From the NCBI GenBank assembly GCA_017305055.1, contig JAFKMZ010000031.1, positions 1 through 50,004 on the forward strand: a DNA stretch of 50,004 bases. The letters are read 5' to 3'. The DNA is from Lysobacterales bacterium (GTDB taxonomy: Bacteria > Pseudomonadota > Gammaproteobacteria > Xanthomonadales > Rhodanobacteraceae). This document shows positions 1-50,004 of this stretch, one piece after another. Both the position numbers and the translations under genes were made by a program. The notes beneath the pieces were generated by a model. That model was not told the origin of the DNA. It did no database searches and saw only the letters and a list, made by a program, of their open reading frames with translations. Numbering within the stretch: position 1 is the first letter of the stretch; every line of letters begins with the position of its first letter.

Positions 1-1
1 G

Positions 2-1684
2 GTGGACATTGGCCAGGGCATGACGCTGCGCGGCGTGCTGCCCAGCGTCTACCTGTTCGCCAGCTACAGCGCTCGCGTAACCGCGCGCGGCGGGCAAGGC
101 CCGTACACCTATACCATCGTCGACGGAGCGGCCGCACTGGAAGCGGCCGGCATCTATCTCGACAGCCCCACGGGCGAGCTGATCTCCAGCCGCGTGGCGC
201 TGGGCGGCACGTTTCCGCTCACGATACGGGCGACGTCGATCACTGGCGCATATGTCGAGCGGGCTTTTGCGATCGTGGTGATCGCGGAGCCGCTATCGCT
301 CATCGGCATTTACCCGGATGCAATCGTCGGGGTTGACTACAGTGCGGACTTGCAGATCACGGGCGGCGACGGCACTTACAGCAATCCGCGCGTGATTTCT
401 GGAACACTTCCGGCTGGGCTCGCGTTGAGCGTCGTCGATTCGCTGCTGCGGTTGAGCGGGAAGGCGACGGCAGCAATGTCTCGCGCCACCGTCGTGGTCG
501 CCGTCGACAGTGCCACCGGCACGGCAACCAGTGTGCAATCGATCGAGGCCACCGACCTCTCGCCGCCACAGTTCTCGAGCTGGCGCTACTTGCAGACGCT
601 GTTGTCCGACAACGCCAACTACGCAGCGCCAGAGCTCGACGATTCGGCGTGGCCAATTGGGCCGGCGCCGTTCGGCAACATTCGTCCCGGCGCGTCAGAC
701 GATGGGGCGCTGGCACATGCATTCGATAGCCGTTTCTCGCCGACGATCGCGACAACCGTCAATCTGGACCAGCGGGCATGGATTCGACGCACGCTCACAC
801 TGTCGTCCGTGCCGCCACTCGGCATCAAAATGACCGGGTTCTTTGACAATGGGTACGTGATGTATATAAACGGCGCGGTGGTATCGCAGAACACCACCGG
901 GCTGCAAAGCGGCGTGACCGCCAATATTTCAGCCCAGGCGTTCCTGGCCGGCGATAACGTGATTGCGGTCCGCTGTGACGACGACTCGGCGACGTCTTCC
1001 TCCGATGCGTCCTACTTCGATTTCCTACTGGACGTGACAAAAGAAAGCGACATCACCACGTCGCTGTTGAATTTCGGTGGCGCCAACGGCTCTACCGTGT
1101 TCACTGATACCGCCAGCTCCCGCATCTGGACTGCATCGGGCAACGCGAAGATCGATACCTCGCTGGGCTACAACGCGGGCAAGTTCGACGGCAGCGGCGA
1201 TTATCTCTCGACACCCGTGTCTCCCGGTTTTGATTTCGGCACCGGAGATTTCACGATCGAGTGTTGGTTCCTGGTCAATTCGCTTTCCTCGCAGCAGACG
1301 CTGTTCGACAACCGCAACGGGGATACGGCCGGGGGGCTGGTCATGTACGCGCTGTCGTACGCTGGGTCCCCGCGCGTGTGGATCTATGGAAGCTCGGCAA
1401 ATCGAGGCTCATCACCTGCAGCGCTGACAACCGGCGCGATGTTCCACACGGCATATTGCGTGAAGCAGGGCGTCGCCACCGTCTACCTCAACGGCGTCGG
1501 CGGTGCGCCGGTGACCTTGCCCGGCGGGTTCACGTTCCCATGCACCGGCGCACCGCGCATCGGATCGCAGTGGCAGGGCACCAATTTCCTCAATGGCTTC
1601 GTCCGGGCGTTCCGGGTGACCAAGGGCTATTGCCGCTACAACGGCGCATTCACCCCTCCCGCCGCGCCGTTCCCGAACCCATGA
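2..1684 (+). CDS. Phage virion/tail protein with Ig-like and LamG-type domains (5' end probably outside window)
   Basis: The reading frame is open to the left edge; a GTG sits at base 2 but the real start is probably upstream. The first ~180 residues contain two putative Ig-type (He_PIG-like) repeats, recognisable by GPYTYTI and the GTLPAGLALS motif. A beta-rich middle follows (WRYLQTLLSDN to about residue 345). The last ~175 residues form a concanavalin A/LamG-like jelly roll (FDFGTGDFTIECWF, TLFDNRNGD, GFVRAFRVTKG). This combination is common in phage tail-tip or fibre proteins that contact surface polysaccharide. It overlaps the next gene by four bases (ATGA). The virion role is inferred from domains and context. 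Confidence 0.7.
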   Translation: MDIGQGMTLRGVLPSVYLFASYSARVTARGGQGPYTYTIVDGAAALEAAGIYLDSPTGELISSRVALGGTFPLTIRATSITGAYVERAFAIVVIAEPLSLIGIYPDAIVGVDYSADLQITGGDGTYSNPRVISGTLPAGLALSVVDSLLRLSGKATAAMSRATVVVAVDSATGTATSVQSIEATDLSPPQFSSWRYLQTLLSDNANYAAPELDDSAWPIGPAPFGNIRPGASDDGALAHAFDSRFSPTIATTVNLDQRAWIRRTLTLSSVPPLGIKMTGFFDNGYVMYINGAVVSQNTTGLQSGVTANISAQAFLAGDNVIAVRCDDDSATSSSDASYFDFLLDVTKESDITTSLLNFGGANGSTVFTDTASSRIWTASGNAKIDTSLGYNAGKFDGSGDYLSTPVSPGFDFGTGDFTIECWFLVNSLSSQQTLFDNRNGDTAGGLVMYALSYAGSPRVWIYGSSANRGSSPAALTTGAMFHTAYCVKQGVATVYLNGVGGAPVTLPGGFTFPCTGAPRIGSQWQGTNFLNGFVRAFRVTKGYCRYNGAFTPPAAPFPNP

Positions 1685-4641
1685 CGCCGCGCTACGCCAT
1701 CTTCGACCAGGCACGCCTCGGCACCGATCTCGAGCTGGAGCAATCCGGCACGGTGCTCGTCGTCAACGCGATCGCGGACATCAATCGCACCGCGCTCGCG
1801 CTGTTCCCGGAGAATGTTGGCCGCTGGAACGCGGAGCTGATCGTCTACGGTGTGGGCGACCTGCTCGCGAGCGTCGGCATTGCTACAGCCGCCGCATCGC
1901 TGGCGACGTACGCCGGCGGCGACGCGAACGGTTACGGCTATCGGCTCGACCTCGGCGAGATCCACAACAACGGTGCGAGCGTGGCCAGCGTGGCCGTGGC
2001 ACTCAAGGGCGACGTGATCGGAGTGCTGCTCGACCTCACCGCATTGCAGCCGACAGTGACCTGGTCGCGGAACGGCACGCCGGTCTACACCGCGGCATTG
2101 CCCGGCTCGGGTCCCTGGATGCTGGCAGCCAGTCTTGGCGGCAGCGAGGCCTACGGCCTGCGTTGCTTCTTGAACGCCGGCCAGCGCACAGCGGAGTTCG
2201 CGCCACCCGGCACAGACGGCTGGTACGAGCCACCGGCGGAGATCAGCGGCGTGCGGATCGCGAGCGAGGATTGGCTGTCGCTGCCAACCGATGCCGTGCC
2301 GAACGATCGCTACAGCGGCCTGCTCGCTGGTGACAACAACGAGCTGCGGGCGGTGCGTTCCTTGGACTTCTGGCCCTGGGGCAGGGGCGTGAAGACGGGC
2401 GCGATGGTGCTGACCGCGCTCGATGCCGACAACACGTTCCGCGAGCTGCTGAGCAGCGACGCGCGCGATCTGCCCGTTACCGTGAGTACCCTGGGCCCGG
2501 GGGACAGCTATAGCGACCGCGTGCCGCTCTACAGCGCAGTGATCGACAACGTCGCGACCGTCGACGACCTGAGCGTCAAGCTCACCTGCCGGGATCCGCT
2601 CGGGTTGCTCGACGTGCCGCTGCAGCGCTGGATGATTCGGCCGGACGCGGATCCGGCGGCAGCGAACCAGCCGCGGCCGATCGTGCTCGGCGCATGCAGG
2701 AACGTGCCCACGGTGCTGACCGACGCGCCCAACCTGGTCTACCTGGCCACCGACGCGCCGATCCTCGGCATCGGCTACGTGCGCGACTCCGGCTACCCGC
2801 TAAATCCCGCCGCGGCACCGCCAGATTTCACCCTCGACGCCACCAAGACCGCGTTGCTGCTGCACGCCTCCCCGACGGGTAAGGTCACGGCCGACCTGTC
2901 CAGCGTCGGCGGCGACCAGTTGCCTCAGCCCAGCGACGACATCCTCGACGGCGCCGGCAATCCGCCGGCCGGCGCTGACGGCGACGCGCCGACCGGCATG
3001 ACGACCGGCGGTGATACCCCGCCGGTCATGGCTGGCGGCAAGATCGTGTTCCCGCAGGAATCCACCAGCGCGACGATCAAAGTTCAGGGCGACATTGCCA
3101 CCGACAATTACGGCGGCTATCTCACCTCGCGCGCGTGCATTCGCATCTCGTGGCGCGACGCCAACGGCGACGAGATCGGCTGGGCGGACGGTCCGGACGT
3201 GAAGGGCACGACCGCCACCGCCACCTACACCGCGACAAAGACGGCGCCAGCGGGCGCATCGTTCGGCGTGATGGAGTTCGCCGCCTACAGCCACGGCACC
3301 GGCACTGCGACGTTCAGCGCTGCCAAGGCGTGGTATGTCATGCCCGATTCATCGCTGGTCGAAATCCCGCTCAAGAACCCGAATTTCATCGACGACTCTG
3401 GCTGGCACACAGATCTCAGCCCCATCGGCAACCTGTTCGATTTCCACCCGGGCTACGTGTTCAAACGACCAGACACCGGCAGCGCGGGCCTACATTCCGC
3501 GGCCTTGCGCAACCAGTACCTCGCCCTAGACATCCCGTCGACCACTGGGCTCGGCTGGCTGAAGCTGACGTCGGTCACGAAGTACGGATCCGGCAAGAGC
3601 TACCGGATCACGGTCACGATCCCGGATCTGCCGGAGGGCTACGCCAAGATCGCCCTGGCCACCGGCACGACGATCGATAGCATCATCGCGTCGTGGACGG
3701 TCGCCGGCACGTACACGCTCACGCTCACCAACTCGGATGGCGTCGACCACGACCTCTATCTGCTCGGCGTGCCGCTGGTACCCGGCGCCATGCCGGTGCC
3801 GCCGAGCATCGGCGCGATCCAGATCGTCCAATACGACGACACCTACAACCCCGACCCGATCAGCCTTGTCCCCGCGACGCTGCAGAGCATCAAGCTGGCC
3901 GATTACCTGCGCCAGGTCCTCGATGTGCGCGGCAGCCAGGTCGACGTCGCATGGTCACAGGCGGACGCGGAGGCGATCGATACCGACAGCGGTTACGCCG
4001 GTCTGGGCGTGTACCTCGCCGGCGGCGAGAGCGTGGCGCAGGCGCTTGACCTTGCGCTGGCCAGCTACACGGCATGCAAGTGGGCCGACGCATCCGGCGT
4101 GATACGGGTCACGCGCCTGGTTGCGCCGGAGAGTGCTGGCGCGCCAGTGGGAACGATCGACATCAACGCCATGAGCGGGGATCTGCTGCCGACGATGGAC
4201 ACGGCGCCCGGGCTCACAACGCAGATGGGCGTGCGCCGCAACTGGGCCGCGCTAAGCGATGGCGACCTGGTCACCGCCAGCACCAACTTCCCGCTCGCTG
4301 TGCGGCAATCGATGCTGCGCCAGTACCAAGAGGTCGTGAGCACGGCGCAGCCGCTGTCCGGTGCCTACCGACACGCGCTGTACGCGCCACCAGCGGCGAG
4401 CTGCTTCGATCAAGCCGCCGACGGCCAGGCGGAGATCGATCGCATCGGGAAGATCTACACCGTGCCGCGATGGTTCTATGCCGTGGCCGTCGAGCTCGAA
4501 GCGCTGCCCGGGTTGGACCTCGGCCAAGTGTGGACGCTGGTCTACCCGAAGTACGGCCTAGCCGACGGCAAGCCGGTCATGGTGATCGACTTCGAGCCGG
4601 ACCTTCTGGCCGGCACCGCCAATATCATCCTGTGGGGCTGA
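1681..4641 (+). CDS. Large phage tail/structural protein (986 aa) with N-terminal SPRY-like domain
   Basis: The start is the ATG that overlaps the preceding stop codon (ATGA), giving 986 residues; the frame is open further upstream but that part lies antisense or out of frame within the previous gene. Residues ~45-180 resemble a SPRY/B30.2 fold (GYGYRLDLGEIHNNG, then GDVIGVLLDL, then VTWSRNGTPVY). Residues ~200-360 carry a segment seen in phage tail proteins (WLSLPTDAVPNDRYSG, LDFWPWGRG, LTCRDPLGLLDVPLQ). A beta-sandwich, carbohydrate-binding-like middle follows. The C-terminal ~250 residues end in LDLGQVWTLVYPKYGL and FEPDLLAGTANIILWG, which suggests a baseplate or hub-type domain. It is probably co-translated with its neighbours. 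The exact virion position is unknown. Confidence 0.7.
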   Translation: MTPRYAIFDQARLGTDLELEQSGTVLVVNAIADINRTALALFPENVGRWNAELIVYGVGDLLASVGIATAAASLATYAGGDANGYGYRLDLGEIHNNGASVASVAVALKGDVIGVLLDLTALQPTVTWSRNGTPVYTAALPGSGPWMLAASLGGSEAYGLRCFLNAGQRTAEFAPPGTDGWYEPPAEISGVRIASEDWLSLPTDAVPNDRYSGLLAGDNNELRAVRSLDFWPWGRGVKTGAMVLTALDADNTFRELLSSDARDLPVTVSTLGPGDSYSDRVPLYSAVIDNVATVDDLSVKLTCRDPLGLLDVPLQRWMIRPDADPAAANQPRPIVLGACRNVPTVLTDAPNLVYLATDAPILGIGYVRDSGYPLNPAAAPPDFTLDATKTALLLHASPTGKVTADLSSVGGDQLPQPSDDILDGAGNPPAGADGDAPTGMTTGGDTPPVMAGGKIVFPQESTSATIKVQGDIATDNYGGYLTSRACIRISWRDANGDEIGWADGPDVKGTTATATYTATKTAPAGASFGVMEFAAYSHGTGTATFSAAKAWYVMPDSSLVEIPLKNPNFIDDSGWHTDLSPIGNLFDFHPGYVFKRPDTGSAGLHSAALRNQYLALDIPSTTGLGWLKLTSVTKYGSGKSYRITVTIPDLPEGYAKIALATGTTIDSIIASWTVAGTYTLTLTNSDGVDHDLYLLGVPLVPGAMPVPPSIGAIQIVQYDDTYNPDPISLVPATLQSIKLADYLRQVLDVRGSQVDVAWSQADAEAIDTDSGYAGLGVYLAGGESVAQALDLALASYTACKWADASGVIRVTRLVAPESAGAPVGTIDINAMSGDLLPTMDTAPGLTTQMGVRRNWAALSDGDLVTASTNFPLAVRQSMLRQYQEVVSTAQPLSGAYRHALYAPPAASCFDQAADGQAEIDRIGKIYTVPRWFYAVAVELEALPGLDLGQVWTLVYPKYGLADGKPVMVIDFEPDLLAGTANIILWG

Positions 4642-4642
4642 C

Positions 4643-5458
4643 ATGCTGATTTCTCACTCTCGTCCATCTGACATCGCCTGGAGCCTGATCGGCACCGGCG
4701 CAGCCTGGCTCACCGACGCCGACGTGCTGACCAACGGCCGTCCGGCGGCGGCGGCCCGTCTGCAGTGGCTCAGTGGCACGCAGACCACGGCGAGCGTGCT
4801 GACCCTGCGGGGTACTTGGACCACGGCATGTGCGCCCCGTGTCGTCGCGCTGCTGGGCCTGACGCTGCCGGTTGGCACGTTGATCACGCTGGCATTCAGG
4901 CGCCCGGCTGACGCCGACTACACGTACCTGGCCGACCTGCCCAGCCAGCGCGTCGTGCAGCTACCCGATGGCTCGCGCTGCGCCTGGTTCGCACTGGACG
5001 CCGGGCTGGATCCGGTGATTGGCGTCGAGTACCGAATCCACAACGACGTGAACGGGTCGGCCTCGATTGCTGCCGGCTCGGCGATCGACATTGGCGAAGC
5101 CTGGGTGGGGCCGACATTCGAAGTCTGCCTGCGCCGCAGCATGCAGGACCATGTCATCGACCCGACCGCCAAACGCCGCAGTTACGGCTCGCAGACCTTC
5201 GCGTCCCAGCGTCTGCCCTACCGATCGATCCAGCTCGAGCTGGTACCGCAGCGAGACACCGCAATCGGCGACGTGCGGGCCCTGCGTGGCCAGGTCATGC
5301 AAGCCGAGCGGATGGCCATCGTGCCTGACGAAACTGACGTCTATGGCACGGCGCTGTTTGGCACCGCGTACCAGTTCGACCTCGCGGCGCTCGATGCAGG
5401 CAAGTTCTGGTCGGCGGTGTTCCAAGCGGACGAAGAACCCGCCACGCCGGTTCCCTGA
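4643..5458 (+). CDS. Phage structural protein of unknown function (271 aa)
   Basis: The start codon lies one base after the previous stop, so the gene is almost certainly co-translated with the tail gene upstream. The protein is soluble-looking and beta-rich, with no signal peptide or membrane segment. Its N-terminus (MLISHSRPSDIAWSLIGTG) and the alternation of short hydrophobic strands suggest a tail-associated component. I do not recognise a family with an assigned function. It is the last gene before the attachment site, where tail-tip or accessory genes often lie. Confidence 0.65.
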   Translation: MLISHSRPSDIAWSLIGTGAAWLTDADVLTNGRPAAAARLQWLSGTQTTASVLTLRGTWTTACAPRVVALLGLTLPVGTLITLAFRRPADADYTYLADLPSQRVVQLPDGSRCAWFALDAGLDPVIGVEYRIHNDVNGSASIAAGSAIDIGEAWVGPTFEVCLRRSMQDHVIDPTAKRRSYGSQTFASQRLPYRSIQLELVPQRDTAIGDVRALRGQVMQAERMAIVPDETDVYGTALFGTAYQFDLAALDAGKFWSAVFQADEEPATPVP

Positions 5459-5573
5459 CATCGCGCGACGGTGTTGGCCGACAGCGACGCGTTGGTGAAC
5501 TTGGGAAGATGATTCCGCCCCGCGAGTCAGGCCGTCGCACTGGCCAGGGATGACCGATGACCGGGGCGCTTTT

Positions 5574-5650
5574 CCTCATCCACTATCGCGAGCAACTTGA
5601 CGCAGGAATGCGGCTTCCCAGCCGCCTCAAGTCGAAGATAGTGGATGTGG
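5574..5650. repeat. Nested inverted repeat (77 nt) between the last phage gene and the attachment site
   Basis: An outer arm at 5574-5587 pairs with 5637-5650: 13 of 14 positions match and an uninterrupted 11-bp core is catccactatc/gatagtggatg. Inside it, acttga (5595-5600) pairs with tcaagt (5627-5632), and gcggct (5610-5615) pairs with agccgc (5620-5625) around a four-base loop. All three helices are coaxial and could form one long interrupted hairpin as RNA or cruciform DNA. There is no clear T-run on either side, so a simple intrinsic terminator is not obvious. It could be a structured RNA, an integration accessory site, or a remnant of another element. Confidence 0.6.
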
Positions 5651-5700
5651 TAAATTGGCGCTTTGCGCTTGCGCGGCAACGGCTTACACGTACTCGGCCG

Positions 5701-5750
5701 ACTGATTTGTAATCAGTAGGTCGCGGGTTCGACTCCTGCTGCCGGCACCA
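5701..5750 (+). other. Attachment site: 3' half of tRNA-Thr(TGT)
   Basis: The sequence reads as the anticodon stem-loop (actga-tttgtaa-tcagt, anticodon TGT), variable loop, T arm (gcggg-ttcgact-cctgc), 3' acceptor strand tgccggc, discriminator A and CCA of a threonine tRNA. No proper 5' half precedes it. The upstream bases lack the invariant T8, A14 and the GG of the D-loop, and the first two acceptor positions do not pair. This is the expected product of site-specific integration into a tRNA gene, with the intact copy at the other prophage end. The flanking porin gene begins seven bases further on. Confidence 0.75.
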
Positions 5751-5756
5751 CGATGC

Positions 5757-5888
5757 TCAAAATTCCAGATGCAGCCGCAACCCCGCGAAACCCGCCGGGC
5801 CGCGGTCGCGGTTGTAGCCGGGGTGGCGAATCCACTGCAGGTCGGGGCTGAGCGTGAGATGCACGGACGGTGCGTAGCTGTAGTACAG
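5757..5888 (-). pseudogene. Orphaned C-terminus of the OprB-type porin downstream of an amber codon
   Basis: Reading on from the TAG at 5889-5891 in the same frame gives 43 further residues and then TGA at 5757-5759. The segment begins LYYSYAPSVHLTLSPDLQW, continues IRHPGYNRDRGPAGF and ends GLRLHLEF. PGYNRDRGP and the terminal RLH-E-F are the usual last strands of OprB-family porins, and the terminal aromatic residue is the outer-membrane assembly signal. The truncated upstream product lacks all of this. A single base change (for example GAG or CAG to TAG) would explain the break. Confidence 0.8.
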
Positions 5889-7127
5889 CTACGCGATTTC
5901 CTCGTGCGCATAGTTCAGCGCGCCGTCGCCGAGTACGAAGCCGGCGCCACCCAGTTCCAGGTATGCGCGGTGCGGTCGGGACAGCGCGTTGATCGCGAGG
6001 CCCAATGCAAGGCGGTCGGTTGGGCGGCCCCAATGTCCTCCCGACAGCTGGAGGCCGCTGCTGACGGTGCGGTCCACTTCGGTGAACGCGAAGGATTCGG
6101 TGCGGCCGTCGTTGCGGCCCACACGGGCGAACAGCCCGGTGTCGCCGTCGTCGGCCAGCGGCAGCTCACCGTTGAGAACCCAGCCGAACTTGCGGCGGCC
6201 AGGACGGTCGTCGGCGTGCACGTCCGGCGCCTGGCCACTGGCCAGGGCCTGCGCGATGGCGTCGTGGTAGCGGCCCATGCGGGCAACGTTGCGGAAGGCG
6301 AGCAGGCGCAGCACCCAGCCGTCGGGGTGCGGATGCAGGCTGAGCTGCCACTGTTCGCCGCGCGCATGGCGCAGCGAACTATCCAGCCGCTGTCCGTTGG
6401 CTTCGTACGGCATGCGGTAGACACCGTAGCGCAGCGTCCAGGAGGGATTGACCCAAGACAGCATCAGTCCGTCAGTGTAGCCGCGGGTGTCGGCGGCAAA
6501 GTCCCAGCTGGTGGCGTTGAACAGGTCCCAGTTCATGAACTGGGTGCGCGTGCTGTTGGCGTACCGGTTGTGATCGAAGTCGTCGTTCACAGCCATCTTG
6601 CCCAGCTTCAGCTCAAGGCGTTGTGTGGCTTGCGTACCGGGCAGACGATCCTGGCCGCGTTCCGCGCTTTCGCTTTCGCCGCCCAGCGGCAGCGACCACT
6701 GCAGGTAGCGCCGTGCCACGTAGGCACCACGGCCCAGTCCGGACACGCCGGCGCGGATCACGTCGCCGTTGGTGAGTCCGCCCAGTCCGGTGGCGCCGCT
6801 GACGCCTGCGCCGCGGAACATTTCCACGTCGAAGTAATAGGCCAGATGAGCCGGCAGCGCTACCCCGAAGTAGGCGCCGAACGTGTGCGAGCGCGCAGTG
6901 TCGCCTTGCGCGCGCAGACTCAGCGCCCCGGCGTAGGGCGAACGCACCGTTCCCTGGTGCTGGTCGATGAAGGTGTATTGCGCGCCCAGCCACCGGGGGA
7001 TGAACAACGGCGGCGCCTCGTCGGCACGCGCGCTGCCGATCGACGCGAATGCGCTGGCAAGCAGAAAAGCAAAGGTGATCGCGAGCACGCAGGCGGCGAC
7101 GTACGAGTGACGGGTATTCGTGAACAT
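5889..7127 (-). CDS. Carbohydrate-selective porin, OprB family, truncated by an in-frame amber codon
   Basis: OprB porins are outer-membrane beta-barrels that let sugars through. The 412-residue product begins with a signal peptide (hydrophobic stretch around residues 10-30, likely cleavage after SARA at ~35). It then shows alternating amphipathic strands and family features such as YYFDVEMFRG, LGKMAVNDDFD and TQFMNWDLFN. It stops at TAG before the last two strands and the C-terminal phenylalanine, which are encoded in the same frame downstream. As read it would lack the assembly signal, so it is probably non-functional unless the amber is suppressed or is a sequencing error. The gene converges on the tRNA-Thr remnant. 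No strong ribosome-binding site is visible. Confidence 0.75.
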   Translation of the reverse strand: MFTNTRHSYVAACVLAITFAFLLASAFASIGSARADEAPPLFIPRWLGAQYTFIDQHQGTVRSPYAGALSLRAQGDTARSHTFGAYFGVALPAHLAYYFDVEMFRGAGVSGATGLGGLTNGDVIRAGVSGLGRGAYVARRYLQWSLPLGGESESAERGQDRLPGTQATQRLELKLGKMAVNDDFDHNRYANSTRTQFMNWDLFNATSWDFAADTRGYTDGLMLSWVNPSWTLRYGVYRMPYEANGQRLDSSLRHARGEQWQLSLHPHPDGWVLRLLAFRNVARMGRYHDAIAQALASGQAPDVHADDRPGRRKFGWVLNGELPLADDGDTGLFARVGRNDGRTESFAFTEVDRTVSSGLQLSGGHWGRPTDRLALGLAINALSRPHRAYLELGGAGFVLGDGALNYAHEEIA

Positions 7128-7954
7128 GGCTTGGATCCGTGGCAGCCGGTCGGCCGGCGGGGATGCAGGCCAGGCGATCAGCTGTGCATTACGCCAGACG
7201 CGCCGGTCCGGTGAAGTTTGAAAGCGCTGGAGGTTGCGCCGCAGTCCGGCGCGGAAGGAGGTCGACTGTGGTCAGGCATGCTGGCCTCCATGGTGCATGG
7301 CAGGGCGGGACGGAGTCTGCGGCGCGTACATGGCCAAAAGACGACCGCCACGCGCGGTCGCGCGACAGCGCACGACCACGACAATGCGGCATCGGCACGG
7401 TGGCGCTGGATGCGGTGGTGCCGGAACGGGGAAGTGTTGGAGCAACATGGGCGCGCCTCTGCATGCACCGACGGCGCAAGGCGGCGTCCCGTATCCTCAG
7501 TCGAGAAAGACGCAGGCCGACCGCGCGCGGGCGCAGGCGTTCATCGGGGTGTGGTGCGCCGGCATCCGCAAGGACTTGCGGTCATTGGCGCATCGCCTGG
7601 GACAACTGTCCATTTTTCGTTGGGAGCAGCCAAGGAAAATCTTCGAAGCCAGGATGAAAGCGCGCGCACTGTAGTCGTGGCCCGGCGGGCTGTCAACGCC
7701 GTCCGCGCGCGCACGGTCGACAGGGCTGGCGAGGATGTCGGCGGTCCTGCCGAGCCCATTCGCATGAGATCGCGGCGCTGCGCCGCCGCAGTCGTTCCAG
7801 TAGACTGGCGTGGTCGGAATGCGCATGCGCTTGCGGTCCATGCCGACGGCAGCCTGACGCCGGTTCCATCACACTTTCCTGACACTGAGGTGATTGGCGT
7901 CGTGCCGGTTCGGCGGTTTCGACAGCTGGCGCGTCAGATAACGGACAGAAGGTC
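7128..7954. other. Long intergenic region (827 nt) without a supportable gene
   Basis: It separates the divergent porin and arginase genes and must contain their promoters. Several frames stay open here on both strands because of high GC. Their translations are rich in Arg, Ala and Pro, lack recognisable domains and contradict one another, so I call none of them. No tRNA or convincing repeat was seen. A short AG-rich ribosome-binding site (agaagg) lies just before the arginase ATG. Confidence 0.5.
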
Positions 7955-8869
7955 ATGCTCAAACCAACCATCGCGCTGATTGGCGTTCCCACCGACGTGG
8001 GCGCCGCGGATCGTGGCGCGTCCATGGGCCCAGAGGCACTGCGCGTGGCCGGTCTGGCCACGAACCTGGCCAGACGCGGGCTGGACGTGGTCGACCGTGG
8101 CAACCTGCATGGTCCGCTCAATCCCTGGCTGGCGCCGGTGCACGGCTATCGGCACCTGGCCGAGGTGCAGGCGTGGAACCAGGCGGTGCACGAGGCCGTG
8201 CACCGCGAGTTGGCCGCCGGCAGGCTGCCGATCATGCTGGGCGGGGATCATTGTCTGGGTATCGGCTCGATTTCAGCCGTGGCCCGGCACTGCCGCGAGC
8301 ACGGCAAGCGTCTGCGCGTGCTGTGGCTCGACGCGCATACGGACTTCAATACCGCCGAAGTCACCCCATCGGGCAACATCCACGGCATGCCTGTGGCCTG
8401 CCTGTGCGGCCATGGTCCGGGCGGCCTGGTCGGCATCGGCGGGCACACACCGGCAATCGCGGCAGATGTCGTGCGCTACGTCGGCATCCGCTCGGTGGAC
8501 GAGGCGGAGAAGCGCCTGCTGCGCGAATCGGCCATGACCGTGTACGACATGCGCCGCATCGACGAGATCGGCATGCGCAAGGTGATGCACGAGGCGCTGG
8601 CCGGGGTCGACCAGGACACCCACCTGCATGTGAGCTTCGACGTGGATTTCCTCGACCCTGTGATTGCGCCGGGGGTGGGCACCACCGTGCCCGGTGGGCC
8701 GACCTATCGCGAGGCCCAGTTGTGCATGGAGATGATTGCCGACACCGGCCGCCTGGCCTCGCTCGACCTGGTAGAGCTGAACCCGGCGTTCGACCAGCAC
8801 AACGCCACTGCGAAACTCGTCGTGGACCTGGTCGAATCCCTGTTCGGCAAGTCCACGCTGCTGCGCTGA
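7955..8869 (+). CDS. rocF: Arginase
   Basis: Arginase hydrolyses L-arginine to ornithine and urea using a dinuclear manganese site in the cytoplasm. All signature motifs are present: GGDHC, DAHTDFN, the substrate-binding SGNIHGMP, SFDVDFLDP and the late VELNPAFD glutamate. The length of 304 residues is typical of bacterial arginases. The ATG is preceded by agaagg. trpS begins 42 nt downstream on the same strand and may share the transcript, though the two functions are unrelated. No urease or ornithine genes lie nearby. Confidence 0.93.
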   Translation: MLKPTIALIGVPTDVGAADRGASMGPEALRVAGLATNLARRGLDVVDRGNLHGPLNPWLAPVHGYRHLAEVQAWNQAVHEAVHRELAAGRLPIMLGGDHCLGIGSISAVARHCREHGKRLRVLWLDAHTDFNTAEVTPSGNIHGMPVACLCGHGPGGLVGIGGHTPAIAADVVRYVGIRSVDEAEKRLLRESAMTVYDMRRIDEIGMRKVMHEALAGVDQDTHLHVSFDVDFLDPVIAPGVGTTVPGGPTYREAQLCMEMIADTGRLASLDLVELNPAFDQHNATAKLVVDLVESLFGKSTLLR

Positions 8870-8911
8870 TCGGCGTCGCCCGCCACCCAACCCCCTGCGA
8901 GCACAACGTCC

Positions 8912-10267
<1,356 letters not shown>

Positions 10268-10374
10268 CGAACGTCGTGGCCCGGCGTTCATCGCCAAGCC
10301 TGGAATATCCGGGGAGATATGTGCCAGCTTGCCGGCGGGTACCGGCAGGCGGCCAATCGGCGCGCCAAATGGCG

Positions 10375-10407
10375 GCCGGCAGTCCGGTCTGGTGGCGGAC
10401 CGCCGGC
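10375..10407. terminator. Candidate bidirectional terminator hairpin between trpS and the E2 gene
   Basis: The two genes converge here. The arms at 10375-10386 and 10396-10407 pair over 11 of 12 positions around a nine-base loop (gccggc-a-gtccg against cggac-c-gccggc). The stem is very GC-rich but neither side has a real T-tract, so factor-independent termination is uncertain. Confidence 0.4.
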
Positions 10408-10414
10408 GCGCGTC

Positions 10415-11821
10415 TTATTGCGGCAGGCCGAGATCGTCCAGCAACACCTTGAGGAAGCGCGCGGCCTCGCCCCCCGTGGCGGCGCGATGGTCGAAGGTGA
10501 GGCTGATCGGCAGGCGTCGATGCACCTCGATGCCGCCCATCACCGCCACCACGTCGTGGCTGAGCTTGCCCACGCCGACGATGGCCACGCACGGCGGCAC
10601 GACGACGACGGTGCCGTAGCGGCCAGCGAACATGCCGAAGTTGGACAGGCTGATGGTGTAGCCAGTCAGCTCACTGGCGGGAATGGAGCGATCCTCGACT
10701 TGCGCGCGAATGCGGTTGATGCCCTCACGCAGGCCGCGGGCATCGAGCAGGTGGGCGTTGCGCAGCGCCGGCACGAACAGTCCGTCGGCAGTGTCGACGG
10801 CGATGCCGAGGTCGACGTGGGGGTGGCGGGTGAGGCTGAGGTTCTGGTCGTCGAACCAGGCGTTGAGGCCCGGTTCGGCCCGGCACGCGGCGACGATCGC
10901 GCGGATGGTGCGCGCGGTGATGTCCTGCTTGCCAATCCAGGCGTGGAGGTCGGCGTCGTCGACGATCGTGGTCTGCACCACGCGCGCGTGCGCGTCTGCC
11001 ATCACGCGCGCCATGTTGCGGCGTACGCCCTTGAGCTGCTCCGGCTGGCCACTGGCCTGTGCGCCCGGTGGTGCCGTGCGCATGGCCTTGCCAGAGGAGG
11101 ACAGGGCCGTGCGTGCAGCCGGTGCCGGGCCCGGCTGGGCCGCTGCCGGCGCTGGGGCGGCGCTGCGTGCGGCGGGAGCGCCGCCGAGTGGAGCGGAGCC
11201 GTTGGCGGCAGCCTGCTTGACGTCCTGCAGGGTGACCACGCCGTCGGCACCGCTGGGCTGCACGCGGCCCAGGTCGACCTTGAGCTTCCGGGCCAGGGCG
11301 CGCACGGCCGGCACCGCCTTGACGTTGCCGATGCTGGCCGCTTGTTCGACGTGCACGGCGTTGCTGCTGGCCATGGCGCCGACCACGGTGCCCTCGTCCT
11401 CGCGCTGCGGCTTGCCGGTTTCCCCGATGCTGCCGCCCTCGTCGGAGGCGATCACCGTCCGCGGGCTGTCGCCCGGATCGGGGGTCGGTGCGCCGGCGCC
11501 GCGGGACGGCTTTTTCGCGCCGTGGCCGTGGCCGCTCGGCGAGCCCTCGGCACGCTGCTTGGCATTGGGGTCGGGCTCGAAATCGACCAGCTCGGCTCCG
11601 GTCTCGATGACGTCGCCCGGGGCGCCGTGCAGCTTGATGATCTTGCCAGTATAGGGCGAGGGCACGTCCACCACCGCCTTGGCCGTCTCCATGGCGCACA
11701 GGGGGGCATCGAGCTTGACGGTGTCGCCTTCCTTGACCCGCCATTCGACGATGGTGGCGTCCGGCAGGCCCTCGCCAAGATCGGGCAGACGGAATGTCTT
11801 GATATCAGCCATGAGGTTCAT
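10415..11821 (-). CDS. bkdB: Branched-chain 2-oxoacid dehydrogenase E2 (dihydrolipoamide acyltransferase)
   Basis: E2 forms the core of the 2-oxoacid dehydrogenase complex and transfers the acyl group from lipoamide to CoA. An N-terminal lipoyl domain carries the modified lysine in METAKAVVDVPSP. After a linker comes a peripheral-subunit-binding domain (VPAVRALARKLKVDL, then GVVTLQDV). A long Ala/Pro linker leads to the catalytic domain ending SLTFDHRAATGGEAARFL. The usual active-site pattern H-x3-D-G reads H-R-A-A-T-G here, so the aspartate is replaced by threonine. It is the third gene of an E1a-E1b-E2 operon. Either ATG (residue 1 or residue 4, MADIKTF) could be the start. No E3 gene is in the window. 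Confidence 0.88.
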   Translation of the reverse strand: MNLMADIKTFRLPDLGEGLPDATIVEWRVKEGDTVKLDAPLCAMETAKAVVDVPSPYTGKIIKLHGAPGDVIETGAELVDFEPDPNAKQRAEGSPSGHGHGAKKPSRGAGAPTPDPGDSPRTVIASDEGGSIGETGKPQREDEGTVVGAMASSNAVHVEQAASIGNVKAVPAVRALARKLKVDLGRVQPSGADGVVTLQDVKQAAANGSAPLGGAPAARSAAPAPAAAQPGPAPAARTALSSSGKAMRTAPPGAQASGQPEQLKGVRRNMARVMADAHARVVQTTIVDDADLHAWIGKQDITARTIRAIVAACRAEPGLNAWFDDQNLSLTRHPHVDLGIAVDTADGLFVPALRNAHLLDARGLREGINRIRAQVEDRSIPASELTGYTISLSNFGMFAGRYGTVVVVPPCVAIVGVGKLSHDVVAVMGGIEVHRRLPISLTFDHRAATGGEAARFLKVLLDDLGLPQ

Positions 11822-11896
11822 CCGCAGGGTGGATAGTGGGCACGGTGGATGGCAGGCCGGCGACTGGCGTCACGGCATGCCAATCACGCCGCTTGA

Positions 11897-12877
11897 TCAG
11901 CTTGCCGCCAGCGTCCGCTTGGCCGCCGTGACGACGCGTTCGGTGCTGGGCAGATACTTGGTTTCCAGCCGGTACAGGGGAATGTGCACGTCGTAACCGG
12001 TGACGCGCTCCACCGGGGCCAGCAGGTCGTACAGGCACTCCTCGGCCAGCCGGGCGGCGATTTCCGCGCCGAAGCCTGCCGTCTTCGGCGCCTCGTGCAC
12101 GACCACGCAGCGGCCGGTCTTGTGCACCGATTCGGCGATGGTGTCGAAGTCCAGCGGGGTCAGCGTGGCCACGTCGATCACCTCGGCGCTGATGCCTTCC
12201 CCGGCCAGCTCGTCGGCGGCTTCCAGGCACTCCTTCACCTGTGCGCCCCAGGTCACCAGGGTGACATCGGTGCCGTCGCGCAGGACGAAGCAGACGTCCA
12301 AAGGCAACGCCTCGCCGTCGTCCGGCACCTCCTCCTTGTACTGGCGGTAGATGCGCTTGGGCTCGAAGAACACCACCGGATCGGGATCGCGGATCGCCGC
12401 CAGCAGCAGGCCATAGGCACGCGCGGGCGAGGAGGGCAGCACCACGCGCAGGCCGGGAATATTGGTGAACAGGTGCTCGTTGGCCTCCGAATGGTGCTCC
12501 GGGGCGTGGATGCCGCCGCCCCAGGGTGCGCGGAACACCGCCGGCACGGTGATGCGCCCACGCGTGCGGTTGCGCATGCGCGCGGCGTGGCAGGCGATCT
12601 GCTCCATCATCGGGTAGATGAAGCCCTCGAACTGGGCCTCGGCAATCGCCTTGATGCCTTGGGTCGCCAAACCGACAGTGACGCCGGCAATGGTGGTTTC
12701 GTCCAGCGGCGTATCGATGACGCGCCACTCCCCGAATTTCTCGCTGAGGCCCTGCGTGGCGCGGAACACGCCGCCGTTGACGCCGACGTCCTCGCCGAGC
12801 ACCACGACGCTGTCGTCGTGGGCCATTTCCCAGGCCAGTGCCTGCGTGACTGCCTGGATGAGTGTGATCTGTGCCAT
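11897..12877 (-). CDS. bkdA2: Branched-chain 2-oxoacid dehydrogenase E1 beta subunit
   Basis: With E1 alpha this subunit decarboxylates branched-chain 2-oxoacids with thiamine diphosphate. The 326-residue protein has the transketolase pyrimidine-domain features LGEDVGVNGGVFRATQGL, the region AEAQFEGFIYPMMEQI, and FRAPWGGGIHAPEHHSE, followed by the transketolase C-terminal domain (DVTLVTWGAQVKECLEAA). It starts three bases after the E1 alpha stop, so the two are translationally coupled; the E2 gene follows after 75 nt. Branched-chain rather than pyruvate specificity is inferred from resemblance to Xanthomonas-type Bkd proteins and the separate alpha and beta genes. Confidence 0.88.
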   Translation of the reverse strand: MAQITLIQAVTQALAWEMAHDDSVVVLGEDVGVNGGVFRATQGLSEKFGEWRVIDTPLDETTIAGVTVGLATQGIKAIAEAQFEGFIYPMMEQIACHAARMRNRTRGRITVPAVFRAPWGGGIHAPEHHSEANEHLFTNIPGLRVVLPSSPARAYGLLLAAIRDPDPVVFFEPKRIYRQYKEEVPDDGEALPLDVCFVLRDGTDVTLVTWGAQVKECLEAADELAGEGISAEVIDVATLTPLDFDTIAESVHKTGRCVVVHEAPKTAGFGAEIAARLAEECLYDLLAPVERVTGYDVHIPLYRLETKYLPSTERVVTAAKRTLAAS

Positions 12878-12880
12878 GAC

Positions 12881-13966
12881 TTAGTGCGCCTGTGCTTCGA
12901 GCGAGAGGGCGTAGCTGCGCTGCTTTTCGAGGTCCGCCGGCACTTCCGCGTAGAGATAGTCGAACATTGCGCTGACGGGCTGCGGCTGGGTTTCCAGGTA
13001 GGCATCGACCTCCTTGTCCATCCATTCGTCGCATTCGGCCTTCCAGGCGGTTTCCTTCGCGTCGTCCCAGGCGCCCTTGTCCTCCAGCCACTTGCGCATG
13101 CGGATCATCGGTTCGCGTGCCCAGGCCTCCTTCACCTCTTCCTCGCCCCGGTAGCGGCGCGCGTCATCGGCCGTGGTGTGGTCGCCCAGGCGATAGGTGA
13201 CCGCCTCGATCACGCTGCCGCCTTCGCCGTTGCGCGCCCTGTCCAAGGCATCGCCGACGGCCTTGCGCACGGCAATGATGTCGTTGCCGTCGACCTGGAT
13301 GCAGAACAATCCCGCGGCAATGCCCTTCTGCGCCAGGGTCGGGCCGCCCGACTGGATCTTGCGCGGCACCGAAATCGCCCACTGGTTGTTGACGATGACC
13401 GCCACCAGCGGCAGGTTGCGCGCGCCGGTGATGTTGAGCGCGGCCATGAAGTCGCCCTTGGACGAACCGCCGTCACCGATCGTGCACACCGCCACGCGCT
13501 TCTCGCCGCGGATCTTGAAGGCCAGCGCCGCGCCGGCGGCATGCAGGCATTGCGTGGCGATCGGCACCGCCCAGGCGAAATCGTGGCGCGCCGGCTCGTT
13601 CTGGTAGTCGTTGCCGCGCTCGTCGCCGCCCCAGTACATGTACACCTCGCGTGGCTGCACGCCGCGATACAGCTGTGCGCCGTATTCCCGGTAGCTCACC
13701 GCCAGCAGGTCCTCGGGCAGCATCGCGCTGCCCAGGCCGACGTGGGCGGCCTCGTGGCCAAGGCAGCTGGCATAGGTGCCGAGCTTGCCGGTGCGCTGCA
13801 GGGCGATGGACTTGGCGTCGAACACCCGGGTCGACACCATCAGCTTGTACAGCTTGACCATGTATTCCAGGTCCTGGGCGAATTTGGGCAGGTCCTTGCG
13901 CACCTGCTTGCCGGTGGCGTCCACGTATTGCAGGTATTCGATTTCGAACTTGGCGGCGATGGTCAC
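12881..13966 (-). CDS. bkdA1: Branched-chain 2-oxoacid dehydrogenase E1 alpha subunit
   Basis: This is the thiamine-diphosphate-binding subunit of the E1 component. The GDG...NN cofactor motif is clear (GDGGSSKGDFMAAL, then VIVNNQWAIS), and the phosphorylation-loop-like segment YRLGDHTTADDARRYR is present. I place the start at the GTG (VTIAAKFEIEYLQY) because ccggag lies six bases upstream and the length of 361 residues then matches the family; the open frame extends 43 codons further to 14095 without a better site. First gene of the bkd operon. The 302-nt region to kynA must hold both divergent promoters. Confidence 0.88.
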   Translation of the reverse strand: MTIAAKFEIEYLQYVDATGKQVRKDLPKFAQDLEYMVKLYKLMVSTRVFDAKSIALQRTGKLGTYASCLGHEAAHVGLGSAMLPEDLLAVSYREYGAQLYRGVQPREVYMYWGGDERGNDYQNEPARHDFAWAVPIATQCLHAAGAALAFKIRGEKRVAVCTIGDGGSSKGDFMAALNITGARNLPLVAVIVNNQWAISVPRKIQSGGPTLAQKGIAAGLFCIQVDGNDIIAVRKAVGDALDRARNGEGGSVIEAVTYRLGDHTTADDARRYRGEEEVKEAWAREPMIRMRKWLEDKGAWDDAKETAWKAECDEWMDKEVDAYLETQPQPVSAMFDYLYAEVPADLEKQRSYALSLEAQAH

Positions 13967-14268
13967 GACTCGCTCCGGGTTGAGGGTGGGCTGGGCAGCG
14001 CGCGGCTTCGCATGAAGCGAGCCAACTGACTTCGTCTGATAACAGCCATGCGCCTGACCGGGCAAGGTACGGCGCAACATGCCGACGCCCTGCAACGGTT
14101 TTCACGGCGCCAGCGCGTGTGGCGTTCGCTGCCGACCGCGTATTGTATCGTGCGCTGCCCGGCTCCGCTCTTTGTACCGTCGTGGGGCGGCTTTGTCCTT
14201 GTCGTGAATCAGGGCCTGGACGGGCGGCCGCGGTTACCATGTCCGTTTCGGGGACGGTGCGACCAGAC
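13967..14268. other. Divergent promoter region between the bkd operon and kynA
   Basis: This 302-nt stretch lies between two divergently transcribed genes and has no supportable gene of its own. A small hairpin (gcttc-gcat-gaagc) occurs near 14007. A TATTGT sequence near 14141 could be a -10 element for kynA. No Bkd or Lrp operator could be recognised with confidence. Confidence 0.35.
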
Positions 14269-15111
14269 ATGAGCGAGAACCAGCGCGAAATCGAAGCCGA
14301 GGTGCAGACCGACCTGCATGGCCGCGTGACCTATGCCGGATACCTGCACCTGGATACGCTGCTGTCGGCGCAGCGGCCGGTGACCGACCAGCACGACGAA
14401 ATGCTGTTCATCGTGCAGCACCACGTGGCCGAGTTGTGGATGAAGCTGCTGTGGCACGAGCTGCGGGCCGCGATCGAGCACCTGCGGGCCGACGATGTCG
14501 ACACCTGCCTCAAGATCCTGGCGCGGGTCAAGAAGATCCAGAGCCAGCTGTTCGAGCAGTGGTCGGTGCTGGAAACCCTGACCCCGTCCGAGTACCTGAG
14601 GTTTCGTGACCAGCTCGGCTCCTCGTCCGGGTTCCAGTCACTGCAGTACCGCAAGATCGAGTTTGGCCTCGGCAACAAGAACGCCGGCATGCTCCAGGTG
14701 TTCAGCTACGACCCGGTCGCGCAGGCCGAGCTCGAGGCGGTGCTGCGCTCACCCAGCCTGTACGACGAGTTCCTGCGCTACCTGGCGCGGCGCGGCCACG
14801 CCGTGCCGGCCGGGCTGCTCGAGCGCGACTGGACCGAGCCGTATCGGCGACACGCGGAGCTGGTCCCGGTGTTCAAGCGCATCTACGACGGACGCGCCGA
14901 ATTCTGGTCCGAATACCACATGTGCGAGCAGCTGGTGGACGTGGAGGAGAGCTTCCAGCTCTGGCGCTTCCGCCACATGAAGACCGTCGAGCGCATCATC
15001 GGCCACCGCCGCGGTACCGGCGGCTCCTCGGGCGTGGATTTCCTGAAGAAGGCCCTGGACCTCGAATTCTTCCCGGAGCTGCTGGACGTGCGCACGGTCC
15101 TGGAGGGCTGA
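14269..15111 (+). CDS. kynA: Tryptophan 2,3-dioxygenase
   Basis: This haem enzyme opens the indole ring of L-tryptophan to N-formylkynurenine, the first step of the kynurenine pathway. Family features are the N-terminal [15 protein letters not shown], the substrate-contacting [48 protein letters not shown], the haem-ligand region [15 protein letters not shown], and the GTGGSSGV loop. The length is 280 residues from the ATG at 14269. An in-frame ATG at 14239 is possible, but the chosen start gives the family-like N-terminus ([16 protein letters not shown]). A hydrolase follows after 14 nt. Confidence 0.93.
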
Positions 15112-15125
15112 GCATCGGGTACGGC

Positions 15126-16151
15126 ATGGCGTGGTCGTTTGCCTGTCCGCCAGCCCTGGACGCCGAGCGGGACGACACGGGACCAGCAGACGTGGACAAC
15201 ACTTTCGTCGAACCAGCCATGCAGCCCATCATCACGGCCATGCGGGCGGCGTCGGCGCGTGCAACGGGGCAGCCGGTGACGCCGGAACAGATGCGCCTTC
15301 GGGCCGCCCTCCAGTTCGCATATTGGAATCGTCAGCCGCCCGTACTGGCGCAGGTGCGCGATCTGGATATCCCCACGGGCCGCGGCGTGCGCCGGGCACG
15401 CTGGTATGACCCGGATGGACGGCTGCAGGCGCCGCTGTTGCTCTACCTTCACGGCGGTGGCTGGGTGCTGGGTGACCTGGACATCGAGGATCGGGCGCTG
15501 CGCACGCTGGCTTTGGAAAGCGGCGCCAAGATCGTGTCGCTGGATTATCGGCTGGCCCCCGAACATCCGTTTCCCGCCGCCATCGAGGACACGGTGACGG
15601 CCTTTGCCTGGCTGCGCAGGCATGCGCAGGAGCTTGGCGGTTCGGCACGCGCTCTGGCGTTGGGCGGAGCGTCGGCGGGTGCCGATATCGCGCTGGCCGC
15701 CGCGCTGCGCCTGCGCGATGAAGACCTGCCATTGCCGGCGCAGTTGCTGCTCTTCTACGGGGTCTATGGCGTCGACCGCAACACCGAGTCCGATCGCCTG
15801 TTCGGTACACCCGAATTCAGCGGTCCGCTGGCCAACATGGAGCTGTTCTATGCCTCGTATGCCGGTTCACCAGAGCGAAGGCGCAATCCCCTGGTGGCAC
15901 CGCTGTTGGCGGATTTGAAGGGCCTGCCGCCGACCTTCCTCAATGCAGCCGGAATAGACCCCTTGCGCGACGACAGCCGGCAACTGCACGATCGGTTGCG
16001 GCAATCGGGGGTCCCGGTGCGCTATTGGGAATATCCCGGCGTGGTGCACGGATTCACCCAGTTCACCTTGACCAGCGCCACGGCACGCAAGGCGCTGGCG
16101 GACGCCGGTGCCGCCATCCGCTCCCGGCTGGCGGGAGCGGCGTTGACCTGA
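15126..16151 (+). CDS. Alpha/beta hydrolase of the HSL esterase/lipase family, next to kynA
   Basis: The oxyanion-hole motif HGGGW and the nucleophile elbow GASAGAD are present, as are the catalytic aspartate region (GIDPLRDDS) and histidine (VVHGFTQF), so this is a complete HSL-type hydrolase of about 341 residues. The substrate is unknown. The 14-nt gap after kynA suggests co-transcription, and the kynurenine pathway needs an arylformamidase, a role filled by alpha/beta hydrolases in eukaryotes; that assignment is only an inference. Starts at GTG 15192 or ATG 15220 would give shorter versions closer to the common family length. Confidence 0.75.
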   Translation: MAWSFACPPALDAERDDTGPADVDNTFVEPAMQPIITAMRAASARATGQPVTPEQMRLRAALQFAYWNRQPPVLAQVRDLDIPTGRGVRRARWYDPDGRLQAPLLLYLHGGGWVLGDLDIEDRALRTLALESGAKIVSLDYRLAPEHPFPAAIEDTVTAFAWLRRHAQELGGSARALALGGASAGADIALAAALRLRDEDLPLPAQLLLFYGVYGVDRNTESDRLFGTPEFSGPLANMELFYASYAGSPERRRNPLVAPLLADLKGLPPTFLNAAGIDPLRDDSRQLHDRLRQSGVPVRYWEYPGVVHGFTQFTLTSATARKALADAGAAIRSRLAGAALT

Positions 16152-16212
16152 TTGACGTTGCATCCGGCCTGCCTGGAGATCAATGGCCAAAACGGCAGAT
16201 CGGCCACCGGAC

Positions 16213-18345
16213 TCATTCGCGGTAATTGGCTGCGATCATCGTCAGTGGCGCGACAGGCTGGAAGATGCAGACCAGTTGGTCGTCTTCCCGCGCGCAGTCC
16301 AGTTCCGCGCCGTCCGGAACCGTGGCCAGGCCGGTCCAGGTCATGCCGGGCTGGGTGCGCAGACGGAGGGTCACCTTGCCGGGGCGTGGCGCGGGAACCT
16401 CATCGCTCAGGTGCAGCAAGCTGAGCATCCAGCGGCTCGCCGCGGGCTGTCGAAAAGCGGTCATCCACATGCGGGATCCCGCATCGCAGGTGACGGACCA
16501 GGTGTCGCCTCCGAGCCAGCGCATGATATGGATGAACAATGCCTCGTGTGCCGCGTCCGGCCCGGACTCGATGCTGGCCGCACAATAGATGGCCTGTCCG
16601 CTGCCGAATCGGTGGCGGACGACGGTAGGACATCCGGTTGCCTGCCACGGTGGCGAACTGTGGATGCTTGCCCAATCCCCGCCGTCGATGGTTCCCGTAC
16701 TGGGGTGGGCGTAGGGCAAATTCAGCGTCAGCAACGATTCGGCCCCAGGAGCACGGGTGATCCGCAGGACCGTCGGCTGGTCCGCCGGCCCTACCCGCTG
16801 ACTGACGAAGCGTTGGCCGGCGATTGCCCCTGCGCTGGCTTGTCCAGTCGGTTCCAGGTAGACCATGGTGCCGCGCTCGGCCTGCTCGAAGTGGCAGCCG
16901 AACACATCCGCCAGCGCAAAATCCCGGTGACGAACACCGTGCGTAGCCGTCAGTGAGGTGAATGCCGACGCATAGACGTTGCCGCCGCCATCGACATATT
17001 GCCGGATGGCAGCCACCTCCGCATCGTCCATACGCAGGACATTGGGCAATACCACCACGCGATAGCGGTTCAAGTCCGGCAGTTGCCTGCGGGTGATGAC
17101 GCCGAACGGCAAGTGCGCACGTTGCAGCATGCCGCAAACCCCTTTGAGCGCACGCAAGTGGGGATACTCCATGGGCGTGTCCACGGGGGCGTCGGCAAGC
17201 GCCTTGCCGTTGTCCGCGAAGCTCATCTTCGAGTCGTCGCTGAAATACACGCCAATCTCCTCGACCGGCTCACCGCCTGCGTATGCCGCAAACGGCACGG
17301 CTTGCGCAAAGGCCTCACGGCAACGTGCGATGGCGGCAGGGTTCACGCTGCCATCCGGATCAATCGCCACGATCAGCAGGCAAGCCGATCCACTGGCCGT
17401 CGCAGTCAGATTCTGCAAGCCCAGAACCTGGACCGACTTCAACTGTTCATGTTCAGCCAGGTCGTTGGCGACCGTGGTCATGAACTCGACGGGCCGATGG
17501 ACCGAGAGATTGAGCATCAGCCTGGACATCAGCAATTGCTCCTGCGTGCCGGCATAGAAATCGCCGCCAAGAAAATCATTACCCTGCGCCGAGGAGAAGC
17601 CGACACCGCGTGTCCAGTTCGCCGCCGCGAGGGCGAAGTTGTGGTAGACGTCGACGTCCGCCCGCAGGCCGTGGATGTGCTGCCGTATCTGTATGGCGAG
17701 TTCAGTGATCCAGCGCTCCCGCGCCGCCTGGAACCCGCACCAGTCCGGGTCCAGCCAGTCGATCGTCTCCGGTATCGGCTTGCCGGCTTCGGCGCGGTAG
17801 CGCTCACGGCAGTGTCGGCAGACGCATACGGCCATCCACCAGAGCATGTCGCAAAATACGGCGTCGACGTCGTACCCGGTGACGATTTCCGTCAGCTGAT
17901 CCAGCACGAACTGACGATAGTGTGGATGGTTCAGACAGCACAGGCCGTAGCGTGCGCGATGCAACAAGCCGCCCCCGATCAAGCCTTCTGCGGCTGGCTC
18001 AAGTTTCCAGTCTGGGAATTTCTGCGCAGCCCAATTGTTGAAGTTGACGCTGTAGTACGCGCATGCGGGAAGGTCGTGGTGGCGTGCGCGCCGCAACGCG
18101 AGTGCGACGGGGTCGGTGCCCTGGCAGGCCCGGTGTTGTTGCCCGGTTTTGGTCGGCCAGTAGCACAGGCCAGTGTGGGACTGGAAATACAGCATCATCG
18201 CGTCGGCACCCGTGGATGCCACCTGGTCGACGACCGCGACCGGGTCGTAGTGCGCCAGGAAGCGTGGATCCCAGTCGGGTATATGCATGTCGATGAGCAT
18301 GCGCCGGCAGCTCATCCGGTATCGCCGCCGTAATGGTGCAGTCAT
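16213..18345 (-). CDS. Putative glycoside hydrolase (GHL6-like N-terminus with beta-galactosidase trimerisation-like domain)
   Basis: The 710-residue protein has no signal peptide. Residues ~20-330 look like the TIM barrel of the hypothetical glycosyl hydrolase 6 group: GADAMMLYFQSHTGLCYWPT, VNFNNWAAQKFPDW, then VDAVFCDMLWWMAVC followed by a CxCxxC cluster (VCVCRHCRERYR). Residues ~390-520 resemble the GH42 trimerisation domain (LPFGVITRRQLPDLNRYRVV, VLPNVLRMDD, YVDGGGNVYASAF). The C-terminal ~150 residues are beta-rich. Substrate is unknown; the neighbourhood suggests a rhamnose- or deoxyhexose-containing glycoside. ATGs at 18315 and 18300 are alternative starts. Confidence 0.7.
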   Translation of the reverse strand: MTAPLRRRYRMSCRRMLIDMHIPDWDPRFLAHYDPVAVVDQVASTGADAMMLYFQSHTGLCYWPTKTGQQHRACQGTDPVALALRRARHHDLPACAYYSVNFNNWAAQKFPDWKLEPAAEGLIGGGLLHRARYGLCCLNHPHYRQFVLDQLTEIVTGYDVDAVFCDMLWWMAVCVCRHCRERYRAEAGKPIPETIDWLDPDWCGFQAARERWITELAIQIRQHIHGLRADVDVYHNFALAAANWTRGVGFSSAQGNDFLGGDFYAGTQEQLLMSRLMLNLSVHRPVEFMTTVANDLAEHEQLKSVQVLGLQNLTATASGSACLLIVAIDPDGSVNPAAIARCREAFAQAVPFAAYAGGEPVEEIGVYFSDDSKMSFADNGKALADAPVDTPMEYPHLRALKGVCGMLQRAHLPFGVITRRQLPDLNRYRVVVLPNVLRMDDAEVAAIRQYVDGGGNVYASAFTSLTATHGVRHRDFALADVFGCHFEQAERGTMVYLEPTGQASAGAIAGQRFVSQRVGPADQPTVLRITRAPGAESLLTLNLPYAHPSTGTIDGGDWASIHSSPPWQATGCPTVVRHRFGSGQAIYCAASIESGPDAAHEALFIHIMRWLGGDTWSVTCDAGSRMWMTAFRQPAASRWMLSLLHLSDEVPAPRPGKVTLRLRTQPGMTWTGLATVPDGAELDCAREDDQLVCIFQPVAPLTMIAANYRE

Positions 18346-18502
18346 TGCAGGTCAGCCCCGCGATGCGTTGGGAGGAGAAGATTGCGTTGCCGGCGCCGGT
18401 GCGTGGCGCGCCGTTTGGTCCAGCCCACGCTTGCCGGTACCAGCACCAGCGGGATGCTGGACAAGGGCGGCACCATCATCCAGGTGACCCGGGAGAACGT
18501 GT

Positions 18503-19282
18503 CTAGCGCTGCAGCAGGCCGGACTGGAAACCGATCGCTACGGCATGACAGCGGTTGCGCGCTCCGAGCTTCTGGAACACGTTGGCGAGGTGGAAGCGGA
18601 CGGTCGATGCGGAGATCGACATGGCATCGGCAATCTGGATGTCGTTGTGGCCGCTGGCAAGGCATTCGAGAATCGCCACCTCGCGCTGGCTCAGGTCGGG
18701 AAACACCGGCTCTGGCAACAACACGCGCGTCAGGGCCTGGTACAGCATCGGACGCAGGGCACGCAGAACCAGTGGCCCGCGTTGATCGCCCCGGCCCGGT
18801 GAGGTGATCACCGAACACAGTGCGATGCGGCCGTTGAACACCACGCCGCTGGCGAATCCATAGCCGAGGCGACCGTGGTCCCGTGCCGCTTCCAGGAAGC
18901 GCTCAAGCGTGGGCTTGCGCGGTCCTGTCCTGACCATCGCGTTGTTCTCGGCGATCGTTCCTGAGCGGCTGAGGAAGCGTTGGCCGTTGACGATGGCCTG
19001 GACGATCGGGTCGACCAGGACAAACTGCTCGCGCAGATACAATTCCATCCACTCGGGGTCGTAGCCGGAACCGATGACACGCGCATCCGGCAACGTCCCG
19101 ATCGTGCCGGTAGCCACCACGATTTCACTCAGGTCGAGCCATTCCCGCAGGCTGTCCAGGCAATCGGCCAAACCGCTGCGGCTGGACAGCGACAGCAGTT
19201 CCTCCCCGTGCGCAAACAAGCGCTGGCGGTCATTGGCGCACAGTCCGTTGGTTGCTTCGTCGACCATCAGTGACTGCGTCAT
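18503..19282 (-). CDS. LuxR-family regulator with AHL-binding-like domain (LuxR solo)
   Basis: The 259-residue protein has an N-terminal autoinducer-binding-like domain and a C-terminal LuxR helix-turn-helix (LSQREVAILECLASGH, then ADAMSISASTVRFHLANVF). In the ligand domain W78, Y82, D91 and P92 occur with exactly the spacing of TraR W57, Y61, D70 and P71, whereas the W85 position is not tryptophan. ATG 19282 is chosen because ggaggga lies just upstream. No luxI-type synthase gene is in the window, so it may sense a signal made by other cells or a non-AHL ligand. It lies inside the glycoside locus and probably controls it. Confidence 0.85.
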   Translation of the reverse strand: MTQSLMVDEATNGLCANDRQRLFAHGEELLSLSSRSGLADCLDSLREWLDLSEIVVATGTIGTLPDARVIGSGYDPEWMELYLREQFVLVDPIVQAIVNGQRFLSRSGTIAENNAMVRTGPRKPTLERFLEAARDHGRLGYGFASGVVFNGRIALCSVITSPGRGDQRGPLVLRALRPMLYQALTRVLLPEPVFPDLSQREVAILECLASGHNDIQIADAMSISASTVRFHLANVFQKLGARNRCHAVAIGFQSGLLQR

Positions 19283-19377
19283 GAAGTCTCCCTCCTCGAC
19301 ATGCGCTGCCTGGGTCCGGGAGCCGGGTCGCGCTGCCAACGCGCCAACGCTAGCACAGTGGCGTCGACGGGCCCGGT

Positions 19378-20775
19378 TCATCCCGACGTGCCACCGCCGG
19401 ATTCCGTGAAATCCGCGCGCTTGAGGCGGTAGGCATGGAGCAGCCAGGCTATCACCGGCAACAACAGCAGCATCAGCAGTGCGGGATACACCGCCAGGTC
19501 GTAGCGGGTTGCCGCCGTCTGCACCGGGGTGCTGCTCTGGTAGCCGATGAAGCCGAGCAGGACGCCGCTCCCGGCGATGCTCAGGCTGCCCCCCAGCTTG
19601 TAGGCGAATATATACAGGCCGGTATAGGTTCCGCCCAGGTTGCCGCCACCGGCGCGTTCTCGCGCGTGGGCACAGTCGGTCACCATGGCATAGGGCAGTG
19701 ACCAGAACGCCCCGTTGCCCAGGCCGGCCAGTATCTGGAACGGCAGCAGGGTGGCGACCAGATGCGCCGATGGTTCGAGTGGAAACCAGTGCCAGGCCAC
19801 ATGGGTCAGTGGGGCGCCGACCAGCCCGACGGCGGCCAGGGCAATGGCAGCATACAAGGCGGGTTTCTTGTCGAAGCGCCTGCTCACCTTGATCCACAAC
19901 GGCTGTGCCACAACCGCCGAGAGCAGCAAGGCCACCGCGAGGATGGCGATTTGTGGGCCGGCCAGGCCGTAGGTGAAGGTGTTGATGTGGAATCCCAGGG
20001 CCACCGTGAGCTGCACGCCCATTTCGGTCACCAGTATCATCAGCACCAGCGCACGCAGATTGCGGTCACGCAGGACGTCGCGGATCGCATGCCAGTCCAG
20101 CCTGGGCGTGTCGCGCTCGGCGCGCATCCGCGGGATGAAGCGCCAGGTACTGGTCACCGTGACCAAGGTCACCACGAGCACCAGGATGGCGCAGGCCCAG
20201 CCCATGGGTGGGTAGACCGCGGGGTTGAGTTGGCCTTGCGGAAACGCAGGCGTGGGCCGAAAGAACCAGGCGCTGCTGCCGACCAGGGCCAGGGCCATGC
20301 CGAGCACCTGGAAGGTGGCCCGATAGCCCTGGGCGACGGTACGGGCGTCGTAGGTGGTGACCAGATCTCCGCCCATGGCGGTGTGCGGCACCACGAAGGT
20401 GCTGATCGCGGTCTTCAGCCCGACCAGTGCCACGGCCAGCCAGGTCGTCTTGAGCCACAGGTCGAGCCCGGACGGGATCGACCACAGCAGCACGCTCAGC
20501 ACGGCAATGGCCACTCCGCCAACGATCAGGAACGGGTGGCGGCGACCCAGGCGTTGCGAGCGCGTGTGGTCGGACATCCAGCCCAGCGGCAGGTCGACCA
20601 GGGCATCCCACAGGGTCGAGGCCGCCATCACCAGGCCGGCGACATCCGGCGGTACGTGCAGGATCGCAGTCGCGTAGAACAGGAACGAGGTGCTGACCAG
20701 ATAGTAGGCCGCCAGCACCATACTGCCGCTGCCATAGCCGGCCAGTTGCCAGGGACGCAGTGCCGGAGCGTTCAT
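19378..20775 (-). CDS. MFS transporter of the glycoside-pentoside-hexuronide:cation symporter family
   Basis: The 465-residue protein has about 12 hydrophobic segments and the GPH-family loop between helices 2 and 3 (DLPLGWMSDHTRSQRLGRRHPFL), which matches the melibiose-permease-type D...G...D-x(n)-GRRRP pattern. It probably imports a sugar or glycoside with a cation across the inner membrane. The start at ATG 20775 (MNAPALRPWQLAGYG) gives the usual short N-terminus. It lies between the regulator and the TonB-dependent receptor, all on the minus strand, which fits a transport role in the same locus. Confidence 0.82.
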   Translation of the reverse strand: MNAPALRPWQLAGYGSGSMVLAAYYLVSTSFLFYATAILHVPPDVAGLVMAASTLWDALVDLPLGWMSDHTRSQRLGRRHPFLIVGGVAIAVLSVLLWSIPSGLDLWLKTTWLAVALVGLKTAISTFVVPHTAMGGDLVTTYDARTVAQGYRATFQVLGMALALVGSSAWFFRPTPAFPQGQLNPAVYPPMGWACAILVLVVTLVTVTSTWRFIPRMRAERDTPRLDWHAIRDVLRDRNLRALVLMILVTEMGVQLTVALGFHINTFTYGLAGPQIAILAVALLLSAVVAQPLWIKVSRRFDKKPALYAAIALAAVGLVGAPLTHVAWHWFPLEPSAHLVATLLPFQILAGLGNGAFWSLPYAMVTDCAHARERAGGGNLGGTYTGLYIFAYKLGGSLSIAGSGVLLGFIGYQSSTPVQTAATRYDLAVYPALLMLLLLPVIAWLLHAYRLKRADFTESGGGTSG

Positions 20776-20846
20776 CCGGGACAGTGTGCCGGAACAACCA
20801 GGCGTCGGGATGCGCAAACCTCACGTCGGGAAGTGCCCACGGTCGC

Positions 20847-23126
20847 TCAGAACCGGTAGCGGACGTCGACGCCGAACGTACGCAGCACGGGCGCGTTGAC
20901 CAGGGCCTGGAACAACTGCAGCCCGGGCCGCTGGTGGGTGGCGAACTGGAAGGTCGTCGCCGGATCACCGGTGAACACCGCGCCCGGCGCATCCTTGTTG
21001 TTGAGCAGGTTGTCGACCCACAACGACACGCGCACCCGCCCGTTGTCGAAACCGGTGTTGAGGTTGAACAGCCTGCCGGCCGGGATGAGCGCCGTACCGG
21101 TCTGGATGGCGACCATGTTCGAGCGGTACTGCCCGTCCAGGCGGGTGGTCCAGGTCCAGCCGTTGCCGAGCGGCTGCCGGTTGATCACACTCAGGTTGGC
21201 GGTATGCCGCGGTGCGTACTGCAGCCGCACGCCCGACAGGTCGGGATTGCCGCCGAGCAGGGCCACGATCGGGAAGATGTACTCGTCGTACCTGGCGTTG
21301 TTGAAGGTGCCGCCCAGCTTGAACGACCAGTTCTGGTTGGCGTCGTACTGGAGGTTGGCTTCGATGCCCTTCGAGGTGGTTTGCCCGGCGTTGGTGTTCA
21401 GCAAGGCGCCCATCGAACCGATGGTGCGCACGATCTGGTCGCGCCAATTGATGCGGTACACGTCCATGTCGAGCAGCATGCGGCCGTCGAGCAGGCTGAA
21501 CTTCGCCCCGAGTTCATAGTTCGTGCTGCGCTCCGAGTCATAGGAGCGTTCATCCGGGGCGATGGCGCCGTTGGCCGTGAAGGTGTTGAATCCGCCCACC
21601 TTGATGGCCTTGACCGCGCTGGCGTAGAAAGTGCTGGCCTGCGACGGCTTGTAGGTCAGGTACAGGCCTGGCGTGAACGGCGTGAACGTGCGTGACGCGC
21701 CAAACAACGTGGTCGGCCCGGCGGGAAGCTTGGTGGTTGCGGCGTTGGCCGACTTGGTCTCGCGGGTATAGCGCAGCGCCAGGCCCAGATCCCACTGCGG
21801 GGTCATGTGCCAGGTTGCCGTGCCGTATACGGCAGCGCTGCGGGTGCGCTCACGGTTGTCGCTGCTCAGGCCACCGAGGGGAGCGGCCGGGCCCACGTAG
21901 GGGCTGTCGTCGACGTGGTCGTCGCTGAGGTGGTAGTAGTACACGCCGAGCAGCCAGTCGAAGTGCTCGTTGCCCGGCGAAACCAGTCGCAAATCCTGGC
22001 TGATCGACGTCTGCGGGCCGTCGGTTCCGGCCATGGCGACCTGCGCCGCCGAGTAGTCCGAGTCGTACTCGTAGTCGAGCTTGAGGTGGTTGTATGAGGT
22101 CACCGAGGTCAGGGTGGCCCAGTTCATGTCGTAATTCACCGTCAGCGATGCCAGGACACTGTCGCGATCAAAGTGGCCTGGGGTGACCGCAAAGCCGTCG
22201 GTCAGCGACGGCAGTTTGCCGAAATACTGCTGGTTGTCGTTGAAATTGTGCGCGAACCCACCGTTGTTCGGGACGAACTGCTGGGCAAAATCGCGCCGTC
22301 GCATGCCGTCGTAGATAAGGTTGAACTGCCCGTTCAGGCGGTCGGTAGGCGCGCCGTCCAGGGTCAGGAAGGCGCCGCGGGCGCTGGTCTTGTCCAGTTT
22401 TTTCCCGCTCAGTTCGTTGCGGTAGAAGCCGCCGAAATCATTGCGGGCCACGCCCACCCGGTAGTGGTACGAGGATCCGTCGGAGAATGGTCCGGAGGCG
22501 ACGGCCCTGGCGTCACGCCGGGCGTGATTGCCGACACCAAGGCTGATCGAGCCTTCCTGCTTGTTGCTGGGTGCCTTGGTGATGAAATTGACGGCACCGG
22601 CAAAACTGTTGCGGCCATACAGGGCGTACTGCGGCCCCTTGGCCACTTCGACGCGCTCGATGTTGTCGGCCAGCATGAAGTCGAGCGCGTTGCGCGAGGG
22701 GATGTACACGCCGTCGATGAAGAAGCTGACGTTGGGCTCGCCGATGGTGGTCGACAGGCCGCGGATGACCACGTTCGACGCGGCCGGGCCGGCCACCGGG
22801 ATCATGGTGATGCCCGGAGCGAGCATGGGCAGGTCGGCCGCGCTGGTGATCCGCGCCGATTCGATGTCCTGTGCCGTCACTACGTTGATCGCGATCGGTA
22901 CATCCTGCATCAGCTCGACGCGCTTGGTGGCGGTGACCGTGATGCCTGCGAGACTGGTCGGCTGCCCGGTCCCTGCCGGTGCCGGCGTACCAGCTTCCTG
23001 GGTCGCCTGCACGTTCGGGACTTCGGCTGCGCTGGTGCCTTCGGTCCCATTCGGCAGCGCGTAGGCTGGTTGCAGCACCAGCGCGGCAACGACGGCCAGA
23101 GTCAGGTTGTTGGACTTGATGTTCAT
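20847..23126 (-). CDS. TonB-dependent outer-membrane receptor
   Basis: The protein of 759 residues carries a signal peptide (hydrophobic stretch LTLAVVAALVLQ), a TonB-box-like ITVTATKR, and a plug domain with DVPIAINVVTAQDIES, NVVIRGLSTT and VEVAKGPQYALYGRNSF. A 22-strand barrel ends in GVDVRYRF with the terminal phenylalanine expected for outer-membrane insertion. ATG 23126 gives a proper signal peptide; upstream in-frame ATGs do not. Such receptors import siderophores, vitamins or large glycosides. With glycosidases, an esterase and a sugar symporter around it, import of a glycoconjugate is the likeliest role. It is the first gene of the leftward arm and lies behind the lux-like box. Confidence 0.88.
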   Translation of the reverse strand: MNIKSNNLTLAVVAALVLQPAYALPNGTEGTSAAEVPNVQATQEAGTPAPAGTGQPTSLAGITVTATKRVELMQDVPIAINVVTAQDIESARITSAADLPMLAPGITMIPVAGPAASNVVIRGLSTTIGEPNVSFFIDGVYIPSRNALDFMLADNIERVEVAKGPQYALYGRNSFAGAVNFITKAPSNKQEGSISLGVGNHARRDARAVASGPFSDGSSYHYRVGVARNDFGGFYRNELSGKKLDKTSARGAFLTLDGAPTDRLNGQFNLIYDGMRRRDFAQQFVPNNGGFAHNFNDNQQYFGKLPSLTDGFAVTPGHFDRDSVLASLTVNYDMNWATLTSVTSYNHLKLDYEYDSDYSAAQVAMAGTDGPQTSISQDLRLVSPGNEHFDWLLGVYYYHLSDDHVDDSPYVGPAAPLGGLSSDNRERTRSAAVYGTATWHMTPQWDLGLALRYTRETKSANAATTKLPAGPTTLFGASRTFTPFTPGLYLTYKPSQASTFYASAVKAIKVGGFNTFTANGAIAPDERSYDSERSTNYELGAKFSLLDGRMLLDMDVYRINWRDQIVRTIGSMGALLNTNAGQTTSKGIEANLQYDANQNWSFKLGGTFNNARYDEYIFPIVALLGGNPDLSGVRLQYAPRHTANLSVINRQPLGNGWTWTTRLDGQYRSNMVAIQTGTALIPAGRLFNLNTGFDNGRVRVSLWVDNLLNNKDAPGAVFTGDPATTFQFATHQRPGLQLFQALVNAPVLRTFGVDVRYRF

Positions 23127-23152
23127 GCGCAAATCCCCGGGGGTTCCGCCGA

Positions 23153-23158
23153 GCATAA
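23153..23158 (-). promoter_or_regulatory. Candidate -10 element for the TonB-dependent receptor gene
   Basis: On the minus strand these bases read TTATGC. A start site at about 23146 would place this hexamer at -12 to -7, leave a 20-nt leader to the ATG at 23126, and put the centre of the lux-like palindrome at -42.5, the position of the lux box at the classical luxI promoter. A second copy of the heptamer gcataac lies 22 bp to the right (23175-23181), abutting the palindrome. Confidence 0.45.
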
Positions 23159-23178
23159 CCATGTGCATCGGGTCGCAT

Positions 23179-23198
23179 AACTGTCAAAAATGACAGGT
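23179..23198. promoter_or_regulatory. Lux-box-like operator centred between divergent genes
   Basis: The 20-mer is AACTGTCAAAAATGACAGGT. Its core, 23181-23196, is a perfect palindrome with six-base arms (ctgtca/tgacag) around aaaa and fits the CT-N12-AG pattern of LuxR-family boxes. It agrees with the Vibrio fischeri lux box at 12 of 20 positions, including the outer ACAGGT half. Its centre, 23188.5, is exactly midway between the receptor ATG (23126) and the hydrolase ATG (23251). An adjoining second hairpin (ggtgcc-aa-ggcacc) occupies 23196-23209. Control by the LuxR protein at 18503-19282 is inferred. Confidence 0.65.
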
Positions 23199-23250
23199 GC
23201 CAAGGCACCGGAGCAGTCGCTAGCATCGTGGCTTGCCAGAGAGATCCGAC

Positions 23251-24087
23251 ATGCCCCAGACCGAGCTTCGTCCGCAACCCCGGGTGTCCTACGTCACGTT
23301 CCCGAACGCGGCCCGGGAGCGTCCCCTCACCATCGCGGGGCAGTTGCGCGTCCCGGCGCGCAATGGCGACGCTCCTGCGGTGGTGATCGTGCACGGTACC
23401 GCCGGCGTGGACAGCCGCGGCAGCTATCACGCCCAGGCGCTCAATGACGCAGGTATCGCCACGCTGGAGCTGGACATGTGGACGCCACGCGGGCTGAACG
23501 GTGGCGCGGGCCCTGGCGGGCGCCCGGAAGGCGTCCCGGAAACACTGCCGGATGCCTACGGTGCGCTCCTGTATCTCGCCTCGCGTCCGGGGATCGACCC
23601 GCAGCGCATCGGCATCACCGGGTTTTCCTGGGGCGGTGTGGTATCGATGCTGACCGCAACACGGCCGTACAGCGACTTGTACATGGGCGCCAATCCACTG
23701 CGCTTCGCGGCACATGCACCGTTCTATCCCGTGTGCTGGGGCTACAACAAGATTCCCGGTTACGAATTTGCCGAGCTCACCGGGGCGCCGGTCTTCATCC
23801 AGAGCGGAGAGTGCGACGCCTACGACGAGCCCGGTTCATGCACAGAGCTGGTCGACGGACTGCCCGAACAGGCGCGGCATCGGGTCACAGTAACCATGTA
23901 TCCCGACGCGGTGCACGCGTTCAATCGCCTCGAGCCGGCACAAACTGTGAGTGATCCCTTTGCCCATCTCGGACGGGGCGGCGAGGTGAGATTCGAGGCC
24001 AACCTGGAGGCTGCGACCAAGTCGCGGCAGGCTACGGTGGACTTCTTCACGCACGCTTTCGCTGGGGTCGGACAGGCGCACGGCTGA
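23251..24087 (+). CDS. Dienelactone-hydrolase-like alpha/beta hydrolase
   Basis: The 278-residue protein has an alpha/beta hydrolase fold with VVIVHGTAGVDSRG, the nucleophile elbow GFSWGG (serine rather than the cysteine of true dienelactone hydrolase) and a late YPDAVHAFN histidine. There is no signal peptide. ATG 23251 is preceded by agagag at a suitable distance. It is the first gene of the rightward arm, diverging from the receptor gene across the lux-like box and followed by the GH78 gene. An ester-cleaving role on an acylated glycoside or its aglycone is inferred from the setting. Confidence 0.8.
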   Translation: MPQTELRPQPRVSYVTFPNAARERPLTIAGQLRVPARNGDAPAVVIVHGTAGVDSRGSYHAQALNDAGIATLELDMWTPRGLNGGAGPGGRPEGVPETLPDAYGALLYLASRPGIDPQRIGITGFSWGGVVSMLTATRPYSDLYMGANPLRFAAHAPFYPVCWGYNKIPGYEFAELTGAPVFIQSGECDAYDEPGSCTELVDGLPEQARHRVTVTMYPDAVHAFNRLEPAQTVSDPFAHLGRGGEVRFEANLEAATKSRQATVDFFTHAFAGVGQAHG

Positions 24088-24146
24088 GCACACGATGACG
24101 GCGCGCACATGCGTGGACCACCGTGTTTCAGGAGGGCTGCGAGCCA

Positions 24147-26651
24147 ATGCCGGAGCAGAAGTTCCCGCGCCGTGCCGAATGGATCTGGCGTCCGCGCCAG
24201 CTCGATGGCCCCGCTTTTGCGACCGAAAGCCTGCGGGTTGCTGAAGAGGCGAACCGCTACGTCCATTTTCGCCTGGACATCCAGGTCGCGGGCACCATCA
24301 CGTCGGCGAAGTGCCTGGCATCGGCTGACGGGCGCTACCAACTATACGTCAACGGCGTGCTTGCCGGTCGCGGCCCCGGTCGTTGCAGCCCGTCGCAGCA
24401 ATCGCTGGATGACTACGACCTGGCCGGGTATCTCAGACCCGGGCGCAACGTGATCGCCGTGCTGGCGCATGCCTACGGCCGGCACACGGCGTGGTACGAA
24501 CTGCCGGGATGGGAACATGGCCGTGCATTCGGTTGTGGCGGGTTCTTCCTGCAGGGCGAAGTCATTGCCGGGTCAGGCTCCGTGCGGCTGGACACGGGAC
24601 CACAGTGGCGCTGCCAGGAGTCGGCCGCATGGCGGCGTGACGTGCCATCCAACAGCCTGGGCTGGATGGAGCACTACGATGCGCGCCGGGCGCCTTGCGG
24701 ATGGACGGCCACGGATTATGACGACCGCGAATGGCCTGCGGCCCAGGTGCTGCGGTTGCCCGGACGCAATTTCTCCGGGGACGTCGTGCCTTTCGGGATG
24801 ATGGTGCCGCGGCGGATCCCACCCATGCGTGAGGCCCTGTCCGTGCCCGCTCGGGTCGTTGCGATGCACGAAACGGATGAGGTGCCGACGGGGGATCTTG
24901 CCGAACAGATATCCAGGGAACGACTGCGTCCGCTGACGCGTTGTGCCGCCAGCCAGGAGCCCACGACGATCCGCACCGAAGGTGAGCGCGCAGTAGTGAT
25001 CGTGTACGACTGTGGTGAAGTCCTGGCCGGCTACATTCACCTCGATCTGGACGGCCCCGCCGGGGCCATCGTCGACGTCGTGCATGGCGAACAGCTGCTG
25101 GCCGGTGGGCGGGTGCGGATCTTCGGCGGCATCGATGGTTTCGACCCTGTTCCCGCGCACCGCTATGTACTGCGCGAAGGCGCACAGTCATGGGAGCGCT
25201 TCGAGTGGAGCGGGCTGCGCTATCTGCAACTGACCATCCGTCGCTGTCCGCGCCCGCTGCGGGTGGGCAAGGTTGCGCTGCGCGAAACCGGCTACCCGGT
25301 TGAGGCGGTCGGCTCTTTCGAGTGTTCCGATCCGCTGCTCGACCGCATCTGGCAGGCCGGTGCCACCACCCTGCGCCGCTGCATGCATGATGGCTATGTC
25401 GACTGCCCGTCGCGGGAGCAGCGCCAGTGGATGGACGGCTATCTCAGCGCACGCATCAATTACGTGACCTTCGGCGATGCGCGGCTGGCGGCGCAGATGT
25501 TGAGCCAGGTCGCGCAGTCGCAACAGCCGGACGGGCTGACCATGATGGCCGCGCCGGGCGATTTCGCGCGCCTGGGCTTTACCAACATCCCGGAGTTTTG
25601 CCTGTACTGGATCATGATGATCGACGACCTTGTCCTGTACACAGGCGAGCGCGGGATCGTGCGTGAGCTGTTTCCGGCGGTGATGCGCGCGCTGTGCTGG
25701 TTTGAGCGCCACCTCGACGACGAAGGCCTGTTGGCCGACCTGCCGCATTGGGTGTTCGTCGACTGGGCCGAGCTGGACAAGCGCGGCCAGGTCACGGCCG
25801 TGAATGCCCACTTCGTAGCCGCCTTGCGGGCGGCCACGCGACTCGCGGACATCTGCCGGTATCCGCATGCTTCGGCGCATTTCGACGCGCTGGCCGAGCG
25901 TGTCTGCGCGGCCATCAATGCCTTGTTGTGGGATCCGGAACGCCGGCTTTACGTGGATGCACGGCAGCGGGGCGTGCGGGGACCGCGGACCAGCCAGCAG
26001 GCCAATGCGGCGGCAATTGCCTATGGCGTGGCGCCGCCAGGGCGTTGGCAGCCGATGCTGGATTCCATTCTGGATGAGACCCGGCTGGTCCTGACCCGTT
26101 GCTCGGAACGGGGCGGTGCCGCGCCACACTTCGATGAGCAACACAACATCACGCTGGCCCAGCCGTTTTTCATGCACTTTGTGCACCGTGCGTTGCGCGT
26201 GGCCGGACAGCAGGACCGGATTGTCGGCCAAATCCGCAAGCGTTGGGCGGACATGCTCGCCCACGGCGAAACCACGCTGCGTGAAACCTGGCAGCGGACA
26301 CCGACCACCAGCCTGTGCCACGCCTGGTCGGGTACACCGACGTTCGACCTGTCCACGGACGTGCTTGGCGTGACGCCACTGGCGCCGGGATTCGACCGCA
26401 TGCGCATTGCCCCGACCCTGGCCGATCTGGATTGGGCACAGGGCCGCTACCCCACGCCACACGGGGTCGTTGAAATCGACTGGAGCCTGGACGATGCCTG
26501 GTTCCGGTTGGAGGTTCGACTGCCCGATGGATGCGAGGCCGAATGCATCTGCCCATTGCCGTACCGCTGGCAAACGATCAATGGCGCACCGACGGCCGAT
26601 GCCTCCCTGGCGTTGCAGCCTGGCACCCATTGTCTGACCGCATGCAGGTGA
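24147..26651 (+). CDS. Alpha-L-rhamnosidase-like protein, GH78 family
   Basis: GH78 enzymes release terminal alpha-L-rhamnose by inversion. The 834-residue protein begins with beta-sandwich domains (PRRAEWIWRPRQLDGPAF, YQLYVNGVLAGRGPGR) and then an (alpha/alpha)6 barrel. The catalytic segment DCPSREQRQWMDG carries acidic residues at the spacing seen in Bacillus RhaB (D567, E572). A later segment, ETTLRETWQ followed by HAWSGTP, matches the second catalytic region. The C-terminal beta domain includes FDRMRIAPTLADLDWAQG. There is no signal peptide, so substrate would be cleaved in the cytoplasm. aggagg lies 11 nt before ATG 24147. Confidence 0.82.
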   Translation: MPEQKFPRRAEWIWRPRQLDGPAFATESLRVAEEANRYVHFRLDIQVAGTITSAKCLASADGRYQLYVNGVLAGRGPGRCSPSQQSLDDYDLAGYLRPGRNVIAVLAHAYGRHTAWYELPGWEHGRAFGCGGFFLQGEVIAGSGSVRLDTGPQWRCQESAAWRRDVPSNSLGWMEHYDARRAPCGWTATDYDDREWPAAQVLRLPGRNFSGDVVPFGMMVPRRIPPMREALSVPARVVAMHETDEVPTGDLAEQISRERLRPLTRCAASQEPTTIRTEGERAVVIVYDCGEVLAGYIHLDLDGPAGAIVDVVHGEQLLAGGRVRIFGGIDGFDPVPAHRYVLREGAQSWERFEWSGLRYLQLTIRRCPRPLRVGKVALRETGYPVEAVGSFECSDPLLDRIWQAGATTLRRCMHDGYVDCPSREQRQWMDGYLSARINYVTFGDARLAAQMLSQVAQSQQPDGLTMMAAPGDFARLGFTNIPEFCLYWIMMIDDLVLYTGERGIVRELFPAVMRALCWFERHLDDEGLLADLPHWVFVDWAELDKRGQVTAVNAHFVAALRAATRLADICRYPHASAHFDALAERVCAAINALLWDPERRLYVDARQRGVRGPRTSQQANAAAIAYGVAPPGRWQPMLDSILDETRLVLTRCSERGGAAPHFDEQHNITLAQPFFMHFVHRALRVAGQQDRIVGQIRKRWADMLAHGETTLRETWQRTPTTSLCHAWSGTPTFDLSTDVLGVTPLAPGFDRMRIAPTLADLDWAQGRYPTPHGVVEIDWSLDDAWFRLEVRLPDGCEAECICPLPYRWQTINGAPTADASLALQPGTHCLTACR

Positions 26652-26656
26652 AACCC

Positions 26657-28312
26657 ATGTATATCGACATCGGCAATCCGATCGAGCGCACCGAGTCGGC
26701 CTACGACTTTCCGCTCCTGCTCAAACAGCTGTGGATCTCGCCGCTGGCCAATGCGCCGGATCAGGTCATCGTCTATCGCGACCAGCAGCGCTTCACCTAT
26801 CGCGAGACCTGGGCGCGCCTCGGCCGCCTCGCCTCGAGCCTGACGGGCATCGGCGTTGGGCCGGGCATGACCGTGGCGGTGATGGACTGGGACAGTCATC
26901 GCTACCTCGAGTGCTTCTTCGCCATCCCCATGATGGGCTGCGTGCTGCAGACGGTGAACGTCCGCCTGTCGCCCGAACAGGTCCTCTACACCCTCAACCA
27001 GGCCGAAGCCGATGTCATCCTGGTCCATCATGAGTTCCTGCCCTTGCTGGCCGGCATTCGCGGCAGGCTGGAGAAACCGGTCAAGGCGATCCTCATCCGT
27101 GATGGCGCGTCTGAGCCGACCGCCGGCGATGCCGCCTTCGTCGGCGAGTACGAAGCCCTGCTGGCCGCGGCCAGCGCGGACTACGACTTCCCGGATTTCG
27201 ATGAGAACACCCGCGCCACCACGTTCTTCACCACCGGCACGACCGGTGTGCCCAAGGGCTGCTATTACAGCCACCGCCAGCTGGTGCTGCACACCATGGC
27301 GATCGCCGGCTGGTTCGGTACGGCGCCAGCCCAGGGCCGCATCCATCGTGAAGATGTCTACATGCCGATCACCCCGATGTTCCACGTGCACGCCTGGGGC
27401 GTCCCCTACGCGGCAACCCTGCTGGGGCTCAAGCAGGTATATCCGGGCCGCTACGACGCGGCGCTCATGCTGAAGTTGATTCGCGATGAGGGCGTGACCT
27501 TCTCACACTGCGTACCGACCTTGCTGCAGATGCTGCTGTCCCATCCCGACGCGGCGCACATCGACCTGTCGAAGCTGAAGATGGTGATTGGCGGCTCGGC
27601 ATTGCCGCAGGGACTGTGCCGCATGGCGTTGGAACGGGGCATCGACGTCTTCACCGGCTACGGCATGAGCGAAACGGCGCCGATCCAGGCCGTCATGCAC
27701 CTGAGTCGTGCCGAAATGGCGGGGGACGTCGACAGCCAGGTCGCGCTGCGCGTACGCACCGGCCAGGCCTTCATGCTGTGCGACGTGCGCATCGTCGACG
27801 AGGAGATGAGGGGCCAGGCCCATGACGGGCAAGCCCAGGGCGAAGTCGTGTTCCGCAGCCCATGGTTGACCCAGGGTTACCTGAGTCAGCCCGGCGCTTC
27901 CCGTGACCTGTGGCGCGGGGGCTACCTGCACTCGGGTGATATCGGCAGCATCGACGCCGCCGGCCGGCTGCAGATCCGCGACCGGCTCAAGGACGTGATC
28001 AAGACCGGGGGTGAATGGGTCAGTTCACTGGCGCTGGAAGATCTGATCTCGAGGATGGCCGGCGTCGCCGAGGTCGCGGTGATCGGCGTGCCGGATCCCA
28101 AATGGGGCGAACGTCCGCTGGCCCTGGTGGTTCCCCGCTCCGGCGCGACATTGGAGCCGCAGGCCATCCGCCGGCAGCTCATGGACCTGGCTGGAACGGG
28201 CGACATCCCGACGTACATGGTGCCCGGGCAGATCCGCATCGTCGAGGCGCTGGCCAAGACCAGCGTCGGCAAGCTCGACAAGAAGGCCTTGCGCAGCACC
28301 TATGGCACATGA
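26657..28312 (+). CDS. AMP-forming acyl-CoA ligase, AlkK-like (medium-chain type)
   Basis: The ligase activates a carboxylic acid to its CoA thioester via an acyl-adenylate. Motifs are TTGTTGVPKGCYYSH (P-loop), PMFHVHAWGVPYAA, the YGMSETAP core, YLHSGDIG, and the hinge/lysine region DRLKDVIKTGGEW, with KTSVGKLDKKALR near the end. The middle resembles the Pseudomonas AlkK medium-chain ligase (MFHV-AWG-PY and GGEW). The length is 551 residues from ATG 26657, which has aggtg seven bases upstream; an ATG at 26642 overlaps the GH78 stop. Its placement after the rhamnosidase suggests activation of a released aglycone acid. Confidence 0.85.
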   Translation: MYIDIGNPIERTESAYDFPLLLKQLWISPLANAPDQVIVYRDQQRFTYRETWARLGRLASSLTGIGVGPGMTVAVMDWDSHRYLECFFAIPMMGCVLQTVNVRLSPEQVLYTLNQAEADVILVHHEFLPLLAGIRGRLEKPVKAILIRDGASEPTAGDAAFVGEYEALLAAASADYDFPDFDENTRATTFFTTGTTGVPKGCYYSHRQLVLHTMAIAGWFGTAPAQGRIHREDVYMPITPMFHVHAWGVPYAATLLGLKQVYPGRYDAALMLKLIRDEGVTFSHCVPTLLQMLLSHPDAAHIDLSKLKMVIGGSALPQGLCRMALERGIDVFTGYGMSETAPIQAVMHLSRAEMAGDVDSQVALRVRTGQAFMLCDVRIVDEEMRGQAHDGQAQGEVVFRSPWLTQGYLSQPGASRDLWRGGYLHSGDIGSIDAAGRLQIRDRLKDVIKTGGEWVSSLALEDLISRMAGVAEVAVIGVPDPKWGERPLALVVPRSGATLEPQAIRRQLMDLAGTGDIPTYMVPGQIRIVEALAKTSVGKLDKKALRSTYGT

Positions 28313-28396
28313 GCGCCAGGCGCCGGCGTTGCAACATCGCCCAGTGCGGCAGCAGACCCCGTGATCCAGCGGCCCGACCACCACCCGAGGAACGAC

Positions 28397-28885
28397 ATGG
28401 CAAAGATCGAAGCGAAACTGGCGGCCCTTGGGCTCAGCTTGCCACCGCCGCCCCAGCCACCACCCGGGATTGTCCTTCCCTTCCGGTTTGTGCGGATCCT
28501 CGGCAACCGGGTCCTCATCTCCGGTCACGGACCGCAGAATCCGGATGGTTCCTTTGCGGCACCGCTCGGCAAGCTCGGACGCGAAGTGTCGCTCGAACAG
28601 GGCTACACCGCCGCCCGCCTCGTTGCGCTTTCCATCCTCGGCAGCCTCAAGCGTGCACTTGGCGATCTCGACCGCATTGCGGCCTGGTCACGTGTGCTCG
28701 GCATGGTCAATTCGGCGCCTGGCTTCAACCAGCAACCGAATGTCATCAACGGATTCTCCGACCTCATCCTGGAACTCTACGGTCCCGACGCAGGCGCCCA
28801 CAGCCGCAGCGCCGTGGGTCTTGCCGAGCTTCCGTTCAATATCCCGGTGGAGATCGAGGGCGAAGTCGAACTCGTGCGGACTTAG
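28397..28885 (+). CDS. RidA/YjgF-family protein
   Basis: The 162-residue protein shows the RidA fold: FRFVRILGNRVLISGHGPQN, QGYTAARLVALSILGSLK, RVLGMVNSAPGFNQQPNV and a final beta-strand ending VEIEGEVEL. RidA members deaminate reactive enamines and imines, but this subgroup is longer at the N-terminus, with a proline-rich LSLPPPPQPPPG stretch, and its activity is unknown. gagg precedes ATG 28397. It is the last gene of the rightward arm of the glycoside locus and is followed by a hairpin. Confidence 0.8.
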   Translation: MAKIEAKLAALGLSLPPPPQPPPGIVLPFRFVRILGNRVLISGHGPQNPDGSFAAPLGKLGREVSLEQGYTAARLVALSILGSLKRALGDLDRIAAWSRVLGMVNSAPGFNQQPNVINGFSDLILELYGPDAGAHSRSAVGLAELPFNIPVEIEGEVELVRT

Positions 28886-28895
28886 TGTCTGCAAG

Positions 28896-28920
28896 AGGGG
28901 CAAGGGGGCGGTTTGCCCCT
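28896..28920 (+). terminator. Possible terminator after the RidA-family gene
   Basis: aggggcaa (28896-28903) pairs perfectly with ttgcccct (28913-28920) around a nine-base G-rich loop, 11 nt after the stop codon. Only a short T stretch follows, so strength is doubtful. No other element is visible between this gene and the MarR gene. Confidence 0.45.
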
Positions 28921-29058
28921 TCCGTCACCGGGGCCGATCCACGTGATTCACGCCAGATACGATCTGTGGAGCAATTTCGGTGCCCAAAGGTCGCCCATGG
29001 ATTCTCCTCGCCCGTGGCGGACCGACGCGTCGATCCGCCTCCTGCCGGCCACCGCGCC

Positions 29059-29550
29059 TCAAACCTGGAGCTTGGTCAGGATGCGCTCCAGCCACGCCCG
29101 TTCCTCTGCATCCAGCTGGTGCAGCAGCGCGCGCTCGTGGGCCCGGGCCATGGGTGCGATCACGTCATGCATCGCCCAGCCCGTCACGCTCAGGCTCAGT
29201 ACTGAGCGGCGCTTGTCGTCGTCATGAACGCTGCGCTCGACCCGTCCGTCCTGCACGAGCCGGGCCAGGGCCCGGCTCACCGCCACCTTGTCCATCGCCG
29301 TGCGCTCGGCCACCTCGCGTGCGGAGCAGCCGTCGAAGCGCGCCAGCACGGCCATCACCCGCCATTCGGTCATGCTCAGGTCGAAATGCTGCTGGTACTC
29401 GTCGGCGATGTCCTGGCTGACCGTATTGGACAGGATCGACAGGCGATAGGGGACGAAGTGCTCGAGCCGCAACGGCGCACGATCCAGCTTGCCTGCGCGT
29501 GCAGTCGCGCGGCGTGACCGGCTGTTTTTCGGTTTGGCGGGCTTGGTCAT
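29059..29550 (-). CDS. MarR-family transcriptional regulator, divergent from hppD
   Basis: The 163-residue protein begins with a basic tail (MTKPAKPKNSRSRRATARAG) and then a winged-helix MarR domain: DLSMTEWRVMAVLARFDGCS, the recognition helix region TAMDKVAVSRALARLVQDG, and the wing DDDKRRSVLSLS. aaggag lies nine bases before ATG 29550. It is divergent from the homogentisate pathway genes with a 107-nt interval that contains a near-perfect palindrome, so it is probably their regulator, responding to a tyrosine-pathway metabolite. The direction of control is inferred as repression. Confidence 0.87.
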   Translation of the reverse strand: MTKPAKPKNSRSRRATARAGKLDRAPLRLEHFVPYRLSILSNTVSQDIADEYQQHFDLSMTEWRVMAVLARFDGCSAREVAERTAMDKVAVSRALARLVQDGRVERSVHDDDKRRSVLSLSVTGWAMHDVIAPMARAHERALLHQLDAEERAWLERILTKLQV

Positions 29551-29569
29551 GCCGCGAGGCTCCTTGCAA

Positions 29570-29589
29570 ATAGTTGCAGCTGAAACTAT
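29570..29589. promoter_or_regulatory. Putative MarR operator between the regulator and hppD
   Basis: ATAGTTGCAGCTGAAACTAT is a 20-bp palindrome with only one mismatched pair (29576/29583). It overlaps possible hppD promoter elements: TTGCAA at 29565-29570 with TATAAC at 29587-29592 (16-bp spacing), or TTGCAG at 29574-29579 with TATATT at 29595-29600 (15-bp spacing). Binding here would block transcription of hppD and probably of the regulator itself. Confidence 0.65.
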
Positions 29590-29657
29590 AACCGTATATT
29601 CATTCATTGTTGACAGCGCACCACGCCATGGCACGGCACGCTGCCAGGAGACCAGCC

Positions 29658-30755
29658 ATGAACACCAAGCAGCCCAACCCCGGCATGCACGTCACCACCT
29701 TCGAGAACCCCATGGGAATCGACGGTTTCGAATTTGTCGAGTTTGCCGCGCCGGCCGGCCGGGCCGATGAATTGCGCGACCTGTTCGTGAGGATGAACTT
29801 TACCCCGGTATTGCGGCACAAGTCGCGGCCGATCACCGTGTTCCGGCAGAACGGGGTGAACTTCCTGCTCAATGAGGATCCTGACTCGTTTGCCGCGGCG
29901 TTTGCCGCCAGGCATGGCCCGAGCGCCTGCGGTTTCGCCATCCGCTTCCGCAAGCCGGCCCAGGAGGTGTATCGGTCCGTGCTGGACAAGGGGGCCGAGG
30001 CAGTGGTCGAGCAGGAGGCCAGCAAGGCCGTACCCGCGCCGGTGATCAAGGGTATCGGCGATTGCATGCTCTACCTGGTGGACCGCTACGGCAGTGCCGG
30101 TGACATCTATGCGGACGACTACGTCCCCGTGCCGGGTGCCGAGCAAGACCCCAAGGGCTTCGGGCTGACCTTCATCGACCACCTCACCCACAACCTGTAT
30201 TTCGGCAACATGGAAAAGTGGTCCCAGTACTACGAGCGGCTGTTCAATTTTCGCGAGATCCGCTATTTCGACATCAAGGGCGCCAAGACCGGCCTGGTAT
30301 CGAAGGCCATGACCGCGCCGGATGGCATCGTGCGCATCCCGCTCAACGAGTCGGACAACCCCAAGAGCCAGATCAACGAATACCTCGAGGCCTACCAGGG
30401 TGAGGGTATCCAGCACATCGCCTGTTTCACCGATGATATCTACGCGACGGTGGAAGGCATGCGCGCGGCGGGCGTGCAGTTCCTGGATACGCCGGATACC
30501 TATTACGAGGTGATCGACGAACGGGTGCCGGGCCATGGCGAAGACGTGCCGCGACTGCTCAAGAACCGTATCCTGATCGACGCCGACCCGCAGACCCACC
30601 AGCGCAAGCTGCTGCAGATCTTCACCCAGAACGTGATCGGCCCGATCTTCTTCGAGATCATCCAGCGCAAGGGCAACGAGGGTTTTGGCGAGGGCAATTT
30701 CCAGGCCCTGTTCGAGAGCATCGAGCGCGACCAGATGAAACGCGGCGTGTTGTAG
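29658..30755 (+). CDS. hppD: 4-hydroxyphenylpyruvate dioxygenase
   Basis: This Fe(II) enzyme converts 4-hydroxyphenylpyruvate to homogentisate. The three metal ligands are visible as H175 (FIDHLTHN), H253 (GIQHIACFT) and E333 (PIFFEIIQR). The C-terminal helix region GNEGFGEGNFQALFESIERDQ is typical. The length of 365 residues is normal for bacterial HPPD. aggag lies seven bases before ATG 29658. It is the first gene of hppD-hmgA-fahA; hmgA follows after nine nt. Confidence 0.95.
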   Translation: MNTKQPNPGMHVTTFENPMGIDGFEFVEFAAPAGRADELRDLFVRMNFTPVLRHKSRPITVFRQNGVNFLLNEDPDSFAAAFAARHGPSACGFAIRFRKPAQEVYRSVLDKGAEAVVEQEASKAVPAPVIKGIGDCMLYLVDRYGSAGDIYADDYVPVPGAEQDPKGFGLTFIDHLTHNLYFGNMEKWSQYYERLFNFREIRYFDIKGAKTGLVSKAMTAPDGIVRIPLNESDNPKSQINEYLEAYQGEGIQHIACFTDDIYATVEGMRAAGVQFLDTPDTYYEVIDERVPGHGEDVPRLLKNRILIDADPQTHQRKLLQIFTQNVIGPIFFEIIQRKGNEGFGEGNFQALFESIERDQMKRGVL

Positions 30756-30764
30756 GAGCGGCCC

Positions 30765-32063
30765 ATGGACAAGCTGGACTATCAATCGGGTTTCGGCAAC
30801 GAATTTGCCAGCGAGGCACTGCCGGGTGCGCTGCCGGCTGGGCAGAACTCGCCGCAGCGCGGCGCCTACGGGCTGTATACCGAGCAGTTGTCCGGCACGG
30901 CCTTCACCGCGCCACGGCACATCGGGCGCCGCAGTTGGCTGTACCGCATCCGGCCGGCGGCCGTGCACGGGCCGTTCACCCCATGCGCGCACGCCAGCTT
31001 CCACAACCGTTTCGACGACGCGCCGGCAACGCCGAACCCCTTGCGCTGGGATCCACTGCCGATCGCCGGCGCGCCGACCGATTTCATCGACGGCCTGGTG
31101 ACCCTGGCCGGCAACGGCGGTCCGGGCGAACAGGCCGGGGTCGGCATCCACCTGTTCACCGCCAACCGGTCGATGCAGCACCGCTTTTTCTACAACGCCG
31201 ATGCCGAGATGTTGGTCGTACCCCAGCAGGGCCGCCTGCGCCTGGCCACCGAGCTCGGCGTGCTGGAGGTCGAACCGCAGGAGATCGCGGTGATCCCGCG
31301 CGGCGTCCGTTTTCGCGTGGAGCTGCCCGATGGCAGCGCGCGTGGTTACCTGGGGGAGAACTTCGGCGCCTTGCTGCGCCTGCCGGAGCTGGGCCCGATC
31401 GGCTCCAACGGTCTGGCCAATGCGCGCGATTTCCTCACCCCGGTTGCCGCCTACGAAGACCGGGACGGTGAATTCGAGCTGGTGGCGAAGTTCCAGGGCG
31501 CCTTGTGGCGCGCCAGCATGGATCACTCGCCGCTCGATGTGGTCGCCTGGCATGGCAGCTATGCGCCCTACAAGTACGACCTGCGCCGCTTCAACACCAT
31601 CGGCTCGATCAGCTACGACCACCCCGACCCGTGCATCTTCACCGTGCTGACCTCGGCCAGCGATACGCCAGGTACCGCGAACATGGACTTTGCGATCTTC
31701 CCGCCGCGCTGGCTGGTCGCCCAGCACACCTTCCGCCCTCCGTGGTTCCACCGCAACGTGGCCAGCGAATTCATGGGCCTGATTGCCGGGCAATACGATG
31801 CCAAGGCCGAGGGCTTCGTGCCCGGCGGCGCCTCGCTGCACAATTGCATGACGGCGCATGGACCGGACGCGGCGACCTACGCCAAGGCTTCCACTGCCGA
31901 CCTCACCCAGCCGGACGTGATCGCCGATACCATGGCCTTCATGTTCGAGACGCGCAGGGTCATCCGGCCGACGCGCCAGGCGCTGGAGCTGCCGCAATTG
32001 CAACAGGACTATGCCGATTGCTGGCAGGGCCTGGCCCGGCATTTCGATCCGGGTCGGCCGTGA
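30765..32063 (+). CDS. hmgA: Homogentisate 1,2-dioxygenase
   Basis: It opens the ring of homogentisate to maleylacetoacetate. Iron ligands H329, E335 ([14 protein letters not shown]) and H365 (NCMTAHGPD) have the same spacing as H335, E341 and H371 of the human enzyme. The N-terminus ([19 protein letters not shown]) is the family signature, and the length is 432 residues. taggag precedes the ATG. It lies between hppD and fahA and is almost certainly co-transcribed with them. Confidence 0.96.
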
Positions 32064-32091
32064 GCGGTGGCATCACCATCGGGAGCAGTGC

Positions 32092-33078
32092 ATGAAACTG
32101 GGTAGCCTGAAAGCCGGTGGCCGCGACGGCACCCTCGTGGTGGTCAGCCGCGACCTGACGCGGGCCGTGCCGGCCACTTCGATCGCGCCGCATTTGCAGG
32201 CGGCACTGGATGATTGGCCGGAAACCGCTCCCCGCCTGGCGGCGTTGTACGCCGAACTCGAGGCTGGCGCCGCGGTGGGTACGTTCGCACTGGACGTCGC
32301 GGCGATGGCGGCGCCGCTGCCGCGCGCGTACGAATTCGTCGACGGCAGCGCCTACCTGCCGCATGTCGAGCGCGTGCGCAAAGCGCGTGGCGCGAGCGTG
32401 CCGGAAAGCTTCTACACCGATCCGCTGATGTACCAGGCGACCAGCGCGGGCTTTCTGGGCCCGCACGACGACGTGGTGGTGCCGAGTGAGGACTACGGCA
32501 TTGACCTGGAAGCCGAAGTGGTTGTCGTCACCGACGACGTGCCGATGGGCGTGACACCGGCGCAGGCATCGGCGCACATCCAACTGGTGGGCCTGGTGAA
32601 CGACGTCAGCCTGCGCGGCCTGATTCCCGGCGAGCTGGCCAAGGGCTTCGGCTTCCTGCAGTCCAAGCCGCGCTCGGCCTTGTCGCCGGTGTTCGTGACA
32701 CCGGATGAACTTGGTGTCGCCTGGCGTGGCGACAAGCTGCACCTGCCCATGCGCACGTGGTTGAACGACCAGTGGTTTGGCGCCGCCGAGTGCGGGGTGG
32801 ACATGCAGTTCGATTTTGCCCAGCTCGTCGCGCATGCCGCCAGGACCCGGCCGCTGGCAGCCGGCACCCTGGTCGGCTCGGGCACCATCGCCAACCAGGA
32901 CACCGGCAAGGGCGCCTCGTGCCTGGCCGAGCAGCGTACGGTGGAGAAGCTCCGCGACGGTGAGGCACGCACGCCGTTCCTGAAGTTCGGCGACCGCCTG
33001 CGCATCGAGGTGCTGGACGCTGCCGGCGCCTCGATCTTCGGTGCGATCGAGCAGCAGGTGCGGCCCTATTCCGGCTGA
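32092..33078 (+). CDS. fahA: Fumarylacetoacetate hydrolase
   Basis: It cleaves fumarylacetoacetate to fumarate and acetoacetate, the last step of tyrosine breakdown. The 328-residue protein has a short N-terminal domain and the FAH catalytic fold with the metal-binding glutamates in YGIDLEAEVVVV, then LVNDVSLRGLIPGELAKGFG, and GTIANQDTGKGASCLAEQR. The start at ATG 32092 has ggag six bases upstream. It follows hmgA after 28 nt. The isomerase that makes its substrate is encoded elsewhere in the window (47256-47918). Confidence 0.93.
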   Translation: MKLGSLKAGGRDGTLVVVSRDLTRAVPATSIAPHLQAALDDWPETAPRLAALYAELEAGAAVGTFALDVAAMAAPLPRAYEFVDGSAYLPHVERVRKARGASVPESFYTDPLMYQATSAGFLGPHDDVVVPSEDYGIDLEAEVVVVTDDVPMGVTPAQASAHIQLVGLVNDVSLRGLIPGELAKGFGFLQSKPRSALSPVFVTPDELGVAWRGDKLHLPMRTWLNDQWFGAAECGVDMQFDFAQLVAHAARTRPLAAGTLVGSGTIANQDTGKGASCLAEQRTVEKLRDGEARTPFLKFGDRLRIEVLDAAGASIFGAIEQQVRPYSG

Positions 33079-33130
33079 GCCGCGTGCCGTTCCGGTGCTG
33101 TGTGGCTGCGGCGGAATGCCGCCGTGGCCC

Positions 33131-33144
33131 TTGACGCCGATCAA
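33131..33144. promoter_or_regulatory. FNR/Anr-type box upstream of hemN
   Basis: TTGACGCCGATCAA matches the TTGAT-N4-ATCAA consensus at nine of ten positions. It lies 36 bp before the chosen hemN ATG, and an Anr/Fnr gene follows hemN. If it acts as a class II site at -41.5, transcription would begin at or next to ATG 33180, which would mean a leaderless message and would rule out the upstream ATG at 33162. No good -10 hexamer is seen, so the exact promoter is open. Confidence 0.65.
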
Positions 33145-33179
33145 GGCGACTGTCGCCGGGGATGCGCAGACTCCTCCGC

Positions 33180-34577
33180 ATGACTACTGTCGTTGCTCCG
33201 GAGTTCGACCCTGCGCTGATCGCGCGCTACGACGTGGCCGGTCCTCGCTATACCAGCTATCCGCCGGCGCCCCAGTTCCGCCCCAGCTTCGACGAGCAGG
33301 CGCTGCGCGGCGCGATCCGCTGGTCGAACGAGGAGCCGATTCCGCGGCCGCTGTCGCTGTACGTGCATATCCCGTTTTGTTCCAGCCCGTGCTTCTACTG
33401 CGGCTGCAATCGCATCATCACTTCCGACCACTCGCAGTCGGGTCGCTACCTGGAGCGGCTGTACCGCGAGATTGAAATGCTGGCTCCGCTGTTCGATCGC
33501 GACCGGCCGGTGCGGCAGCTGCATCTGGGCGGCGGCACGCCGAATTTCCTCGATATCCGCAGCATGGGGGAGCTGCTGGAGTCGCTGGCCCGGCACTTCA
33601 GTTTCAGCCGCGATCCGACGCGCGAATACGGCATCGAGGTGGATCCGCGCTTTGCCGACGCCGCCTACATGCATGGCCTGGGCAAGCTGGGCTTCAACCG
33701 GCTGTCGGTGGGCGTGCAGGATTTCAATCCGGAGGTGCAGCGCGCGGTCAACCGCATCCAGAGCGTCGAGGAGACGCGCACCGTCATCGAGGCGGCGCGG
33801 GCTTCCGGGTTCCGTTCCGTCAGTGTGGACCTGATCTATGGCCTGCCACTGCAGACCCTGCCGGCGTTCGAGCGCACGCTGACCGAAGTCGTGGCGTTGC
33901 AACCTGATCGGGTCGCCGTGTACGGTTATGCGCACCTGCCGGAGTTGTTCAAGGCGCAGCGCCAGATCGCCAAGCACGAGATTCCCGACCCGGCGACGCG
34001 TCTGGCCTTGTTTGGCTGCGCGCTGGAGCGCCTGACCGCGGCCGGTTACGTATACATCGGCATGGATCATTTCGCCCGCCAGGATGACGAGCTGGCCGTG
34101 GCCCAGCGTGCCGGCAGCCTGCAGCGCAACTTCCAGGGCTATTCCACCCATGGGGAGTGCGACATCGTCGGCCTCGGCGTCAGCGCCATCGGCCGCATCG
34201 GCGACAGCTACAACCAGAACGCACGCGACCTGATCGGCTATTACGCCGCGCTGGACAACGGCCGGTTGCCGGTCGCCTGTGGCCTGGAGCTGGACGAGGA
34301 CGACTTGATCCGCCGCGAGCTGATTGGCGCCCTGATGTGCCACGGGCTGGTCGACAAGGCGAGCTTTGGTGCGCGCCATCGTCTGCTGTTCGACCAGTAT
34401 TTCCTGCGCGAGCGGCAGCGCCTGCAACCGCTGGTGGCGGACGGCCTGGTGGAAGAGGACGCGCGCGCCCTGCGCGTCACCGCGCGCGGACGCCTGCTGG
34501 TGCGCAACATCGCCATGTGCTTTGACGCCTATCTGGACGACGGGACGCAGGCAACCCGTTTTTCGCGGGTGATATGA
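33180..34577 (+). CDS. hemN: Oxygen-independent coproporphyrinogen III oxidase (radical SAM)
   Basis: It decarboxylates coproporphyrinogen III to protoporphyrinogen IX without oxygen, using a [4Fe-4S] cluster and SAM. The motif HIPFCSSPCFYCGCN holds the C-x3-C-x2-C-x-C cysteines. YVAGPRYTSYP-type N-terminal residues (DVAGPRYTSYPPAP), LHLGGGTPNFLD, SVDLIYGLPLQT and GMDHFARQDDELAVAQ are all HemN features. The length is 465 residues from ATG 33180; an in-frame ATG at 33162 would add six residues. It is followed by the fnr-type gene. Confidence 0.93.
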   Translation: MTTVVAPEFDPALIARYDVAGPRYTSYPPAPQFRPSFDEQALRGAIRWSNEEPIPRPLSLYVHIPFCSSPCFYCGCNRIITSDHSQSGRYLERLYREIEMLAPLFDRDRPVRQLHLGGGTPNFLDIRSMGELLESLARHFSFSRDPTREYGIEVDPRFADAAYMHGLGKLGFNRLSVGVQDFNPEVQRAVNRIQSVEETRTVIEAARASGFRSVSVDLIYGLPLQTLPAFERTLTEVVALQPDRVAVYGYAHLPELFKAQRQIAKHEIPDPATRLALFGCALERLTAAGYVYIGMDHFARQDDELAVAQRAGSLQRNFQGYSTHGECDIVGLGVSAIGRIGDSYNQNARDLIGYYAALDNGRLPVACGLELDEDDLIRRELIGALMCHGLVDKASFGARHRLLFDQYFLRERQRLQPLVADGLVEEDARALRVTARGRLLVRNIAMCFDAYLDDGTQATRFSRVI

Positions 34578-34620
34578 CCACAGACTGACCGGCGTGCCTG
34601 CTTCGACTATCATTCCGCTT

Positions 34621-35394
34621 ATGCAACCCAAGCACGCAGCAGGGCGCTTGCCGGAGCCGCCGAGCCCGATCGCCGACGATGGTGACGAGACCCATTTCTG
34701 CGGGACCTGCGCGTTTTCCAGTGCGTGCGTCGCCGCCGGCTACAACAAGCCCGCGCTGGCCGAGCTGCAATGCCTGGTCGAGCACGTCGGGCCGTACCGC
34801 AGCGGTGAACATGTGTTCCGCACCGGTGATCCGTTCCGCGCCATCTTCGCGGTGCGCAGCGGCACGGTGAAGACGCGGATGGTGGACAAGGAAGGGCGCG
34901 AGCAGGTCCTGGGTTTTTACCTGCCCGGCGAAGTGGTGGGGCTCAATGCCATCTACCCGGAGCACTTCCCGTGCGACGCGGTGGCGCTGGACACCGCGTA
35001 CTTCTGCCGTTTCTCGTTCCCGGCAATGAGTGCGCTGGCGGCGCGCGTTCCTGCCGTGCAGCAGCACCTGTTCCGCATGTTGAGCAAGGAACTGGGCAGC
35101 GCCTCGTTGCTGGCCGGCGACCACAGCGCCGATGAGCGCGTGGCGGCGTTCCTCATGGACCTGGCCGGCCGCTATGCCGCACGCGGGTTTTCCGCCACGC
35201 GCTTCCGCCTCAGCATGTCGCGCGGGGACATCGCCAATTACCTGCGCCTGGCGGCGGAGACGGTCAGCCGCGTGCTCAGCCGTTTTCGCACCCAGGGACT
35301 GATCCAGGTCGAGGGTCGCGAGTGCCAGGTCCTGGATCCGGCGCGCCTGCGCGAGATCGGCCACGCCTTGCAGCCTGGCGACGCCTTGCGCTGA
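34621..35394 (+). CDS. fnr: Fnr/Anr-type oxygen-sensing regulator of the Crp family
   Basis: The protein is predicted to bind an oxygen-labile [4Fe-4S] cluster and to activate anaerobic genes. N-terminal cysteines C27, C30 and C36 (HFCGTCAFSSAC) and C118 (HFPCDAV) are the four FNR ligands. A cyclic-nucleotide-binding-type barrel follows, then a helix-turn-helix with the E--SR recognition pattern (LRLAAETVSRVLSRF), which predicts binding to TTGAT-N4-ATCAA. The length is 257 residues from ATG 34621. The neighbours hemN, nnrS and azurin are typical members of its regulon. Confidence 0.92.
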   Translation: MQPKHAAGRLPEPPSPIADDGDETHFCGTCAFSSACVAAGYNKPALAELQCLVEHVGPYRSGEHVFRTGDPFRAIFAVRSGTVKTRMVDKEGREQVLGFYLPGEVVGLNAIYPEHFPCDAVALDTAYFCRFSFPAMSALAARVPAVQQHLFRMLSKELGSASLLAGDHSADERVAAFLMDLAGRYAARGFSATRFRLSMSRGDIANYLRLAAETVSRVLSRFRTQGLIQVEGRECQVLDPARLREIGHALQPGDALR

Positions 35395-35514
35395 ACCGGG
35401 GCTGCGGGCCACAAAGTCGCTGCTTCGCTGCCCGCGCCGGCTTGGCCCAGATCATGGGCAGCGGCCCCGCGTGCGTGGCATGCTTGGCGATCATCCGCCT
35501 CAAGGTCGTTTGCC

Positions 35515-36777
35515 ATGGCTGCCTCCCCGCTTCACGGACGTCCCCCGGCCACGTTTGCCGAGCTGCCGTCGTTGCTGGCGGCAGCGCCGCATCGGGTGTT
35601 GTTCCTGGCCGGAACGATCACCGTCCTGCTGAGCATGGCGTGGTGGGCGGTCGAGCTGACGTGGATGTTCGGCATCCCCATGTCGGCATGGCCGCAACCG
35701 ACGATCCCACCGGCTTACGCACACGGCATGCTGCTGCAGTACGGCGTGTTTCCGCTGTTCATGTTCGGCTTCCTGCTGACCACCTTCCCGCGCTGGATGA
35801 ACCAGCCGGCCTTGACCCGCGGACACTACGTGCCGGTGGCCGGGCTGATCTTCGGCGGCTACGTGCTGGCCAACGTGGGCCTGCTGGACCTGACCTGGCT
35901 GCTGCGGCTCGGCTTCGCGCTGATGCTGGCCGGCTACCTGTTCGGCATCTACACCCTGGCCGGTGTGCTGCGCGCCGCCAGCAACCGCATCGACCACGCC
36001 AAGTCCTGCCTGCTGGCACTCTGCCTCGGCGCCCTGGGCCTGCTGCTATTCCTGGTCTACCTGTTCACCGGTCTTGCGGAGTGTGCCGAGCTGGCCATAC
36101 GCATCGGCACGTTCGGGCTGTTGCTGCCGATCTTCTTCACCGTCACCCATCGCATGATGCCGTTCTTCAGCGGCAATGTCGTGCCAGGCTACAAGGTGAT
36201 CCGTCCGCGCTGGAGCCTGCCGGTGGTGTGGGTGTTGCTGCTGGCGCACCTGCTGCTGGATTGGCGCGGGGCACTGGGTTGGTTGTGGATCGTGGATGTG
36301 CCGCTGGCGCTGGTGTTCATCTGGCATGCGCTGCGCTGGCAGCCGTGGAAGGCGATGCATCCGGGACTGCTCGGCGCCCTGCACCTGGCCTTTGCCTGGC
36401 TGCCGATCGCGTTCGTGCTGTTTGCCGTGCAGGATCTGTTGTACCTGCGCACCGGCTCGCTGCCCTTTGTCCGTGCGCCATTGCATGCGCTGGGCATCGG
36501 CTATTTTGGCTCCATGCTGGTGGCCATGGTGACGCGGGTGACGCAAGGGCATTCGGGCCGCCCGCTGGAGATGGGCAAGGTGGCCTGGCTGTGCTTTGCC
36601 CTGCTGCAGGTGGTGGTGCTGCTGCGCCTGTACGCGGAGTTTGGCGGCGGCGACGACTTCAACCCGTATTTCTGGCTGGTCATCGCCGCCTACGGCTGGC
36701 TGGTTGCCTTTGCGCCGTGGGTATTGCGCTCGGCCTGGATCTATCTGACGCCGCGGGTCGACGGCAAGCCGGGCTGA
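35515..36777 (+). CDS. nnrS: NnrS family membrane protein
   Basis: NnrS proteins are haem- and copper-containing inner-membrane proteins linked to nitric oxide tolerance and denitrification. The 420-residue protein has about 12 hydrophobic segments and family histidines and motifs: PAYAHGMLLQYGVFPLFMFG, LLPIFFTVTHRMMPFFSGN, HALGIGYFGSMLVAMVTRV and TQGHSGRPLEMG. It lies downstream of fnr in a low-oxygen gene group. A degenerate FNR-like sequence (TTGGC-CCAG-ATCAT, 35442-35455) lies 60 nt upstream of the start. Confidence 0.9.
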   Translation: MAASPLHGRPPATFAELPSLLAAAPHRVLFLAGTITVLLSMAWWAVELTWMFGIPMSAWPQPTIPPAYAHGMLLQYGVFPLFMFGFLLTTFPRWMNQPALTRGHYVPVAGLIFGGYVLANVGLLDLTWLLRLGFALMLAGYLFGIYTLAGVLRAASNRIDHAKSCLLALCLGALGLLLFLVYLFTGLAECAELAIRIGTFGLLLPIFFTVTHRMMPFFSGNVVPGYKVIRPRWSLPVVWVLLLAHLLLDWRGALGWLWIVDVPLALVFIWHALRWQPWKAMHPGLLGALHLAFAWLPIAFVLFAVQDLLYLRTGSLPFVRAPLHALGIGYFGSMLVAMVTRVTQGHSGRPLEMGKVAWLCFALLQVVVLLRLYAEFGGGDDFNPYFWLVIAAYGWLVAFAPWVLRSAWIYLTPRVDGKPG

Positions 36778-36868
36778 GCCGGCGGCCAAGCCACGTATTC
36801 CGGCGCGGCTGCCGCGCGCCTGGTGCAAAGCGACCGCAGCTTCCATGCAGGCGCTGGCCGTGGGGTGC

Positions 36869-36882
36869 TTGACCCATGTCAG
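36869..36882. promoter_or_regulatory. Possible FNR/Dnr-type box upstream of the small membrane protein gene
   Basis: TTGACCCATGTCAG departs at one base from the symmetric TTGAC-N4-GTCAA form preferred by Dnr-like Crp/Fnr regulators. Centred 61.5 nt before the ATG at 36937, a class II arrangement would give a leader of about 20 nt. The -10 at the expected place (cagact) is weak. Confidence 0.35.
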
Positions 36883-36936
36883 CGCGGTGCCCGGTGCGCG
36901 GGCACAGACTGGTCGGCGGCTTGGTGGGAGTAGGTC

Positions 36937-37374
36937 ATGGTTGCCTGGTATCCATGGATAGAGTTGTTGCACTTGGCTTGTGCGATCGTGTTTGTCGGTG
37001 CGGTGGCGTTCGAGGTGCTGGTGCTGGAAGGGTTGCACAAGCAGTTCGACGTGGCCACGATGCAGCGCATCGAGCAGTCGGTGATGGCGCGCGTCCGGCG
37101 TTTCATGCCGGTGGTGGTGGCCCTGCTGTTCCTGAGCGGCTTCGTGATCTTCGATGTCAGCTGTGACGGGTTGCAGTGCGTGGGGTCGCGCTTTGGCAAC
37201 TGGCTGGTGCTGAAGGTGGTGCTGGCGTTTGGCGTGCTCGGTGTATTCGTCAGCGCGGTGCGGGCATCAAAGCGTGGCAAGATGGATATTTGCCGCTTCC
37301 GCAACACGCATCGCGTGGTGCTGGCCTTGATGGTGGGCATCGTATTCATCGCCAAGACCATGCGTTTCATCTGA
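36937..37374 (+). CDS. Small integral membrane protein (145 aa), CopD-like
   Basis: Four hydrophobic segments are apparent: around residues 5-30 (WIELLHLACAIVFVGAVAF), 55-75 (FMPVVVALLFLSGFVIFDV), 88-106 (WLVLKVVLAFGVLGVFVSA) and 123-140 (HRVVLALMVGIVFIAKTM). Histidines in the first and last segments recall the haem- or copper-binding pattern of CopD/DUF2269-like proteins, but I cannot assign the family securely. A ggtgggag ribosome-binding site precedes the ATG. It lies between nnrS and tpx. Confidence 0.7.
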   Translation: MVAWYPWIELLHLACAIVFVGAVAFEVLVLEGLHKQFDVATMQRIEQSVMARVRRFMPVVVALLFLSGFVIFDVSCDGLQCVGSRFGNWLVLKVVLAFGVLGVFVSAVRASKRGKMDICRFRNTHRVVLALMVGIVFIAKTMRFI

Positions 37375-37401
37375 ACCATACCAACCAAACCGAGGTGCAG
37401 C

Positions 37402-37902
37402 ATGTCGAATGTCACGTTCAAGGGCGAACCAGTCAGCATCAACGGGCAGTTTCCAGCGGTGGGCTCGACCGTACCGGCGTTTCACCTGGTGGGTGGGGAT
37501 CTGTCCGATGTGTCGCTGGCCAAATTCGCCGGCAAGCGCAAGGTGCTGAACATCTTCCCGAGCGTCGACACCGGGGTCTGCGCCGCGTCGGTGCGCCACT
37601 TCAACGAGCTGGCGGGCAAGCTGCAAAACACCGTGGTGCTGTGCATCTCCGCCGACCTGCCATTTGCCCAGGCCCGCTTCTGTGGCGCCGAGGGCCTGGA
37701 CAAGGTGACCATGCTGTCGCTGATGCGCGGCCGGCAATTCCTCAACGACTACGGCGTCGCCCTGGCCAGCGGTCCTCTGGCTGGCCTGGCCGCCCGCGCC
37801 GTGCTGGTATTGGACGCAGACAACAAGGTGCTGCACGCCGAGCTGGTCAGTGAGATCGGCCACGAGCCGAACTACGACGCCGCGCTGAAAGCCCTGGGTT
37901 GA
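37402..37902 (+). CDS. tpx: Thiol peroxidase (Tpx)
   Basis: This atypical two-cysteine peroxiredoxin reduces hydroperoxides using thioredoxin. The peroxidatic cysteine lies in [14 protein letters not shown] and the resolving cysteine in [12 protein letters not shown]; both contexts are diagnostic. [15 protein letters not shown]-type N-terminal residues ([15 protein letters not shown]) and [14 protein letters not shown] complete the family pattern. The length is 166 residues. It is followed by a strong hairpin and converges on the globin gene. Confidence 0.95.
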
Positions 37903-37920
37903 GACCGCCCTTCCGGGGCC

Positions 37921-37957
37921 GTGGGAGCCCGCAAGTGGGCTCCCACATGTCGTTTTT
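37921..37957 (+). terminator. Rho-independent terminator of tpx (REP-like hairpin)
   Basis: gtgggagccc (37921-37930) pairs perfectly with gggctcccac (37937-37946) around gcaagt, and a ttttt run follows at 37953-37957. The stem sequence also resembles the interspersed GTGGGAGCCC-type repeats common in pseudomonads and xanthomonads, so it may be a dispersed repeat used as a terminator. Confidence 0.7.
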
Positions 37958-37967
37958 GGCTGGGAGC

Positions 37968-38399
37968 CTAGGTCCCGGGGTCACCCTGGAAGTGGTTGTT
38001 GCCGACGATGCGCAGCGCGGTCCGCCTGCCGTCGTTGCCGATGCCCAGGCCGTAGATCAGGCTGCGACCGATGCGTTCGGCGTAGCCGATCAGTTGAGCG
38101 GCGTGCTCGGCATCCAGTTCCTGGGCACAGATCTCTCGCCACAGCGCCAGCCAGCGGGTGAAATGCCTGGTGTTGATCGGCAACGGGCGGTGTGCCGCCA
38201 TGGGGTTGCCGCGGTAGGTGCCGGCCCGCAAGGCGATGGAGGACCAGAACGAGGTGAGCAGGCGCTTGTGCGCGTCCCAGTCGTGGACCACGGCGTTGAA
38301 CACCGGGCCGATCTCGGGGTCCGCGCGGACGCGCTCGTAGAAGCGGTCGACCAGCCGAGCGATGTCGGGCATGTCCAAGCCGGACGGTGGGCTGCTCAT
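37968..38399 (-). CDS. Group III truncated haemoglobin
   Basis: The 143-residue protein fits the group III truncated globins: LVDRFYERVRADPEIGPVF (helix B/C region), HDWDAHKRLLTSFWSSIAL (helix E), TYRGNPMAAHRPLPINTRHF with the proximal histidine region, and WLALWREICAQ. Such globins are linked to low oxygen and nitrogen-oxide chemistry in bacteria. ATG 38399 (MSSPPSGLDMPDIARL) is chosen for length. It lies downstream of azurin on the same strand beyond a hairpin, within the NO/low-oxygen gene group. Confidence 0.87.
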   Translation of the reverse strand: MSSPPSGLDMPDIARLVDRFYERVRADPEIGPVFNAVVHDWDAHKRLLTSFWSSIALRAGTYRGNPMAAHRPLPINTRHFTRWLALWREICAQELDAEHAAQLIGYAERIGRSLIYGLGIGNDGRRTALRIVGNNHFQGDPGT

Positions 38400-38435
38400 G
38401 GCGGATGCGGTACCTGTGTCGGGATGTGGGAAACG

Positions 38436-38467
38436 CATGCGCCCGGCCATGCCTGGCCGGGCGCATG
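38436..38467 (-). terminator. Terminator of the azurin gene
   Basis: A perfect 13-bp stem (38436-38448 with 38455-38467, arm catgcgcccggcc) surrounds a six-base loop, 20 nt downstream of the azurin stop. In the direction of transcription it is followed by cgttt, so the T-tract is short. It may attenuate rather than fully separate transcription of azurin and the globin. Confidence 0.65.
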
Positions 38468-38487
38468 ATGGGCGTGCCGTGGAGCGG

Positions 38488-38937
38488 TCAGCTGCCGATG
38501 CTGAGTGTCCCGTGCATCAGCGCGGCGTGGCCCGGGAAGGTGCAGATGTATGCATAGGTCTCGCCCTTCTTCAGTTTGGCCACGTCGAACGTGGTGGTAT
38601 CGGACTCACCGCCACCGATCAGCTTGGTGTGGGCGATGATCCGGGCGTCGTTTGGCTTCTCGTAGCTGTTGGCCGCACCAGCCTTCAGGCCGTCGGCAAT
38701 CACGCCGTCCTTGTCGTTGCTGTGGGTGAGCACCCAGTTGTGGCCCATGGCGGCCTTCGGCAGCTTGCCGACGTGTTTCAGGGTGACCGAAAAGGTCTTG
38801 CAGGTACTGGGCACGGTGATCGTCTTCTTGTTGAACTGCATGGCGTCGTTGCCTTCGATCGTCGTGGCGCACTCGGCGGCGAGCAGCGGCGTGGACAGCA
38901 GGCACAACAGGGCAATGGCGAAAAGCTTGCGCATCAT
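38488..38937 (-). CDS. azu: Azurin
   Basis: Azurin is a periplasmic type I copper protein that carries electrons to nitrite reductase or oxidases. A signal peptide ([20 protein letters not shown]) is followed by mature AEC. C23 and C46 correspond to the C3-C26 disulphide. Copper ligands are H66 (MGHNWVL) and the C, H and M of [14 protein letters not shown]. The mature length of 129 residues matches Pseudomonas azurin. aggag lies nine bases before ATG 38937. The location with Fnr, NnrS and ferredoxin suggests anaerobic induction. Confidence 0.95.
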
Positions 38938-39006
38938 GGACGGAATCTCCTGTAAACCGATGAATGGACTGCAGAGGTATTCTGCGGTGCGACCCGTGAC
39001 ATCATC

Positions 39007-39020
39007 CTGACCTGCATCAG
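39007..39020. promoter_or_regulatory. Degenerate FNR-like site upstream of azurin
   Basis: CTGACCTGCATCAG matches the FNR consensus at seven of ten positions and is itself nearly symmetric. If centred at -41.5 for the minus-strand azurin gene, the -10 hexamer would read CAGAAT (four of six) with a leader of about 35 nt. fdxA lies in the other direction. Confidence 0.3.
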
Positions 39021-39175
39021 TCGGCGCCTGTGACGTGTTGCCGCAGCTTGGCTCGGCCGGCCGCGTGTGACACGATGCGCAGCCTGGCGGGAGCGTGCCG
39101 GGGTGACGTGGATCAGCACGGCGCGGCCCTGTCTGCCGAACACTGATGTGCGACGATCCACGTGGAGGAAGGCCT

Positions 39176-39505
39176 GTGACCCACGTAGTCACCGACAATT
39201 GCGTCAACTGCAAGTACACCGATTGCGTGGAGGTGTGTCCGGTCGACTGCTTCCACGCCGGGCCGAATTTCCTGGTCATCGACCCGGAAGAGTGCATCGA
39301 CTGCACACTGTGCGTGGAGGAGTGTCCGGTCAACGCCATCTATGCGGACATGGACGTGCCGGCCGGGCAGGAAATCTACCTGTCGATCAACGCCGAGCTC
39401 GCGCCGGACTGGCCGGTGCTGACCAGCAAGATCCCCGAGCTGCCGGACGCCGCGAAGTGGGATGGTGTGCCGGACAAGCTGCCGCTGCTGAAGCGCCAAC
39501 TGTAG
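39176..39505 (+). CDS. fdxA: 7Fe ferredoxin FdxA
   Basis: The 109-residue protein begins [20 protein letters not shown] and has a second cluster motif [12 protein letters not shown], the arrangement of [3Fe-4S][4Fe-4S] seven-iron ferredoxins. The long C-terminal tail ([18 protein letters not shown]) is standard for FdxA. The start is the GTG at 39176, with ggaggaa six bases upstream; no suitable ATG exists. It probably serves as an electron carrier in low-oxygen metabolism. Confidence 0.93.
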
Positions 39506-39581
39506 GACGTCCGAGGCGCACCGGTTTCCGGGCCCTGCGGCGCGATCGCCGCGGAGCCCGGAGCTGCAGGCAGGCCGATTC

Positions 39582-40595
39582 CTAGCGGACCGCCATCCAG
39601 GTCACGGCCAGGTCGAGCATGCGGTTCGAGAAGCCCCATTCGTTGTCGTACCAGCTGAGTACCTTGACGAAGGTGCCTTCCATGACCCGGGTCTGCGTCG
39701 CGTCGAAGATCGACGACGCCGGGTTGTGGTTGAAGTCGCTCGACACCAGCGGCTGCGTGTTGACCTCGATGATGCCCTTCATCGCGCCGTTCGCGGCTGC
39801 CTCGACGACGCGGTTGATTTCATCCTTGCTGGTGGCGCGCTTGGCGACGAAGGTGAGGTCCACGACCGAGACGTTGATCGTCGGCACGCGCATGGAGAAG
39901 CCGTCCAGCTTGCCGTTCAAGTTGGGCAGTACCAGGCCGACGGCAGACGCCGCACCGGTCTTGGTCGGGATCTGGTTCATGGTGGCCGAGCGCGCGCGGC
40001 GCAGATCCGAGTGATAGACGTCGGTGAGCACCTGATCGTTGGTGTAGGCATGGATCGTGGTCATCAGGCCGTGCACGATGCCCACTTCGGCATCCAGCAC
40101 CTTGGCCAGCGGTGCCAGGCAATTGGTGGTGCAGCTGGCGTTGGAGATCACCTGGTGCTGTGCGCTGAGCCGGTCGGTGTTCACCCCGCACACGAAGGTG
40201 CCGTCGATGTCGTCGTCGCCTGGCGCGGAGATGATCACCTTCTTGGCACCGGCCGCGAGATGCGCGCCGCCCTTGGTCTTGCTGCGGAACAGGCCGGTGC
40301 ACTCCAGCACCACATCGACACCGAGCTCACGCCACGGCAACTTGCTCGGGTCACGCTCGGCGCAGACCTTGATCTTGTCGCCATTGACGACGATGAACCC
40401 GTCCTCGGCGCTGACCGTGCCAGGGAACCTGCCCTGCGCGGTGTCGTACTGGGTAAGGTGGGCGTTGGTCTGGGCATCGCCCAGATCATTGATCGCGACG
40501 ATCTGCAGTTCCTGGGTACGGCCGGCTTCGTACAAGGCCCGCAGGATGTTGCGGCCGATACGGCCGTAACCGTTGATGGCGACTTTGATGGCCAT
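39582..40595 (-). CDS. gap: Glyceraldehyde-3-phosphate dehydrogenase
   Basis: It oxidises glyceraldehyde 3-phosphate to 1,3-bisphosphoglycerate with NAD. The Rossmann start [19 protein letters not shown], the catalytic cysteine in [13 protein letters not shown], and the substrate region STGA-type loop replaced by the usual [14 protein letters not shown] are visible. The length is 337 residues from ATG 40595, which has ggagga nine bases upstream. A 7-bp hairpin (40626-40644, gagccgc/gcggctc) lies in the probable leader. Confidence 0.94.
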
Positions 40596-40818
40596 GAAGC
40601 GACGTCCTCCGATTGGGAATGCATCGAGCCGCGTCGTGCGGCTCACAGTCCCGTGATTTTAGCGGCAAAGCGGGCGGCTTACCCGTCGCCTGGCTGAGCG
40701 GCGCGGCGGCGCACGCGATTACATGGTGGGCGGCATGCGGTTTTCTGTCGCATGGACACCATGCCATCATGCACGGGCGGTTGCGGCGGGGTCGTCCGGC
40801 GCGGAGAGAGGGGCGGAG

Positions 40819-41694
40819 ATGCGGGGTGTCGCTCGGCTGGGTACGGTCCTGCTGGCTTGTACGTTGGCGTGGCCGGTGCAGGCCTGGGGCCCGTTGGGAC
40901 ACGCCATCATTGCCCAGCTCGCGCAGCGGCAGCTGGGCGCAGACGCCCACGCCGAGGTGCTGCGCCTGTTGGCCGCAACGCATGCGGAAAGTCTGGCGGC
41001 GGTATCCAGTTGGGCCGATGCAATCCAGGACGACCCCGCCGAGCGGGCCCTGTGGCAACGCACGCGGCGGCAGCATTACGTGGACTTTCGCGACCCGACC
41101 TGTGAGTTTGAGCCGGCACTCGATTGTCGCGGCGGGCAGTGCGTGGTGGCCGGCATCGAGCATTACGTCGCGGTGCTGGCCGACCGCAGCCAAAGCGATG
41201 CGGCCCGCGCCGAGGCGCTGAAGTTCGTCGTGCACTTCGTCGGCGACATCCACCAGCCCCTGCATGCCGGCTATCGCGACGATCGTGGGGGCAACACCTG
41301 GCAAGTGCGCTTCGACGGGCGCGGCAGCAACCTGCATCGGGTATGGGACTCTGGGCTGTTGGCGAGCCGGGGGCTGGCGGCGCCGGCCTATGCGCGCCTG
41401 CTCGAGGCCCAGCCCGAGGCGCAGCCGCAAGCTGTGGCCGGTGCCGATGCCGCGGCCTACGCGCGCTGGGCCGAGGAATCGTGCCGGATCACGGCGGGCC
41501 CGGGCTTTTATCCGCAGACGCGCCGCATCGGCGCGGGCTATGTGCGCGCCGAGCGGCCAGTGGCCGAACAACGCTTGCGCCTGGCTGGCCGGCGCCTGGC
41601 CGCGATCCTCGACGCCGCCTTGGTGAACGACATGCCGCGCCGGTACCAGCACCCGCCGTCGGGCCGCTTGCGTTCCCACCGCCCCAGCTCCTAG
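40819..41694 (+). CDS. S1/P1-type zinc nuclease, secreted
   Basis: The 291-residue protein has a signal peptide (RLGTVLLACTLAWPVQA) after which the mature chain starts WGPLGH; in S1/P1 nucleases the N-terminal tryptophan is itself a zinc ligand. Further ligands are in SWADAIQDD, QHYVDFRD, FVVHFVGDIHQPLHAG and NLHRVWDSG. These enzymes degrade single-stranded DNA and RNA outside the cytoplasm, with phosphate or nucleoside scavenging as the likely role. A purine-rich ribosome-binding site precedes ATG 40819. Confidence 0.9.
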   Translation: MRGVARLGTVLLACTLAWPVQAWGPLGHAIIAQLAQRQLGADAHAEVLRLLAATHAESLAAVSSWADAIQDDPAERALWQRTRRQHYVDFRDPTCEFEPALDCRGGQCVVAGIEHYVAVLADRSQSDAARAEALKFVVHFVGDIHQPLHAGYRDDRGGNTWQVRFDGRGSNLHRVWDSGLLASRGLAAPAYARLLEAQPEAQPQAVAGADAAAYARWAEESCRITAGPGFYPQTRRIGAGYVRAERPVAEQRLRLAGRRLAAILDAALVNDMPRRYQHPPSGRLRSHRPSS

Positions 41695-41703
41695 GCTCGT
41701 GTG

Positions 41704-43130
41704 ATGTCCGAAGCATCCCGCCGCACCAAGATCGTCGCCACGCTCGGGCCCGCCACCGACACCCCAGGCATGCTGGAGAAGCTGCTGGTGGCCGGTGTCG
41801 ATGTGGTGCGCCTGAACCTCTCCCACGGGACGGCCGACGAACATCGGGCGCGTGCCGAGGCGGTGCGCGGCATCCGCGAGCGGCTGGGGCGCGAGGTCGG
41901 TGTGCTGGCCGACCTGCAGGGGCCGAAGATCCGCATCGAGACCTTCGCCGAGGGCGCGGTGGAGCTGGTCGAGGGCGAGCCCTTCGTGCTCGATTGCCGG
42001 CCGGACGCGTCGGTTGGCGACCAGCACCGCGTCGGCGTGAGTTACGTGGGCCTGCCGGGTGACGTTGGCGTCGGCGACGTGCTGCTGCTCGACGACGGGC
42101 TGATTTCGCTGACCGTGCGCGAAGTGGCCGGCGCCGAGGTGCGCTGCTGAACCGCCAGGGCGGGGGCTTGTCCGTCGCCGCACTGTCCGACAAGGACAAG
42201 CACGACATCCGCCTGGCGGCCGGGATTGGCGCGGACTTCCTGGCCGTGTCGTTCGTACGCTCGGCCGAGGACATGCATCTGGCGCGGCGTCTCCTGCGCG
42301 AGGCCGGCGGCGGCGCTGCGCTGGTGGCCAAGATTGAACGGGCCGACGCCATTCCGGTGCTGGGGGAGATCATCGCTGCTTCCGACGTGGTCATGGTGGC
42401 ACGCGGCGACCTGGGGGTGGAGATCGGCTATGCCGAGTTGCCAGGCCTGCAGAAGAAGATCATCCGCGAGGCCGTGCGCGGCAACCGCGCGGTGATCACC
42501 GCCACGCAAATGCTGCAGTCGATGGTGCACGCGCCTATTCCGACCCGGGCCGAGGTGCTGGATGTCGCCAATGCCGTCATCGACGGCACCGATGCGGTGA
42601 TGCTGTCGGAGGAGTCGGCTGCGGGCGAGCATCCGGACAAGGCCGTGGCGGCGCTGCGCGACATCTGCCTGGCCGCGGAGCACCAGTTCGAGTCGAAGAG
42701 CGATTTCACCACCGCCGGCCCCCAGCTGGATCGCACCGACCAGGCCATTGCCCTGGCGGCGATGGTGCTGGCCGGCGAAGTCGACGTGCGCGGCATCGTC
42801 GCCCTGACCGAGTCGGGCGCCACCGCACAATGGCTGTCGCGCTACCGCAGCGCCATCCCGATCTACGCCTTGTCGCCATTCCCCGAGGCCCGGCGACGCA
42901 TGCTGCTGCTGCGTGACGTGCAGCCGGTCGCGTTCAGCCACGAGGGGCAGAATTCCGCCGCCACCGCCCGTGCCGCGGTGCAGCAGCTGTTTGCCCAGGG
43001 TTTGCTGGCCGAGGGTGATCGCGTCATCCTGACGCACGGCGACCGCGTGGGCCTGGGTGGGGGCACCAACACCCTGAAGCTGCTGGCCGTCGGCACCGGG
43101 GGCATGGTCGAGAGCCTGCGCGACCTGTAG
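41704..43130 (+). pseudogene. pyk: Pyruvate kinase, interrupted by a frame-breaking deletion
   Basis: The N-terminal part (41704-42150) has RRTKIVATLGPATDT, VVRLNLSHG, LADLQGPKIRIETF and LLLDDGLISLTV, but stops at TGA after EVRC. The rest continues in another frame from about 42147 (LNRQGGGLSVAALSDKDKHDI) through VAKIERADAIPVLGEII, VARGDLGVEIG, ITATQMLQSM and LSEESAAGE to 43130. In other pyruvate kinases about 13 residues, including the conserved GG-x-L and K-G of the domain B/A junction, lie between these parts. Here the two frames abut with one base shared, so a net loss of about 40 nt fits. A TTG at 42168 could start a fragment, but that would lack domain B. Sequencing error cannot be excluded. 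Confidence 0.82.
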
Positions 43131-43212
43131 CCGTTCGCCGCGCGGCGGTTCACGTCCTGGCAACTGTTGTTGTCTACACTTCGAGCGTATCCCTATCGAA
43201 CCGGAGTCCGCC

Positions 43213-43653
43213 ATGAAATCGATCTCGTCGCTGGCCAGGCAGGTGATCGTGCTGGCCTTGGCCTTGGGCTGCGTGGCCCCGTTGTTTGCGCAGTCACGCA
43301 AGATCAACGAGGCCAACCTCTACCGCTACTGGATCCTGCTCAATCGCTCGGTGACGCTGGAGGCGCCAAACAGTGGGCACAACCTGATGACCCCGGGCTG
43401 CGCGACGGTGACCTACATGGTGGGTTCGGACGGCATTCCGCGCGACGTGCAGCTGGCCAAGGTGGTGCCGCAAAGTGACCTCGGCAGCATCGCCACCAAC
43501 GCGGTCAAGCAGTTCCGCTATGGTCCGTCGCTGACCAATGGCAAGCGCGAGCCGGTGTCGACCTATTACGTAGTGCCGTTCAACTCGCCGGACGATCCTG
43601 CCGCCCGCAAGAAGCTGATGGAGCCCTGCCAGCTGTCCGGCTATCCCGAATGA
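43213..43653 (+). CDS. Secreted protein with TonB C-terminal-like domain
   Basis: The 146-residue protein has a signal peptide (ISSLARQVIVLALALGCVAPLFA) and then a single domain resembling the TonB C-terminus: CATVTYMVGSDGIPRDVQLAKVVP followed by IATNAVKQFRYGPSLTNGKREPV. There is no membrane anchor or proline-rich spacer, so it is not a working TonB itself. Such free-standing domains are common in Xanthomonadaceae and their role is unknown. It lies between pyk and fba. Confidence 0.75.
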   Translation: MKSISSLARQVIVLALALGCVAPLFAQSRKINEANLYRYWILLNRSVTLEAPNSGHNLMTPGCATVTYMVGSDGIPRDVQLAKVVPQSDLGSIATNAVKQFRYGPSLTNGKREPVSTYYVVPFNSPDDPAARKKLMEPCQLSGYPE

Positions 43654-43703
43654 TGCCGGACGCAGTCCGGGCAGCAGGCTGCCAAATACAGCGGGAACTG
43701 GCC

Positions 43704-43709
43704 TATAAT
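43704..43709 (+). promoter_or_regulatory. Consensus -10 element of the fba promoter
   Basis: An exact TATAAT lies 80 nt before the fba ATG. A poor -35 candidate (ctgcca, 43679-43684) lies 19 bp upstream. The predicted start near 43716 would give a leader of about 75 nt. Confidence 0.5.
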
Positions 43710-43789
43710 CACGGGTTTCAATGACGCGGGCGGTCTCCGCCGCGGCAACCACTGTCGGCGCGCGCAGCGCACCCCCGAGCGGAGTTCCC

Positions 43790-44800
43790 ATGAGTATCGA
43801 AGATCTTGAAAACGTCGCCCTGGCGATGGTTGCGCCCGGCAAGGGCATCATCGCGGTCGACGAATCGACTGGCACCATCACCAAGCGCCTGACCGCCGTC
43901 GGCCTGGAGAGCACCCCGGAAATCCGGCGCGCCTACCGCGAGATGCTGGTCACCACTCCGGGGCTCAAGGAGCACATATCCGGGGCCATCCTGTACGACG
44001 AGACCATCCGCGAGACCACCAGCACCGGTGAGCCGTTCCCGGCGGTCATGCGCAAGGCCGGGATCATTCCCGGTATCAAGGTGGACAAGGGCCCCAAGCC
44101 GCTCGCCGGGTTTCCGGGTGACGTGGTGACCGAGGGTCTGGACGGCCTGCGCGAGCGCCTGCAGGAGTACGTCAAGCTTGGCGCGCAATTCGCCAAGTGG
44201 CGCGCGGTGATCAAGATCAGCGAGGATACCCCGAGCTCCACCGCGATCGAGGCCAACTGCCACGCCCTGGCGCGCTATGCCGCGCTGTGCCAGGAAGCCG
44301 GCCTGGTGCCGATGGTCGAACCTGAGGTGCTGATGGACGGCGACCACGACCTGGCGGTCAGCTATGAAGTGCACGAAGCCGTGTTGCGCAGCCTGTTCAG
44401 CGCCTTGTACGAGCAGAACGTCATGCTCGAGGGCACGATCCTGAAGGCCAGCATGGTGATTGCCGGTACCGATTGCGCCGACCAGGCCGATATCGATGAT
44501 GTCGCCGAGGCGACGGTAAGGGTGCTGAAGAGCACGGTGCCGGCGGCCTTGCCCGGGATCGTGTTCCTCTCCGGTGGGCAGACCGATGAACAGGCCACCG
44601 CGCACTTGAACGCGATCAACCGGTTGGGCCCGCATCCCTGGCCGCTGAGCTTTTCCTACGGCCGGGCCATGGTGAGCAGCGCGCTGAAGCTGTGGGCCAA
44701 GGACACCAAGGCGAACGTCGCCGAGGCGCAGAAGATCGTCTTCGCCCGGGCGCGCGACAACGGGCTGGCCGCACTCGGCCAGTGGAGCAGCGGCAAGTAA
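43790..44800 (+). CDS. fba: Fructose-bisphosphate aldolase, class I
   Basis: It cleaves fructose 1,6-bisphosphate by a Schiff-base mechanism. Class I signatures are GKGIIAVDESTGTITKRL near the N-terminus, FAKWRAVIKI with its lysine, PMVEPEVLMDGDHDL, and the Schiff-base lysine in NVMLEGTILKASMVI; the phosphate-binding SGGQTDEQATAHLNA and SFSYGRAM follow. The length is 336 residues from ATG 43790, with ggag six bases upstream. It lies in the glycolytic gene group with gap, pyk and pgk. Confidence 0.94.
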   Translation: MSIEDLENVALAMVAPGKGIIAVDESTGTITKRLTAVGLESTPEIRRAYREMLVTTPGLKEHISGAILYDETIRETTSTGEPFPAVMRKAGIIPGIKVDKGPKPLAGFPGDVVTEGLDGLRERLQEYVKLGAQFAKWRAVIKISEDTPSSTAIEANCHALARYAALCQEAGLVPMVEPEVLMDGDHDLAVSYEVHEAVLRSLFSALYEQNVMLEGTILKASMVIAGTDCADQADIDDVAEATVRVLKSTVPAALPGIVFLSGGQTDEQATAHLNAINRLGPHPWPLSFSYGRAMVSSALKLWAKDTKANVAEAQKIVFARARDNGLAALGQWSSGK

Positions 44801-44873
44801 CCCGGCACTGGGCGTTCCTGTCAAGGGAGGCGGCCCGGCTCGCTCCAACTGCGGTGCGGGGTCGGCAGACAAA

Positions 44874-44900
44874 AGAAGGGCGCCACCAGGGCGCCCTTCT
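44874..44900 (-). terminator. Rho-independent terminator of the outer-membrane barrel gene
   Basis: agaagggcgcc (44874-44884) pairs perfectly with ggcgcccttct (44890-44900) around a five-base loop. Read on the minus strand the stem is followed by ttttgtc, a usable T-tract, 24 nt past the stop codon. It may also limit read-through from fba, but no T-tract exists on that side. Confidence 0.75.
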
Positions 44901-44924
44901 GCGTTGCCAGGATCGATCCCTCGA

Positions 44925-45518
44925 TCAGAAGCGGTACTCGGCGCTGACTGAGACCATGTTGGTGCTCAGGTTGACGCGCTGCTTGGATGCATCGTAATGG
45001 TCGTAGTTGATGCCCAGGCTGACGTTGTTGCTGAAGTCGTAGCCCACCCCGGCACCGGCGTACCAACTGGTGTCATCCAGACCCTTGCGGATGGGGTTGA
45101 CGTCATTGCTCAGGCCGTGGCCCCTCCAGCTGTACAGGCCTCCGCGCGCGCTCACGTACCAGTTGGGGGTGAAGTTGAAATGGCCATTCACGCCGGCTGT
45201 CCAGCCATGCAGCTGGGACTTGTCGTCCTGGACCACCGGGCCGCTACGGAAGATGTTCTTCGCGTGGATGTTGCCCAGGTCGTTGTAACCCACTTCCACG
45301 CCCAGTGCGGCTGATGGATTGAGGGCCCAGCGGTAACCGCCATTGATGGCGTAACCCGTGGTGTCATCGTTGTAGGGACCATGGTCAAGCGACGCCTGGC
45401 CCACGTTGCCGTTGATGAACCAGCCACCGTTGCCGGCGGACATGTCCTGTGCGCTCGCCGCCGTTGCAGCGAACAGTCCGGCTGATGCGAGGGCGATGGC
45501 AAGTAGGGTCTTTTTCAT
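44925..45518 (-). CDS. Small outer-membrane beta-barrel protein (OmpA-barrel-like)
   Basis: The 197-residue protein has a signal peptide ending ATAASAQ and eight apparent amphipathic strands: GWFINGNVGQASL, TGYAINGGYRWAL, AALGVEVGYNDLG, GWTAGVNGHFNF, WYVSARGGLYSW, SWYAGAGVGYDF, VSLGINYDHYDA, and VSVSAEYRF with a terminal phenylalanine. This is the pattern of the OmpA-like/opacity barrel family, without a peptidoglycan-binding domain. Function is not known. Upstream lies an AT-rich region with an inverted repeat. A typical aggagat ribosome-binding site precedes the ATG. Confidence 0.85.
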   Translation of the reverse strand: MKKTLLAIALASAGLFAATAASAQDMSAGNGGWFINGNVGQASLDHGPYNDDTTGYAINGGYRWALNPSAALGVEVGYNDLGNIHAKNIFRSGPVVQDDKSQLHGWTAGVNGHFNFTPNWYVSARGGLYSWRGHGLSNDVNPIRKGLDDTSWYAGAGVGYDFSNNVSLGINYDHYDASKQRVNLSTNMVSVSAEYRF

Positions 45519-45920
45519 GAGGAGATTCTCCTGTTGTTATGTGCGCGGCCATGGGCGGAAGTGCCTGCCGCGGCAGGTACCGTGTCCGGATGTGCCGGAT
45601 CGCGATGCCTGTGCCACTGAGATGGTGCAGTCGGCAAATAATTCAATACCGCATAGTTCAGTATTTAAGAAATGTTAAGAACTATCCACCTTCGGCTGGC
45701 CCCAGCTCGGCTGGAGTATTGGAACCACCCGCGCCTGAAGCCCGCCTACATAGGCGCTTGGCGGGTTCAGGCCAAATTAATGGCCTGTCGATCCGCACCA
45801 TCGTGACCGCGGTGCCGATGCGCCAGGTGGCAGCGCAAGGCGCGCGACTGCCACCCCGGGAGGGCTTCGAGTGACGTGACGGTGATGCGGTGCGGGGTGG
45901 CGGCTTGCTGCCGCCGTGGC
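45519..45920. other. Intergenic region (402 nt) with AT-rich promoter zone and hairpins
   Basis: No gene is supported here. 45630-45690 is unusually AT-rich for this genome and probably holds the promoter of the leftward outer-membrane gene. It contains an inverted repeat, atagttc (45653-45659) with gaactat (45679-45685). A bulged 13-bp hairpin occupies 45733-45772 (gcctgaa-g-cccgcc against ggcgggttcaggc). A small GC hairpin at 45899-45915 (ggcggc-ttgct-gccgcc) follows the pgk stop and may be its weak terminator. Confidence 0.5.
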
Positions 45921-47102
45921 TCAGCGCGAGCCTCGCGCCTCGAGGGCGGCCACGGCCGGCAAGGTCTCGCCCTGCAGGAACTCCAGGAAGGCGCCCCCCC
46001 CGGTGGAGATATACGAGATATCGCCGCCGACGCCGTATTTGTCGATGGCCGCGAGCGTGTCGCCGCCACCGGCCAGCGAAAATGCCGCCGACTTGGCGAT
46101 AGCGCGTGCCACGGCCTCCGTGCCTTGGGCAAACGCGTCGAATTCGAAGACACCGACAGGGCCGTTCCAGATGACCGTGCCGCTGCCCGCAATCATGTCG
46201 GCGTAGCGCTGGGCGGTTTCCGGACCCACGTCGAGGATCATCTCGTCCTGGCCCACGTGGTCCACCGGCTTCACCGTGGCCGCGGCGTTGGCGGAGAAAG
46301 CGCTCGCGACCACCACGTCCGTGGGCAGCGGTATCTCGGCATTCCGTTGTCTTGCGTCCTGCAGCACCTTGCGTGCCGCGTCGACCAGGTCTGGTTCGGC
46401 CAGCGAGTTGCCGATGGGATGGCCGGCAGCCAGCAGGAAGGTGTTGGCGATGCCGCCGCCGACGATCAACTGGTCGACCTTGGCGAGCAGGCTGTCCAGC
46501 AGCTCAAGCTTGGTGGATACCTTGGAGCCGCCCACGATCGCCAGCATTGGCCGTCTGGGATGCTCCAGGGCCCGGCCCAGGGCTTCCAGCTCGGCGCTGA
46601 GCAGGGGACCGGCGGCTGCCACAGGCGCAAGGCGGATGACGCCATGGGTCGAGGCCTGGGCCCGGTGCGCGGTGCCGAAGGCGTCCATCACGAAGATGTC
46701 GCACAGGGCCGCGTAGCGCCTGGCCAAGGCCTCGTCGTCCTTGGCCTCGCCGACATTCATGCGGCAGTTTTCCAGTACCACCACCGCGCCGTCGGCCACG
46801 TCCACGCCATCGAGGTAGTCGTGCACCAGCGGCACCGGTGCACCCAGGGCGGTGGCCAGCCACCTGGCGACCGGCGCCAGCGAGTAGGCGGGATCGTATG
46901 CACCCTCATGGGGCCGGCCCAGGTGCGACAGCACCATGACCCGGGCGCCGGCGTCGCGTGCGCTGCGGATCGTGGGCAGCGCGGCGCTGAGCCGCTGTGC
47001 CGAGGTGATGTTGCCCTCGGCGTCGAGGGGGACATTGAGGTCCTCGCGGATCAGGACGCGCTTGCCGCGCAGCTCGAGATCACCCATGCGCAGGATGGCC
47101 AT
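45921..47102 (-). CDS. pgk: Phosphoglycerate kinase
   Basis: It transfers phosphate from 1,3-bisphosphoglycerate to ADP. Recognised segments are [94 protein letters not shown], and near the C-terminus [34 protein letters not shown]. The length of 393 residues is normal. ggag lies upstream of ATG 47102. It is oriented opposite to pyk and fba, unlike the collinear order I would expect from Xanthomonas-type clusters. Confidence 0.95.
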
Positions 47103-47255
47103 GATGCAGCTCCGGTATCATGTGCGGGCACCCATGTACCCGCGTCGCTGCATTGTCCCGGGCGGGCGAGGTGCATGCAAACCGGCCGGTCCTTCCTGTC
47201 CATACGCAGGCCGCGTGGACGCCGGTATCGCACGCCGGCCATTCCCAGCGGAGAC

Positions 47256-47918
47256 ATGCCCGTGACCACAGACCTGGTGCTTTACGACTACTGGCGCTCC
47301 AGCGCGTCCTATCGGGTACGCATTGCGCTCAACCTGAAGGGCTTGCCCTATGCCAGCCACAGCGTGCACCTGGTGCGGGAGGGTGGCCAGCAGCATGCGC
47401 CGGCGTACCTGGCGCTCAACCCACAGCAACTCGTGCCCAGCCTGGTGGATGGCGACCTGGTGCTTACCCAGTCGCTGGCCATCATGGAATACCTGGAAGA
47501 CAAATGGCCGGCACCGCCGCTGCTGCCAGCCGACCGTGCCGGTCGGGCGCGGGTGCGGGCGCTGGCGCTGGCGGTGGCCTGCGATGTGCACCCGCTGGGC
47601 AACCTGCGGGTGTTGCAATATCTGCAAGGAGAGCTGGGCGTGGACGACGAGCGCAAGGAGGCCTGGGTGCGGCACTGGATCGCCACGGGCTTCGCTGCCC
47701 TGGAGGCCATGCTGGCCAGCGACCCGGCCACCGGGCGCTTTTGTCATGGCGACGCGCCGGGCATGGCCGATGCCTGCCTGGTGCCACAGGTCTACAACGC
47801 CCGACGCTGGCACCTGCCGATGGACGCCTATCCGACGCTGAGCCGCATCGACCAGGCCTGCAGCACGGTGGAGGCGTTCCGCCAGGCCACGCCCGGGGCA
47901 CAGGCCGGAGCCGCCTGA
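47256..47918 (+). CDS. maiA: Maleylacetoacetate isomerase (zeta-class glutathione transferase)
   Basis: It isomerises maleylacetoacetate to fumarylacetoacetate with glutathione. The zeta-class motif appears as YWRSSASYRVRIALNLKGL, followed by LNPQQLVPSLVDGDLVLTQSLAIMEYLED and the C-terminal FCHGDAPGMADACLVPQVYNARRW. The length is 220 residues from ATG 47256, preceded by gcggag. It supplies the step missing from the hppD-hmgA-fahA cluster 14 kb to the left. It ends nine bases from the convergent pilU stop. Confidence 0.92.
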   Translation: MPVTTDLVLYDYWRSSASYRVRIALNLKGLPYASHSVHLVREGGQQHAPAYLALNPQQLVPSLVDGDLVLTQSLAIMEYLEDKWPAPPLLPADRAGRARVRALALAVACDVHPLGNLRVLQYLQGELGVDDERKEAWVRHWIATGFAALEAMLASDPATGRFCHGDAPGMADACLVPQVYNARRWHLPMDAYPTLSRIDQACSTVEAFRQATPGAQAGAA

Positions 47919-47927
47919 GCGGCGGGC

Positions 47928-49040
47928 CTAGAAGCCCATGCCGTAGGGATCGTTGGCGACCAGGGCCTCGGGATCGGTGGCGCCGGCCGCCAGGCGGATC
48001 TTCAGGCTGAGCCCGTCGCGCGAATCGGCCTTGTCCAGCGCTTCCTCGAGGTCGATGCGGCCTTCCTTGTACAGGCGGTACAGCGACTGGTCGAAGGTCT
48101 GCATGCCTTCCTGCAGGCTATGGTCCATGGCTTCCTTCACTTCGTGGATCTGTCCGCGGCGGATCATGTCGCTGATCAGCGGCGTGTTCAGCAGGACCTC
48201 GGCGGCTGGCAGGCGGCGGCCGTCCTTGCCGGTCACCAGGCGCTGGCTGATCACCGCGCGCAGGTTGAGTGCCAGGTTCATCAGCACGTTGCGATGGGCC
48301 GATTCGGGGAAGAAATTCAGGATGCGCTCCAGGGTCTGGTCGGAGTTGTTGGAGTGCAGGGTGGCCAGGCACAGGTGGCCGGTTTCCGAGAACGCGATGG
48401 CCGCCTCCATGGTGTCGGTGTCGCGGATCTCGCCGATCATGATCACGTCAGGCGCCTCGCGCATGGCGTTCTTCAGCGCTTCCTTGAAACTGTGCGTGTC
48501 CAGGCCGACCTCGCGCTGGTTGACGATGGAGTGCTTGTGCCGGTGCAGGTATTCGATCGGGTCCTCGATGGTGAGGATGTGCCCGGGGGCGTGCTGGTTG
48601 CGCTGGTCGATCATCGCCGCCAGCGTGGTCGACTTGCCGGAACCGGTGGCGCCGACCACCAGGATCAGTCCGCGCGGCTCCATGATCAGCTTGTTGAAGA
48701 TGCTGGGCAGGCGCAGCTCCTCGATGCTCGGGATCTCGCTCTTGATGGCGCGGATCACCATGCCCACTTCGCCGCGCTGCTTGAACACGTTGACGCGGAA
48801 ACGCCCGGTATCCTTGACCGCCAGCGCCATGTTCAGCTCCAGCGCACGCTCGAACTGCGGCACCTGGCCCTCATCCATCAGCGAGTAGGCGATCTTCTTC
48901 ACCATGCCGCTGGGCAGCCCGGTGTTGCCGAGAGGGTACAGCTTGCCTTCGACCTTGATGTTCACCGGGGCCCCGGTGCTGAGGAACATGTCCGAAGCAC
49001 CCTTGTCCAACATGAGCTTGAGGAAATAACCGATGTCCAC
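47928..49040 (-). CDS. pilU: Type IV pilus twitching ATPase, PilU
   Basis: This is a PilT-family retraction ATPase of type IV pili. It shows the N-terminal PAS-like region (ASDMFLSTGAPVNIKVEG), Walker A in VVGATGSGKSTTLAAM, the Asp box ILTIEDPIEYLHRHK, Walker B in IMIGEIRDTDTMEAA, the His box CLATLHSNN, and the C-terminus LVANDPYGMGF. The extended C-terminal part beyond PilT's usual AIRNLIREGK region fits PilU. The start is GTG 49040 with agggggaaaa upstream, giving 370 residues. pilT is not in the window. Confidence 0.9.
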   Translation of the reverse strand: MDIGYFLKLMLDKGASDMFLSTGAPVNIKVEGKLYPLGNTGLPSGMVKKIAYSLMDEGQVPQFERALELNMALAVKDTGRFRVNVFKQRGEVGMVIRAIKSEIPSIEELRLPSIFNKLIMEPRGLILVVGATGSGKSTTLAAMIDQRNQHAPGHILTIEDPIEYLHRHKHSIVNQREVGLDTHSFKEALKNAMREAPDVIMIGEIRDTDTMEAAIAFSETGHLCLATLHSNNSDQTLERILNFFPESAHRNVLMNLALNLRAVISQRLVTGKDGRRLPAAEVLLNTPLISDMIRRGQIHEVKEAMDHSLQEGMQTFDQSLYRLYKEGRIDLEEALDKADSRDGLSLKIRLAAGATDPEALVANDPYGMGF

Positions 49041-49121
49041 TTTTCCCCCTGGCCTCCGCTGCTCGTTGCAAAGATCGATTGAGCCTCGCCACAATACCCC
49101 GAAGTCTCTGTGAGGAATGTG

Positions 49122-49790
49122 ATGGTGCGCGTCTTTTCCCGTGGTGTCGGGACTACAACCTATGTCGGCAGGATCGTTGCGGGCTTGAGCGTGTTCTCAA
49201 TGCTGGTGTTGGCGGGCTGCGCCTCGGTCCCTCCTCCGGACAACGCCATGAACCTGGCGCAAAGCCAGCTGCAGGCAGCGCGCGATGCGCACGCCGCCGA
49301 TTATGCCCCGGTGGACCTGGGTTTTGCCCAGGACAAGTTCCAGCAGGCGCAGGGCGCCATGGCCGAACGCAAATACGCGGACGCCGCGGCGCTGGCGGCC
49401 GAGTCCCAGGCGGATGCCGAACTTGCCGCCGCCAAGGGCCGACTCGGCGCGGCGCGCGCGCAGATCGAGCAGAAGATTGCCGACAACAACCGGTTGCGGC
49501 GTCCTGCCGGGTCGACGTCCGACCAGGGCGCGGCGTCTGCGGCGGAGCCGGCATCGGGCAGCAACCAGGCTTCGCCGGTGATGGCGTTGCCGGACCTGCC
49601 CCCGGCGGCGGGCTCCGCGGGCGCCGATAATGGCGCCTCCGGGCAACCGGCCCAGGCTTCCTCGGCGCCGCCCATCGCCGGCTTCCAGACCGTACCGTCG
49701 CCGGCATCCGGGAGCCAGCCGGCCCAGGCGCAATCGGTTTCGGCGGCACCTGCCGGTGATGGTGGTCAAATCCAGGGGGTGCAATCATGA
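49122..49790 (+). CDS. Lipoprotein with DUF4398-like region
   Basis: The 222-residue protein carries a lipoprotein signal (IVAGLSVFSMLVLAGCAS, lipobox LAGC) and then a helical segment of DUF4398 type (AQSQLQAARDAHAADYAPVD, FAQDKFQQAQGAMAERKYAD). The last ~100 residues are a low-complexity tail rich in Ala, Gly, Pro, Ser and Gln. ATG 49122 has gagga upstream; GTG 49110 is an alternative. It overlaps the next gene by ATGA, so the two are translationally coupled. In related genomes this type of protein precedes an OmpA-domain protein; its role in the envelope is unknown. Confidence 0.8.
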   Translation: MVRVFSRGVGTTTYVGRIVAGLSVFSMLVLAGCASVPPPDNAMNLAQSQLQAARDAHAADYAPVDLGFAQDKFQQAQGAMAERKYADAAALAAESQADAELAAAKGRLGAARAQIEQKIADNNRLRRPAGSTSDQGAASAAEPASGSNQASPVMALPDLPPAAGSAGADNGASGQPAQASSAPPIAGFQTVPSPASGSQPAQAQSVSAAPAGDGGQIQGVQS

Positions 49791-50004
49791 GGCGTCCGAT
49801 GACGGCGATGGCCCTGGCACTGGTACTGGCCTTGGGCGTGGGCGGCACCGCCCAGGCCAAGCAGGACACCATGGACGTGGCGCGCCTGACCGCCAGCCTC
49901 GACCAGCTGGCCAGTGACCAGAGTCTGGGCGTCTACGCCCAGGCCGAGCAGGCCCGCGCCCGCGACGCTATCAACCGACTGGCGCACGCAGGCAGCAAGG
50001 ATCG
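49787..50004 (+). CDS. Exported protein, 5' part only (probable OmpA-family envelope protein)
   Basis: The start codon overlaps the previous stop. The visible 72 residues begin with a signal peptide (MTAMALALVLALGVGGTAQA, likely cleavage before KQDTMD), followed by a helical stretch (VARLTASLDQLASDQSLG, YAQAEQARARDAINRLA) like the DUF4398-type segment of its neighbour. The rest lies outside the window. An OmpA-like C-terminal domain is expected from the usual pairing but cannot be seen here. Confidence 0.75.
   Translation, partial: MRRPMTAMALALVLALGVGGTAQAKQDTMDVARLTASLDQLASDQSLGVYAQAEQARARDAINRLAHAGSKD

Follow-up and report, generated by a model that had tools for sequence, protein, structure and literature searches.

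A LuxR-associated Rhodanobacter locus that may import and dismantle an acylated alpha-L-rhamnoside

Gene content of the locus

The window, by which we mean the whole 50,004-nucleotide stretch of DNA that was analyzed, comes from a soil-type Rhodanobacter and carries a two-armed gene cluster. Profile searches of the window with Pfam and NCBIfam models recovered the gene families and orientations named in the initial annotation; gene starts were picked by eye, using ribosome-binding sites and homologues. On the reverse strand lie genes for a GHL6-like glycosidase (16213–18345; PF14871 51.8 bits, PF08532, PF01120), a LuxR-type regulator that is probably a solo (18503–19282; PF03472 36.4 bits, PF00196 65.2 bits), an inner-membrane MFS_2/GPH-type symporter (19378–20775) and an outer-membrane TonB-dependent receptor (20847–23126; PF00593, PF07715). 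The forward arm encodes a dienelactone-hydrolase (DLH)-family hydrolase (23251–24087; PF01738 57.3 bits), a GH78 alpha-L-rhamnosidase (24147–26651), an AlkK/AasS-type fatty acyl ligase (26657–28312; PF00501 242 bits; NF004837 602 bits, cut-off 476) and a RidA-family protein (about 28397–28885; PF14588 52 bits, cut-off 35). The divergent promoter between the arms contains the lux-box-like palindrome AACTGTCAAAAATGACAGGT (23179–23198, core 23181–23196), and no sigma-70-type promoter was found in 23050–23350. An HSL-type esterase gene on the forward strand (Abhydrolase_3; about 15219–16151; PF07859 205 bits, scored on a longer frame), overlooked in the initial annotation, forms the left border of the cluster, which extends to about 15219. 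The G+C content of the locus is 65.2% against 66.2% for the window, leaving a horizontal origin unsupported by base composition, and one tRNA is the only RNA family match across the window.

GH78 enzymes are alpha-L-rhamnosidases. The profile matches of the window protein are all above cut-off (PF17389 127 bits, cut-off 24.5; PF17390 49; PF08531 41; PF05592 26), and its residues D427, E432, D438 and E721 (numbered from 24123) align with D567, E572, D579 and E841 of Bacillus RhaB (2okx), four acidic residues that we take to be in the active site. All four are kept in six of the seven aligned GH78 proteins, the exception, from the damaged locus L025, being without the stretch that carries E721. 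These residues, together with relatives that lie beside rhamnose genes, argue for the predicted rhamnosidase function. No hydrophobic leader was visible by eye, in agreement with the earlier view that the protein has no signal peptide, and the enzyme is probably cytoplasmic.

The ligase starts 5 bases after the GH78 stop codon. Its type was judged by bit scores against solved (PDB) proteins, a set to which AlkK itself did not belong: it scored 615 bits against AasS (8HSY, so identified in the available part of PMC11271967), 354 against 1ult, 176 against feruloyl-CoA synthetase and 134 against 4CL. Vibrio harveyi AasS is thus its closest solved homologue, and the protein resembles fatty-acid ligases and not hydroxycinnamate ligases, consistent with its earlier naming as an AlkK-like acyl-CoA ligase. 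Beta-oxidation genes adjoin the homologue in five of the seven plasmid regions examined, from 212 matching records, whereas the window ligase follows a rhamnosidase instead. Aromatic-acid genes occur within about 4 kb in two of the same seven regions, namely benzoylformate decarboxylase (L088) and 3-hydroxyphenylpropionate hydroxylase (L089). No GH78 match was present in the fetched stretch around any of ten ligase homologues (L020–L022 and the seven plasmid regions).

The claim of a GPH symporter stands at the level of PF13347 (MFS_2), which scores 190.7 bits, above its cut-off, but not at that of the GPH profile TIGR00792, which reaches 113 bits against a cut-off of 231; we therefore call the protein MFS_2/GPH-type only. 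Its nearest solved protein is MFSD2A (63 bits; MelB 20 bits). This lean is weak as a hint of a lipid substrate, and fails as proof of one, because a control GPH protein from the rhamnose operon in L028 leans the same way (95 versus 72 bits); Escherichia coli UidB, the second control, scored 129 bits against MelB and 63 against MFSD2A. The HSL-type esterase has acetyl esterases and carboxylesterases as its nearest solved relatives and gives 252 bits with NF058653, below the cut-off of 350.

Conservation in Rhodanobacter and comparison with other rhamnoside loci

We compared four Rhodanobacter loci, the window and its sisters L019, L024 and L025, following the suggestion in the initial annotation that the neighbourhood be sought in other genomes. 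The LuxR solo, the MFS_2/GPH-type transporter, the TonB receptor and the DLH-type hydrolase are common to all four, and their order, at least LuxR–transporter–receptor–DLH, is repeated in the three sister loci and is therefore more than chance. This core co-occurs as anticipated; the full set does not, since the ligase and RidA are intact only in the window, L025 carrying damaged copies and L024 and L019 yielding no match. GH78 is intact in two of the four loci, L019 retaining fragments only. The HSL-type esterase is present in some form in every locus and is complete or nearly so in two. In L025 both GH78 and the Abh3 gene are damaged, while the GH78–ligase order is kept. The damage in L025 and the GH78 fragments in L019 imply that loss of the degradative part need not entail loss of the core. 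An acyl ligase beside GH78 in L024 was left out of the orthologue count because it is of a different type (24% identity; NF004837 254 bits, below cut-off).

Although the GHL6-like protein had been listed as part of the gene set, it is absent from all three sister loci, which rules it out as a core component; it is better regarded as accessory, matches alpha-L-fucosidase 6tvk weakly (49 bits) and has no plasmid homologue at 1e-20. The window RidA is 66–70% identical to RidA proteins on three Deinococcus plasmids, in each of which RidA lies beside a relative of the DLH-type hydrolase, with no glycosidase among the listed neighbours of these pairs; five further RidA regions (L092–L096) had no DLH match within 5 kb. 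A partnership between RidA and the ligase was rejected: a class search gave RidA matches in 7 of 274 genomes, and the closest of these lies among unrelated genes (L051). Both GHL6 and RidA stand outside the steps of the pathway proposed below.

Relatives of GH78 outside the genus were sought in genome contigs by short exact peptide patterns, which may have missed others, and six loci were retrieved (L026–L031, of which L027 is in the same bin as L026 and L031 is without annotation). Rhamnose genes lie near GH78 in three of the six: L028 has a RhaI-like gene (644 bits, cut-off 647), RhaEW (1024 bits, cut-off 634) and an FGGY kinase; L026 has RhaI (692 bits, cut-off 647) and a RhaEW-like gene recognized by Pfam and 56% identity in tblastn; and L029 has a rhamnulokinase (490 bits, cut-off 528) and a class II aldolase. 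Esterase genes are nearby in the same three loci, an Abh3 gene beside GH78 in L028. The genes scanned in L027 included no rhamnose gene, and L030 has ABC transporters. On a Prescottella soil plasmid (L084), a GH78 relative of 33% identity is accompanied by a GPH transporter, a carboxylesterase and rhamnose genes.

The window thus shares with L026, L028, L029 and L084 a GH78 enzyme (57–62% identity; 33% for L084) and an esterase, with L028 and L084 a GPH transporter, and with L026 and L028 a TonB receptor. It differs in having a LuxR regulator in place of DeoR (L026, L028) or LacI (L084), in possessing a fatty acyl ligase, and in being without an M19 dipeptidase and without rhamnose-catabolic genes. 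An L-rhamnose catabolic operon would be marked by isomerase, kinase and aldolase genes or by a rhamnonate dehydratase; the rhamnose genes tested in the window's genome, namely RhaM, RhaI, the aldolase half of RhaEW and rhamnonate dehydratase, were not found. Two MR_MLE matches above cut-off in that genome are DgcA-type. Because the assembly, at 97% completeness, is split over 108 contigs, a rhamnose gene could have escaped detection. The description of the locus as self-contained was too strong, because it has no rhamnose-catabolic gene and the genome gave no match to those tested.

The LuxR regulator and its candidate operator

That the locus has its own LuxR-type regulator is confirmed by the presence of both an autoinducer-binding and a GerE domain, as in LuxR solos generally, and by orthologues in all four Rhodanobacter loci. 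The LuxI profile PF00765 found no match in the genome, and it also gave none in 14 control genomes. In TraR, acyl-homoserine lactone (AHL)-binding residues comprise W57, Y61, D70, P71, W85 and G113 (PMC4338825, available portion). The W, Y, D and P of this set are present in the window LuxR at the right spacing, as aligned by eye, but from the DP pair to the SGVV stretch all four orthologues are without a tryptophan that would correspond to W85, and the window protein therefore departs from the canonical AHL-binding set.

The palindrome AACTGTCAAAAATGACAGGT is identical in the window, L025 and L019 and degenerate in L024, and it resembles the lux-box consensus CT-N12-AG (given in the accessible text of PMC4074388). 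Since the 3.5-Mb genome has a single exact copy of the core, in the divergent promoter, one LuxR protein may control both arms through this site. The setting beside a TonB receptor and a glycosidase, with a single lux-box-like site and no W85 equivalent, sets this regulator apart from other LuxR solos; the words 'TonB' and 'glycoside' appear nowhere in the main text of a review of such proteins (PMC10134790). With a single candidate site, the ligand could be sought by a simple reporter.

Proposed function and competing readings

We propose, with slightly more confidence than doubt, that the locus is a single regulon, switched by a LuxR solo from one operator that lies between the arms, and that it serves the uptake and dismantling of an acylated alpha-L-rhamnoside whose acid is used. 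The intact compound would cross the outer membrane through the TonB receptor and the inner membrane through the MFS_2/GPH-type symporter; in the cytoplasm GH78 would remove L-rhamnose, with the DLH-type hydrolase and the HSL-type esterase cutting ester bonds, and the aliphatic acid so released would be activated by the ligase for beta-oxidation. The food is likely the acid rather than the rhamnose. The import, cleavage and activation scheme of the initial annotation fits GH78, the ligase type, the LuxR site and the co-occurrence of the core; the intactness of RidA and the ligase in only one of four loci counts against it. The gene families are familiar, and their combination looks unusual.

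A doubtful alternative, though the strongest of those considered, is an ordinary rhamnoside-stripping core of receptor, transporter, GH78 and esterases, in which the ligase and RidA are chance neighbours and the acid is not used through the ligase. It would account for their being intact in one locus of four, for the lack of a GH78 match in the regions retrieved around ten ligase homologues elsewhere, and for the pairing of RidA with DLH, not GH78, on the Deinococcus plasmids. The 5-base gap between GH78 and the ligase, as expected of coupled genes, and the same order in the damaged L025 speak against it, and a pure harvest of rhamnose makes little sense because no rhamnose catabolism was found.

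Import and de-rhamnosylation of a plant flavonoid, phenylpropanoid or saponin rhamnoside, with a phenolic or acetyl ester, is in our judgement unlikely. GH78 enzymes act on steroidal saponins (PMC10653915) and on flavonoid glycosides (PMC11901676), according to the parts of these papers available; GH78 proteins of about 28–30% identity, aligned over roughly 60% of the query, are encoded in twelve plasmid records from Sphingobium, mostly of strains whose names start with Tom; and the esterase's likeness to general acetyl and carboxylesterases and the aromatic-acid genes near two of seven ligase homologues point the same way. Against this, 4CL and feruloyl-CoA synthetase give the ligase much lower scores than fatty-acid ligases do, and the locus genes include no GH1 or GH3 beta-glucosidase family to remove a sugar beneath the rhamnose. 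Degradation of an AHL sensed by the LuxR solo and consumed by the DLH-type hydrolase and the ligase is barely credible. In its favour, the DLH-type hydrolase weakly matches the model for the lactonase UilS; but the score, 35.5 bits, is far below the cut-off of 400, the LuxR has no W85 equivalent, and GH78 and the esterase would have no role.

Within the preferred reading of an acylated rhamnoside, a rhamnolipid is a possible substrate, although nothing in the evidence identifies rhamnolipid itself. We think it quite unlikely that the locus is a dedicated rhamnolipid-eating regulon, in which the LuxR solo would sense the producer (its signal or its surfactant) and induce the receptor, a lipid-type MFS_2 transporter, the cytoplasmic rhamnosidase, a hydroxyacid-ester hydrolase and a medium-chain ligase; the apparent loss of the ligase in sister loci speaks against such a fixed pathway. 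If it were so, the bacterium would feed on fatty acids taken from the surfactant of a competitor, and the rhamnose would be discarded. A literature search on rhamnolipid degradation with rhamnosidase, and on Rhodanobacter with rhamnosidase, found no described locus of this kind, judged by title and the start of the abstract among the matches listed, mostly from non-subscription papers. A 2016 study of rhamnolipid uptake concludes, in its available sections, that Pseudomonas putida can degrade rhamnolipids, and treats as hypothetical and still to be identified both the lipolytic enzyme and the naringinase-like enzyme required to free rhamnose (PMC5352749). That postulated breakdown likewise combines a lipolytic hydrolase with a rhamnose-freeing enzyme, although those sections speak of a beta-glycosidic bond, whereas the window enzyme belongs to an alpha-L-rhamnosidase family and its substrate is putative. 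The locus supplies a few candidate genes, open to testing, for the enzymes that this part of the study calls for.

Gene content, borders and proposed pathway

Overall, the locus is best read as a variant of rhamnoside-utilisation loci. All genes named in the initial annotation were found in the window on the strands assigned to them, with gene starts placed by eye from ribosome-binding sites and the beginnings of homologues, but the left border did not hold and shifts to an HSL-type esterase (~15219-16151). Tryptophan 2,3-dioxygenase (14119-15111) lies outside this esterase on the left flank, and the right flank carries a MarR gene followed by the HPPD/HgmA/FAH homogentisate pathway of tyrosine breakdown (29607-33078). 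Two further large ORFs of the window are without a family assignment, at 1261-4641 (sole match SPRY, sub-threshold) and at 45876-47918.

From the gene families and gene order present here, together with a lux-box-like palindrome, we infer a pathway in which a rhamnoside would be taken up through the TonB receptor and the MFS_2 transporter, the rhamnose would be removed in the cytoplasm, an ester bond would then be cleaved and the freed acid would be activated, all under one LuxR solo.

The GH78 glycosidase and the fate of rhamnose

The GH78 residues D427, E432, D438 and E721 align with D567, E572, D579 and E841 of 2okx, its closest solved protein, which we take to be the key acidic residues of that enzyme, and all four are retained in six of seven aligned GH78 proteins. 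2okx is identified as rhamnosidase B of Bacillus sp. GL1 in a passage of PMC4690510. Six GH78 loci were fetched from outside the genus (L026-L031), at 57-62% identity in L026 and L027 (binned as Proteobacteria), L028 (Alphaproteobacteria) and L029 (Chloroflexi), 45% in L030 and 27% in L031. Near its GH78, L028 encodes RhaEW (1024 bits; model cut-off 634), an FGGY kinase and a RhaI-like protein just under the cut-off (644 bits against 647); L026 encodes RhaI above it (692 bits against 647) and a RhaEW-like protein; L029 combines a class II aldolase with a rhamnulokinase-like gene that scores below the cut-off (490 bits against 528). In all three, esterases lie nearby. No rhamnose gene was found among the genes scanned in L027, from the same bin as L026, and L030 has ABC transporters. 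Given the residues aligned with 2okx and the rhamnose genes beside these outside relatives, predicted rhamnosidase activity is a sound reading of the window GH78.

An M19 (membrane dipeptidase) gene, of no obvious role in rhamnoside breakdown, recurs beside this GH78 clade outside Rhodanobacter in three different bins (L026:14190-15167, by tblastn only; L028:4008-5225; L029:6237-7238). The L026/L027 bin holds at least three GH78 genes of the clade (L027:996-3512, L027:12839-13405 and L026:10004-12475, one of them cut by the stretch end), accompanied by TonB receptors, GDSL esterases and MFS transporters.

The window's own genome (G000, 97% complete) was searched for RhaM, RhaI, RhaEW and MR_MLE-family proteins. 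RhaM gave no match in G000 (5 of 14 control genomes matched), nor did RhaI, for which the L028 genome matched but is the query's own source; RhaEW matched through its SDR half alone. Two MR_MLE matches lay above cut-off, both DgcA-type (433 and 376 bits; DgcA-type model cut-off 400), and a third lay below. Because no rhamnose catabolism was detected in G000 with this set, the acid part is more likely than rhamnose to be the nutrient for the host.

Substrate and variation among sister loci

Against solved structures the ligase scored highest with AasS (615 bits; 8HSY, given as the Vibrio harveyi enzyme in an excerpt of PMC11271967), followed by a Thermus long-chain ligase (354), 6ihk (308), FadD13 (194), feruloyl-CoA synthetase (176) and 4-coumarate ligase (134). 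Ligase homologues occur in 212 plasmid records (30 of them listed), of which seven, at 56-62% identity, were examined. In five of these the ligase gene adjoins beta-oxidation genes (for instance acyl-CoA dehydrogenase, MaoC hydratase or 3-hydroxyacyl-CoA dehydrogenase), with phaZ as a further neighbour in two of the five and aromatic-acid genes within ~4 kb in two of the five; the remaining pair lacks beta-oxidation neighbours. The predicted ligase substrate leans to aliphatic acids. MFSD2A, a lysophosphatidylcholine symporter, is the nearest solved relative of the transporter (63 bits, then MelB at 20), compared with 95 versus 72 bits for the GPH protein of L028 and 63 versus 129 bits for E. 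coli UidB as controls; this likeness is a hint, no more, of an amphiphilic cargo.

A match to GH78 at E 1e-20 occurs in 5 of 45 genomes of the genus, G000 included: G000, G064 and G012 carry the present locus, and G027 and G068 hold distant proteins (27-28% identity). Since G064 carries the same contig as the metagenome bin L025, and L024 is a second Rhodanobacter bin, there are four loci in all (window, L025/G064, L024 and L019/G012). All four retain LuxR, the transporter, the TonB receptor and the DLH-type hydrolase at full or almost full length. GH78 is whole in the window and L024; an in-frame gap removes E721 to ~779 in L025, and in L019 what survives is a 78-residue and a 38-residue fragment. 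The HSL-type esterase is complete in the window; in L024 it lies at a contig end and is nearly complete, L025 has it in split form, and a fragment of 79 residues remains in L019. The window alone has an undamaged ligase and RidA; both are damaged in L025 and not found in L024 or L019, and GHL6 is restricted to the window. Part of this damage could be assembly error. The damage to GH78 in L025 (1090-11974) and L019 (10268-10611) coexists with a full-length regulator, transporter, receptor and DLH.

The rhamnolipid-like substrate first proposed would use most parts of the locus, but the ligase is missing from sister loci, which argues against a fixed rhamnolipid pathway; enzymes of rhamnolipid breakdown are described as hypothetical in a section of PMC5352749. 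A plant ester rhamnoside is a possible alternative substrate. Ligase relatives of 56-59% identity occur in three genomes from other families of the order, and the best match in the other genomes of the genus covered by a 60-genome search (G064 not among them) is 38% identical. L024, without an AlkK-type ligase, has a different acyl ligase (9237-10913; 24% identity to the window's) convergent to GH78.

The closest plasmid relatives of DLH, at 47-50% identity, lie on three Deinococcus plasmids, all with DLH adjacent to RidA (L081, L082 and L085; orientation opposite once); DLH is absent from five other RidA regions examined. Because of this adjacency, with RidA 66-70% identical to the window's, DLH and RidA may represent the older pairing, with GH78 and the ligase placed between the two in the window.

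The LuxR regulator and its candidate site

Autoinducer-binding and GerE domains were both detected in LuxR, and LuxI gave no match in its own genome, in a search that no control matched either. The AHL-pocket pattern W, Y, D, P is retained in LuxR, and all four orthologues are without a tryptophan at the position of TraR W85 (TraR pocket residues from part of PMC4338825).

The palindrome AACTGTCAAAAATGACAGGT (23179-23198), in the gap separating the TonB receptor from DLH, agrees with the lux-box consensus CT-N12-AG as given in an extract of PMC4074388. L025 and L019 carry it unchanged and L024 has a degenerate form; we infer that the window's LuxR binds the palindrome. The exact core CTGTCA-N4-TGACAG occurs once each in G000 and G012, at the present locus, twice in G064, one of them at the locus, and was not found in G340, the genome of L024. 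The second G064 core (L075, G064:C112:345-360) has surroundings that match no protein of the locus. With one mismatch, the per-strand counts are 3, 8, 4 and 1 in G000, G012, G064 and G340, compared with 1, 2, 1 and 0 for a reversed control pattern, so that one-mismatch sites outside the locus say little for or against. Within the window, four sites have at most two mismatches (shuffle mean 1.7; 11 of 100 shuffles reach four), and the one at 23181 is the sole exact site.
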